A stretch of DNA of 38,052 nt from Gemmatimonadales bacterium. GTDB taxonomy: Bacteria; Gemmatimonadota; Glassbacteria; GWA2-58-10. Positions 1-38,052 of this stretch are shown here, piece by piece. A program made the position numbers and the translations under genes. Numbering within the stretch: position 1 is the first letter of the stretch; each line of letters starts with the position of its first letter. The notes under the pieces are model-generated. The model was given only the letters and a program-made list of their open reading frames with translations. It did not search any database and was not told the origin of the DNA. The DNA is taken from NCBI GenBank assembly GCA_024278175.1, contig JAJRTS010000097.1, forward strand, positions 1 through 38,052, written 5' to 3'.

Positions 1-2
1 CC

Positions 3-173
3 GCCGATTCGGCTGTGCGGGAGCGCTGCCTCAGGGCCGCCCGCGATGCGATGGCGTTCATGCGCAAGCGCTACGCCACCAGGAGCTACACCGACAGCAA
101 ATGGCACACGATTGTGGCCGGCGGCGGACACGAGTACACGTTCTTCAAGAAATACGGCAGGCATACCAGGTAG
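3..173 (+). CDS. C-terminal end of an unrecognised protein (5' end outside window)
   Basis: An open frame enters from the left edge and ends with TAG at 171-173, 27 bases before a strong terminator, which is why I take it as a real gene end. The visible 56 residues are basic and polar, finishing with a segment containing HTIVAGGGHEYTFFKKYG. I do not recognise the family and see no complete motif. Two longer open frames nearby (46-279 and 101-334) run through the terminator hairpin and are not credible. The assignment rests on frame openness and position only. Confidence 0.45.
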   Translation, partial: ADSAVRERCLRAARDAMAFMRKRYATRSYTDSKWHTIVAGGGHEYTFFKKYGRHTR

Positions 174-200
174 GACAAGCTGCAACATTGATCAGCTGCA

Positions 201-230
201 AAAGGGGACGGCAAACGCCGTCCCCTTTTT
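201..230. terminator. Bidirectional Rho-independent terminator
   Basis: A perfect GC-rich stem (GGGGACGGC at 204-212 pairing with GCCGTCCCC at 217-225, loop AAAC) is flanked by A's on the left and T's on the right, so it has a U-run in both directions. It can end the plus-strand gene finishing at 173 and the minus-strand aminopropyltransferase-like gene finishing at 304. Confidence 0.9.
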
Positions 231-303
231 GTTTGCCCCCGGCCCCAAAAGAACACTGCTCTGTGGCTCTGAAGTGTAAACAACGCGCTGAAATCCTCAC
301 AGC

Positions 304-2082
304 TCAATCTATTTTCCAATCATCATGCAGGTAATGGTCGAGCAATCTCGGCTGCATGAGTGTGTTGATGTCATCGAACCCGGAGTCAAGCCAGCCCTTG
401 CCAAACACGGTTGCCGTCCTGAAAACATCCGGTGTCAGGTAGCGGGTTTGGACCTTGAATGGTTCCATGCCCTCAATCCTGCTCCGTACCACACTCTCCG
501 GGATGTTGTTTTTCCAGGCAAGGATCCATCCCCACTCGCCGAAGCTCGGTACATTGTCATGATAGAGCAGGGTCTTGAATCGTGCGGCCCTGAGCGTCCT
601 GTTAATGCACAGGTAGCTCTCTTTGGCATGGTAGGGTGATGTCGCCTGGATAACAACCATGCCGCTCTCGGCCAGCAGCCGGTTAATCTTGAGATAGAAC
701 TCCTTGCTGTAGAGCTTGACGAGTTCTACCGAGCCGGGGTCCGGAAGATCGACAATAACGACGTTCCACTTATCCGTCGTCTTGCCGATAAACCTGTCGG
801 CATCGACATTGAAGACCTCCACGTACGCCACTCGCTCAACAACCTGATGCTGGCTCTTGTCAACTTTGCCTGTTTCCATGTAAATGGGCCTGACTTTTTT
901 CCCCCCGGCAGTGTCTGTTTTTTCTGAAGCTTGCGAAAACGGAGGCTGTTCTTTGCCGGATCGTGGGGCCGCCTGCATCAAGTGATCGGAAGCAACTCCC
1001 TGAGAAGCGCTCGCATGAACCCGTGCATCGGCGAAGGCATTGTTGTTGAGCCTCTTGATAACAGAGTCAGTAGAGCAAATCCTGATCATTTCCGGGTCAA
1101 GGTCCACCAGTGTGACGTGCTCGACATCTTTGTACTTGAGAACTTCCCGCAAGGCAAGGCCATCGCCTCCGCCCAGGATTAACACCCTTCGATGGCCCGG
1201 CACGAGATTCATTACCGGATGCACGAGCTGTTCGTGATAGATCTGCTCATCCGTGCTGCTGAACTGGAGATTGCCGTTGATGTACAAGCGATATTCATCA
1301 AGCGACCTGTTATATGTGATGACAGCTCTCTGGTACCTTGTCGTTTCTGAAAAAACGATTCTGTCATCGTACATTTTTTGCTCAAGGACCAGATTCCATC
1401 CGCGGTTGCGGGTGTAGCCGAACACGAGGGTGCCTGCCGTACAGGCAACGAGCAGCAAAGTACTTATCCTGTTCCGGACAACCTTCTTTGACAAGAAATA
1501 CCCGAATGTCAGCACGGCAACAAAAAAATTCAGCCCCGCCATCATGAAGCTGATTTCCGTAAGCGGAAAGTGCTTGAGCAGAACGTATGTCCAGACCAGC
1601 GCACCGGCGAAACATCCCAGGTAATCCAGGGAGTAAATGTTGGCAATGTTAATGCTCAGGGTTTTTGAATACTTCTCATTGATCCTCAACACCAGTGGGA
1701 TCTCAAAGCCGATCAGGAACCCGATTGACATTATGAAAAAGTACTGGACAACCTTGAAATGGTGCTCCAGCAAGCCAAAGGCTGCGTAGATTGCGGTCGG
1801 CGCAAAGCCACAGAGCAGCGCCAGGACTATCTCGATGAGGATAAACTTTTCGATGAGCCTGTTATCGCCCATGAATCTCTGCAGATAGCCGGCAAGTCCC
1901 ATCATGAGCAGCATCATTGCAATGATAATCGAGAATTGCTCGATGCTGTTGCCCAGGATGTAGGTGCTGACAGTACAGAGGATATACTCACTCACCAGCC
2001 CGCACGCTCCCGTGAAAAACATCGATGCGGCAAGCAGCATGGTGGGAACATTGAACTTGAACCTGGAGAGAAAGGCTCTCAC
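304..2082 (-). CDS. Membrane-anchored spermidine synthase-like protein (COG4262 type)
   Basis: 592 residues. About the first 225 residues form roughly seven hydrophobic membrane segments. The C-terminal part is an aminopropyltransferase/methyltransferase-fold domain with the nucleotide-binding GGGDG (304-308), the acidic VDLDP strand end (326-330) and a DLPDP motif (445-449) at the place of the catalytic Asp loop of SpeE. Known spermidine synthases transfer aminopropyl from decarboxylated AdoMet; whether this membrane version does so is not established. A polar, low-complexity stretch of about 60 residues (358-420) is inserted between two core strands, before the VEVFNVDAD segment. It is the last gene of the minus-strand block and lies 95 bp after the DUF350 gene. 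Proteins of this class occur with DUF350 and DUF4178 proteins in other bacteria, which fits the neighbours here. The family call is firm; the reaction is not. Confidence 0.85.
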   Translation of the reverse strand: MRAFLSRFKFNVPTMLLAASMFFTGACGLVSEYILCTVSTYILGNSIEQFSIIIAMMLLMMGLAGYLQRFMGDNRLIEKFILIEIVLALLCGFAPTAIYAAFGLLEHHFKVVQYFFIMSIGFLIGFEIPLVLRINEKYSKTLSINIANIYSLDYLGCFAGALVWTYVLLKHFPLTEISFMMAGLNFFVAVLTFGYFLSKKVVRNRISTLLLVACTAGTLVFGYTRNRGWNLVLEQKMYDDRIVFSETTRYQRAVITYNRSLDEYRLYINGNLQFSSTDEQIYHEQLVHPVMNLVPGHRRVLILGGGDGLALREVLKYKDVEHVTLVDLDPEMIRICSTDSVIKRLNNNAFADARVHASASQGVASDHLMQAAPRSGKEQPPFSQASEKTDTAGGKKVRPIYMETGKVDKSQHQVVERVAYVEVFNVDADRFIGKTTDKWNVVIVDLPDPGSVELVKLYSKEFYLKINRLLAESGMVVIQATSPYHAKESYLCINRTLRAARFKTLLYHDNVPSFGEWGWILAWKNNIPESVVRSRIEGMEPFKVQTRYLTPDVFRTATVFGKGWLDSGFDDINTLMQPRLLDHYLHDDWKID

Positions 2083-2177
2083 GGCAGTTCCTTTTCAGGG
2101 CTCCCCGCTGCCTGTGATGCTCTTTTCATAATCCACTTCTCCCAAAAGCGTTTAACGCAATTTTTTTCAACGCCCGC

Positions 2178-3029
2178 TTAAATCACGCCGGCAATAATTA
2201 TCGCCAGAGCCAGGATACAAGCTTGAGTGACTGCAACCGCCGCCACATTCTGCTCCCGCTCAACTGCAATCTGCAGCGTTGTGTGCGGGAGAAACAGCCA
2301 GTCGATGATCTTGCGGAAGAGCAGGAGCAGCAGGATGCCGTAGCCGGTGCTCAGGGCAAAGGATTTGATATCAACCAGCCAGCCCTGGAAATCACCGGTA
2401 ATGCTCGCACGCAGGATTATACCCATAGCAACGAGCATGCATCCAACGGCCAGACCGGCCGCGGGGTTGGCCATCTTCACTTGTTTTCTCACATTGAAGG
2501 AAGTGCTGAACTCATAGGCTTCGAAGAAGATCAGCAGCGATATCTGACCCAACGCAGCGAAGAGCATCGCACTGAGATAACCCTGAAGAATAGTTCCGCC
2601 GCCGCCGGTAAAGGCGCCGAACATGATTAAGCCCGTGGCGATATATGAGCCCGCCTCTATCAGGCCGACTGCCGCATTACCGGCCAGGGCTTCATCGTCA
2701 TTGCTGATGCCGCGCAGGATAATCGTGTCATTGAAAAACCGCGCGATCATCATCATCACCAGCACCAATGCACCATCAATCGCCAGCATTTTCAGGTCGT
2801 TGACGAAACCCGACGTTTCTCCGGCGAGAGCCGCGGACATGCCGATAGCTAAACCGAGGTACAGCCCGAAGCGTCTCAGACCCACGGCGATGTTGCTGTT
2901 CTGCTCGATTTCCCTGTCATCATCGAACTTCGTGGTTGCCAGATCACGCCATTTCTTGGCAATCCAGATGTAGGCGAGAACAACCGCGGCGTAAACGATG
3001 TAGCTGCCCAGAGTTTCGAGATAAGCCAT
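2178..3029 (-). CDS. DUF350 family membrane protein, two repeats
   Basis: 283 residues, almost entirely membrane helices (about eight). The two halves (about 10-140 and 150-283) look like tandem DUF350 units, each with a polar linker holding Asn and acidic residues (for example ISNDDEALAGNAAVGLIEAG near 130). DUF350 proteins are inner-membrane proteins of unknown activity, often found with PspA, DUF4178 or spermidine-synthase-like genes. The start is ATG at 3029, with a purine-rich GAGGGGA upstream. The gene sits between the secreted coiled-coil protein and the spermidine-synthase-like protein and is probably co-transcribed with both. I infer a membrane complex with the latter; no substrate can be read from the sequence. 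Confidence 0.85.
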   Translation of the reverse strand: MAYLETLGSYIVYAAVVLAYIWIAKKWRDLATTKFDDDREIEQNSNIAVGLRRFGLYLGLAIGMSAALAGETSGFVNDLKMLAIDGALVLVMMMIARFFNDTIILRGISNDDEALAGNAAVGLIEAGSYIATGLIMFGAFTGGGGTILQGYLSAMLFAALGQISLLIFFEAYEFSTSFNVRKQVKMANPAAGLAVGCMLVAMGIILRASITGDFQGWLVDIKSFALSTGYGILLLLLFRKIIDWLFLPHTTLQIAVEREQNVAAVAVTQACILALAIIIAGVI

Positions 3030-3121
3030 TGTGTAATCCCCTCTTTCGAAAAAAGAGTGAGAAAAATAGAAAACGAATCAAGTGCCGGAAGAATCCGACA
3101 GAGTGGAAAAGAGCAAGAAAA

Positions 3122-4699
3122 TCACTTCCCTCTTCCGCCAGGACCGCGCCCACGGGTGGCTCTCCCGGCTGCTCGTGTGGAGGGCGCCTGTGACCTGAAT
3201 CCTCCGCTCTTTGCAAACGTGCTGCCGGCATACCTTTGCCTGGTAGCCTTACTGTATGTGCCATAGCGATTTGGGTCACTGGCAGGACCATAGTAGGGTC
3301 TTTTCCCATAATAGTCCCGGCGCCAGCCCGACCAGTTATCATAGTAATAATACCTTCTGCCGCCGAACATCAGGTGGTAGAAGGCATAGGTTTCAAGAAA
3401 GCTCCATCTCCTCCTGCCGTCGGGGCCGGTTTCCCATCTCCCGTAACGGGGATTGCCGACCTTGTCCATCCCGGGAGGGAAGGCAACCTTGCTGACCTTT
3501 TCTTCGTATTGGCCGTAGGGTTTGGAGATGATGGTCATGCCGAGGTTGTTTTCATTGGCGTCAAAGATTTCCTCGGTGACTTGCCGCCAGTCGCCCCTGG
3601 TCTCTACGCCATTACGGGTCTCAATGTATTGGTGGTAGTACCTTGCCGGTGTATCGGAAACCCGGAATTCGGAATCATCATCGCCCCTCGGCCAGCCTTC
3701 CTGCCAGTTGATACCCAGTGCGTCCCACATGGGCTGGCTGATGCTGATCCTCCGCCCCCAGCCTCTCCGGCCTTTTGTGAATGCGGCAAAGGGTTGATCG
3801 CCAAGCGCGGCAAAATAATTGTAAGCCTCTTCGTTTACCTGGCGCGGGGCGTAGGTGTAATCGTGTTCTGTCGGGAAATCATAGTAGTTATTCCAGGTCG
3901 TTCTGCCCACCTGCACGTAATATTCAACGCGCATATCAGTCAGGCGCCTGGAATAACTCTGGCCGAGCTCGGCAATCCTGGCACGAAGCGCCTTGTCCTG
4001 GCTTTTGAGCTCGGCCAGATTTTTCGCCACGGTTTTGCAGCCATCCCCCAGCTTTGCGTAGTCAGGCTTGTCGGATTCGAGCTCCGACTGCGCGGTTTTC
4101 AGTGCCTGAACAGCTTGCTCATAGAGCTGCTTCGACGGTCCCAGCCTGCCTGTGAGATCATCCTTCTTATTGGGATAATCCGTCCGGGCTGTGTCCACAA
4201 CCGCGGCCAATGCCCGGTAAAGCGGGGTCAGTTCCGCCATTTCTGCCGTGGCTTTTTCAACCCATTCCGGTCCTTTTCCCCGGGCTTCTTTGAGGAACTC
4301 CATCCTTTGGCCGGGTTTGGCGGAAAGCGTTCTGGCTTCACGAAGGGCGTCCGTGATGCGCTTTAGCTGCGCCCGCAACTCATCAACCGTTTTCTTGTCG
4401 TTCTGTTCGATAAGCGGTTGGACCTTTTTCTCCAGGATGCTTCTCGCATCATCGATCCTGGCCAGTGCCCTGGAAAAATCTGCACTCCAGTCCTCCCGCT
4501 CACCATAAACCTCGAAAAACGATCTGTACTCATCGCTCCGCCGGAATTTCTCGAAATTTTCCCGTACTTCCTCAATCCTGGTTTGAGCCTGTTCGATCTG
4601 CCCGGGAGCATTCCCGGCCTGTTCTTTAACCGCGGCGGGCAGGCCGCAAGCAAGAGTTGCCGCTATGGTAAGGAGCAGCCACATTTTCATGCTTCGCAT
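3122..4699 (-). CDS. Secreted coiled-coil protein with Tyr/Arg/Gly-rich tail
   Basis: 525 residues. An N-terminal signal peptide (WLLLTIAATLACGLPAA, possibly a weak lipobox around Cys18) is followed by a long charged helical region rich in Glu, Lys, Leu and Arg (about 30-250) that should form coiled coil. Next is a region rich in Trp, Tyr and Asp (about 255-430), then a tail rich in Tyr, Arg and Gly ending GRGPGGRGK. I do not recognise the whole protein. The Gly/Arg tail recalls DUF4247 proteins, which I remember from DUF350/DUF4178 clusters of actinobacteria, but this is a weak resemblance. ATG 4699 is preceded by AAGGAG at good spacing and overlaps the end of the upstream gene; ATG 4690 would also fit. 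It probably acts on the outer face of the inner membrane together with the DUF350 protein. Confidence 0.7.
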   Translation of the reverse strand: MRSMKMWLLLTIAATLACGLPAAVKEQAGNAPGQIEQAQTRIEEVRENFEKFRRSDEYRSFFEVYGEREDWSADFSRALARIDDARSILEKKVQPLIEQNDKKTVDELRAQLKRITDALREARTLSAKPGQRMEFLKEARGKGPEWVEKATAEMAELTPLYRALAAVVDTARTDYPNKKDDLTGRLGPSKQLYEQAVQALKTAQSELESDKPDYAKLGDGCKTVAKNLAELKSQDKALRARIAELGQSYSRRLTDMRVEYYVQVGRTTWNNYYDFPTEHDYTYAPRQVNEEAYNYFAALGDQPFAAFTKGRRGWGRRISISQPMWDALGINWQEGWPRGDDDSEFRVSDTPARYYHQYIETRNGVETRGDWRQVTEEIFDANENNLGMTIISKPYGQYEEKVSKVAFPPGMDKVGNPRYGRWETGPDGRRRWSFLETYAFYHLMFGGRRYYYYDNWSGWRRDYYGKRPYYGPASDPNRYGTYSKATRQRYAGSTFAKSGGFRSQAPSTRAAGRATRGRGPGGRGK

Positions 4700-5304
4700 A
4701 ATGCTTTCTCCTTTTTCATAGAGGGTTCCCGGATTCGCCCAAACGAAAGAAAATCTGTTTCCGTAAAAACAACGGTATTCTCATTCGGGTACGAGTGAGC
4801 GGTTTTGGCAAATATTACTTCCTCCCGTTCATCGGTTCCAAGAATGACGATGGTTCTTGGCGCAACGGCTGATTTCCCGCCTGGAAACCGGAAATCCAGG
4901 CCGAGATTCCGGGGCACTGGTTTTTTCGCGGCCAGCCGCTCCATCTCCCGGAGTTCACCCGCTCCATCCTTTGAGCTGAGCATCCTCGAATTGAAGCGGT
5001 ATCTGCCTTTCCCGGCGAAGGTGAGTTCTGCTTCTCCACCGGCCTCCGCAAAGGGACCGTAGCTTATTTTCCTGCTCTCTGTTTTGACCCCGGAGCAGGC
5101 AAACACCTCATGGAAAACCAGGCCGGCAAACCTGAAACGGAAAATGTGGCTCGCTCCGATTATTGCCGCGTCCACGGAAGCACCCGCGGAGACCTCTATT
5201 CTTCCCGTGCTCAGAATTACGAACTGCTCCAGGTCCAAAGGGCCTACGACGACATTGAGCATGAGGTCGTAAGCGGATCGGTCCTGGTGGATTAATCCGC
5301 TCAA
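4687..5304 (-). CDS. DUF2617-like conserved hypothetical protein
   Basis: 205 residues, soluble, no signal peptide. The segment IIGASHIFRF followed by a Glu-Val-Phe-Ala-Cys stretch resembles the GASH...C core I associate with DUF2617 proteins, which occur beside DUF4178 and DUF350 genes; the match is from memory. The start is TTG at 5304-5302, overlapping the TGA of the DUF4178 gene and preceded by GGAGG six bases upstream, so the two genes look translationally coupled. At the other end it overlaps the start of the coiled-coil protein gene. Its function is unknown; the context points to a cytoplasmic partner of the DUF4178/DUF350 module. Confidence 0.65.
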   Translation of the reverse strand: MSGLIHQDRSAYDLMLNVVVGPLDLEQFVILSTGRIEVSAGASVDAAIIGASHIFRFRFAGLVFHEVFACSGVKTESRKISYGPFAEAGGEAELTFAGKGRYRFNSRMLSSKDGAGELREMERLAAKKPVPRNLGLDFRFPGGKSAVAPRTIVILGTDEREEVIFAKTAHSYPNENTVVFTETDFLSFGRIREPSMKKEKALCEA

Positions 5305-5969
5305 TTGCCACCTCCGATCACGATAACTTCGATGGTTTTGGGGTCAACCTTTTGCCCCAGGCTGACCTCGTAGTCCGGGTCTTCCTCATCCCCCCAGCCT
5401 TCGACGCCAAGGACCCGGTCGCCCTGTTCGTTCTCGAAGTCATAATAGAAGAAGTGAACGCCGCTCTTTTCCTCCTTGAAAAACAGGGCGTCACCATCGT
5501 CCTCGTACTCCAGGATTTCCCCATCGTATTCGATCTTCCCTTCGTCGTCTTCTTCGAAGCGGTCCAGGTCATCTCCGGTGAGTCCCGCGGAGCTTTTGCC
5601 CACAACCTGGAGAGCTTTCATCTTAAGGGTTTTGACTCCGATAAACACCTGCAGCCCATCGTCCTCTTCCCATTCGAGGAACATTTCCCGGCCGCTGTTC
5701 AGGCAGAGGACCTTGAGCTCAAACCACTGGTCGGCATTCTTCTTTTCGCGCCATTCTCCGCCTTTTTTCTCTGCTTCGGCGTAGCGGTAGAAAGCCAGGA
5801 CCTGATATGTTCTATCCTGGATTCCGTCCTTGATCCGAAAGTACGACCCGGGCCTCAGGTCCTTGACGCCGTACTTATGCCTTTCCCGCTCGGGCATTGG
5901 TGTCGGCATGGCATTGATCGCTCTGAGCCGCGGCTCGATGGATGGATCGACCCTGATTGGTACCGGCAT
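5301..5969 (-). CDS. DUF4178 domain protein
   Basis: 222 residues, very acidic in the C-terminal half. After a basic N-terminus comes a DUF4178-like segment: LRPGSYFRIKDGIQDRTYQV, then a Trp-Phe-Glu-Leu strand, then REMFLEWEEDDGLQVFIG (about 37-115). The rest is Asp/Glu-rich with WGDEEDPDYEV near the end. DUF4178 proteins are probably beta-barrel-like and cluster with DUF350, PspA and spermidine-synthase-like genes; no activity is known. The ATG has GGAGG four bases upstream (GGAGGTACTATG). It is the first gene of the five-gene run 5969-304. The 300-bp gap upstream suggests that this run has its own promoter. Confidence 0.75.
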   Translation of the reverse strand: MPVPIRVDPSIEPRLRAINAMPTPMPERERHKYGVKDLRPGSYFRIKDGIQDRTYQVLAFYRYAEAEKKGGEWREKKNADQWFELKVLCLNSGREMFLEWEEDDGLQVFIGVKTLKMKALQVVGKSSAGLTGDDLDRFEEDDEGKIEYDGEILEYEDDGDALFFKEEKSGVHFFYYDFENEQGDRVLGVEGWGDEEDPDYEVSLGQKVDPKTIEVIVIGGGN

Positions 5970-6270
5970 AGTACCTCCAGTTGATTATTACTAGGGGTTA
6001 CAACATAACATGCGTTTATAGTTGCGTTTGGACCGCCACATATTTGTAGACGATTTTCGGAAATTTTTCTAATCGTTTTACCCTTCGAAAAATGCAACTG
6101 CAACGAAACCTGCGTAGTAAATGCAAAGCCAGTCTTCCCCTGCCGGATCAGCCACGGGGAAGACTTATTTGCGGGGGGAATCCTCCGGATAAAAAAACTT
6201 GCCCGGCTTCGCTCCGTTACGGAAAATTCCGCCAACCCATGTTTTGCCCTGCCCGGTGGGCAGGGGTGGA
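5970..6270. other. Intergenic gap with two hairpins, downstream of telA
   Basis: No credible gene. It holds two stem-loops: 6131-6165 (10-bp perfect stem, AGTCTTCCCC with GGGGAAGACT) and 6247-6265 (8-bp perfect stem CCCTGCCC/GGGCAGGG, three-base loop, just after the telA stop). Neither is followed by a clear T-run on the minus strand, so they are only possible transcript ends for telA. The AT-rich stretch 5985-6110 probably carries the promoter of the DUF4178 operon, though I could not fix -35/-10 boxes. Confidence 0.5.
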
Positions 6271-7443
6271 TTACTCCTCCTCCTGCAGGGAATCGTGCAG
6301 GGCCTTGGCCCGGACCTCCAGCTTCTCGGACATGCCGCTGAGCTTTGCCATCCCCGCCTTGGCATCCTGGATGCCCTTTTCCTTCACCGCGGCGGACTCT
6401 TCCATCGCCGCCATGATATCATCAAAGGCTTCCTCGACCGCCGCCACCGCAAGCACCGGTTCGTTGAGGAGCTGGTTGATATCCGCCGTGCCCTCTCTGA
6501 GCGCCTTGGCATTGGCCTTGATCAGGCTCTCCGAGTACTCTTTGACAGCTTTGACGGCCTCGATTGTTTTCCTCTGCCTGGCCAGGGCGGCCTGGATCGC
6601 CAGGCCCACCATCACCAGGTTGGTCGTGATGGTTATCTGCCTCGTTACGACTTCACCAAGCTTCTCGTTGTTCTCGATAGTGGTATCGATGGAGAGGAAG
6701 AACTGCAGGTTTACCTGCTCGGCCATCGCCATGTCCTGCACCCTGGTGGCAACACGGTGGAGGATGGTCTGCAGCTTCCGTTTTTCCAGCGTATCCTCAA
6801 CCGTGGGGAGCACCTCCTCGATCTTCCGCCAGACCAACTGTCCGAGATATTTATTTTTCTTCACCTCCAACTGCTGGGTCTCAACCTTACCGTAGAGCTT
6901 CTCCAGCTCGATGTTGTCTTCGAGAAGGTTGTCCTGGCCCTTTTTCAGGCTGGCGGTGATTAAATTAATCTGATCCTTCGCGGTTTCGTATTTCTGCGAG
7001 ATCATGGCCAGCCTCTTACCCACCCCGGGAATCTTGCCGAAAAGCTTGGCGATCTTCCCGGGCTGTCCGATCACGTGGGGGTTAATCTCATCGAGCGCCG
7101 CTCTCATCTTTAACAGGTTGCTCGGGATGTCTCCTTCCTGACCCTCGAGTTTTCCCAGGATGTCGCCCATTCTGGTTTGCAGCAGCGCTACATTCTGGCT
7201 TGACATTTGTTGCGCTTCCATGCCCAGGCTGGTAATGCTCCTGGCCAGCTTGCGGTCATTGATGTTCTCCTTGAGCTGCTCCACAAGCTCTTTGGATTCA
7301 GCCTTGAGCTCCTCGTCATCCTCAGGCTTCAACCCCTTTGGCGCCACGGGGACCAGGAGCTGGTTTTCATCCTCGGTACCGGGGCCGCCCACTTCGGGAA
7401 TCTGAGCTTCGGGTGATTGTCCGTTGTTTTTTTCATCGGTCAT
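6271..7443 (-). CDS. telA: TelA/toxic anion resistance family protein
   Basis: 390 residues, soluble and mostly alpha-helical. The C-terminal half has the family signature: a run NLQFFLSIDTTIENNEKLGE followed by a hydrophobic helix with VMVGLAIQAALARQRK, then a helix of the AVKAVKEYSE type. The N-terminus (1-45) is acidic and probably disordered. The family (PF05816) is linked to tellurite and other envelope stresses and often sits beside xpaC, as here. The start ATG at 7443 has GGAG seven bases upstream. It lies 59 bp after the XpaC-like gene and the two surely form one operon. Helix-rich TelA proteins are thought to act at the inner face of the membrane; the exact role is unknown. Confidence 0.88.
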   Translation of the reverse strand: MTDEKNNGQSPEAQIPEVGGPGTEDENQLLVPVAPKGLKPEDDEELKAESKELVEQLKENINDRKLARSITSLGMEAQQMSSQNVALLQTRMGDILGKLEGQEGDIPSNLLKMRAALDEINPHVIGQPGKIAKLFGKIPGVGKRLAMISQKYETAKDQINLITASLKKGQDNLLEDNIELEKLYGKVETQQLEVKKNKYLGQLVWRKIEEVLPTVEDTLEKRKLQTILHRVATRVQDMAMAEQVNLQFFLSIDTTIENNEKLGEVVTRQITITTNLVMVGLAIQAALARQRKTIEAVKAVKEYSESLIKANAKALREGTADINQLLNEPVLAVAAVEEAFDDIMAAMEESAAVKEKGIQDAKAGMAKLSGMSEKLEVRAKALHDSLQEEE

Positions 7444-7502
7444 AATCTTTCTCCGGAAAAGTAAGTGGAATTGAAAAAAGACATTTTAAGGTTCGGAAGC
7501 AC

Positions 7503-8132
7503 TTAAGCTTCCACCGAGTCGGACAGGAACTTGCGTTTAATGAACGTGGTTCTCGTATCAAACGCGTCCAGGTTCTGATCTTCAACGATCCTGGCGATCT
7601 GATTCACTTCTTTGAGCAGGGCGTCCAGGGAGTCCAGCATCTCTCCCCTTTGCTGCTCACGACCTTCGGGTGTGAGGACAATATAACCGTTTATGAGCTT
7701 GGAGAGGTACTGCGAAGACATCTGGTTCACTGTAAATGTGAAATCAATCCCGGCGTACTTCGAGTTCAACTCAGGCAAAAGGGCAGTGAGTTTTTCAACG
7801 ATCTCTCCGGCCTTGGCAATCACATCCTCTGCAAGCGCTTCAATCTTCATCTTAAGCAAGAGGTCCGCAAGGCCGCCCAGCAAGGCATTCACTTTCTCGC
7901 TGGCCTTTGCTACAAGCTCTGCGTTGGCTCGCTGCCGCGCTTCTTCCGCCCGGATTTTCTCATCTTCCCTTTTCTCTTTGAAGATAAACGAGATCAGGAA
8001 TGCGAGCACGAACACAACCGCGAGGGTGATGGCTGCCACGATCAGCGTGAGCTTCACGATGAAAGTAACGCCAACGACTATCACGATTCCGATGCCAATC
8101 AAGACAGCAAAGAGTTTGCGGTTAATACTCAT
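7503..8132 (-). CDS. XpaC-like membrane protein, TelA partner
   Basis: 209 residues. Two hydrophobic segments at the N-terminus (about 8-27 and 29-50) are followed by a charged helix (EKREDEKIRAEEARQRANAE) and a cytoplasmic helical domain with LPELNSKYAGIDFTFTVNQ and LKEVNQIARIVED. This layout, and its place just before telA, match XpaC (PF10112, often misnamed a halogenated-substrate hydrolase). The sequence itself is diverged, so I give the family as likely and not certain. The start ATG has a strong AGGAGG eight bases upstream. It is the first gene of the minus-strand block and is divergent from the metal-efflux region. Confidence 0.65.
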   Translation of the reverse strand: MSINRKLFAVLIGIGIVIVVGVTFIVKLTLIVAAITLAVVFVLAFLISFIFKEKREDEKIRAEEARQRANAELVAKASEKVNALLGGLADLLLKMKIEALAEDVIAKAGEIVEKLTALLPELNSKYAGIDFTFTVNQMSSQYLSKLINGYIVLTPEGREQQRGEMLDSLDALLKEVNQIARIVEDQNLDAFDTRTTFIKRKFLSDSVEA

Positions 8133-8343
8133 AATGCCTGCCTCCTGGAAGCTTGTGGAAAAATAAGGCGAAATTGCTGGTTTTCACCAGCTCAAAATAG
8201 CTCTCCCTGATTATTCATAAAAACTCAAAAAGGTTTTTTTCTCAAAGAAAAGCATGGCCCGGAATTCGATTTATTGCTTAAGATTTTGTTTGAAGATATC
8301 CGATTATCTGCTGGCTTATAGCTTACGGAACTTATCCGTCGTC

Positions 8344-8355
8344 AGAACATGTTCT
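8344..8355. promoter_or_regulatory. Palindromic operator candidate
   Basis: AGAACATGTTCT is a perfect 12-bp palindrome in the divergent gap. The two-base spacing between GAAC and GTTC is too short for a Gram-positive LexA box. No regulator gene is adjacent, so the protein that might bind is unknown. Confidence 0.3.
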
Positions 8356-8508
8356 AACAGCTGACGTTCAAAATTAAGGTGTGCCTCTCAGCAATTGCAA
8401 CTGATTTTTCTCTTTTCAGCTCCGTCCTCAAAGTTTCCCGCTTAACCATGTCCCTCAGTGACAGCCGCCGCCCTCTGCTTGAATTAACAATCTCACGACC
8501 CAATCTTC

Positions 8509-8537
8509 TTGCAATTTAGAATTAATAATCTTATGCT
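8509..8537 (+). promoter_or_regulatory. Candidate sigma-70 promoter for the 8574 gene
   Basis: TTGCAA (8509-8514) and TATGCT (8532-8537) are separated by 17 bases and sit about 37 bases before the TTG start at 8574. Spacing is ideal; the boxes match consensus only moderately. Confidence 0.35.
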
Positions 8538-8573
8538 TAGTCTAACAAACAAGCAACGAAAGGGTTTTTTGCA

Positions 8574-9029
8574 TTGAAAGAACTCAGCTTAAAAAGATTC
8601 CTGGCTTTAGTCGGCCTTACGGTATATCTCCTGCTCGTGGCTATCGGCCCAAGGGGCCTGGTTCTCTGTCTGGGCCTGGATGGCCACGTGAGGTTGGAAG
8701 AAGCGACTTCGGGAAAAATATGTTATGACAGAGTATTCTCTGACAACTTGGATGAGCTCTTGTTATCATATGAGCAGGCGAGTTCCGTGCTCACCGATCC
8801 CTGTCGCATGTGCACTGATATTATACTGTCAGTCGAGGATTGGCAGCTATCCGAAACACCAAAGACAATAACTCCGAACCATCTTACCCTTACACCCCAA
8901 TCCCTTGATTGTTTTAACGTAGCTCCTCTTTCAAACGGGGACTTGACTTTAGTAAGTTTTCATAAAATTCTTCCCAATAGCATCAACCCGGTAAAATTAT
9001 CCCTCAAAAGTACCGTTCTGATAATCTGA
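8574..9029 (+). CDS. Small secreted/membrane protein of metal-efflux loci (unknown family)
   Basis: 151 residues. An N-terminal hydrophobic segment (about 8-33) acts as signal or anchor. It is followed by VLCLGLDGHVRLEEA, a Cys at about 49, then PCRMCTDIILSVEDW. The pairing of a CxGxDGHxxxE stretch with a later CxxCxDIxLS stretch resembles small uncharacterised proteins I recall upstream of CzcA/CusA-type pumps; this is from memory, not a search. The Cys, His and Asp residues could bind a metal in the periplasm. The only good start is TTG at 8574 with a GAAAGGG upstream. It precedes the decayed pump fragment at 9229-9553 and is probably the surviving first gene of that module. Confidence 0.65.
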   Translation: MKELSLKRFLALVGLTVYLLLVAIGPRGLVLCLGLDGHVRLEEATSGKICYDRVFSDNLDELLLSYEQASSVLTDPCRMCTDIILSVEDWQLSETPKTITPNHLTLTPQSLDCFNVAPLSNGDLTLVSFHKILPNSINPVKLSLKSTVLII

Positions 9030-9228
9030 TCATCTCCAGAACTGCCCTTACCTGATCATTACTTCGATTAATCAAGAGAGACTGCCATATGGATTTTGTC
9101 CGCTGTTTTTCATCGGCGGCCGGTCAAGCTCTATCTCAATGGCAGACGGCTGACAGTCAATGAAGATATTGAAGCTACTCTCTGCGAACATTCTGGCAAA
9201 ATCCCTGGTGTGCTGATGAATTTTACCC

Positions 9229-9553
9229 GTTGCCGCGCTGCTGCTGCTACTTGCAGGCCGGAGTGCGCGGCGGATACGCGGGCAGAGACCGGATCAGCGG
9301 TATTGCGTTTCTTATCCAGCTCCGCCGCCAGGCCATCGCCTGCTACGGGGAAAATGTCTCGGACGTGCGGTCTGCACGGCCCCGGCCCTGCGTCTGAGCT
9401 GGCCGGCGCAACGGGCGGCGAAGTTCGGGGTTCCCCCCGGCAACCGTGGCAATCGGCAGCCTGATAACATCGACTTTTCTCACTCTGCTGGTGATTCCTT
9501 CGCTGTACAAGTGGTTCGTTATTGACGTTGAAAGCGAAGTGAACAACGCTTAA
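9229..9553 (+). pseudogene. Decayed C-terminus of a CzcA/CusA-type RND pump
   Basis: The last 38 or so codons before TAA 9551-9553 read ATVAIGSLITSTFLTLLVIP then SLYKW, which lines up with the C-terminus of the intact pump at 11301-14384 (ATVVVGGLITSTLLTLFVLP). Further upstream, matches to the same pump appear in other frames: ATGGEVR near 9408 (frame 3), GIAFLIQLRRQ near 9299 (frame 2) and a Leu-rich VAALLLLLAG at 9229 (frame 1). At least two frameshifts and a stop therefore separate homologous pieces. The adaptor, any outer-membrane factor and the rest of the pump are missing. The fragment leads straight into an intact PII-like gene, as the intact pump does. Confidence 0.85.
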
Positions 9554-9573
9554 TACTTGCGGGAGATGATCGG

Positions 9574-9915
9574 ATGAAAGAGATAAAAGCGTATATCAAA
9601 CCCCATAAGCTCGTAGACGTGACTCTGGCCTTGCACAAGGTCCATCAGCTGACCGGAATGAGCGTGGTCGATGTGAGGGGGTTCGGCCGCGAAAGGGCCA
9701 AGGATGCTCCGCATCGAATCGTTGAGGACCTGGTGGATTACGTCCCGCATGTAAAGATCGAGATTGTCTGCCTGGATGAGCTCGTTGAGCGTATCATTTC
9801 GGTGATTGAGCAAAATGCGCACACGGGCCTGCACGGTGATGGCAAAATATACGTGACCGATGTGAGTGCCGCCGTGCGCATCTCGACCGGTGAACATGGG
9901 GAAAGCGCTGTTTGA
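9574..9915 (+). CDS. PII-like protein of the metal-efflux (PII-NG) group, copy 1
   Basis: 113 residues, the full length of a PII protein. It has the N-terminal KEIKAYIKPHKL strand, VRGFGRERA at the base of the T-loop, DYVPHVKIEIV, HTGLHGDGKIYV (B-loop) and a C-terminal VRISTGEHGESAV. At the T-loop position of the uridylylated Tyr51 of GlnB there is a His, and Gln39 is replaced by Glu. PII proteins of this kind (PII-NG, Sant'Anna and colleagues 2009) are encoded beside heavy-metal pumps and probably tune export. The gene starts 20 bp after the decayed pump fragment and ends 145 bp before the adaptor gene. It appears intact although its own pump is lost. Confidence 0.9.
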   Translation: MKEIKAYIKPHKLVDVTLALHKVHQLTGMSVVDVRGFGRERAKDAPHRIVEDLVDYVPHVKIEIVCLDELVERIISVIEQNAHTGLHGDGKIYVTDVSAAVRISTGEHGESAV

Positions 9916-10060
9916 ACCGGAGGTTCGATGGCTGAGATCTGAAGGAGAGAATTCGCCTCCGCTGACCGATTAGCGGTCGGGGAGTGTGCCATTTTGCAGC
10001 CCGCGCAGGGCTGGTTTCAAGCCTCTGCCAAGGCGAGGCGACCCAGTTAAGGAGGAAATA

Positions 10061-11257
10061 GTGGCAGTACACAACAGATGGTGCGCCATGGTTGCGGCCG
10101 TGGTTCTACTCTCGGGAAGCTTTGTGATGCTTTCGGCCGCCGAGCAGGGCGTAGCCCGGGAAGAAAGTGCTCAAGACAAGAGCGGTGAGGGCGGGGAAAC
10201 CCTGATCCGGTTAACGCCGGAGCATATCCGGGTTGCAGGCATTAAGGTCGCTGCGGTGGAGGAGAAGGAATTCTTCCAGGAGATCAAGGCCGCCGGGGAA
10301 GTGGTGCTCAACGCTGATCGCACGGCCCATGTCGGCCCCCGCATTCCGGGCCGGATCGTAAAGATCAGCGCGTTTCTGGGAGATAAGGTTAAGGCCGGCC
10401 AGAGCCTGCTAATTATCGACAGTGTGGAACTGGGGCATACCAAGGCCGAGTTCCATAAGGCCTGGGCGCGAATGGAGCTGATGAAAAGAAACTACGAGCG
10501 GGAGAAACGTCTGTTCGAGTCGCGGATTACCTCCGAACGTGTGATGCTCGAGGCCAGGACGGCATACGAGGAGGCGCGCATCCAGTTCGAGACCACCAGG
10601 GAGACACTTTTAATCTTTGGAGTACCCTCGGAGCAGATCGACCGGATGCGCGCGTCTCACGAAGGCGAAGGCACCACCCTGCTGCAGGTGCCGGCGCCGT
10701 TTGCGGGCATCATTGTGGAAAAACACGCCACCAACGGCGAGGTAATTGATCCGTCCGATATCCTTTACAAAATCTCTGATCTTTCAACGGTCTGGGTGGA
10801 GACGCATATCTACGAAAAGGACCTGCGCTTCATCCGCAAAGGGAGCCCGGCCACACTGACCGTGTCGGCGTACCCCGATGAAGTTTTCAAGGGTTCGATC
10901 ACATATATCAGCGATCTGCTGGATGAGGCGACCCGCACGGTGAAACTCCGGGTGGAAGTGGCCAATCCCGAGCGCAAGCTGCGCTCGGGGATGTTCGCCG
11001 ATGTCAGTGTACATTCATTCCATTCCGAAGACCGCGTCCGCAAGCCCGCCGTGCCCGCGGTCGCCCTCCAGAATAGCGGAGAGGACTGGATCGTATACGT
11101 TACCGAGGACGGCCTGAGCTTCAAAGAGCGCAAGGTCCGGATCGGCGAGCGGCAGAACGATTATGTGGCGGTGTTCTCCGGGCTGAAACCGGGTGAGCGG
11201 GTTGCTACTGAGGGAAGTTTTTTCATCAAATCTGAGGCTGGAAAGGAAGCTTTCTAA
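10061..11257 (+). CDS. CzcB/CusB-type periplasmic adaptor of an RND metal pump
   Basis: 398 residues from GTG 10061, chosen because AAGGAGG (10049-10055) sits six bases upstream; an ATG at 9986 would add 25 residues without a ribosome site. A hydrophobic signal (MVAAVVLLSGSFVMLSAA) is followed by a barrel-sandwich domain (VGPRIPGRIVKISAFLGDKV), an alpha-hairpin, the second lipoyl half (VPAPFAGIIVEKHATNGEV), a beta-barrel (LSTVWVETHIYEKDL) and a membrane-proximal domain. It bridges the inner-membrane pump and an outer-membrane channel in the periplasm. The pump gene follows 43 bp downstream. No outer-membrane factor gene lies nearby, so that part must be supplied from elsewhere. Confidence 0.92.
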   Translation: MAVHNRWCAMVAAVVLLSGSFVMLSAAEQGVAREESAQDKSGEGGETLIRLTPEHIRVAGIKVAAVEEKEFFQEIKAAGEVVLNADRTAHVGPRIPGRIVKISAFLGDKVKAGQSLLIIDSVELGHTKAEFHKAWARMELMKRNYEREKRLFESRITSERVMLEARTAYEEARIQFETTRETLLIFGVPSEQIDRMRASHEGEGTTLLQVPAPFAGIIVEKHATNGEVIDPSDILYKISDLSTVWVETHIYEKDLRFIRKGSPATLTVSAYPDEVFKGSITYISDLLDEATRTVKLRVEVANPERKLRSGMFADVSVHSFHSEDRVRKPAVPAVALQNSGEDWIVYVTEDGLSFKERKVRIGERQNDYVAVFSGLKPGERVATEGSFFIKSEAGKEAF

Positions 11258-11300
11258 GCCACTCCTGTGGGAGTTAACACCAATATCGGATAATTGATTT

Positions 11301-14300
11301 ATGGATAAATTCATTGACTTTGTCGTGCGCCAGCGTCTGCTGGTCGTGCTTTTCGCTCTGATCGTGGCGGGCAGCGGATTCCTGGCGCTGCGGCGTCTTC
11401 CTATCGATGCGTTTCCCGATGTAACGCCCGTGCTCGTGCAGATTTTCACCGAGGCCGAGGGCCTGGCCCCCGAAGAGGTGGAAAAACTGATCACCTACCC
11501 CATCGAGGTCTCGATGAACGGCCTGCCCGGGATCACGGACATCCGGTCGCTCTCCACTTTCGGGCTCTCGGTGGTTTCGGTTTACTTCGATGATAAGACA
11601 GACATCTATTTTGCCCGCCAGCTCGTGTTCGAACGCCTGCAGGCAGCGCGGGAAGAGATCCCCGCGGGGCTGGGCGACCCGGAAATGGGGCCGATCACCA
11701 CGGGCCTGGGCCAGGTCTACCAGTATTTCGTGGAAGGCGAGGGCTATGAGTTGATGGAGTTGCGCACGATCGAGGACTGGATTGTCAAATACCAGCTCCG
11801 CACCGTTCCGGGTGTGACGGAAGTCCTCAGTTTCGGCGGGCTTGTCAAGCAATTCCAGATCCGGATCGACCCGAATCTGCTGCTGAAGTACGGGTTGACG
11901 CTTGATGAATTGGTGGAGGCCGTGAAGGATAATAACCGGAACACGGGCGGAAGTTTTCTGGTGCGGGGAGCCGAAGAGTATCTGGTCCGGGGCCTCGGGT
12001 GGGTTCGCGCGGTGGATGACATCGCCAACATCAAGATCGCCTCCAGAGACGGAGGGATCCCGATCTATGTGCGTAACGTGGCGGAAGTGGTCCTTGGCCC
12101 GGAAATCCGGCGGGGCATAGTCACCCGCAACGGAGAAGGGGAAGTGGTCAGCGGAATCGTGCTCAAGCTGATCGGCCAGAACACCACCGAGGTTATCGAT
12201 AACATCAAGCGCAAGATCACCCAGATCAATGCGCAACTACCCGAGGGTGTGCGGGTCGTGCCCTACTACGACCAGGCCGACCTCGTGGATAAAGCGGTCG
12301 GTACGGTGAAAGACGCCCTGTTTGAGGGGGCCGTGCTGATTGTCATCGTGCTGTTTATCTTCCTCTGGAATGTCCGGAGCGCCCTGGTGGTGCTCAGCAC
12401 GCTCCCCCTGTCGGCGCTGGTGTCGTTTATTCTGATGGATTATGTCGGCATGTCGGCTAACCTGATGTCTCTGGGAGGGCTGGCCATCGGGGTCGGCATG
12501 ATGGTTGACGGGTCGATTGTGATGGTGGAGAATATTTTCCGCCACCTGACAGAGGGGGAAGGGGAGCGGGTCGGCATTCTTCCCGCGGTAGGCCGTGCGG
12601 CCCAGGAGGTGGCGCGGCCTATCGTTTTCGCCATCGGGATCATCATCATTGTTTTTTTGCCGCTTTTCACGCTTCAGGAAGTGGAGGGAAAACTGTTCGC
12701 CCCAATGGCGTTCACGATCAGCTTTGCCATGCTGGGCTCGCTTATCTTTTCGCTTACCCTGGTGCCGGTGCTCTGCACTTTCGTCTTGAAAGGACGGCTG
12801 TCGGAGAAAGAAAGTCCGGTGCTGAGGCTGCTCAAGCGCTTCTACATCCCGATGTTGCATTGGGCGATCCACCGGCGTAAGACTACCGTGGCGGTTGCCT
12901 CGGGCGCCCTGGTAATCAGCCTGTTCCTGGTGCCTTTCCTGGGCACGGAGTTCGTCCCGATCCTGGAAGAGGGTTCAATGCTGGTCAGGGCCACGATGGC
13001 CCCGAGTACCTCCCTGGTCCAGGCGAAAGAAACCACCCTGAAGCTGGAGAAAATCCTGCTCGGCTTTCCCGAGGTGAAAAATGTACTTTCCAAGGTGGGC
13101 CGGGCTGAGATCGGCGGTGACCCGGAGCCGGTCAACAACTCGGAGATATTTGTCGAGCTGGCTCCCCCCGAGCAATGGACCACGGCGCGAACCAAGGAGG
13201 GGTTGATTGAAAAAATGAGGGAAAAACTCCTCCAGTTCCCCGGGATCCTGCTCAATGTTTCCCAGCCGATCGCCATCCGGGTGGATGAGTTGATCTCAGG
13301 GGTGAAAGCCCAGCTTGCGATCAAGATCTTCGGGGATGATCTGGAAGTGCTGATCCAGAAGGCCGGCGAGGTCCAGCGAGTGATTTCAGGAGTTGCGGGA
13401 GGAGCCGACCTTCAGGTGGAACAGGTGGGGGGGCAACCCCAGGTGCAGGTGGCTATCGACCGGGGCAAGCTCGCCCGCTACGGGATCAACGTCTCCGAGG
13501 TTCAGGACGTGATCCGCACTGCGATCGGCGGCAGCACCGCGGGCCAGGTGTTCGAGGGCCAGCGGCGTTTCGATATTTTCATCCGCCTCAAGCAGAGTTT
13601 CCGCAACGATGTGAAAGCCATTGGAAACATTCTGGTAAGTGCTCCCAACGGCAGCCGCATCCCCTTGAGCCAGCTTGCCGAGATCCAAACGATGGTGGGC
13701 CCCAAACAGATCAGCCGTGAGAACAACCGGCGCAGGGTCGTTATCCAGTGCAACATCAGGGATCGCGACATGGGGAGTTTTGTGGCCGAAGCCCGGCGGC
13801 TCGTGAAAGAGCAAGTAGACCTGCCGGCGGGTTATCTCGTTACCTGGGGCGGGCAGTTCGAGAATCAGCAACGGGCAATGAAACGGCTGATCGTTATCGT
13901 TCCGTTGACCGTGTTCCTGATTTTCATCATGCTCTTTTCCGCGTTCAACTCGGTCCGCAATGCGTTGCTGATCGTCCTGAACGTTCCCTTTGCCATGACC
14001 GGGGGCATCGTGGCGCTCTTTTGCACCGGGCTCTATCTGAGCGTACCGGCATCCGTGGGTTTTATCGCCCTCTTCGGTGTGGCCGTGCTCAACGGCGTGG
14101 TCATGGTGTCCTGCATCAACCAGCTCCGGGCCGAGGGATTGAGCCTGGAGGAAGCGGTGGTTCATGGCTCCGAACTCAGGCTGAGGCCGGTGATGATGAC
14201 CGCGCTGGTTGCCAGCCTCGGGCTGATTCCGCTCCTCTTTTCCAGCGGTATCGGCTCGGAGGTGCAGCGTCCTTTGGCCACGGTGGTGGTCGGCGGACTG

Positions 14301-14384
14301 ATCACTTCTACCCTCTTGACACTTTTCGTGCTTCCCACGCTTTACGGATGGTTTGAACAGAAAGCCGAGGAAATCGAGTTGTAG
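11301..14384 (+). CDS. CzcA/CusA-family heavy-metal RND efflux pump
   Basis: 1027 residues, full length for the HME-RND family. It has the N-terminal helix, the PIDAFPDVTPV and EVEKLITYPIE motifs, two large periplasmic loops and twelve membrane helices. Helix 4 carries MMVDGSIVMVEN with Asp403 and Glu410. The first Asp of the Zn-type DFG..VDG motif is absent (GGLAIGVG instead), so the sequence is closer to CusA-like members than to CzcA itself. The metal cannot be fixed from this. It uses the proton gradient to drive metal ions out through the adaptor encoded just upstream. A PII-like gene follows after 52 bp. The C-terminus is the region matched by the pseudogene at 9229-9553. Confidence 0.93.
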   Translation: MDKFIDFVVRQRLLVVLFALIVAGSGFLALRRLPIDAFPDVTPVLVQIFTEAEGLAPEEVEKLITYPIEVSMNGLPGITDIRSLSTFGLSVVSVYFDDKTDIYFARQLVFERLQAAREEIPAGLGDPEMGPITTGLGQVYQYFVEGEGYELMELRTIEDWIVKYQLRTVPGVTEVLSFGGLVKQFQIRIDPNLLLKYGLTLDELVEAVKDNNRNTGGSFLVRGAEEYLVRGLGWVRAVDDIANIKIASRDGGIPIYVRNVAEVVLGPEIRRGIVTRNGEGEVVSGIVLKLIGQNTTEVIDNIKRKITQINAQLPEGVRVVPYYDQADLVDKAVGTVKDALFEGAVLIVIVLFIFLWNVRSALVVLSTLPLSALVSFILMDYVGMSANLMSLGGLAIGVGMMVDGSIVMVENIFRHLTEGEGERVGILPAVGRAAQEVARPIVFAIGIIIIVFLPLFTLQEVEGKLFAPMAFTISFAMLGSLIFSLTLVPVLCTFVLKGRLSEKESPVLRLLKRFYIPMLHWAIHRRKTTVAVASGALVISLFLVPFLGTEFVPILEEGSMLVRATMAPSTSLVQAKETTLKLEKILLGFPEVKNVLSKVGRAEIGGDPEPVNNSEIFVELAPPEQWTTARTKEGLIEKMREKLLQFPGILLNVSQPIAIRVDELISGVKAQLAIKIFGDDLEVLIQKAGEVQRVISGVAGGADLQVEQVGGQPQVQVAIDRGKLARYGINVSEVQDVIRTAIGGSTAGQVFEGQRRFDIFIRLKQSFRNDVKAIGNILVSAPNGSRIPLSQLAEIQTMVGPKQISRENNRRRVVIQCNIRDRDMGSFVAEARRLVKEQVDLPAGYLVTWGGQFENQQRAMKRLIVIVPLTVFLIFIMLFSAFNSVRNALLIVLNVPFAMTGGIVALFCTGLYLSVPASVGFIALFGVAVLNGVVMVSCINQLRAEGLSLEEAVVHGSELRLRPVMMTALVASLGLIPLLFSSGIGSEVQRPLATVVVGGLITSTLLTLFVLPTLYGWFEQKAEEIEL

Positions 14385-14436
14385 TCACCGGAATCGAGAC
14401 AGGTGTTACACTGTTTCAAACTTGAAGGAGGATGCC

Positions 14437-14778
14437 GTGAAAGAGATCAAGGCAATCATAAAGCCCTTCATGCTCAGCAAGGTGATTGACGCCCTGCATG
14501 GGATTGAGGGCCTGCCCGGAGTCACTGTTTCGGACATCCGGGGTTTTGGAAAGAGCAAGGGAGAAGACGCCTCGCACAAGATCATCGAGGATAAGATCGA
14601 GTACGTGCCCAAGGTAAAACTGGAGATCGTAGTCGAAGACGAGCTGGTGGAGCACGTGGTGAAGGTGATCATGGATCACGCGCATACAGGGATTATCGGA
14701 GATGGAAAGGTCTTCATCTACGATGTGAAAGAGGTATTCAAGGTCCGAACCGGGGAACGAGGTCATGCGGCAATCTGA
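14437..14778 (+). CDS. PII-like protein of the metal-efflux (PII-NG) group, copy 2
   Basis: 113 residues from GTG 14437, preceded by GAAGGAGG (14424-14431) at six bases; the longer frame from 14353 overlaps the pump gene and has no PII homology in its first 28 codons. It has VKEIKAIIKP, IRGFGKSKGED, EYVPKVKLEIVVEDELVEH, HTGIIGDGKVFIYDV and the end VFKVRTGERGHAAI, all typical of PII. The Tyr51 position of GlnB is a His (ASHKIIED) and Gln39 is a Ser, so it cannot be uridylylated as GlnB is. The B- and C-loop residues that bind ATP/ADP are kept. It probably reports nucleotide state to the pump encoded just upstream. It closely resembles copy 1 at 9574. Confidence 0.92.
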   Translation: MKEIKAIIKPFMLSKVIDALHGIEGLPGVTVSDIRGFGKSKGEDASHKIIEDKIEYVPKVKLEIVVEDELVEHVVKVIMDHAHTGIIGDGKVFIYDVKEVFKVRTGERGHAAI

Positions 14779-15237
14779 TCCCGGCCGGAAGCCATCGATT
14801 GCATGAGTGCCGATAGCTGCGGTGGGGGAGGAGTCGTCGGAACATGTTGGACGGTTATCTGTTTTCACACGTATAACTTATTAACGTCATTTTTTAGCCC
14901 TTATAAAGCCGATGCCATTCATCCCACAAGCTTGCTTGTGGGATGAATGGCATCGGAATTAGCGGAGGATATCAGGAGGGCGGCCAGCCCCTCAATAATC
15001 GTTTGCGGTCAAATCCGACTGGAGATAGGATATCTTCAAGGAAGCTTTGACAATTCCGAAAATGCAAACGAACAGCCGAACTTGTTCGGCGGACAGAAAC
15101 CACCAGGCAGGCTTGATGGTAGTTCACTTCCCGGACCTGTTGCCGGGGAGCAGGTCACTTTGTCCCCAGCCTCTTTCAATATCCTGTCGACTTTCTTGTC
15201 GAGCTGCTTGAATTGAAACTCTTTGAGGTTACTGATA
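14779..15237. other. Intergenic region with a perfect long hairpin
   Basis: 459 bases between the PII-like gene and the convergent regulator. It holds a 22-bp perfect hairpin (14909-14956) and the near-repeat 14833-14851. The open frame 14947-15216 (89 codons) starts inside the hairpin and has no recognisable content. On the minus strand, between about 15225 and 15046, a frame reading DKKVDRILKEAGDK followed by a Cys-containing segment looks protein-like but lacks a start; it may be a gene remnant. Confidence 0.5.
14909..14956. repeat. Perfect 22-bp inverted repeat with 4-base loop
   Basis: The arm CCGATGCCATTCATCCCACA plus AG (14909-14930) and its exact complement (14935-14956) flank the loop CTTG. 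No T-run follows on either strand, so it is not an ordinary intrinsic terminator. A stem this long and perfect is unlikely by chance. Confidence 0.85.
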
Positions 15238-15804
15238 CTAACACTTGTATCTGACTATCATGTAAAGGTTGCTCTCTCCATCCGCGAGGTTCTGAATGGT
15301 GTGTTTCAAATCCGCCTGGTAATGGATTGAACCTCCGGCCTCGAGGATGGCCTTATTGGACTTCACTTCCACTGAAACCTTTCCGTCAAGTACCGTAACA
15401 AATTCCTCTGAGCCCGTATAGTGGGCTTCACTGGCTAACACACCTCCCTTTTCCATCTTGAGACTGTAGATTTCCAGCTTCTCAGCCAGATACATGGGAG
15501 AAAGGATGCGGAAAACGCAGCGACCCTCATCCCGCTCAAGTATTACCGAGTCGTTTTTATGCAATGGATTAAACAGCGTTTCATCCCCCGGAGCAACAAC
15601 CAGCTCCTGAAACGGCACATCGAGTCCATAGGCGATTTTCCACACTACGGCTACCGTCGGGTTCACTTTTTCCTGTTCAATCTGAGAAAGCATTCCCTTG
15701 GAAACTCCGCTTCGCTTTGAAAGCTCCTCCAGTGAGATATTCTTGTGCTTGCGGATAGTGGAAATGTTTCCCCCCAGCTTGGGCATGTCCGATTTCTTTC
15801 TCAT
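15238..15804 (-). CDS. XRE-family regulator with C-terminal cupin domain
   Basis: 188 residues. The N-terminal part (about 10-65) is an XRE helix-turn-helix (ISTIRKHKNISLEELSKRSG then VSKGMLSQIEQEKVNPTV). The C-terminal part (about 105-185) is a small beta-barrel cupin with the SLKMEKGG, EEFVTVLDGKVSVEV and LEAGGSIHYQAD strands. Such regulators usually sense a small metabolite in the cupin pocket and control the neighbouring catabolic genes. It is transcribed away from tdh-kbl across a 210-bp gap with palindromic AT-rich sites, so it most likely controls those genes and itself. The start ATG at 15804 has an AGGGGA upstream. Confidence 0.9.
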   Translation of the reverse strand: MRKKSDMPKLGGNISTIRKHKNISLEELSKRSGVSKGMLSQIEQEKVNPTVAVVWKIAYGLDVPFQELVVAPGDETLFNPLHKNDSVILERDEGRCVFRILSPMYLAEKLEIYSLKMEKGGVLASEAHYTGSEEFVTVLDGKVSVEVKSNKAILEAGGSIHYQADLKHTIQNLADGESNLYMIVRYKC

Positions 15805-15825
15805 ATCGTCCCCTTGAAATAATAT

Positions 15826-15854
15826 TTGACAAACAGAGGAAATTATTATATTAA
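15826..15854 (+). promoter_or_regulatory. Candidate sigma-70 promoter for tdh-kbl
   Basis: TTGACA (15826-15831, exact consensus) and TATTAA (15849-15854) are 17 bases apart. The -10 box lies inside the palindromic operator at 15848-15869. Another TTGACA on the minus strand (15887-15882) probably belongs to the regulator's promoter, so the two promoters face each other across the operator. Confidence 0.6.
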
Positions 15855-15876
15855 ATAATAGTTTAATATATTAAAC
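15848..15876. promoter_or_regulatory. Overlapping palindromic operators between regulator and tdh
   Basis: Two palindromes overlap: ATATTAAA-TAATAG-TTTAATAT (15848-15869) and the perfect 16-mer GTTTAATATATTAAAC (15861-15876). They make three half-sites around the opposing promoters. This is what an XRE-type dimer binding side by side would need; the pairing with the adjacent regulator is inferred. Confidence 0.6.
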
Positions 15877-16014
15877 GGCTTTGTCAAGGGGCAAACGCGA
15901 ATCTCAGGCGCCTTTTGTCCGCCGTGGATTCAATTATAATGATGTATGCGCTGTCAGCCGGTTGCTGAAAAACCACATTACTCAGGCAAGCTTCAAGCAA
16001 GAGAGAGAAAACTC

Positions 16015-17058
16015 GTGAAAGCGATATTCAAGCAGAGCGGAGGGCGGGGCCTTGTGCTGAAAGAGGCTCCAAAACCGGCGATCGGTCCCGGAGATGTATT
16101 GATTCGAGTGCGTGCGGCGGGGATCTGCGGCACGGATGTACACATTTATGATTGGGATCGATGGAGCCAGAACCGGATCAGGCCGCCTTTGATCATCGGC
16201 CATGAATTCGTGGGGGAGATTGTTGAAATCGGTCAAAATGTCCGGCATGTGAAACCGGGCCAGCGGGTCAGCGCGGAGGGCCACATCGGTTGCGGACACT
16301 GCGAGTTCTGCCGTACCGGGCAGGCTCATATCTGTAACGACGTGCGGATCATCGGTGTGGACCGGGATGGTTGTTTCGCCGAATATATCAGTATCGAAGC
16401 GGGTAATCTCTGGCCTGTGCCCGATGTTATTCCGGACCACCTGGCGGCTGTTTTCGATCCGCTGGGCAATGCCATGCACACTGTGATGGCCGAGCCCGTG
16501 GCGGGGAAGTCGATTCTGATTACCGGCGCGGGAACCATCGGGCTTTTTGCCGTGGCGATTGCCCATTATGCGGGAGCTGCTACGATAATGGTGATCGAGC
16601 CCAATGCTTTCAAGCGCGGGCTGGCCTCCGAGGTTGGAGCGGACGTGCTGCTGGACCCCGGCACGGAGGGTCTTGAGCAGGAAGTCCTCGACAGAACGGA
16701 CGGCCTGGGCCCACAGGTGTTGCTTGAGATGTCAGGCAACCCGAATGCGATAAACCAGGGTTTCCGCCTGCTCAGAAACGGCGGCTGTGCTTGTCTGCTT
16801 GGGATCCCGCCCGATAAAGTGACTCTGGACCTGGCGAAAGATATAATTTTCAAAGGTGTAACGATCAGGGCGATCAATGGCAGGCGGATGTTCGATACCT
16901 GGTACCAGAGCCAGAATTTCCTGTTTGCCGAGCAGCAGCGAGTGGAGCGTCTGGTCACCCACCGTTTGCCTTTTGAACAATACGAGCGCGGCTTTGAATT
17001 GCTGAAAAACGGCACAGCGGTCAAAGTAGTGCTGGAACTGACAGCTTCAGAGGGATAA
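16015..17058 (+). CDS. tdh: L-threonine 3-dehydrogenase
   Basis: 347 residues from GTG 16015; this start puts the catalytic zinc Cys at residue 38, as in E. coli Tdh, whereas the earlier ATG at 15946 adds 23 unmatched residues. It is a medium-chain zinc dehydrogenase with CGTDVHIYDWDRWSQ (catalytic Cys38 and the threonine-dehydrogenase-specific segment), GHEFVGE (His63, Glu64), structural zinc cysteines 93, 96, 99 and 107, and a GAGTIG Rossmann motif. It oxidises L-threonine with NAD to 2-amino-3-ketobutyrate in the cytoplasm. The kbl gene begins two bases after the stop, so the two enzymes act as a pair to give glycine and acetyl-CoA. Confidence 0.93.
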   Translation: MKAIFKQSGGRGLVLKEAPKPAIGPGDVLIRVRAAGICGTDVHIYDWDRWSQNRIRPPLIIGHEFVGEIVEIGQNVRHVKPGQRVSAEGHIGCGHCEFCRTGQAHICNDVRIIGVDRDGCFAEYISIEAGNLWPVPDVIPDHLAAVFDPLGNAMHTVMAEPVAGKSILITGAGTIGLFAVAIAHYAGAATIMVIEPNAFKRGLASEVGADVLLDPGTEGLEQEVLDRTDGLGPQVLLEMSGNPNAINQGFRLLRNGGCACLLGIPPDKVTLDLAKDIIFKGVTIRAINGRRMFDTWYQSQNFLFAEQQRVERLVTHRLPFEQYERGFELLKNGTAVKVVLELTASEG

Positions 17059-17060
17059 TC

Positions 17061-18245
17061 ATGTACGGGCAAAAAAGTCGTTTGATAAAAATACTCGCAG
17101 AAATCAGGGCGGAAGGCAGGTTCAAAACCGAGCGGGTGATAGTTACCCCCCAGAATCCCGGAATCAAACTTCAGGATGGCTCGGAGGTGCTTAATTTTTG
17201 TGCTAACAATTACCTGGGGCTTGCCGACAATCCCCAGCTTTTGCAGACGGCGAAGAAGGCGCTGGAGCAATATGGTTACGGCATGGCCAGCGTGCGCTTT
17301 ATCTGCGGCACACTGGATATCCACAAGCTTCTGGAAGAAAAGCTGGCCGGTTTCCTGGCGCTGGATCAGGCGGTGTTGTACGGCTCGTGTTTCGATGCCA
17401 ACGGCGGGTTGTTCGAGGCTTTGTTTGACGATCAGGATACGATTATCAGCGATGAGCTGAATCACGCTTCCATCATCGACGGCGTGCGGCTGTGCAAAGC
17501 CCGGCGCATGATTTACCGGAACAATGATCTTAACCACCTGGAAGAGTGCCTCAAAAAAGCCGCCGGCTCCCGGACAAAGGTAATCGCCACGGATGGGGTT
17601 TTCAGCATGGATGGAATAGTGGCGAACCTGGCCGGTATCTGCGATCTGGCTGAGCGCTACGACGCTTTGGTGATGGTGGACGACTCACATGGCCTGGGCG
17701 TGATCGGCAACAGCGGCAAGGGAAGCCCGGAGGTAAACCGGGTGATGGGCCGGGTTGACATTATCACGGGGACGTTCGGTAAAGCACTCGGTGGCGCTTC
17801 CGGCGGGTTTACCTGCACTAGAAATGAAATTGCCGCCCTGCTTCGGCAGAGGTCGAGGCCATACCTGTTCTCCAACACACTGGCCCCCATGATCGCCGCA
17901 ACCACCATCAAAGCCCTGGAGCTGCTCGGGGAGTCCCACTCTCTGCTGCAGCGCCTGGAACAAAACACGATGCTTTTTCGCAGCAGGATGCGGGCGGAGG
18001 GTTTCCGGATCACGGACGGGATCCACCCCATAGTCCCGGTCATTTACGGGGATGAAAAGCTGGCCGCGCGGACTGCACAAGCCCTGCTCGAAGAAGGGAT
18101 TTATGTTGTCGCTTTCAGCTATCCGGTTGTCCCGCGCGCAAAGGCGAGAATCAGAGTCCAGCTCTCGGCGGCTCACACCGAATCCCAGACCGAAAGGCTG
18201 GTCCAGGCTTTTGTCGATGTCAGGCAAAGGCTGGCCGGCACCTGA
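17061..18245 (+). CDS. kbl: 2-amino-3-ketobutyrate CoA ligase (glycine C-acetyltransferase)
   Basis: 394 residues, the usual length of Kbl. It is a PLP fold-type I enzyme of the alpha-oxoamine synthase family, with LNFCANNYLGLADNP, SCFDANGGLFEAL, DELNHASIIDG, MVDDSHGLGVIG and the PLP-lysine motif TGTFGKALGGASGG (Lys241). It splits 2-amino-3-ketobutyrate with CoA into glycine and acetyl-CoA. It starts two bases after tdh and is certainly co-transcribed. The name is supported by this neighbour, since close relatives such as KBL, BioF and ALAS share all these motifs. It ends 40 bp before the convergent GH20-like gene. Confidence 0.93.
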   Translation: MYGQKSRLIKILAEIRAEGRFKTERVIVTPQNPGIKLQDGSEVLNFCANNYLGLADNPQLLQTAKKALEQYGYGMASVRFICGTLDIHKLLEEKLAGFLALDQAVLYGSCFDANGGLFEALFDDQDTIISDELNHASIIDGVRLCKARRMIYRNNDLNHLEECLKKAAGSRTKVIATDGVFSMDGIVANLAGICDLAERYDALVMVDDSHGLGVIGNSGKGSPEVNRVMGRVDIITGTFGKALGGASGGFTCTRNEIAALLRQRSRPYLFSNTLAPMIAATTIKALELLGESHSLLQRLEQNTMLFRSRMRAEGFRITDGIHPIVPVIYGDEKLAARTAQALLEEGIYVVAFSYPVVPRAKARIRVQLSAAHTESQTERLVQAFVDVRQRLAGT

Positions 18246-18285
18246 TCCGGAGCGGGAAACGACAGGCTATAGTTTGCAACCCGGT

Positions 18286-20760
18286 TCAGGGGTCCACCGT
18301 TTCTTCGCTGTTGTTTTGCACTTCGAGCGGCGGCACGTTGTGCAGGCAGGCGGTAACCGCCAGCAGCAGAGGCACGGCGTCGGAATCCCCGCCATTTCCT
18401 GTTCCGCTGCCGAGGCGTAAAGGCAACCGCGGGCCATCTGTGCGCTGAAGGCCACTTAACCTTACATATGCCACCTCCCTCCATGGCCTCGGGTTTACCC
18501 ACTCAAAAACAGACACGCCTGTTTCCGGACGTTTTGGCATGGGAAACACATCTGACCAATAAAGAACGGCGTCCGGTTCATCCCAGGAAACCAGTTCCAG
18601 GCCGTACCGCAAAGGGACCGTGGTGCGTAAACTATCGGTATAGACTATTTCCAGATAGCCTACCGGTTCGTTTACCGCCATCACAAAGGCGGAGAACCAC
18701 GGTTTGACTGCCAGCGCCCGGTCGCTGGTCGCCAGGCAGAATACCAGACTGGCCACCTTCTTGCCCACGGTGACCGGGTTCGAATTAACCGGATAGGGAT
18801 ATTGCCTGCGGTTTGCGGCTCCCGGCCGGTTGACCGCCACAATCGCCGCTTCCCGGGACGCAGCCGAAAACTCGAACGGAATCAGGCCGAGGACCCTGCG
18901 GCCGGGTTTTACGCCTGCGAAATCCCAGCCGCCGGACTTGTCGCTCCAGGGAGCATTGGCCGCACTTTCGAGAGACAGCGGCTGGAAGTCTTCCCGTGCC
19001 GACAACCTGGAGGGGTAAAGCCTCTGCTGCACCCGTGATTTTGCCTGCGGCACAAACATCTGGATGTATTTACGCCATAAGCGGGGGGAGGGGTCATGGG
19101 CCGACCAGAGCAACTGGCCTGCGGCCACATAATTTGCCAACATACCCGAGCGCACGGTGGCTCCCTCGTCATTTATTGTCCAGTTACTTGGCGCACCGCC
19201 GATAACGGATGAATCGGCAGCAAGCTGCCGGTATTCCTCGGGCTTTTCCAGATAGGAAAACGCCCGGAAATTGCCGAGAATCTGTTTATCTACATAGGTG
19301 GCGGTCATCTCGATCGGGTTGACCTTGACGCGTTTTGTAAACTTGTGATTGAAACGCCAGTTGATCGCCAATATGTCCCGGCCGCCACCCTCACGAACAG
19401 CTTCGGCCGCCCCCTTCAAAGAGGGAAACATCGAGTTTTCTTTCGGATCGATATCCGGCGGGCCGAAGCCCTCGAAGATATCGCCCCAGATCATGGTCTG
19501 AATGCCGTGTCGGTTCAGATAATTCCTGAACCAGAGGACATCCTTGGCATACCATTTTCCGGTATCTTCTCCCTTGTACGCCGGGTGAATGCCGCCACTG
19601 CGCCACTCGTCGTGGCCGATACACACGATGGAAGGCCCAAAAACGTCTATCACTTCATCGAGAACCTCTCCCACAAGATCATAGACCCGGGGGTCGGCCG
19701 GGTTGTAGGAATCCGGCCAGAGTGTCTCGGGCACCTCGGCCAGCTCCCGGTGACGGGTCAGCAGGTAATAGGAATGCGTCAGAGACTGCACCTCGGGAAT
19801 AACATTGAAACCGAGGCTCTTAAGGAAATCGACCAGGTCGCGCACCTCGGATTGCGGCACCCCGAACCCGCCGCCCGGTTCCGAGTTGGGGGAATCCAGA
19901 CCGATCCATTCTCCCATCTCCCGCGCTTCCCTGAGTCGCCACTGGGGGGGAAGATGCCTGTCGGACCCTGTCTGATGGCCGTTTCTCAGCCCGTCCGCCG
20001 AAAACTCGGCCCAGCCGATATTTATTTCCGGATGGCGGCGATACTCCATACCACCTGAGACCTCAAAGATTATCGTATTCATTTTCAAGCGAAGGAGGAC
20101 GTTTTCGGCAAATGAACGGAACCACGGAAAATCCTCTCGGGAAGGAAGGTAGACATGGATTCCACGAAACGGTTTGACCGGGTGATCGACAATAAAAGCT
20201 CCCTGGACCCAGGGATAATCCCCGGGCGTATCATGCCGGATAAGCTGCATAATCGTTACCGCTCCATAGAGCAGTCCCCTGGCATCGGCTCCCAGCAACA
20301 GTATTCCCTGCGGGGAGACCTCAAGCCGGTAGCCTTCGGCCTTAAGCGATAGCCGCGAGTCTGTCCATTGCCGGCGTTCGGCTTCCCGCGCGGCCGGAGA
20401 ACCGTCACCGGCAATGCCGATCATGATAGCCGGTCCTTTCAGCGCGGCGTCCGCCGGAACCTGCCTGATCGGTGCAGCCACCATTTCTTCCCTGGCCAGG
20501 GCCCGCTCCAGATAACCGGACGCCTGTTTTTCGCCCCTGGCAGCGTGCTCTGCGATGATAATCGGTACTCCATCGAAAAGGGAAAACCGCATACCTGTCA
20601 GTTCCTGCTTAAGCGGGATGGGATAAACGGGGATCGGTAAAGTTTCGAAACTTCCCCGGCCCACACGCTGGAAAAACTGCGCGTTGGTCAGCGCCGTCAA
20701 TGACGAGCAAAGCAGAAAAACAGGGACGACAACGATTGTCACGGTAAGACGGCTAATCAT
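18286..20760 (-). CDS. GH20-type beta-hexosaminidase-like secreted protein
   Basis: 824 residues. A signal peptide (about 5-27) is followed by a GH20b-like N-terminal domain (about 50-180, with GYRLEVSPQGILLLGADARG). The catalytic TIM barrel (about 190-520) begins with PFRGIHVYLPSREDFPWF. The GH20 acid pair is present as IGHDEW (Asp384-Glu385), where classical members have HxGGDE. The last 250 residues form a beta-rich C-terminal part. GH20 enzymes remove terminal beta-N-acetylhexosamines through the substrate's acetamido group. The barrel sequence is diverged, so the exact sugar is unknown. The gene is alone on its strand between tdh-kbl and a MITE-like repeat. Confidence 0.8.
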   Translation of the reverse strand: MISRLTVTIVVVPVFLLCSSLTALTNAQFFQRVGRGSFETLPIPVYPIPLKQELTGMRFSLFDGVPIIIAEHAARGEKQASGYLERALAREEMVAAPIRQVPADAALKGPAIMIGIAGDGSPAAREAERRQWTDSRLSLKAEGYRLEVSPQGILLLGADARGLLYGAVTIMQLIRHDTPGDYPWVQGAFIVDHPVKPFRGIHVYLPSREDFPWFRSFAENVLLRLKMNTIIFEVSGGMEYRRHPEINIGWAEFSADGLRNGHQTGSDRHLPPQWRLREAREMGEWIGLDSPNSEPGGGFGVPQSEVRDLVDFLKSLGFNVIPEVQSLTHSYYLLTRHRELAEVPETLWPDSYNPADPRVYDLVGEVLDEVIDVFGPSIVCIGHDEWRSGGIHPAYKGEDTGKWYAKDVLWFRNYLNRHGIQTMIWGDIFEGFGPPDIDPKENSMFPSLKGAAEAVREGGGRDILAINWRFNHKFTKRVKVNPIEMTATYVDKQILGNFRAFSYLEKPEEYRQLAADSSVIGGAPSNWTINDEGATVRSGMLANYVAAGQLLWSAHDPSPRLWRKYIQMFVPQAKSRVQQRLYPSRLSAREDFQPLSLESAANAPWSDKSGGWDFAGVKPGRRVLGLIPFEFSAASREAAIVAVNRPGAANRRQYPYPVNSNPVTVGKKVASLVFCLATSDRALAVKPWFSAFVMAVNEPVGYLEIVYTDSLRTTVPLRYGLELVSWDEPDAVLYWSDVFPMPKRPETGVSVFEWVNPRPWREVAYVRLSGLQRTDGPRLPLRLGSGTGNGGDSDAVPLLLAVTACLHNVPPLEVQNNSEETVDP

Positions 20761-21127
20761 CTAGGCCTCCATTTGTTTTAGCTCAGGCATCCGGAAGTCA
20801 GTTATCTTAAATTTTATCATCAGCGATATTTTTGTGAATAATGCAAGTTAACTAGAAGCTGTTTCATAACCTTAAATGCAGGACAACCCCCGCCTGCTCT
20901 CAGGCAGGCACCCCCTTTGCTAAGGGGGAATTTTCGGTCGGCGTTTTTGCCGCGGTGGAACGGAGTTTTGCGGTTTCGATCCCCCTTAAAAAAAGGAGAC
21001 ACAGGGGGTTGTGCTTTAAGGAATTACCCGGTAACAGGCGAAAGCAAAAAAAAACCAGTTATGAAACAGCTTATATTCAAAAGTGATCGTTTTACTCTCT
21101 ATCTTATGAATTACGGGGTAATGGGGT
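20761..21127. other. Intergenic region holding a MITE-like element
   Basis: No gene is seen. Most of the gap is the inverted-repeat element at 20856-21072; the rest is AT-rich sequence that probably includes the promoter of the minus-strand GH20-like gene. Confidence 0.6.
20856..21072. mobile_element. MITE-like element, 217 bp, perfect 15-bp terminal inverted repeats
   Basis: AAGCTGTTTCATAAC (20856-20870) and its exact complement (21058-21072) bound a sequence without coding content. Inside are runs of CCCCC/GGGGG arranged as further imperfect inverted repeats. A second copy of one end lies at 37850 onward, in the opposite orientation. No target-site duplication is obvious. Confidence 0.75.
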
Positions 21128-22051
21128 TCACCCGCTCAACCCCGAGTCCCTGTTTTCTTTAAACAGGGTTATCAACAGCGTGCTTCCGAGTACCAGAATC
21201 CCGCCGATTATTGCCACCGGACTCAGCCGCTCATCGAGCCAGATGGCGGCGATCGGCAGGCCGAAAAACGTTATCAGGTAGTTGGACAGAGCTGCCTGGG
21301 TGGCATCCAGTGTTTTCAGCGCCTTCAGGAACAGGACCATCGAGAGCCAGTTGTGGAAGAGCGCCAGAATAAAGAGCCCGAGCCAGGTTGACCTCGTAAA
21401 GACGGCGATCCGGCTGAACACGTCACCTTCCATGATCACCAGCAGCGGCGTGAGGATAACGAACATAGCCAGGTAGGTGTAGAACAGCAGCTCCACGGGG
21501 GTATAGCGTTGAAGAACCTTCTTGCTGTAAGAATTCAGAAAGGCGCTTCCGTTGAGACCGACCAGAATGAGAACATTTCCCAGCAGAAAACCCGTGCCGA
21601 AATTCAGGTTTCCATAATCGATATCCGAGCACATGACTACCCCGATCATCGCCAGGCCAAAGCTTATCCACCTGATCCTGGTCATCCTCTCGCCCAGGAA
21701 CAGGAAAGCCATCACAGCCGTGCAAATCGGCAAGGCCAGCATCAGCAAAGCGGCATTACTGGCAAGTTAAAGCCTTGTGCCCCAGGTGATTAATATTTGT
21801 CCCGGGAACACACCAAATCCAGCCAGGACAAAGAAGAGCAAAATATCTTTCCTGGTCCGTGCGGTGCTTTCATAGCCTGCTTTATTGTCCATTTTAACAA
21901 TTGGATAAAGCATTATTGTAGCCAGGGTCATCGGTCCCCAGACCGTAAAAACCGGACCGACCTGATCCTGAACCAGCTTGATACAGGTAAACTGGAGGGC
22001 CCACATCAGATTACAACTGAAAAGATAAAACCACGATAGCATACGCACCAC
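21128..22051 (-). pseudogene. EamA/DMT-family transporter interrupted by one in-frame stop
   Basis: The reading frame 22051 to 21128 gives about 307 residues and ten hydrophobic segments, the size and layout of an EamA transporter, but is cut by TAA at 21769-21767. The first piece (94 residues) ends GQILITWGTRL and the frame resumes without shift as LASNAALLMLALPICTAVMA, a highly typical family segment at the join of the first repeat. The second repeat continues to ALSNYLITFFGLPIAAIWLDE. A single base change from a Ser or Leu codon would explain the stop. A sequencing error or readthrough cannot be excluded from the sequence alone. The substrate is unknown. Confidence 0.88.
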
Positions 22052-22233
22052 TTGCTCCGGTAATCTAAACCGGTATCACCCTGGGAGCCGATCCGGTTTT
22101 GACAATTGAGTACTCTGGCTCTGTTTCAGTGAGCGCACGCAGTTCCTTGTGAGCTTCCGAGATGTAAGCAAAATATTTTTTCAACGCCCCTCTAAAAGCG
22201 TGTTGCGATATTCCGAAAACATGGGAATATGGT

Positions 22234-22340
22234 TGTCAAGGGCCGTTTTGGAGCACAATGAGTCAACAACGATTATCAGGAGTCGAAGCTGCTATCTATT
22301 AATTTTCAATATGTTAGAGTCGAAACGGCTTGCCTTGCCC
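22234..22340 (-). repeat. 107-bp repeat element with conserved ends, copy 1
   Basis: Read on the minus strand it begins GGGCAAGGCAAGCCGTTT and ends AACGGCCCTTGACA. Both ends occur in the same order at 26636-26743 on the plus strand, at nearly the same distance (107 against 108 bp), while the middle differs. The outer TTGTCAAGGGC/GCCCTTGACAA (22233-22243, 22337-22347) form an inverted repeat. Confidence 0.6.
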
Positions 22341-22373
22341 TTGACAAGCAACGGGGTAAAACTTTTCACTCAA

Positions 22374-22402
22374 GGGCGTTGAATGTCTTTATTTCAACGC
22401 CC
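22374..22402 (-). terminator. Stem-loop after the transglutaminase-like gene
   Basis: GGGCGTTGAA (22374-22383) and TTCAACGCCC (22393-22402) form a perfect 10-bp stem with a 9-base loop, immediately beyond the stop codon at 22405. No clear T-run follows on the minus strand, so termination is only probable. Confidence 0.45.
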
Positions 22403-22404
22403 CT

Positions 22405-24225
22405 CTAAGGCGTTGTGAATTTCCAGATCTCACTCCACCGGCCCCACACGCCGCGGTTATCTCTGGCCCGTACTTTCCAGTAATAGGCAGTCCCGGGATT
22501 CAACCACCCCTCGGGAACCTTAAACGAGGATCCGGCGGAACCGGTCGGAATGTCAAAATTAGGTGACAGAGGCCAGATACACCTGGGGTTCAGTGAAAGG
22601 AAGATCTGATATTCGGCGACAGTGTCCTGACGGTCCGTATCGCGTGAAGGTTGCCAGCTGAGAACAGGTGCGACACTGCCGGCCCGTTTGCCGTCAGCCG
22701 GCGATCCTGGCTTTCGCGGCGGCAACGGTGGATGATTGTCGCTGCGTTCAGTCCAGATATGAGTGATTTTAACCCTGTGCGCACCTGGCGTTTCATCGGT
22801 ATAGACCACTGTGTTGCGCCCGAGCGACAGAGCCGGTACGGATTTGGGCGCCACCTGGATGTCGGTTGTCAGGGTAAACTCCTCGATCCCCGCCTGGACT
22901 GGCCGATCATGAACCGGCGGTTGGTAATTTTTCTCATACGGGATGGAATCGGGAGGACAACTGAACCAGAACCCGGCGGTATATGAGTAAACACCACCCT
23001 CACCGTAACCGAGTGCTTTGTCAAAAGTTGCATCGAAACTTCTTTCCCCCTCATTTTTCATGCTCCAGAGAGTGCCTCTGAAACCCACCCTGACCGAAAT
23101 CGCGGCGGTATCCAGACTGGAGGCGCCATAGGCGTAAGCTCTCCCTGCTATCCTTCCCCCAATTATCGGCCACGGGGATTCGACTTTGAAATAAGCCCGG
23201 GAGGCCATGGAATAACGTTCGCTCCGGGGGTCATCAACGTGAACGGCGGGGCTGATTCCATCCTCGGAGCCGGATTTTGCGTTCAACGAGGAGTTGACGA
23301 AGCGGGAAAGCGGGAATCTGTTCAGATCGGGTTTGAACACGATCTGTCCACTGGTGAACGCCTGGGGTTGCTCGAACGAGTCCGCCTTCCTCCCATACCA
23401 TTGGGGACGCTCCGAGCCTTCGGCGCCCCAGCCGTACCACTTGTCACCCTCGCTGAAATAGCGGATAAGCTTTTCCCCGGGGCGAAGAGTAAGAGCCATT
23501 TCGCGCGGATGCTTTCTCTCTTTTTCGTAATATGTTTCAATGTAATTATCCTGTGAGGTAACATAGTACATGGCTACCTGGTGGGAGTCCGAGTCGGGAT
23601 TGCGAAGAAGGCAGCGGTCCAGATAAAACGGGTCGTTCTCGAGATCGGCGAAAGAGGCGATTGTACGATTATCCCGTAAGAGACCGAAATTACCGCCGAT
23701 CCGGGAGTCAATCAGATGCCAGCGGCCGTTGAAATACACTTCGGGGACCGTGTGATGGCCGATCTCCCAGATCCGGGCCTTAAGACCGGCCTGCTCGGCC
23801 AGAGAGACTACCGCCGTAGCCCAGTTAGCGCAAATATTGGCTCCGGTGATATTAAGCAGCCTGACCGGATTGAGCAGGCTGCCGTCACCGTAGGGGCCGC
23901 CGTAGTGACAATTCTCGGTGACAAACCTCCAGATCGCCATCGCCTTCTCCTGGTCGGTGCTGCACCCGGAGATCGCCTCGGCGGTTATCGATTCCAGGTC
24001 GAACCAGTCGAAGCGCGCGTTGATCCTGATTCGGGGGTTTATGATGTCTTTATCCCCGACGTTCTCGATTATTATCGCTTCATTTAGAGGCCCTCTCGTC
24101 CCGCCGACAGTAATGGCGTATTCGGATTTATTGGTCTCTACAAGCTGGACGTGTTCACTGGCCAGAGCGGTTCCGGCAACAGTCTGAAAAACAAAAACCG
24201 AGACGAACAGTAACCACGATTTCAC
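22405..24225 (-). CDS. Secreted transglutaminase-like protein with C-terminal FN3-type domain
   Basis: 606 residues from GTG 24225, preceded by GGAGG five bases upstream and opening directly into a signal peptide (WLLFVSVFVFQTVAGTALA). The open frame extends to 24570, but that part has no signal or homology. A papain-fold transglutaminase core lies at about 90-180: EKAMAIWRFVTENCHY, NICANWATAVVSLAEQAG with Cys132, GHHTVPEVYFNGRWHLID with His157/158 and Asp173. These are the expected Cys, His and Asp. A long beta-rich middle follows, then an FN3-like end (about 505-606, PVLSWQPSRDTDRQD and GTAYYWKVRARDNRGVWGRW). It probably acts outside the inner membrane on protein or peptide links; the substrate is unknown. 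Confidence 0.82.
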   Translation of the reverse strand: MKSWLLFVSVFVFQTVAGTALASEHVQLVETNKSEYAITVGGTRGPLNEAIIIENVGDKDIINPRIRINARFDWFDLESITAEAISGCSTDQEKAMAIWRFVTENCHYGGPYGDGSLLNPVRLLNITGANICANWATAVVSLAEQAGLKARIWEIGHHTVPEVYFNGRWHLIDSRIGGNFGLLRDNRTIASFADLENDPFYLDRCLLRNPDSDSHQVAMYYVTSQDNYIETYYEKERKHPREMALTLRPGEKLIRYFSEGDKWYGWGAEGSERPQWYGRKADSFEQPQAFTSGQIVFKPDLNRFPLSRFVNSSLNAKSGSEDGISPAVHVDDPRSERYSMASRAYFKVESPWPIIGGRIAGRAYAYGASSLDTAAISVRVGFRGTLWSMKNEGERSFDATFDKALGYGEGGVYSYTAGFWFSCPPDSIPYEKNYQPPVHDRPVQAGIEEFTLTTDIQVAPKSVPALSLGRNTVVYTDETPGAHRVKITHIWTERSDNHPPLPPRKPGSPADGKRAGSVAPVLSWQPSRDTDRQDTVAEYQIFLSLNPRCIWPLSPNFDIPTGSAGSSFKVPEGWLNPGTAYYWKVRARDNRGVWGRWSEIWKFTTP

Positions 24226-24641
24226 GTTGACCTCCGCTGAAAAAACGGGACAGGAACGGGCCATGAATAAGTGTAAAACCGGTTCAGAGTAAATCCCTGG
24301 AGCAAACCCCGGTAATGGAACCACGGTTAACGGGCAGGGCAGCCTTCCAGTTGCACAACAGGGCAGGTGCGTCGCCCCGCCAGAGACAAAGATAGCAAAA
24401 AGGATACCATATCCGCCTGGCGATTCGGATCGTGCAAAAGGTGTTGACCAATCGCTGATTTTGGAATACTGTTTTAAAAGAGGTAAAGTCCATACCGGAA
24501 CCGCCACGGATTGCGTTAACCGAACGCCGTAGCGTATGATAAGGGGCAGAGCGTCATTCGCTTCGACCATTGGGTAGGTTACTGAATGTTTTTTTACGCC
24601 CCTCTGGCTGAGACCCTGATTTTATCAACCTGGGATTAAGC
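24226..24641. other. Divergent intergenic region upstream of the sigma-54 activator
   Basis: 416 bases with no convincing gene. A plus-strand promoter candidate, TTGACC (24444-24449) and TACTGT (24467-24472) with 17-base spacing, could drive the activator gene. TTTTTTTACGCCCCTCT at 24589-24605 is a variant of a motif seen at 2162, 22180 and 22393. Confidence 0.45.
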
Positions 24642-26207
24642 ATGCTGACGATCGAAGGAAAACCTTTGAAAAAAGCCAGGAATCTGGAGCTTTTCCAGGA
24701 ATTGATTGAGATGTTCCGCTACATTACGGAATTTAATTTTACTTTCATCCCGGCCGACAACAAGTATGCCATGCTCAGGACACCTGACGCCAAGAGTAAG
24801 GAAACCGATTTTTGTAAGATTATCCAGACCGATCCGGAAGGCTTAAAACAATGCTGTGATGAAAATCGCTTGATCACAATCATGAACAAAATGAAAAAAC
24901 CCCTGATCGAAACCTGCCATGCCGGGCTGATCGATGTTTTTATTCCTGTTATTATCGACTCCGAGTTCATCGGGTATTTCTGTCTGGGCAAATTCCTGTT
25001 CAACCCTCCCACTGACGGGGGGTTCAAGGAGATTCTCGAAAAAACGAATACACTCGGGATTGACAGCGGACAGTTGCGAAAAGCGTATTTCAAGACGAGA
25101 GTGTTGAATAAAGACTACATCGACTTGTTAACCCGAATTTTCATCCCGATTGCCACGAAAATGGTAAGCATGGAACTGGACATCTGGGAGGAGAAAAAGA
25201 AGGTTGAAAAACTCAACTATTTGCTGTTTAAAAAACACTTCTCAGACGAGATTATTGGCCGAAGCGAAAAAATGAGGGCGATATTCACTTATTTGGGCAA
25301 GATCAACAAAAGCGACGGCTGCGTTTTCATTTGTGGAGAGAGCGGTACCGGCAAAGAGCTGATAGCCAAGTATATCCACGTGAACAGCAGCAGGAAGGAA
25401 AAACCTTTCCTTGCAGTGAATTGCGCATCTCTTTCTGACCAGATTCTCGAATCTGAACTCTTTGGCCACGTCAAGGGGGCTTTCTCGGGTGCAATCCAGG
25501 GTCGGTTAGGTATTCTGGAGACAGTTAACGGCGGAACCCTCTGCCTGGATGAAATCGGAGAAACCAGTCTGGCGTTCCAGAAAAAATTACTAAGGGTTAT
25601 CGAAGAAAAGGAGATAAGACCCGTAGGAAGCGATAAAATAAAAAAAATAGACATCCGTTTCGTTGCATCCACCAACAAAGACCCCAAAAAGTTGATCCGC
25701 GAAGGCAAGTTCAGAGAAGATCTGTTCTATCGACTCACGGTTTTCAATATAGTAATCCCGTCTTTAAGGGAGCGCCCCGAGGATATCCCGGTCCTGACAA
25801 AGCACTTTTGCACCAAACAGACAGATAAGTATGGGGCAAAAGAGTTGTCCTTCACCAGAAAAGCGATAGAGGCGCTAATGAACTATCAGTGGCCGGGGAA
25901 TGTAAGAGAACTGAGAAATTTTGTGGAAAAACTCTACTTCCTGGCCGAAGGCGAAGTAACCGCCTCAATGGTAAAAAGCTACCTTGAAACGGATGTCGGC
26001 CATCAGGCAGGCCGTTCGGAATTGTTTTTTGATGATTACGAGTCTGCTTTTGAAAATTTTGAGCGGAAGTTTCTTTTTCATAAACTTACGCAAAATAGCT
26101 GGAATGTCTCGAAAACCGCCCGTCAGCTCGGCAGAACCCGGGAATGGCTTTCCCGCAAGGTCAGCACTTTAGAACTAAAAAAAGAAAATCCGACAACCGG
26201 ACCGTGA
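24642..26207 (+). CDS. Sigma-54-dependent activator with N-terminal PocR sensory domain
   Basis: 521 residues. The N-terminal 180 residues are a PocR domain with the expected cysteines (Cys58, Cys71, Cys72, Cys92) in TDFCKIIQTDPEGLKQCC and ETCHAGLIDVFIPV. PocR domains are thought to sense small hydrocarbon derivatives (Anantharaman and Aravind). An AAA+ domain follows with Walker A GESGTGKE (232-239), the sigma-54-contacting loop GAFSGA (279-284) and Walker B LCLDE (300-304). The C-terminus has a Fis-type helix-turn-helix (NVSKTARQLGRTREWLSRKV). It should activate a -24/-12 promoter, and one lies in the gap just downstream, in front of the GH4 gene. The ligand is unknown; the neighbouring genes suggest a carbohydrate or hydroxy-acid breakdown product. 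Confidence 0.93.
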   Translation: MLTIEGKPLKKARNLELFQELIEMFRYITEFNFTFIPADNKYAMLRTPDAKSKETDFCKIIQTDPEGLKQCCDENRLITIMNKMKKPLIETCHAGLIDVFIPVIIDSEFIGYFCLGKFLFNPPTDGGFKEILEKTNTLGIDSGQLRKAYFKTRVLNKDYIDLLTRIFIPIATKMVSMELDIWEEKKKVEKLNYLLFKKHFSDEIIGRSEKMRAIFTYLGKINKSDGCVFICGESGTGKELIAKYIHVNSSRKEKPFLAVNCASLSDQILESELFGHVKGAFSGAIQGRLGILETVNGGTLCLDEIGETSLAFQKKLLRVIEEKEIRPVGSDKIKKIDIRFVASTNKDPKKLIREGKFREDLFYRLTVFNIVIPSLRERPEDIPVLTKHFCTKQTDKYGAKELSFTRKAIEALMNYQWPGNVRELRNFVEKLYFLAEGEVTASMVKSYLETDVGHQAGRSELFFDDYESAFENFERKFLFHKLTQNSWNVSKTARQLGRTREWLSRKVSTLELKKENPTTGP

Positions 26208-26219
26208 TAATTTTATCAC
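26204..26219. promoter_or_regulatory. Putative activator site 1
   Basis: GTGATAATTTTATCAC is a nearly perfect palindrome overlapping the stop codon of the activator gene. It shares the GT.A.......ATCAC frame with sites 2 and 3. Confidence 0.45.
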
Positions 26220-26222
26220 ACC

Positions 26223-26238
26223 GTTAATAAAAAATCAC
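26223..26238 (+). promoter_or_regulatory. Putative activator site 2
   Basis: GTTAATAAAAAATCAC differs from site 3 at two of 16 positions. It starts 19 bases after site 1, close to two helical turns. Confidence 0.45.
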
Positions 26239-26420
26239 AGTCAGGAATACTCGATACTCCCTCTCCCGGTCACTCCTTTCAACTTCCATTCCCGGCACCG
26301 ACCCATCCCATATCATGGTCTTGCGGCCTGATTCATCTGCATTCCTTTTTCTATTCAGGTGAAAACGGGCTGAAAGCCGCTTTTGAATCTTGCGGGCAAG
26401 AAAATGCTTAATTCTGAAGT

Positions 26421-26436
26421 GTTAAAAATAAATCAC
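26421..26436 (+). promoter_or_regulatory. Putative activator site 3
   Basis: GTTAAAAATAAATCAC lies 116 bases upstream of the -24 element of the sigma-54 promoter candidate, a usual distance for an enhancer site. Confidence 0.45.
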
Positions 26437-26534
26437 ACTTCCATTTCCGCTTGTCAAATCCCGTTTTCAGAAATCAACATATAACTCTCAGCCAATAAGG
26501 CAGTTAGGGCGGCAATGAGGCAATGGAAAAGCAG

Positions 26535-26551
26535 AAGGCATAATGATTGCC
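26535..26551 (+). promoter_or_regulatory. Candidate sigma-54 (-24/-12) promoter
   Basis: AAGGCATAATGATTGCC has GG (26537-26538) and GC (26549-26550) exactly ten bases apart, with GGCA and TTGC kept as in the consensus TGGCAC-N5-TTGCA. Transcription would start near 26562, leaving a leader of about 264 bases before the GH4 gene. The activator gene is directly upstream. Confidence 0.55.
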
Positions 26552-26635
26552 TTTATTTGAACCGGCAGGAGGGGCGCCCTCAGTAAAATATTCAGCACCC
26601 TCAAATCAAATATTTCGCTTGGTTGAGCCGCCCAG

Positions 26636-26743
26636 GGGCAAGGCAAGCCGTTTTATTGCCGTTTTTGCCATTTGTTTTATTTCAAGCAGTTAGATTGCTC
26701 ATGCCGGCTGAAAGCCGGCAACAGCGGGGAACGGCCCTTGACA
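26636..26743 (+). repeat. 108-bp repeat element with conserved ends, copy 2
   Basis: It starts GGGCAAGGCAAGCCGTTT and ends AACGGCCCTTGACA, the same ends as copy 1 (22234-22340, minus). The interior is unrelated and contains the hairpin at 26702-26720. It lies in what would be the transcribed leader of the GH4 operon. Confidence 0.55.
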
Positions 26744-26825
26744 GCCCTGGCGCTTAGTGAAAATCTCGTTGTTATCAACGGCAAACTCGATTCCAGGATG
26801 CAGGGACCGGTAAAAAGGAGAGCAG

Positions 26826-28112
26826 ATGTCTAAGCGGATTGCATTGATAGGTGCCGGCAGCACGCTTTTTACCAGGGGGATCATGGGTAGTCTGGTTACG
26901 GATCAACGGTTCGAAGACAGTACTCTGGTAATGATGGATATCAATGCGGATGTTTTATCCCTGATGGAGTGTTATGCGAATAACATTGTAAAAGACTCGG
27001 GCAGTTCACTGAAGGTGGAAGCCACTACCAGTCTTGAGCAGGCGCTTGAAGGCGCGGATTATGTGATATGCACAATGGCGGCCAACGATTCTCAAGCCAG
27101 GGGCATTGAGGTCGAGGTTCCACTGAGTTTCGGCTATCATCACTCCTGGGGTGATACGACAGGCCCGTCGGGTGTGTTCCGCGGCTTACGTCATATCCCG
27201 CTTTTTTTGGAGCTGGCTCATCAGATGGAGAGTAGCTGCCCGCAAGCGTGGCTGATAAATATCACTGATCCGATGGCTGTATTGTGCCGTGCGATCAGAC
27301 TTGAATCCAGGATAAGAACCATCGGATTTTGCGATGGTCCGCCGTATTACCGGAGAATAATCGAGCGGGAGATTTTCCAGCAGGAGAGCGATAACTCGCT
27401 GCAAATCAAGATGGCGGGGATAGATCACCTGTTATGGGTTCTTGAGCTAAAAAAAGATGGAGAGGATTTATACTCACAGCTTCGTGGGCAAATCGACCGG
27501 ATTCGAAAGCGTTTTCCTGTAAATGCGGAGCTTCTTTGCATTTACGATTATTTCCCTCTGCCCGGCGGAGAGCATATAAGCGAATTTTTCCCGTTTTTTT
27601 TACGGGATGAAGCTACGATGGGCCAGTACGGGTTGAAGCAGATGGATGTCGGCTGGCACCGTCACAGAAGAGAGATTAAGCTACAGGAGATACGCCGGGC
27701 GGTACAGGGTAATGGGCCGCTTAAACCGGAGCCCTTGGAGCCGGAGGATGAAGTACTGGAGATTATTCACAGTATTGCTAATGATGACAGACGGGAATTC
27801 GTGTTGAGCCTGCCCAACCAGGGCCTGGTAAAGAATCTTCCGGATTATGCGGTGGTGGAAGTGCCGGTTCTGTTAGGCGCGGAAGTTTATCCGCTGGCGG
27901 AGCTGGAAATCCCCCCGCAGCTTACCGGAGTTCTCCATGCGAGCATAGTGAAAGATGAGTTGACGGTTCAGGCCGCCCTGAGCGGGAGCAGGGAACTGGT
28001 GTTCAAGGCTGTGCTGATGTGCCCTTTGATCCAATCGATCGACCAGGCGCGAAAAATCACCGCGGCGATGTTCGAGGCGCTGGAGGATTTTCTGCCGGTC
28101 CACTTTGTCTGA
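26826..28112 (+). CDS. GH4-family glycosidase (NAD- and metal-dependent type)
   Basis: 428 residues, usual GH4 length. The N-terminal Rossmann motif is IALIGAGSTLFTRG, followed by DINADVL, SWGDTTGPSGVFRGLR, NITDPMAVLCRA (145-156), GFCDGPPYYRR (Cys169) and GIDHLLWVLELK (His201). Cys169 and His201 match the Mn-binding residues of the family. Most alpha-glucosidase/galactosidase members have CH and GINH; here these read CD (Asp170) and GIDH, and NPM reads DPM, so this is a divergent subgroup. GH4 enzymes cleave glycosides by an NAD redox and elimination mechanism in the cytoplasm; the substrate here is open. An AAGGAG lies before the ATG. It is the first gene after the sigma-54 control region. 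Confidence 0.88.
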   Translation: MSKRIALIGAGSTLFTRGIMGSLVTDQRFEDSTLVMMDINADVLSLMECYANNIVKDSGSSLKVEATTSLEQALEGADYVICTMAANDSQARGIEVEVPLSFGYHHSWGDTTGPSGVFRGLRHIPLFLELAHQMESSCPQAWLINITDPMAVLCRAIRLESRIRTIGFCDGPPYYRRIIEREIFQQESDNSLQIKMAGIDHLLWVLELKKDGEDLYSQLRGQIDRIRKRFPVNAELLCIYDYFPLPGGEHISEFFPFFLRDEATMGQYGLKQMDVGWHRHRREIKLQEIRRAVQGNGPLKPEPLEPEDEVLEIIHSIANDDRREFVLSLPNQGLVKNLPDYAVVEVPVLLGAEVYPLAELEIPPQLTGVLHASIVKDELTVQAALSGSRELVFKAVLMCPLIQSIDQARKITAAMFEALEDFLPVHFV

Positions 28113-28292
28113 ACAAATGGGTGTTTGCAGATTTCCCGAACTTCGTTTTGAAAACCAGTTAAGGCTTTAAGAATAAAAATCTTAGCGTTTGGATTCGGCT
28201 GGCGCAACTCGGGCGGTCAAGTCCATGCAGGCCTGTCTTCGGCCGGAGTCACGGCAGCCATTCCAATTGAACTTTTAGCAGCGGAATGAAAA

Positions 28293-29708
28293 ATGTTAAA
28301 ATATGGCGATATGCTTGTAAACTTCTTATTGAAAACACGGGAGCGATCAGCGGCATTCTGGCTGTCGATCTTATTGATCGCAATCGGCTGTCTTCCGGTA
28401 CCGGGTCATGCCCAGAAGCTGGAAAAATACAAAAAACTCTGGGAAGACCAGGCTTTAATGGAAAAGATCGATGACGACATCGAGACTTTCCGTAAGCAGG
28501 ATGCGGTCATCAAGGTTGTTTCGGAAGACGGAGAGCCTTTAGCGGGCGCGCAAATACAGGTAAAACAACTGACGCATGAGTTTCTCTTCGGCTGCAATCT
28601 TTTTATGCTCAAAGGTTTCAGCACCGAAAAAGAAAACAGGAAATATGAAACGGCGTTCCTGAAAATAAATAACTTCGCCACAGTGCCTTTTTACTGGTCC
28701 GACCTGGAGCCGGAACAGGGAAAAGTCAGGTTCGGCAAGGATTCTGAAGTCATCTATCGGCGGCCGCCCCCCGATCTGTGCGTTGAATGGGCAACCGAAC
28801 ATAACGTCACCCTGAAGGGGCATCCTCTGGCCTGGCATTCCTGGTATCCGGACTGGCTGCCGGACGACCGGCAGGAGGTGACCCGGCTGCTGGCCGATCG
28901 TTTTGCGCAAATTGCCCGGAGGTACGCAAAGCGCATTAAAATATGGGACGTGGTCAATGAATCGTTAGTCAGACCCGTAAACCGCGTCCTGCCGGAAGAT
29001 TACCTTGCCTGGTCCTTCAAAGAGGCCGACCGGCGCTTCGAGCCTGACAATAATCTGATGATAAACGAGGTGACGAGGATCTCCCACAAGTACCTCAGGG
29101 AAGACAGCCAGTACTATTTACAGATTATGAACCTGAAGCTGCGCGGGATTCGATTCGATGGAATCGGGTTCCAGTTCCATACCTGGAGTATCAACCCGGA
29201 TGACATAGGTCCCGGCAAAGATTATGATCCGTGGCAACTGTTGGACACCTACGCGTTATACGGCAGATTCGGCAAGCCTCTTTACATTACTGAAATTACA
29301 ATCCCCACTGCCGGAGAGGGGAAGCAGGCGCAAGAGATGCAGGCATATTTCGCTCGCAACCTGTATCGCCTCTGGTTCAGCGTGCCCCGGATGGCGGGGA
29401 TCACCTGGTGGAATCTTGCCGATGGAACCGCCTATGCGAAGGAGAACAAACAAAGAGGTGGATTGCTCGATGAACAACTGGAGCCGAAAGCGTCCTATCA
29501 GGCCCTGGACCGGTTGATAAACCACGACTGGAAGACTGCGACGGAGGGGGAGACTTCCGCCAACGGGATTTTCTCATTCAGGGGGTTCTGTGGACAATAC
29601 GCTGTAACGGTAAAATATAAGAATATTACCAAAGGATTTAGCATTGACGTATCCAAGGACAAAGATGTTTATCACCCGTTGATTTTAAAGGAGCGGCTTG
29701 AGCGTTAA
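28293..29708 (+). CDS. GH10-family endo-beta-1,4-xylanase-like secreted protein
   Basis: 471 residues. A signal peptide (AFWLSILLIAIGCLPVPGHA) should be removed near residue 40. A short beta-rich N-terminal domain follows (about 70-105, AVIKVVSEDGEPLAGAQIQV). The GH10 barrel (about 110-430) shows LKGHPLAWHSWYPDW, the acid/base Glu223 in IWDVVNES, the QFHTW strand and the nucleophile Glu334 in PLYITEITIPT. A small C-terminal beta-domain ends the protein. GH10 enzymes cut xylan and related beta-glycans. The start could be ATG 28293 or 28311; the ribosome site is weak for both. It stands 180 bp after the GH4 gene and in the same direction, probably in the same operon. Confidence 0.88.
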   Translation: MLKYGDMLVNFLLKTRERSAAFWLSILLIAIGCLPVPGHAQKLEKYKKLWEDQALMEKIDDDIETFRKQDAVIKVVSEDGEPLAGAQIQVKQLTHEFLFGCNLFMLKGFSTEKENRKYETAFLKINNFATVPFYWSDLEPEQGKVRFGKDSEVIYRRPPPDLCVEWATEHNVTLKGHPLAWHSWYPDWLPDDRQEVTRLLADRFAQIARRYAKRIKIWDVVNESLVRPVNRVLPEDYLAWSFKEADRRFEPDNNLMINEVTRISHKYLREDSQYYLQIMNLKLRGIRFDGIGFQFHTWSINPDDIGPGKDYDPWQLLDTYALYGRFGKPLYITEITIPTAGEGKQAQEMQAYFARNLYRLWFSVPRMAGITWWNLADGTAYAKENKQRGGLLDEQLEPKASYQALDRLINHDWKTATEGETSANGIFSFRGFCGQYAVTVKYKNITKGFSIDVSKDKDVYHPLILKERLER

Positions 29709-29795
29709 TCGAAAGAATTCCCCGGAGCTTTGCCGTTGTCAGCGCAACAACCGACAATGCCGACTCTTATCTCTTCATCCAGCAGGAGTATTCGA

Positions 29796-30911
29796 ATGGT
29801 TTTTTTCAGGACAAGGTTCAGGCTGATGCTGGCGGGCCTGCTTGCGCTGCCCCTGGCACTCATGGCGCAAACCGGTGATTTGAAACTGCTGGACTGGAGG
29901 CCTGTGAGCCAGTTGGTGGTCAGGCAGACTGACGTCTTAAAGCCGAAATTCCCGGTGATCGACATTCACAACCACCTGGGCTGGTGGGGATCGCTGGACA
30001 GCACCCGGAGATACCTGGAGGAGATGGACAAGGCGGGAGTGTGGAAATGTATCAGCCTGGACGGGCTCTCGAAAGATGATTTTTTCAAGGAGCACATCCG
30101 TGTTTCTCACAGTATCGCCGGGGAGCGGATTGTCGTTTTCTTCGTTCCGGATTACAGCAGGATCGATGAGCCGGACTTTGGGAACAAGGAAGCGAAGAAG
30201 CTCGAGGAAGCGGTGAGGATGGGTGCGCGGGGGCTTAAAATCTACAAGGCCCTGGGATTGACCCTGCGCGACAAAAGCGGGCGCGTGGTGCCGGTGGACG
30301 ACCCCAGGTTCGATCCGATCTGGGCCAAGTGCGGCGAGCTGGGCATTCCGGTAATGATCCACGTCTCCGACCCCAAGGCTTTTTTCACACCCGTCGACAA
30401 GTATAACGAGCGCTACGACGAGCTGGGAGCGCACCCGGACTGGGCATTCTACGGCGATGAGTTCCCCTCCAAGGAAGAGGTCCTGGCCCAGCGCAACCGG
30501 GTGTTCGCCAGGCACCCGAAAACTGTTTTCATCGGCGCCCACATGGGAACTCTCCCGGAAGAACTCCACCAGGTGGCGATGTGGCTCGAGAGCTATCCCA
30601 ATTTCTACGTGGACATTGACGCCCGGATTGCGGAACTGGGACGGCAGCCCGTTACGGCGCGGAAGTTTATGATCGACTACCAGGACCGGGTTCTTTTCGG
30701 CGTGGACAGCCCGCCGAATGCCGAGCTATACAAAATTTACTACCGCTTTCTGGAGACCGATGACGAGTATTTCGACTACTCGGCGGGTCTGTTCAACCAG
30801 GGAAGATGGAGGATCTACGGTCTGCATCTGCCCGATGAGGTGCTGGAAAAAATCTATAACAAGAATGCGCTGAAAATCTTCGCAATGTTCAAGGGAGCGG
30901 CAAAAAAGTAG
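29796..30911 (+). CDS. Amidohydrolase-family (Amidohydro_2) secreted metalloenzyme
   Basis: 371 residues from ATG 29796, which has AGGAG eight bases upstream and opens into a signal peptide (FRLMLAGLLALPLALMAQ). The open frame begins earlier at 29730, without a ribosome site. The barrel carries the first metal motif DIHNHLGWW (His58, His60), a GLKIYKALG strand, HVSD, FIGAHMGTLPEE and the closing DRVLFGVDSP Asp. Relatives hydrolyse or decarboxylate cyclic or aromatic substrates, or act on lactone-like sugars. A periplasmic member beside xylanase and GH4 genes suggests a sugar-acid or lignin-linked ester substrate; this is inference. It lies 87 bp after the GH10 gene. Confidence 0.8.
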   Translation: MVFFRTRFRLMLAGLLALPLALMAQTGDLKLLDWRPVSQLVVRQTDVLKPKFPVIDIHNHLGWWGSLDSTRRYLEEMDKAGVWKCISLDGLSKDDFFKEHIRVSHSIAGERIVVFFVPDYSRIDEPDFGNKEAKKLEEAVRMGARGLKIYKALGLTLRDKSGRVVPVDDPRFDPIWAKCGELGIPVMIHVSDPKAFFTPVDKYNERYDELGAHPDWAFYGDEFPSKEEVLAQRNRVFARHPKTVFIGAHMGTLPEELHQVAMWLESYPNFYVDIDARIAELGRQPVTARKFMIDYQDRVLFGVDSPPNAELYKIYYRFLETDDEYFDYSAGLFNQGRWRIYGLHLPDEVLEKIYNKNALKIFAMFKGAAKK

Positions 30912-31128
30912 CGCTCAGGCCGTGCCGCTTGACCGGTTCGGTGTTCGTGGAAGCCGGAAAGCCTTTGATGCGCTGACGAGATTGCAACTGATCACAGGAA
31001 AAAATCCTGCGCAGAAAAGCCCGGGCCGATCAAACAGGCGGGATCCTTTTTGAAAAGTTTCTGCTGACAGCAACGGATGGGAGCAGGCTGATCATCAGCA
31101 AAAGCCCATAAAATCGAGGAGACGAAAA

Positions 31129-33759
31129 GTGCCGATTCGTATATTGGAACAACTCAAAACAGACTGTTCCGTTTTTTCCCAGGGGTATCACTCATGGTTT
31201 AACCGGCTGATGGCGGGTACTCTGGCGGCAGTGCTGATCAGCGGCGCTTTGCTCCCGGTCCGCGCCGGGATAACGGTTGTCTCCTATCTGCTCCGCGACC
31301 GGGCGGTTGTACTGGACAGCCTGGTAATGCGTAAACAGATGTTCTTTGCTTTCAAACTTTCGCAGCCTCTTGCAGAGCTTAAAAATAGCGCCGTGGTGGG
31401 GATCCTCACTCACGGGGAACAAGACCGGGTGCTGGCTCAGGATACCGCTTATATCTTCGATGAGGCCGCCGGGAACCTGGGTTTCGGACTGCCCTTTGAG
31501 ATCCCGGACGGTAAGTATCACCTGGAGATAAAACTGCTCTCACCCGGGGGGGAGGTACAGGACAGCTATTCCGGCGATTTCGACCGCAGCGAGCTGAAAC
31601 CCTATTTCAACCGGGCGATCAGCTACTGGGATTTCACCACGCCGTATGCCCACCTCGAATGCAGAGGCTACGGGGACCTGACGTACAGTTTCAGCAGCGG
31701 GAAATCCATCGGCAAGCTGCAGGCGCTGGAAATCCAGGCGCGGATTACCTCGGATAACAGCTTCCCGGGACGGACGAAAGTGTCGTTGAACGGGGTCGAG
31801 CTCGGCGAGTTCGAGCTGCCTGCCGCGAACAACAGTGCTCCGCAGGTTGTGAGCTGGCGCGTGGAGAGTCCGCAAGCTCTCTCGGCACTTTCGATTCGGT
31901 CGGGTGAGAACAGCCTGAGTTTTTCTATCACCCGCCGGATAAGCCCCCGGGGATTTGGTTTCAGAATATTCTCGGACAAGAACAGCCGGGAGAGCGAAGT
32001 CGAGCCGGGAGTTCCGATCACGCTCACGGTTATCCCCGCGGGCGGGGAATCCGCCGAAACGGTCTTTCGTATCCCGGTCTGGGGGGAGGAAGGCGAGCAT
32101 ATTCAGAGCAAATTCACTATCCCCGGTCCGGATAGTTTCAGCGAGGAAATAATCGAGCCGGAACAGGTCCCTTTCCCGCTTGCGGCCGCGCAGATCAAGC
32201 AGGGCTATATCGTGTTCCGGAGAGATTTCCTGCGTTATGTCTATCCCTGGACTATCCCCGCCGAGCGAGAGCAGATTGATTCCCTCCATTTGCGCATGAG
32301 CCGGAATGATTTCGAGCCGCTGACTTTCTCGATCTATCCGGTCCGGGAACTGGGAGAGGTCAGCCTCACGCTCAGCGATTTGAAAGGAACCGGCGGCGCG
32401 CTCATTCGTGCGGACAACATGCAGGTTCATGTGGCAAAAACCGTAAAGATGCGTACGGGCAGGGGAACGCAATACCGCCTGATTCCCCGTATGCTGGAGC
32501 GCACGCAGCACGCTTTCATCCCTGTCGACTACACCACCCGTTTCTGGATAACGCTCCATGTGGGTAACACCGTGGCCCCGGGCCGATACACCGGCGTCAT
32601 CCATCTGCAGCCGCAAAAAGAGCAGGCCGTGGACATTCCTTTCTCGGTGGAAATTCTGCCCATTGCCCTCGAGCCGGTTCCTGGAATCACCTACAGCATG
32701 TTCATGACCTACGAGTTTTTCGAGCTTGAGAGCAAGGACTGGAACGACGAACAGCGGCGGAAGATTTACCGCGATGGGGTAAACGTATTCAGGGATTTCA
32801 AGAACCACGGGCTGACCACTGTCGATGTGTCAAGCCCTTACTATTTCCAGTGGAACCGCGATGGAACCCCCAGGATGGAACATTTCAAGGGCATGATCAG
32901 GGGGGCTAAAGAGGTTGGATTCACTGATCCGGTGTTCTGGTATTTCGCCCATTACGTCCAGGCGGCGAAATCATTTCATCCCGGTAACGTGCTTTCCTAC
33001 GACCCGGCAGTTCATCCGAAGCGGGCCGCGTTTCTGGTCAGGACGGCGCAGAGACTTGCCCGGGAGCTCGACGGGCCGCCGGTCTATTTCGTGCCGATCG
33101 ACGAGCCGCGGGTGGCCTCGCGCCAGCGGATAACCCTGGAGCTTCTCAAGGCGATCAAACAGGTGCCGGGTGTGGTTACCCAGGTCAGCACCGATATCGG
33201 CGGCAAGCTGCTGGCTATCGAGAACAACAGTGGAAGATACATCAAGAGGCTGGGCCCGGGCGAAAAGGTGAGAAAATCGGACAGGGAGGTCTGGGAGTAC
33301 AATAACGCGGTGGTCCACAGCCTGAATCCGGGCTACAGCCGCTACATTTACGGTTATTACACCTGGCGCCAGGACCTGGATGGAATGAACAGCTGGGGTT
33401 TCAACACCGCCGAAAACTCCAGGGGGAATCCTTACGAGGACCTGGACCACGACCGTAACGATTGGAATCTTGCCTATCCCCATGCCGGCGGCCCGTTGCC
33501 TACCCCCAACTGGGAAGCTCTCCGGGAGGGAATCGACGACGTGCGCTACGTGTACCAGTTGGAGAGGCTTATTAAACAAAAGGCCGCTGACTTCCCGGCA
33601 CAGACCGCGGGGGCCGGGAAGTTTCTTGATGAGCTTCGCGGCAAATGCGACTTCGAAGCAAGAACGATAATCAACGAATTCGGAGAATGGAATCCCGAGA
33701 GATTCAACTCGATACGCAGCGATATTATCTCGTGGATTTTGAAGCTGAAGGATCTCTGA
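31129..33759 (+). CDS. DUF4091/GH123-like secreted protein
   Basis: 876 residues from GTG 31129 with GAGGA upstream. A signal peptide-like segment (MAGTLAAVLISGALLPVRA, about 28-46) is followed by a long beta-sandwich N-terminal part (about 50-510) and a TIM-barrel-like C-terminal half. Near its centre is VPIDEP (Asp658-Glu659), the place of the acid pair in GH123-like proteins, and near the end REGIDDVRYVYQLE, which is the DUF4091 hallmark. Family members are thought to be glycosidases, perhaps on N-acetylhexosamines; none of this is tested here. It continues the same-strand run of secreted carbohydrate-active genes, 217 bp after the amidohydrolase. Confidence 0.8.
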   Translation: MPIRILEQLKTDCSVFSQGYHSWFNRLMAGTLAAVLISGALLPVRAGITVVSYLLRDRAVVLDSLVMRKQMFFAFKLSQPLAELKNSAVVGILTHGEQDRVLAQDTAYIFDEAAGNLGFGLPFEIPDGKYHLEIKLLSPGGEVQDSYSGDFDRSELKPYFNRAISYWDFTTPYAHLECRGYGDLTYSFSSGKSIGKLQALEIQARITSDNSFPGRTKVSLNGVELGEFELPAANNSAPQVVSWRVESPQALSALSIRSGENSLSFSITRRISPRGFGFRIFSDKNSRESEVEPGVPITLTVIPAGGESAETVFRIPVWGEEGEHIQSKFTIPGPDSFSEEIIEPEQVPFPLAAAQIKQGYIVFRRDFLRYVYPWTIPAEREQIDSLHLRMSRNDFEPLTFSIYPVRELGEVSLTLSDLKGTGGALIRADNMQVHVAKTVKMRTGRGTQYRLIPRMLERTQHAFIPVDYTTRFWITLHVGNTVAPGRYTGVIHLQPQKEQAVDIPFSVEILPIALEPVPGITYSMFMTYEFFELESKDWNDEQRRKIYRDGVNVFRDFKNHGLTTVDVSSPYYFQWNRDGTPRMEHFKGMIRGAKEVGFTDPVFWYFAHYVQAAKSFHPGNVLSYDPAVHPKRAAFLVRTAQRLARELDGPPVYFVPIDEPRVASRQRITLELLKAIKQVPGVVTQVSTDIGGKLLAIENNSGRYIKRLGPGEKVRKSDREVWEYNNAVVHSLNPGYSRYIYGYYTWRQDLDGMNSWGFNTAENSRGNPYEDLDHDRNDWNLAYPHAGGPLPTPNWEALREGIDDVRYVYQLERLIKQKAADFPAQTAGAGKFLDELRGKCDFEARTIINEFGEWNPERFNSIRSDIISWILKLKDL

Positions 33760-33814
33760 TAATCCGAGTTTGCACCAGATCCACTTTTTTTCTAGCTGCT
33801 GAAAGGGAGATTCA

Positions 33815-35302
33815 ATGAGCACCCTGAACGTTGGGCCGGTTCTCGATGGGAAGGAGCAACATGAGGCGGGAGGCGGTCTGCACCAGGTGGTCAATCCGGC
33901 CACCGGCGCGGTGATCGCCCGGGAGGCCTGCTGCAACTCCTACTCAATCGGCCGGATCGTGGAATCGAGTATGAACGCATTCGAGTCCCCGGCCTGGAGG
34001 AACATGGCTGCGGCCGGGCGCGGGAATCTGCTGCTGAAGCTGGCGGATCTGGTAGAGGAAAACGCCGGCGAACTGATCAGGCTCGAACTGCTCGATACCG
34101 GTAAACCGGCCACTCAGCTTAAAGACGGGGAAATCCCTCTTACCGCGTCAATTATCAGATTTTACGCCGGCGCCGCGGACAAGATCGAGGGCAGGGTGAA
34201 ATCCACCACGGAAGGAGGATTCCATCTGACAATGTACGAGCCTTATGGCGTGGTTGCCGGTATCCTGCCCTGGAACTACCCACTGGTTAACGCCGCCCTG
34301 AAAGTAGCCCCGGCCGTGGCCGCGGGCAATGCGATAATTCTCAAGCCATCCGTGGAGACTCCTCTTTCCTGTGTCGCCTTTGCCAGGCTCTGTCGCGAGG
34401 CAGGTTTTCCGCCGGGGATTGTCAATGTCGTACTGGGGTCCGGCTCCAGCGCCGGAGCCGCACTGGTGGAACATCCCGGGGTGAAAAAAATATCATTCAC
34501 CGGCTCCACCGGGGCCGGCCAGGTTATTCAAAAGCAGGCCGTGGAGCAGATGAAAACCGTGAACCTCGAGTTGGGAGGTAAAAACGCGATCCTGGTTTTC
34601 GCCGATGCCGACCTGGACCGGGCCGCTGATGCTGCTATTTTCAGCGGGTTTGTCAATGCAGGGCAACTGTGTGTCTCTTGTTCCCGGCTGCTTGTGGAGG
34701 AAACCGTGGCGGAGCGGTTTGAATCGATCCTGCTGGAGAAGATGAAAAAAGTGATCGTTGGAAAGCCTGAAGCCCCCGATACGCTGATCGGACCGATGAT
34801 TACCAGGTCTCAGTATGAAATCGCCCTGCGGTATCTGGCGGAGGCGCCGGGGGAGGGTTGCAGGGTATTGTGCGGGGGGGGAAAGCTTGATCTGCCGGCG
34901 CCGCACGACAAGGGATTCTGGCTCGAACCCACATTACTCTCCGGCGTAAAGCGTGGGATGAAAGTGGCGGTCGAGGAAATTTTCGGTCCTGTTTTGAGCA
35001 TTATGACTTTCAAGGATGAAGCGGAAGCGGTGGAACTTTCCAATATGGTGATCTACGGTTTATCCGGTTCGCTGTGGACAGGCGATGGAGAACGCGCCCT
35101 GCGGGTAGTCAATGCGCTCGATACCGGGTTGATCTGGGTCAACTGCATGTTCATCGGCTATCCACAGATCCCGCTCCCGCCGCACAAGATGAGCGGTACC
35201 GGGGTCGAGCTTGGATTCGAAGGTCTGCTGGCCTATTGCAAAAGAAAAAGTACCGTACTGGGTTATGACCGGGGAGCACCCGTGGGATGGAACCTCAAAT
35301 GA
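33815..35302 (+). CDS. Aldehyde dehydrogenase (NAD(P)-dependent)
   Basis: 495 residues, full length. The motifs are LPWNYPL (Asn154), ILKPSVETPLS (Lys177), FTGSTGAGQ, LELGGKNA (Glu252), NAGQLCVSCS (catalytic Cys286) and EEIFGPVLS. It belongs to the broad betaine-aldehyde/succinate-semialdehyde group and oxidises an aldehyde to an acid in the cytoplasm. The ATG at 33815 has AAGGGAGA upstream. Its stop overlaps the start of the next gene as ATGA, so it is coupled to the D-threonine aldolase-like enzyme. That enzyme would release an aldehyde, such as acetaldehyde from D-threonine, which fits a joint pathway. Confidence 0.92.
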   Translation: MSTLNVGPVLDGKEQHEAGGGLHQVVNPATGAVIAREACCNSYSIGRIVESSMNAFESPAWRNMAAAGRGNLLLKLADLVEENAGELIRLELLDTGKPATQLKDGEIPLTASIIRFYAGAADKIEGRVKSTTEGGFHLTMYEPYGVVAGILPWNYPLVNAALKVAPAVAAGNAIILKPSVETPLSCVAFARLCREAGFPPGIVNVVLGSGSSAGAALVEHPGVKKISFTGSTGAGQVIQKQAVEQMKTVNLELGGKNAILVFADADLDRAADAAIFSGFVNAGQLCVSCSRLLVEETVAERFESILLEKMKKVIVGKPEAPDTLIGPMITRSQYEIALRYLAEAPGEGCRVLCGGGKLDLPAPHDKGFWLEPTLLSGVKRGMKVAVEEIFGPVLSIMTFKDEAEAVELSNMVIYGLSGSLWTGDGERALRVVNALDTGLIWVNCMFIGYPQIPLPPHKMSGTGVELGFEGLLAYCKRKSTVLGYDRGAPVGWNLK

Positions 35303-36396
35303 GCGAAAAAAGTTTTCGAAAGCAGTTTATCGGTAAAAGTGTGGAGGAACTCGATACGCCTGTCATCGTGGCGGACCTCGATGCCTTGGAAGCCAATCTG
35401 TCTTTGCTTTCCGGATATTTTTCCGGTCGGCACTGCAAGGTTAGGCCGCATTTCAAGTCACACAAGTGTGTAACCATGGCCCGCCGTCAGCTGGCCTGTC
35501 CCAACACCGTCGGCATCACCTGCGCCAAGATTTCAGAGGCGGAAGTGCTCGTTGCAGGGGGGATCGAGGATGTTCTGCTCGCCAATCAACTGATCGGCCG
35601 GAATAAAGTCCGTCGCCTGGCGCGGTTAAACAAGCAGGCCAGGGTACGGGGGGTTGTGGATTCCAGGCAGGGAGTGGACCGGCTCGGCACCGCGGCCAGA
35701 GATGAAGGGGTAACCATCGGCGTGCTGGTGGAGGTGGACATCGGCATGAACCGCTGTGGAGTGCTTCCCGGCGGTCCCGCGCTGGAGTTGGCCGAACTTG
35801 TGGTCCGCACCGGGGGATTGCGCTTTGATGGACTTCAGGGTTACGAGGGGCACCTCGTAACCACCGAAAATTACGAGGAGCGATGCCGGCTGGTCGCAGA
35901 AGCGCTGGCTCCTTTGATTGAAACCAGAAAAGCTATTGAAAACGCAGGTTTAACGGTTTCCATTGTCTCCTCGGGCGGCACGGGCACCTACGATATCACG
36001 GGTAATATCGAGGGTGTGGATGAAGTACAGTGCGGCAGTTATGCATTGATGGACGCCCAGTACAGCAAGGTCCGCCCTGAATTCAGGAATGCCCGTTATG
36101 TGCTGGCCACTGTAATCTCGACCCGGGGAGAAAAAGCAGTTGCCGATGTCGGCTTGAAAGGGATGGGAGCGGAATACGCCGCACCGGTGGTTGAGGGCCA
36201 TCCTGAGGCGGAAGTGCTCTATGTGGCCGAAGAACATACCGTGATCGAAAGCCTGGCGGCCGCGCCGGGAGACCGGATTCGTCTTATTCCCCCCCACGGC
36301 TGTACCACGAATAACCTTTATGAGCGGATGTGGCTGGTACGGCGGGACATTATCGAGGACATCTGGCCGATTGAAGGCAGGGGATGTCTCGAATAA
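35299..36396 (+). CDS. D-threonine aldolase/D-serine dehydratase-like PLP enzyme (DSD1 family)
   Basis: 365 residues from ATG 35299, which overlaps the upstream stop by four bases; ATG 35287 is also in frame. It has the alanine-racemase-type barrel with ELDTPVIVADLDALEANL, the PLP-lysine motif RPHFKSHKC (49-57), VDSRQGVDRLG, VEVDIGMNRCGV, GLQGYEGHL and the C-terminal HGCTTNNLYERM, whose His and Cys match the metal site of the family. Relatives cleave D-threonine or other D-3-hydroxy amino acids to glycine and an aldehyde, or dehydrate D-serine. Which reaction applies is not decidable here. The aldehyde dehydrogenase next to it favours the aldolase reading. Confidence 0.88.
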   Translation: MSEKSFRKQFIGKSVEELDTPVIVADLDALEANLSLLSGYFSGRHCKVRPHFKSHKCVTMARRQLACPNTVGITCAKISEAEVLVAGGIEDVLLANQLIGRNKVRRLARLNKQARVRGVVDSRQGVDRLGTAARDEGVTIGVLVEVDIGMNRCGVLPGGPALELAELVVRTGGLRFDGLQGYEGHLVTTENYEERCRLVAEALAPLIETRKAIENAGLTVSIVSSGGTGTYDITGNIEGVDEVQCGSYALMDAQYSKVRPEFRNARYVLATVISTRGEKAVADVGLKGMGAEYAAPVVEGHPEAEVLYVAEEHTVIESLAAAPGDRIRLIPPHGCTTNNLYERMWLVRRDIIEDIWPIEGRGCLE

Positions 36397-36416
36397 AACA
36401 ACGTCAGGAGGCTTTA

Positions 36417-36884
36417 GTGGCAAGATACATTGAGATCAGCTTTGTGGAAGATAATATTTCAGTGCGGGCCCGGCTCCTGGAGGACGAAATGCCCCGCACG
36501 TGCGCCGAATTGCTTAAACATATGCCTCTGGAAGGCACGGCGACCCATGCCCGGTATTCGGGCAGTGAGTTGGCCCTGCTACTTCCCACCCACATCAGGG
36601 TTGAGCGGGAAAAGGCTACCTGCGCGGTGCTTCCGGGTGATGTGGCCTATGTCTGGCTCAACCGTGATGATCATTACGGGCTGGATGACGATATTTCTGA
36701 AATATGCTGGTTCTACGATCGCGACTCCCAACCCCGGATGTGGGAAGGCCCGCTCCGGGTTAATGTCTTCGCGCACATCGAGACAGATTCCTCCCAGTTC
36801 TATAAAGCTTGCGCGGACACACGCATCTCGGGAGTTAAAAAGGTTGTTATCAAACTTCTGGAAAACCAAGGCGACAACAGATGA
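36417..36884 (+). CDS. DUF3830 family protein (cyclophilin-like fold)
   Basis: 155 residues from GTG 36417, with AGGAGG (36406-36411) five bases upstream; the ATG at 36384 lies within the preceding gene. The sequence VRARLLEDEMPRTCAELLKH then MPLEGTATHARYSGSELALL is typical of DUF3830, which has a cyclophilin-like barrel. The family occurs in catabolic operons and has no proven function. It ends with a TGA overlapping the ATG of the next gene (ATGA), so it is translationally coupled to the 3-hydroxyacyl-CoA dehydrogenase. The role is unknown: perhaps isomerase or metal-dependent hydrolase, or a substrate-binding helper. Confidence 0.8.
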   Translation: MARYIEISFVEDNISVRARLLEDEMPRTCAELLKHMPLEGTATHARYSGSELALLLPTHIRVEREKATCAVLPGDVAYVWLNRDDHYGLDDDISEICWFYDRDSQPRMWEGPLRVNVFAHIETDSSQFYKACADTRISGVKKVVIKLLENQGDNR

Positions 36885-37849
36885 ACAATCCCACAAATGA
36901 CAGTATTGAGAAAGTCGGCCTGATCGGTCTGGGCCTGATGGGCCAGGGTATTGCGAGCAGCCTGATAGCCAACTCTCTGCAAGTTGTGGCATATAGCAGG
37001 AATGGGGCCAGGGGAAAAGAAGCCCGGCGCCATATCGATGAAGCATTAAAACAGCTTTTACAAAGAGAGGTTATTCCGCATTCAGCCGTCTCGGACTGGC
37101 AAAGCCGGTTTACATTTGTCCGGAGTCTTGAAGATTTAAAAGATTGTCCTGTTATTATCGAAACAATTGTGGAGACCCTGTCTTTGAAACTGGATATATA
37201 CGATGAACTTGAATTAGTGGTTCCCGCCAGGACCGTTATCGCCAGCAACACGTCCAGTATTCCAATCTCTCAGCTTCAGCATGGCCGAAAGCACCCGGAA
37301 AGATTCATCGGTATGCACTGGTCCGAGCCGGCGGAAATCACCCGTTATCTTGAAATAATCAGGGGAAAACAGACTTCCGATCAGGCGGTGGACTTGATCC
37401 ATCAACTCGGAGTGCTCTGTGGCAAGGAGCCATCGGTGCTGAATGTCGATATCCAGGGTTTTGTCTCTAACCGCCTGATGTACGCAATGATGAGGGAAGC
37501 CTGCCACCTGGTTGAAACAGGCGTGGCCGATATTGAAACCGTGGACCGCTCGTTTCGCAACGATATCGGCTGGTGGGCAACTATCGCCGGCCCTTTCCGC
37601 TGGATGGATTTAACCGGGATTCAGGTCTATGCCACGGTTATGGAAACTCTGTTTCCTGAGTTGTCCAATTCAAAGAGCCTGCCGAAAATGATGAAAGAAA
37701 AAGTTGAAAGCGGAGCGGAAGGCATTTCGAACAGGAAAGGATTTTATAGCTACACAAAATCCAGTGCCAGGGAGTGGGAAAAAGTCTGGCTGGACTTTAC
37801 TCATGAACTCAGAAAACTCGTTGAGAAATATGAAAAAAGAGTTGAATAG
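36881..37849 (+). CDS. 3-hydroxyacyl-CoA dehydrogenase family protein
   Basis: 322 residues. The N-terminal Rossmann fold has VGLIGLGLMGQGIASSL, the VIIETIVETLSLKLDIYDEL region, SNTSSIPISQL and ERFIGMHWSEPA. The C-terminal helical domain has QGFVSNRLMYAMMREACHLV and DRSFRNDIGWW. This matches the 3-hydroxybutyryl-CoA dehydrogenase/L-carnitine dehydrogenase family, which oxidises a beta-hydroxy group with NAD. Where acyl-CoA members have GxHFFNP, here the motif reads GMHWSEPA, suggesting a non-CoA substrate such as a free hydroxy acid. It overlaps the DUF3830 gene by four bases and is the last gene of the run. Confidence 0.88.
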   Translation: MNNPTNDSIEKVGLIGLGLMGQGIASSLIANSLQVVAYSRNGARGKEARRHIDEALKQLLQREVIPHSAVSDWQSRFTFVRSLEDLKDCPVIIETIVETLSLKLDIYDELELVVPARTVIASNTSSIPISQLQHGRKHPERFIGMHWSEPAEITRYLEIIRGKQTSDQAVDLIHQLGVLCGKEPSVLNVDIQGFVSNRLMYAMMREACHLVETGVADIETVDRSFRNDIGWWATIAGPFRWMDLTGIQVYATVMETLFPELSNSKSLPKMMKEKVESGAEGISNRKGFYSYTKSSAREWEKVWLDFTHELRKLVEKYEKRVE

Positions 37850-37925
37850 AAGCTGTTTCATAACCGGAGTTTTATTTTGACTTTCGTCTAGCGCCGGTAA
37901 TCCCTTAAAACACAACCCCCTGTTT
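37850..37925. repeat. Second copy of the MITE-like repeat (one end)
   Basis: It begins AAGCTGTTTCATAAC (37850-37864) right after the stop codon at 37847-37849. It aligns with the reverse complement of 21072 to about 20990, including CTTTCG and ACAACCCCCTGT. The matching opposite terminal repeat is not seen before the window ends, so this copy is truncated, diverged or continues outside. Confidence 0.7.
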
Positions 37926-38052
37926 CCCCCTGCTATGTGCGTGGTCAAGGGGAAAGTATTTGTAAAAGCTTTGGACTCTGAGTCCAACCAATCTGCTATT
38001 CATGGCCTCCGGTTGAGCGGAGCCATATGCAATTGATTCGAGGTATTACAGA
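37926..38052. other. Window-end intergenic sequence
   Basis: I see no gene. The sequence has a short CAAGGGG-type run that may continue the repeat element, and then unremarkable sequence to the edge. Confidence 0.4.

What the first reader, a model, noticed from the sequence alone, without database searches (positions are those of the whole stretch)
304..8132. TelA/XpaC joined to a DUF4178-DUF2617-DUF350-aminopropyltransferase-like set
Seven minus-strand genes combine two stress modules of unknown mechanism: a TelA pair and a polyamine-synthase-like membrane set. Within the second, three gene junctions overlap or nearly do, which suggests a stoichiometric complex. A secreted coiled-coil protein with a Tyr/Arg/Gly tail adds an outer part. 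A membrane modification system using a decarboxylated-AdoMet-like donor is one reading.
Basis: partly seen in the sequence, partly recalled or inferred. Interest (0 to 1): 0.6.

Follow-up and report, generated by a model that had tools for sequence, protein, structure and literature searches.

The report
TelA-linked outward-facing aminopropyltransferase operon
Seven neighbouring bacterial genes form a genuinely conserved envelope-stress unit, in which a membrane enzyme of the polyamine-making kind appears to face outward beside a secreted protein that always ends in glycine-lysine, suggesting that the enzyme tags that lysine, a protein modification I found no report of.

Summary
The seven genes are real and belong together. 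The same set (membrane aminopropyltransferase SpeE2, a small TM protein, TelA, DUF4178, a coiled-coil lipoprotein, DUF350) occurs as one tight operon on an Alteromonas plasmid and in a MAG labelled Bacteroidota, with AdoMet decarboxylase (SpeD) added and DUF2617 missing. In a 31-sequence tree the three TelA-linked SpeE2s form one clade (100/98). In related operons the TelA pair's place is taken by the CesT/Tir-PspA dyad described by Ravi et al. 2024, so this is a TelA variant of a known system.

Two general features emerged. (1) SpeE2 has 7 TM helices, and its charge pattern places the intact catalytic domain outside the cytoplasm. (2) The secreted or anchored partner ends in Gly-Lys-COOH in 44 of 45 unique copies of two partner families (background 3/355), in the window's own copy, and in unrelated ~60-residue TM proteins at all 13 Gemmatimonadota SpeE2 loci. 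The sibling E. coli operon encodes a peptide-spermidine ligase, and its partner ends -GG.

Best mechanism: SpeE2 aminopropylates the partner's C-terminal lysine. Partnership and tail are shown; topology is predicted; reaction and donor supply are inferred. No AdoMet decarboxylase was found in this genome, the main weakness.

The parts
304..2082 (-). SpeE2: membrane aminopropyltransferase (PRK03612 family), 592 aa, 7 TM helices then an aminopropyltransferase domain
   Evidence: NCBIfam NF002956 603 bits over cut-off 472; AlphaFold pLDDT 85.7, seven long N-terminal helices; fold matches spermidine synthases and aminopropyltransferases E 5e-16
1375..2049 (-). SpeE2 membrane domain (residues 12-236), predicted N-in with the C-terminal domain outside
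   Evidence: AlphaFold helices; K+R per loop 3,0,3,1,3,1,4 in the window protein; 28 of 30 homologues have 7 predicted TM segments with a similar pattern
739..750 (-). catalytic D-x-P-D motif (D445, P447, D448) of SpeE2
   Evidence: invariant in 30 aligned homologues together with Q251, D278, E279, Y282, H283, G304, D307, D329, D427
838..1005 (-). disordered insertion in the Rossmann domain of SpeE2 (residues ~360-415)
   Evidence: pLDDT under 50; shorter or absent in homologues
2178..3029 (-). DUF350 (YjfL-type), double-length 283-aa form
   Evidence: PF03994 two stretches, 140.8 bits
3122..4699 (-). exported coiled-coil protein (probable lipoprotein; Cys18) with Tyr/Arg/Gly tail ending GRGK
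   Evidence: no Pfam family; homologue in Alteromonas 1.3e-27 and in Flavobacteriales PspA-type operons; lipobox clear in relatives, imperfect here
3125..3127 (-). C-terminal lysine codon of the exported protein (proposed modification site)
   Evidence: partner proteins end GK in 36/37 and 8/8 unique relatives versus 3/355 background
4687..5304 (-). DUF2617, predicted beta-sandwich protein
   Evidence: PF10936 51.8 bits over 22.3; overlaps both neighbours
5301..5969 (-). DUF4178
   Evidence: PF13785 38.6 bits over 25
5970..6270 (-). 301-nt gap with two strong hairpins (possible attenuator or processing site; could carry its own promoter)
   Evidence: fold z-score -2.7; no terminator- or promoter-like match on the minus strand within it
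6271..7443 (-). TelA
   Evidence: PF05816 158.4 bits over 30; all-helical model, low overall confidence (pLDDT 60.7)
7503..8132 (-). small N-terminal-TM helical protein, XpaC-like at best; positional counterpart of the 169-170 aa protein beside TelA in Alteromonas and L086
   Evidence: phmmer 8e-7 to the Alteromonas protein in an 8-sequence set; PF10112 below cut-off

Best explanation
The locus is one functional unit: a TelA-type variant of the PspA/CesT-SpeE2-DUF350-DUF4178 envelope-stress operons. SpeE2 is an aminopropyltransferase whose catalytic domain sits outside the cytoplasmic membrane. Its acceptor is the epsilon-amino group of the C-terminal lysine of the exported partner protein (3122-4699 here); lysine's butylamine side chain is chemically like putrescine, the usual acceptor. 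The donor is decarboxylated AdoMet, made by SpeD in the relatives and passed across the membrane by the SpeE2 TM domain and/or DUF350. The resulting cationic tail would bind or stabilise the stressed envelope. TelA with its TM partner does on the cytoplasmic face what CesT/Tir-PspA does in sister operons. Shown: gene partnership, shared clade, intact active site, invariant GK terminus. Predicted: topology. Inferred: the reaction, the donor route, the roles of TelA, DUF350, DUF4178 and DUF2617.
For: Same gene set in Alteromonas NZ_CP018025 and L086, tightly spaced. TelA-linked SpeE2s form one clade, 100/98. SpeE2 loci of the PspA type keep DUF350, a GK protein, CesT, PspA and often SpeD; 16 of 17 SpeE2 genomes searched whole have no TelA, the exception being the one with the TelA operon. 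Catalytic residues invariant, fold confident. Positive-inside pattern with 7 TM puts the catalytic domain outside, on the side of the lipoprotein. C-terminal GK: 36/37 plus 8/8 against 3/355, 13/13 Gemmatimonadota loci plus Ensifer against 0/1125 background ORFs, with all four Gly codons, both Lys codons, three stops and gaps of -4 to 299 nt to DUF350, so it is a protein-level constraint. Sibling E. coli operon yjfIJKLMC pairs PspA and DUF350 with a peptide-spermidine ligase and a partner ending -GG.
Against: No AdoMet decarboxylase (PF02675) found in this genome (97% complete), although the family rings in 8 control genomes and in one same-family genome, so the donor is unexplained here. Decarboxylated AdoMet is cytosolic, and no transporter function has been shown for DUF350 or the TM domain. 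Topology rests on hydropathy, charge and a model without a membrane. A conserved C-terminal lysine could serve binding or anchoring instead. TelA shows no sequence or fold kinship to PspA. Only three TelA-linked loci are known to me.
Confidence: 0.4

Rival explanations
1. SpeE2 makes free polyamines (spermidine-like) at or outside the membrane; the GK-tailed protein is a polyamine or envelope sensor/binding protein, not a substrate, and the unit tunes membrane stability by polyamine level.
For: Active site retains the residues of small-amine aminopropyltransferases; Ravi et al. [quoted passage not shown]
Against: Does not explain why unrelated partner proteins all end exactly in GK; no reason for an outward catalytic domain with an intracellular amine acceptor.
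Confidence: 0.27
2. Membrane lipid modification: SpeE2 aminopropylates an amine-bearing lipid headgroup, and the cationic tail protein binds anionic lipid or surface polymer.
For: Multi-TM enzyme next to a DUF350 membrane protein; envelope-stress context of PspA and TelA (PMC12791056).
Against: The active site is that of soluble amine enzymes, with no lipid-binding feature tested or seen; GK end unexplained.
Confidence: 0.15
3. SpeE2's catalytic domain is cytoplasmic (TM7 re-entrant or not spanning) and it modifies a cytoplasmic target; the GK tail marks something else, such as a degradation or assembly signal.
For: Its donor is made in the cytoplasm; lysine and arginine also occur after TM7 (2-6 in the 25 residues after it).
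Against: TM7 is hydrophobic in nearly all homologues and modelled as a full helix (residues 205-236); loops 2, 4 and 6 carry the positive charges.
Confidence: 0.13
4. TelA and its partner merely neighbour an unrelated DUF4178-SpeE2 set; the join is a chance of gene order.
For: 301-nt gap with hairpins in the window; in the genomes sampled around L086's, TelA otherwise sits without SpeE2, several times beside TerD-like genes.
Against: Same partnership in two other genomes with 8-11 nt gaps or 1-nt overlap around TelA and a shared SpeE2 clade; TelA otherwise essentially absent from the phylum.
Confidence: 0.05

Closest known systems
CesT/Tir-PspA + 7TM-SpeE + 8TM DUF350 + DUF4178 + lipoprotein operon (second group of Ravi et al. 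2024, PMC11237479)
   Same: 7TM aminopropyltransferase, double-length DUF350, DUF4178, exported/lipoprotein partner
   Different: TelA plus a TM protein in place of CesT/Tir-PspA; DUF2617 added; long coiled-coil N-terminal half on the lipoprotein; TelA does not occur in that paper's main text
Actinobacterial DUF4247-DUF2617 variant (Ravi et al.: CCP45395.1, CCP45394.1)
   Same: DUF2617 next to the exported protein, without PspA
   Different: The exported protein is not DUF4247; TelA present
E. coli yjfIJKLMC and ygiBC with peptide-spermidine ligases YjfC/YgiC
   Same: yjfIJKLMC: DUF2170 (a CesT/Tir domain per Ravi et al.)-PspA, DUF350, tail-bearing DUF1190 protein and an amine-adding enzyme; ygiBC: DUF1190 plus ligase only
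   Different: Amide ligation by an ATP-grasp enzyme, partner ends -GG rather than -GK; no SpeE2, no TelA
TelA/YaaN with XpaC (Listeria lmo1966-1967, Bacillus)
   Same: TelA family member beside a small TM protein; a Listeria lmo1967 mutant is reported as more sensitive to nisin (cited in PMC12791056)
   Different: There not described with an aminopropyltransferase set; XpaC model below cut-off here

Membership tests
PRK03612 membrane polyamine aminopropyltransferase (NF002956) | full-length profile match over cut-off | tested here: met
   603 bits against 472
PRK03612 membrane polyamine aminopropyltransferase (NF002956) | aminopropyltransferase active-site residues | tested here: met
   Q251, D278, E279, Y282, H283, GxGDG, D329, D427, D445, D448 conserved
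PRK03612 membrane polyamine aminopropyltransferase (NF002956) | aminopropyl transfer activity and acceptor | not testable with these tools
   needs enzyme assay
CesT/Tir-PspA-SpeE2 operon (Ravi group 2) | 7TM-fused spermidine-synthase-like protein | tested here: met
CesT/Tir-PspA-SpeE2 operon (Ravi group 2) | DUF350 and DUF4178 genes | tested here: met
CesT/Tir-PspA-SpeE2 operon (Ravi group 2) | CesT/Tir-PspA dyad | tested here: not met
   none in the operon; no PspA (PF04012) in this genome although the family rings in 9 controls
CesT/Tir-PspA-SpeE2 operon (Ravi group 2) | Ctha_1186-domain lipoprotein | tested here: inconclusive
   homologous lipoproteins sit in PspA-type Flavobacteriales operons, but the Ctha_1186 model was not at hand
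DUF4247-DUF2617 variant | DUF2617 | tested here: met
   51.8 bits
DUF4247-DUF2617 variant | DUF4247 exported protein | tested here: not met
   no DUF4247 match for 3122-4699
TelA (PF05816) | profile match over cut-off | tested here: met
   158.4 bits against 30
XpaC (PF10112) | profile match over cut-off | tested here: not met
   15.9 bits against 29.8
Ter tellurite/stress operon | TerD/TerC-type neighbours of TelA | tested here: not met
   no Ter genes among the neighbours scanned; TerD-like proteins do flank TelA in L125 and L132 (by eye) and annotated TerD in L052
PspA/ESCRT-III superfamily (for TelA) | sequence or fold kinship | tested here: inconclusive
   hhalign probability 0.3%; Foldseek has no hit under 1e-3 and no PspA among the top 50, but model confidence is low

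The most novel reading that the evidence does not exclude
SpeE2 systems carry out protein aminopropylation outside the cell membrane: an outward-facing aminopropyltransferase adds one or more aminopropyl units to the C-terminal lysine of an exported partner, across many phyla, with interchangeable cytoplasmic modules (CesT/Tir-PspA or TelA). The E. coli peptide-spermidine ligase operons would be the amide-forming counterpart acting on -GG tails. This would be a bacterial post-translational polyamine modification and would give TelA and PspA a common biochemical setting.
Probability: 0.3. Interest if true: 0.92.

Novelty: new variant of a known kind. Interest (0 to 1): 0.7.

Why it matters
TelA and DUF350 are widespread families without a known mechanism, and I know of no established in-vivo acceptor for membrane SpeE proteins. 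Linking TelA to the PspA-SpeE2 system says that they work in one process, and the invariant C-terminal Gly-Lys of otherwise unrelated partner proteins gives a concrete, cheap test of what that process is: look for +57.06 Da on the last lysine. If true, it defines a new kind of bacterial protein modification and a reason why polyamine genes recur in envelope-stress operons.

Tried and rejected
Contig misbinning: not supported; the contig carries dispersed repeats shared with many other contigs of the genome and with its genus mate and has even GC (53.4 and 53.8%). TelA as a hidden PspA: no sequence or fold support. GK tail as a Shine-Dalgarno artefact of the next gene: rejected, because gaps reach 299 nt, 35 of 46 are over 15 nt or have no DUF350 next, and codons vary. 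Common descent of the two large GK partner families: only a weak local profile match (probability 45%). c3 family as DUF4178: no. No solved structure matches TelA, DUF350, DUF2617 or the exported protein by sequence. Genome scan with TelA alone found no relative; viral contigs gave none; TelA search in 388 genomes of the phylum of Pelagicoccus gave none. AdoMet decarboxylase class 2 search was uninformative, since no control rang. DUF4247 tails in Actinobacteria could not be reached. Rfam: no match in the window.
Full report
What is there. The seven minus-strand ORFs exist at the stated coordinates: a small TM protein 7503-8132, TelA 6271-7443, DUF4178 5301-5969, DUF2617 4687-5304, an exported coiled-coil protein 3122-4699, DUF350 2178-3029 and a membrane aminopropyltransferase 304-2082. 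Five pass curated cut-offs in Pfam or NCBIfam. XpaC does not (15.9 against 29.8 bits). Only two junctions overlap, by 4 and 13 nt; the others are 59, 301, 92 and 95 nt. The 301-nt gap between TelA and DUF4178 holds strong hairpins, with no terminator- or promoter-like match on that strand, so co-transcription is open.

Where it lies. The genome is a Gemmatimonadota MAG; the phylum is inferred because a same-phylum genome's contig of 1,106,233 bases equals the Gemmatirosa kalamazoonensis plasmid NZ_CP007129. TelA occurs over the family cut-off in 1 of 298 genomes of the phylum, this one. SpeE2 over cut-off occurs in 14 of 150, but the 13 others have only a short DUF350 (mostly ~70 aa, up to 118) and no TelA, DUF2617 or coiled-coil relative by my profiles. 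The unit was therefore probably acquired horizontally. The contig itself shares dispersed repeats with many contigs of the same genome and with its genus mate and has even GC, so misbinning is unlikely.

Is the join real? Yes. Alteromonas mediterranea plasmid NZ_CP018025 carries SpeE2-SpeD-small TM protein-TelA-DUF4178-exported coiled-coil protein-DUF350; each counterpart is detectable (SpeE2 1e-135, exported protein 1e-27, TelA 4e-21, DUF350 8e-19, DUF4178 3e-8, small protein 8e-7; these E-values are for an 8-sequence set). A MAG labelled Crocinitomicaceae (L086) has the same order. Spacing there is at most 25 nt or short overlaps. In a maximum-likelihood tree of 31 SpeE2s the three TelA-linked ones form one clade, 100/98 support and all bootstrap trees, in spite of long branches: an old, jointly inherited unit. 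Only three such loci are known to me; searches in 395 genomes of L086's class and 388 of the phylum of Pelagicoccus added none.

What TelA replaces. In 44 other SpeE2 loci from Thermodesulfobacteriota, Verrucomicrobiota, Calditrichota, Flavobacteriales and others, a DUF350 gene lies close to SpeE2, usually with an exported protein between or beside them; where the contig reaches far enough, CesT/Tir, PspA and often SpeD follow. Ravi et al. 2024 (PMC11237479) described these operons and a DUF4247-DUF2617 variant; TelA does not occur in the paper's main text. Flavobacteriales operons hold CesT-PspA, DUF4178, a homologue of the window's exported protein, DUF350, SpeD and SpeE2: the window's set with PspA in place of TelA. 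Of 17 SpeE2 genomes searched whole, TelA occurs only in the one with the TelA operon, and this genome has no PspA. TelA thus takes the place of PspA without being its homologue as far as I can see (the TelA model has low confidence).

Two features that suggest mechanism. First, SpeE2: AlphaFold gives a confident model (pLDDT 85.7) with seven long N-terminal helices followed by an aminopropyltransferase fold. Catalytic and donor-site residues are conserved in 30 homologues. Positive charges lie mainly in loops 0, 2, 4 and 6, so the N terminus is inside and the catalytic domain is predicted outside. Second, the exported partner: it ends in Gly-Lys in 36 of 37 unique members of one family and 8 of 8 of the other (plus the window, GRGK), against 3 of 355 other neighbours. 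In Gemmatimonadota all 13 SpeE2 loci carry an unrelated ~60-aa single-TM protein ending GK just upstream, as does Ensifer (ending SGK), against 0 of 1125 more distant ORFs; a 48-aa Novosphingobium protein ends HK. The constraint is on protein: four Gly codons, two Lys codons, three stops, gaps of -4 to 299 nt to the next gene.

Interpretation. A lysine side chain is a butylamine, like putrescine, the classical acceptor of spermidine synthase (established chemistry). The simplest account of an outward aminopropyltransferase beside proteins with an invariant last lysine is that this lysine is aminopropylated. A parallel exists in E. coli: yjfIJKLMC combines a PspA protein, DUF350, a tail-bearing DUF1190 protein ending -GG and YjfC, annotated as a peptide-spermidine ligase (Pederick et al. 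2023, known to me through its citation in PMC12568646 and PMC12270671). There a polyamine could be joined to a C-terminal carboxylate; here an aminopropyl group to a C-terminal lysine. That symmetry is my inference. Ravi et al. mention aminopropylation of other substrates only in general terms.

Limits. No AdoMet decarboxylase was found in this genome, so the donor is unexplained here, though SpeD is in both other TelA operons. How decarboxylated AdoMet would reach an outer active site is unknown; DUF350 or the SpeE2 TM domain is a guess. The topology is a prediction. The small partners have positive tails and their orientation is not certain; the lipoprotein-type ones should be outside. I therefore hold the functional unit at about 0.9, the TelA-for-PspA reading at about 0.7 and lysine aminopropylation at about 0.4.

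Noticed in passing
L034-L046 (e.g. L037 7819-8004), L050 5711-5947, L142 4527-4673: Small ~48-78 aa single-TM proteins just upstream of DUF350/SpeE2, ending in GK or HK; conserved core PRSVRDNPGAYRSxYY in Gemmatimonadota.
   Followed up: yes
L145 7388-8026, L146 1745-2416 (E. coli yjfM, ygiB): Both DUF1190 proteins next to peptide-spermidine ligases end in -GG after an RGGYG/RGGFG-containing tail resembling the GK tails.
   Followed up: partly
window ~20852-21075, ~22313-22408, ~26570-26748, 8337-8472: Intergenic repeat families dispersed over many contigs of this genome and its genus or family mates; one copy lies just upstream of the operon. No Rfam match.
   Followed up: partly
window 9574-14384: P-II/DUF3240-like gene directly followed by CusB-like and CusA-like RND efflux genes, divergent from the operon.
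   Followed up: no
L092 13895-15199 and relatives (cluster c8): AAA ATPase with AAA_lid_6 domain after SpeD in Verrucomicrobiota SpeE2 operons; its N-terminal part looks by eye like a TerB-type domain.
   Followed up: no
L092 11265-12377 and relatives (cluster c4): Ion channel with RCK/TrkA domains in PspA-type SpeE2 operons; lacking in the TelA-type operons.
   Followed up: no
L104, L105, L107: Flavobacteriales with two SpeE2 paralogues, the second linked to an oxidoreductase-like protein (c12) and a membrane protein (c13) rather than DUF350.
   Followed up: no
window 31129-33759: 876-aa ORF without any Pfam match, amid carbohydrate-degradation genes.
   Followed up: no

Follow-up and report, generated by a model that had tools for sequence, protein, structure and literature searches.

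A predicted PocR-type sigma-54 switch ahead of a GH4-headed catabolic gene run in a Gemmatimonadales genome

One-component sigma-54 activators such as NifA, NorR, FhlA, PrpR, and DhaR combine a sensor, an AAA+ domain, and a Fis-type helix-turn-helix (HTH). They act from palindromic upstream sites, often several, on a -24/-12 promoter, and the activator gene often lies beside its target. Once bound to its ligand, an activator of this class loops from the upstream sites to the RpoN polymerase and opens it with ATP. LevR is a sigma-54 activator of sugar genes. CelR, of the same LevR/CelR type, also places sugar genes under sigma-54 control and has PRD domains, according to the accessible part of its description (PMC10864463). 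In Clostridiales, as far as the accessible part of PMC6615313 describes them, 32 activator groups have several sites upstream of their targets, the sites lie mostly 100–250 bp from the promoter, and 15 of the groups show TGT/ACA repeats with 10–12 bp between. Several upstream sites 100–250 bp from the promoter are ordinary for sigma-54 activators.

PocR sensors also occur in other protein types. AraC-type PocR of propanediol loci and PocR histidine kinases share this sensor family and occur beside catabolic genes, according to the accessible part of PMC4207490. A 2006 paper counted NtrC-like AAA+ among the outputs separated from sensors such as PocR by a signalling helix, and the exact PocR/NtrC-like AAA+ pair was not seen in the accessible part of that paper (PMC1592074). 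The literature searched, from which subscription papers were mostly absent, yielded no description of a PocR sigma-54 activator together with its sites.

The locus analysed here lies in a 38,052-nucleotide stretch of DNA (the window). Its system belongs to the known sigma-54 activator kind, and the predicted site is new. Compared with NifA, NorR, FhlA, PrpR, and DhaR, it has a PocR sensor, sites of the predicted form TGTGA-N8-TCACA, a tandem pair with constant 19-bp spacing at the activator stop codon, a third site 217–227 bp after site 1, and target genes that vary between relatives. Its output is a sigma-54 AAA+ domain, unlike that of AraC-type PocR and the PocR histidine kinases, and in contrast to CelR it has a PocR domain and lacks any PRD match at a threshold as loose as E 10. 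DNA site, promoter, and target are thus predicted for a PocR-type sigma-54 activator, which would make a ligand search by simple reporter feasible. The sensor is, moreover, one without a solved-structure relative found by sequence (no PDB chain matched the PocR domain at E 0.1 or better), and three genera retain the regulatory cassette in front of differing genes.

Activator, sites, and promoter in the window

The first-pass annotation had proposed a PocR/sigma-54 activator, and this identity was borne out by both Pfam domains, which exceeded their cut-offs (PocR, PF10114, 87.5 vs. 23.9 bits; Sigma54_activat, 211.1 vs. 20.2 bits). HTH_8 scored 17.9 bits in the window protein, below the cut-off of 22, and 24.7, 24.4, and 28.5 bits in three orthologous proteins, all above it. 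Comparison of the four activators showed a GAFSGA loop in three, including that of the window, and GAFTGA in the fourth, with GESGTGKE and GGTLCLDEIGE invariant; we take these to be the GAFTGA loop and the Walker motifs. In addition, the HTH segment LGRTREWLSRK was identical in all four amid variable flanks, as expected if the four activators read the same site. At E 0.001, the activator stayed below every cut-off of the NCBIfam equivalogs (NifA, NorR, PrdR, PrpR, DhaR, and others) among the 25 of 28 matches listed, the best of those listed being NifA (323.1 vs. 528.85 bits). The genome also has an RpoN gene (PF04552, E 3.1e-63), and an RpoN DNA-binding domain is encoded by 6/6 genomes of the class. 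A small hydrocarbon-derived ligand has reportedly been predicted for the PocR family, whose founding paper is that of Anantharaman and Aravind (2005).

Table 1. Features of the locus (window coordinates; sites, promoter, and leader are predictions)
Feature	Coordinates	Strand	Remarks
Sigma-54 activator	24642..26207	+	PocR sensor domain, AAA+ domain with GAFSGA loop, Fis-like HTH
Site 1	26204..26219	+	GTGATAATTTTATCAC; palindromic, spans activator stop codon; placement relative to stop kept in both relatives
Site 2	26223..26238	+	GTTAATAAAAAATCAC; starts 19 bp past site 1; spacing exact in 3/3 genomes
Site 3	26421..26436	+	GTTAAAAATAAATCAC; centre ~133 bp ahead of predicted transcript start
Sigma-54 promoter, -24 GG / -12 GC	26537..26550	+	GGCATAATGATTGC, GG-N10-GC; counterparts GGTACAATGTTTGC, GGCACGGCCCTTGC in relatives
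Predicted 264-nt leader	26562..26825	+	start placed from the -12 element
GH4 glycosidase	26826..28112	+	first gene after promoter; Pfam PF02056 147.2 bits, PF11975 112.4 bits
Co-directional catabolic genes	28293..37849	+	GH10-like, amidohydrolase, GH123-like (weak), aldehyde dehydrogenase, D-serine dehydratase/aldolase-like, DUF3830, 3-hydroxyacyl-CoA dehydrogenase

The activator gene is followed by a 618-bp gap and then by the GH4 gene (Table 1). The three 16-bp sites reported by the first-pass annotation are present as described: all fit GTKAN7ATCAC, sites 2 and 3 agree at 14/16 positions, and the activator gene ends inside site 1, with its TGA at 26205–26207. Site 1 is palindromic almost throughout, and a consensus of about TGTGA-N8-TCACA fits all nine sites of the three genomes (the two relatives are described below). 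Of the arms that mark the NifA/FhlA-like class of upstream sites, TGT and ACA separated by 10–12 bp, TGT-N12-ACA is intact in three of the nine (window site 3, G003 site 2, and G004 site 1), and in the remaining six one arm is short of a letter. In 20,000 dinucleotide-preserving shuffles per gap, the interval 26204–26825 (622 bp) gave a single site in 63 and more than one in none, against three observed. Exact sites numbered three in the gap of G003 and two in that of G004, and more than one occurred in 0/20,000 shuffles of either. On a matrix built from the same nine sites, eight of them scored 17.6–26.3 and G004 site 2, with one mismatch, 12.4.

The spacing of 116 bp from site 3 start to promoter start and the GG-N10-GC signature were also confirmed. 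The pattern GG[CT]A[CT]N5TTGC arose on the forward strand in 272 (window), 77 (G003), and 144 (G004) of 20,000 shuffles, and because of the first of these counts the window promoter, taken alone, is only suggestive. On a sigma-54 weight matrix made from the consensus, all scores of which are rough, GGCATAATGATTGC ranked third in the window (11.3 vs. 13.2 and 11.7). The element scoring 11.7, TGGTATCCTTTTTGCT, lies on the minus strand at 24394–24409, ~170 bp before the probable GTG start (24225, by eye) of a divergent transglutaminase-like gene.

Three candidate elements around the promoter were considered and rejected. An RNA element in the leader was dismissed, as the fold did not exceed shuffles in strength (z 0.11) and the Rfam scan of the leader gave nothing above gathering score. 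A ROK or TonB gene remnant there was unconvincing by tblastn (best E 0.03 for any query). As for IHF bending of the DNA from site 3 to the promoter, the window has consensus matches with one mismatch, at offsets 268 and 290 relative to site 1, to which nothing corresponds there in the relatives. The leader does hold a perfect hairpin, GCCGGCTGAAAGCCGGC, at 26703–26719; its core, GGCTGAAAGCC, recurs in the same gap at 26368, 338 bp upstream, and was absent from 43.7 kb of 20 other loci of the genome.

Layout of the cassette in relatives

When the PocR part of the activator was used as query (E 1e-15) against a phylum sample of 395 genomes, it matched in three, namely the own genome, G003 (two tandem copies), and G004, the last two being members of the same family. 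A whole-activator search of 41 genomes gave matches in 41/41, because the AAA+ domain is common, and full-length orthologs only in G003 and G004 (61–69% identity). Moreover, a contig scan confined to close relatives returned 43 loci with no full-length ortholog, the matched residues starting at residue 152 at least. The activator is found in three of the six genomes of the class used here and is missing from G001, of the same genus. PocR matches numbered one in the own genome (the activator itself), three each in G003 and G004, and zero in G001, G002, and G005. In G003, two activator genes stand in tandem (L071 4922–8188, G003:C105), and the upstream copy is nearer the window protein (68–69%) than the copy beside the sites (62%).

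The comparison on which the first-pass annotation had staked its proposal came out in its favour: the motif and the GG/GC layout are kept in both orthologous gaps. In all three genomes the activator TGA lies within site 1. Counted from site 1, site 3 starts at 217 bp in the own genome and at 223 and 227 bp in the relatives, and the -24/-12 element at about 332 bp in the window and at 322 and 341 bp in the relatives, so that site 3 and the element are 115–116, 99, and 114 bp apart. This layout in 3/3 genomes, together with the RpoN gene, gives good support to the predicted activator, three-site enhancer, and -24/-12 promoter.

Alignment of the three gaps (loci L071 of G003 and L072 of G004 with the window) showed the sites and promoter as islands in poorly conserved DNA. 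Identities for the three genome pairs were 31, 20, and 21 of 37 in the site 1–2 block; site 3 was identical at 14–16/19 positions between genomes (best background 19-mers, 12–14), and in the promoter 20-mers 15, 12, and 10 of 20 positions agreed. Because the islands are short and weakly alike outside the half-sites, position and palindrome carry the conservation argument, which draws on three genomes of one family. Less usual are the constant placement at the stop codon and the separation of sites 2 and 3, which hardly changes in length (198, 204, and 208 bp) although its sequence is not conserved. The predicted leader is 264 nt long in the window and shorter in the two relatives (about 104 and 76 nt).

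With at most one mismatch allowed, GTGAN8TCACANNGTGAN8TCAC, the pattern for the tandem pair, occurred in 5/395 genomes, which were the three activator genomes plus G219 and G272, and no reversed control was among the matches listed. Around the pair places of G219 and G272, frames of at least 150 codons, judged by eye, revealed no PocR/AAA+ activator in the surrounding 3 kb.

Genes behind the promoter

Neither the alpha-galactosidase nor the alpha-glucosidase model of NCBIfam was matched by the GH4 protein above its cut-off. The run headed by its gene is broken by intergenic stretches of 180 bp (28113–28292) and 217 bp (30912–31128), and since these gaps interrupt it, a single transcript reaching the last gene is conjecture. 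No diol genes were recognised among the window genes scanned. Elsewhere in the window, an ORF at 14353–14778 with a P-II match overlaps the 3′ end of an AcrB-type efflux pump gene by ~30 bases.

The first-pass annotation had proposed that the promoter drives the GH4-to-HAD genes as an inducible circuit. This assignment is less certain and holds for position only: within the window the promoter faces GH4, but the relatives do not share this target. Behind the cassette promoter of both G003 and G004 stand a ROK-family gene and a TonB-dependent receptor gene, with no GH4. Between the two genomes the ROK genes are 33% identical and the receptors 72–73%; Plug and CarboxypepD_reg were matched in both receptors, TonB_dep_Rec_b-barrel in that of G003. 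In the own genome the relatives' ROK gene had a single match, at 24% identity, and hence no close copy; for their receptor the best match was 43%.

Conversely, GH4 orthologs (59–63%) were located on other contigs of G003, G004, and G002. The runs around them share a GH123-like gene in G003 and G004 and an aldehyde dehydrogenase in G002 and G004; an aldolase-like gene is present in G002, with a piece at the contig end in G004, and G002 also has DUF3830 and acyl-CoA dehydrogenase genes. GH10-like and amidohydrolase genes were not found on these contigs. Nor did the contigs carry a strong site, the best place scoring 8.7 (one place, G002) and none reaching 8 in G003 or G004. Because GH4 orthologs lie on other contigs without sites and ROK/TonB genes lie behind the relatives' cassette, cassette and catabolic module appear to be separate units, joined only in the window genome among those seen, in assemblies that for the relatives are fragmented (G003 84% complete). 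The best reading of the comparison is that the cassette was probably kept while the regulated genes differ. In G004, the GH4 gene sits after a heparinase II/dockerin gene, and the GH4-module run (L109 195–12472, G004:C126) lies beside heparinase II, dockerin, and cohesin proteins, perhaps with a role in acidic-glycan breakdown.

Proposed switch and alternative readings

From the domains, sites, spacing, conservation, and RpoN gene, all read from sequence, we consider it highly likely that the activator, three sites, and -24/-12 promoter form an apparently local, ligand-inducible sigma-54 switch. The predicted switch is very probably real, and it would be one more example of a well-known switch type. 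Binding, oligomer, looping, start site, ligand class, and transcript extent are modelled on the biology of the activator class. The PocR domain would bind a small molecule, probably a sugar or glycan derivative, and the activator, presumably as dimers, would bind palindromes of about TGTGA-N8-TCACA, two in tandem at the stop codon of its gene and a third ~115 bp upstream of the promoter. With ligand bound, the AAA+ domains would assemble and the DNA would loop. The GAFSGA loops would then act on RpoN-polymerase waiting at GGCATAATGATTGC, ATP hydrolysis would open it, and the GH4 gene, perhaps with the following genes, would be transcribed.

The sites might instead belong to another regulator, for example of the CRP/FNR family, and stand next to the PocR activator by coincidence. 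The CRP/FNR site is TGTGA-N6-TCACA, and the half-sites TGTGA/TCACA found here resemble the CRP half-site; the 16-bp pattern is, moreover, met at 32 further places in the genome. However, the spacer is 8 and not 6, although the search pattern itself fixed the spacer, and the pair occurs in 3/3 activator genomes against 2/392 without a match to the PocR part at E 1e-15. G001, G002, and G005, which are of the family and lack the activator, have no paired pattern either, and we judge this reading very unlikely. Control mainly of the activator's own gene, by autoregulation or by a roadblock at the stop codon, is suggested by the overlap of site 1 with that codon in 3/3 genomes. Such control would leave the -24/-12 element 99–115 bp after site 3 in 3/3 genomes to be accounted for, and no place scoring at least 8 on the nine-site matrix lies ahead of the activator gene; it seems improbable to a high degree.

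A closer question is the length of the unit, as the sites and promoter may be real yet serve no more than GH4 or the first few genes, with separate promoters for the remainder of the run. The 180- and 217-bp gaps inside the run argue for this, as does the occurrence of much of the GH4 module without the cassette in relatives. Terminator-like patterns in 26180–31200 also exceeded chance (12 vs. mean 5.9, sd 2.8), six of the 12 lying on the plus strand, although all six fall inside the GH4 and GH10-like genes. Against it, the run genes are all on one strand, sigma-70-like matches in the same interval were at chance (5 vs. mean 4.0), and neither gap holds a sigma-54-like match scoring at least 9 on the consensus-based matrix. 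A short unit is a serious possibility, which we lean somewhat against. We hold with more reserve, and rather doubt, that activator, three-site array, and promoter are a portable cassette, kept as a unit while unrelated glycan genes are exchanged behind it, with the 198–208 bp between sites 2 and 3 marking a fixed loop that links two assemblies of the activator. If this were true, the PocR domain would sense one common glycan-derived signal.

For the wider genome, the scan for the motif near -24/-12 promoters, as proposed by the first-pass annotation, covered 22 of the 32 places outside the gap and supported no further target, and a wider regulon was set aside for these places. The 16-bp pattern gave 39 rows in the own genome (35 distinct places, since a palindrome appears once per strand), compared with 14 for the reversed control, and any single 16-bp site therefore means little. 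Around the 22 places there was no clustering of the pattern, unlike in the activator-GH4 gap, and 19 of them lay within stop-to-stop frames of at least 100 codons. Of the three outside such frames (L084, L089, and L090), L084 and L089 each had one sigma-54-like match more than 500 bp from the site, and L090 (score 14.4) had none of at least 10.5 in its 2 kb. At L093 a sigma-54-like match lay 31 bp from the site, yet L093 itself is inside a 609-codon frame. The exact pattern TGTGAN8TCACR, across six genomes, gave only single places besides the arrays, with 16 rows against 18 in the reversed control in all. On the nine-site matrix, the best scorer elsewhere (L077, 16.9) was in a peptidase-like gene and the site of L078 (14.3) in a fliN-like gene, both named by eye. 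A strong sigma-54-like element, TGGTATAAATATTGCA (L078 787–802, G000:C13; 13.9 on the consensus-based matrix), stands ahead of that fliN-like gene, hinting at sigma-54 control of flagellar genes.
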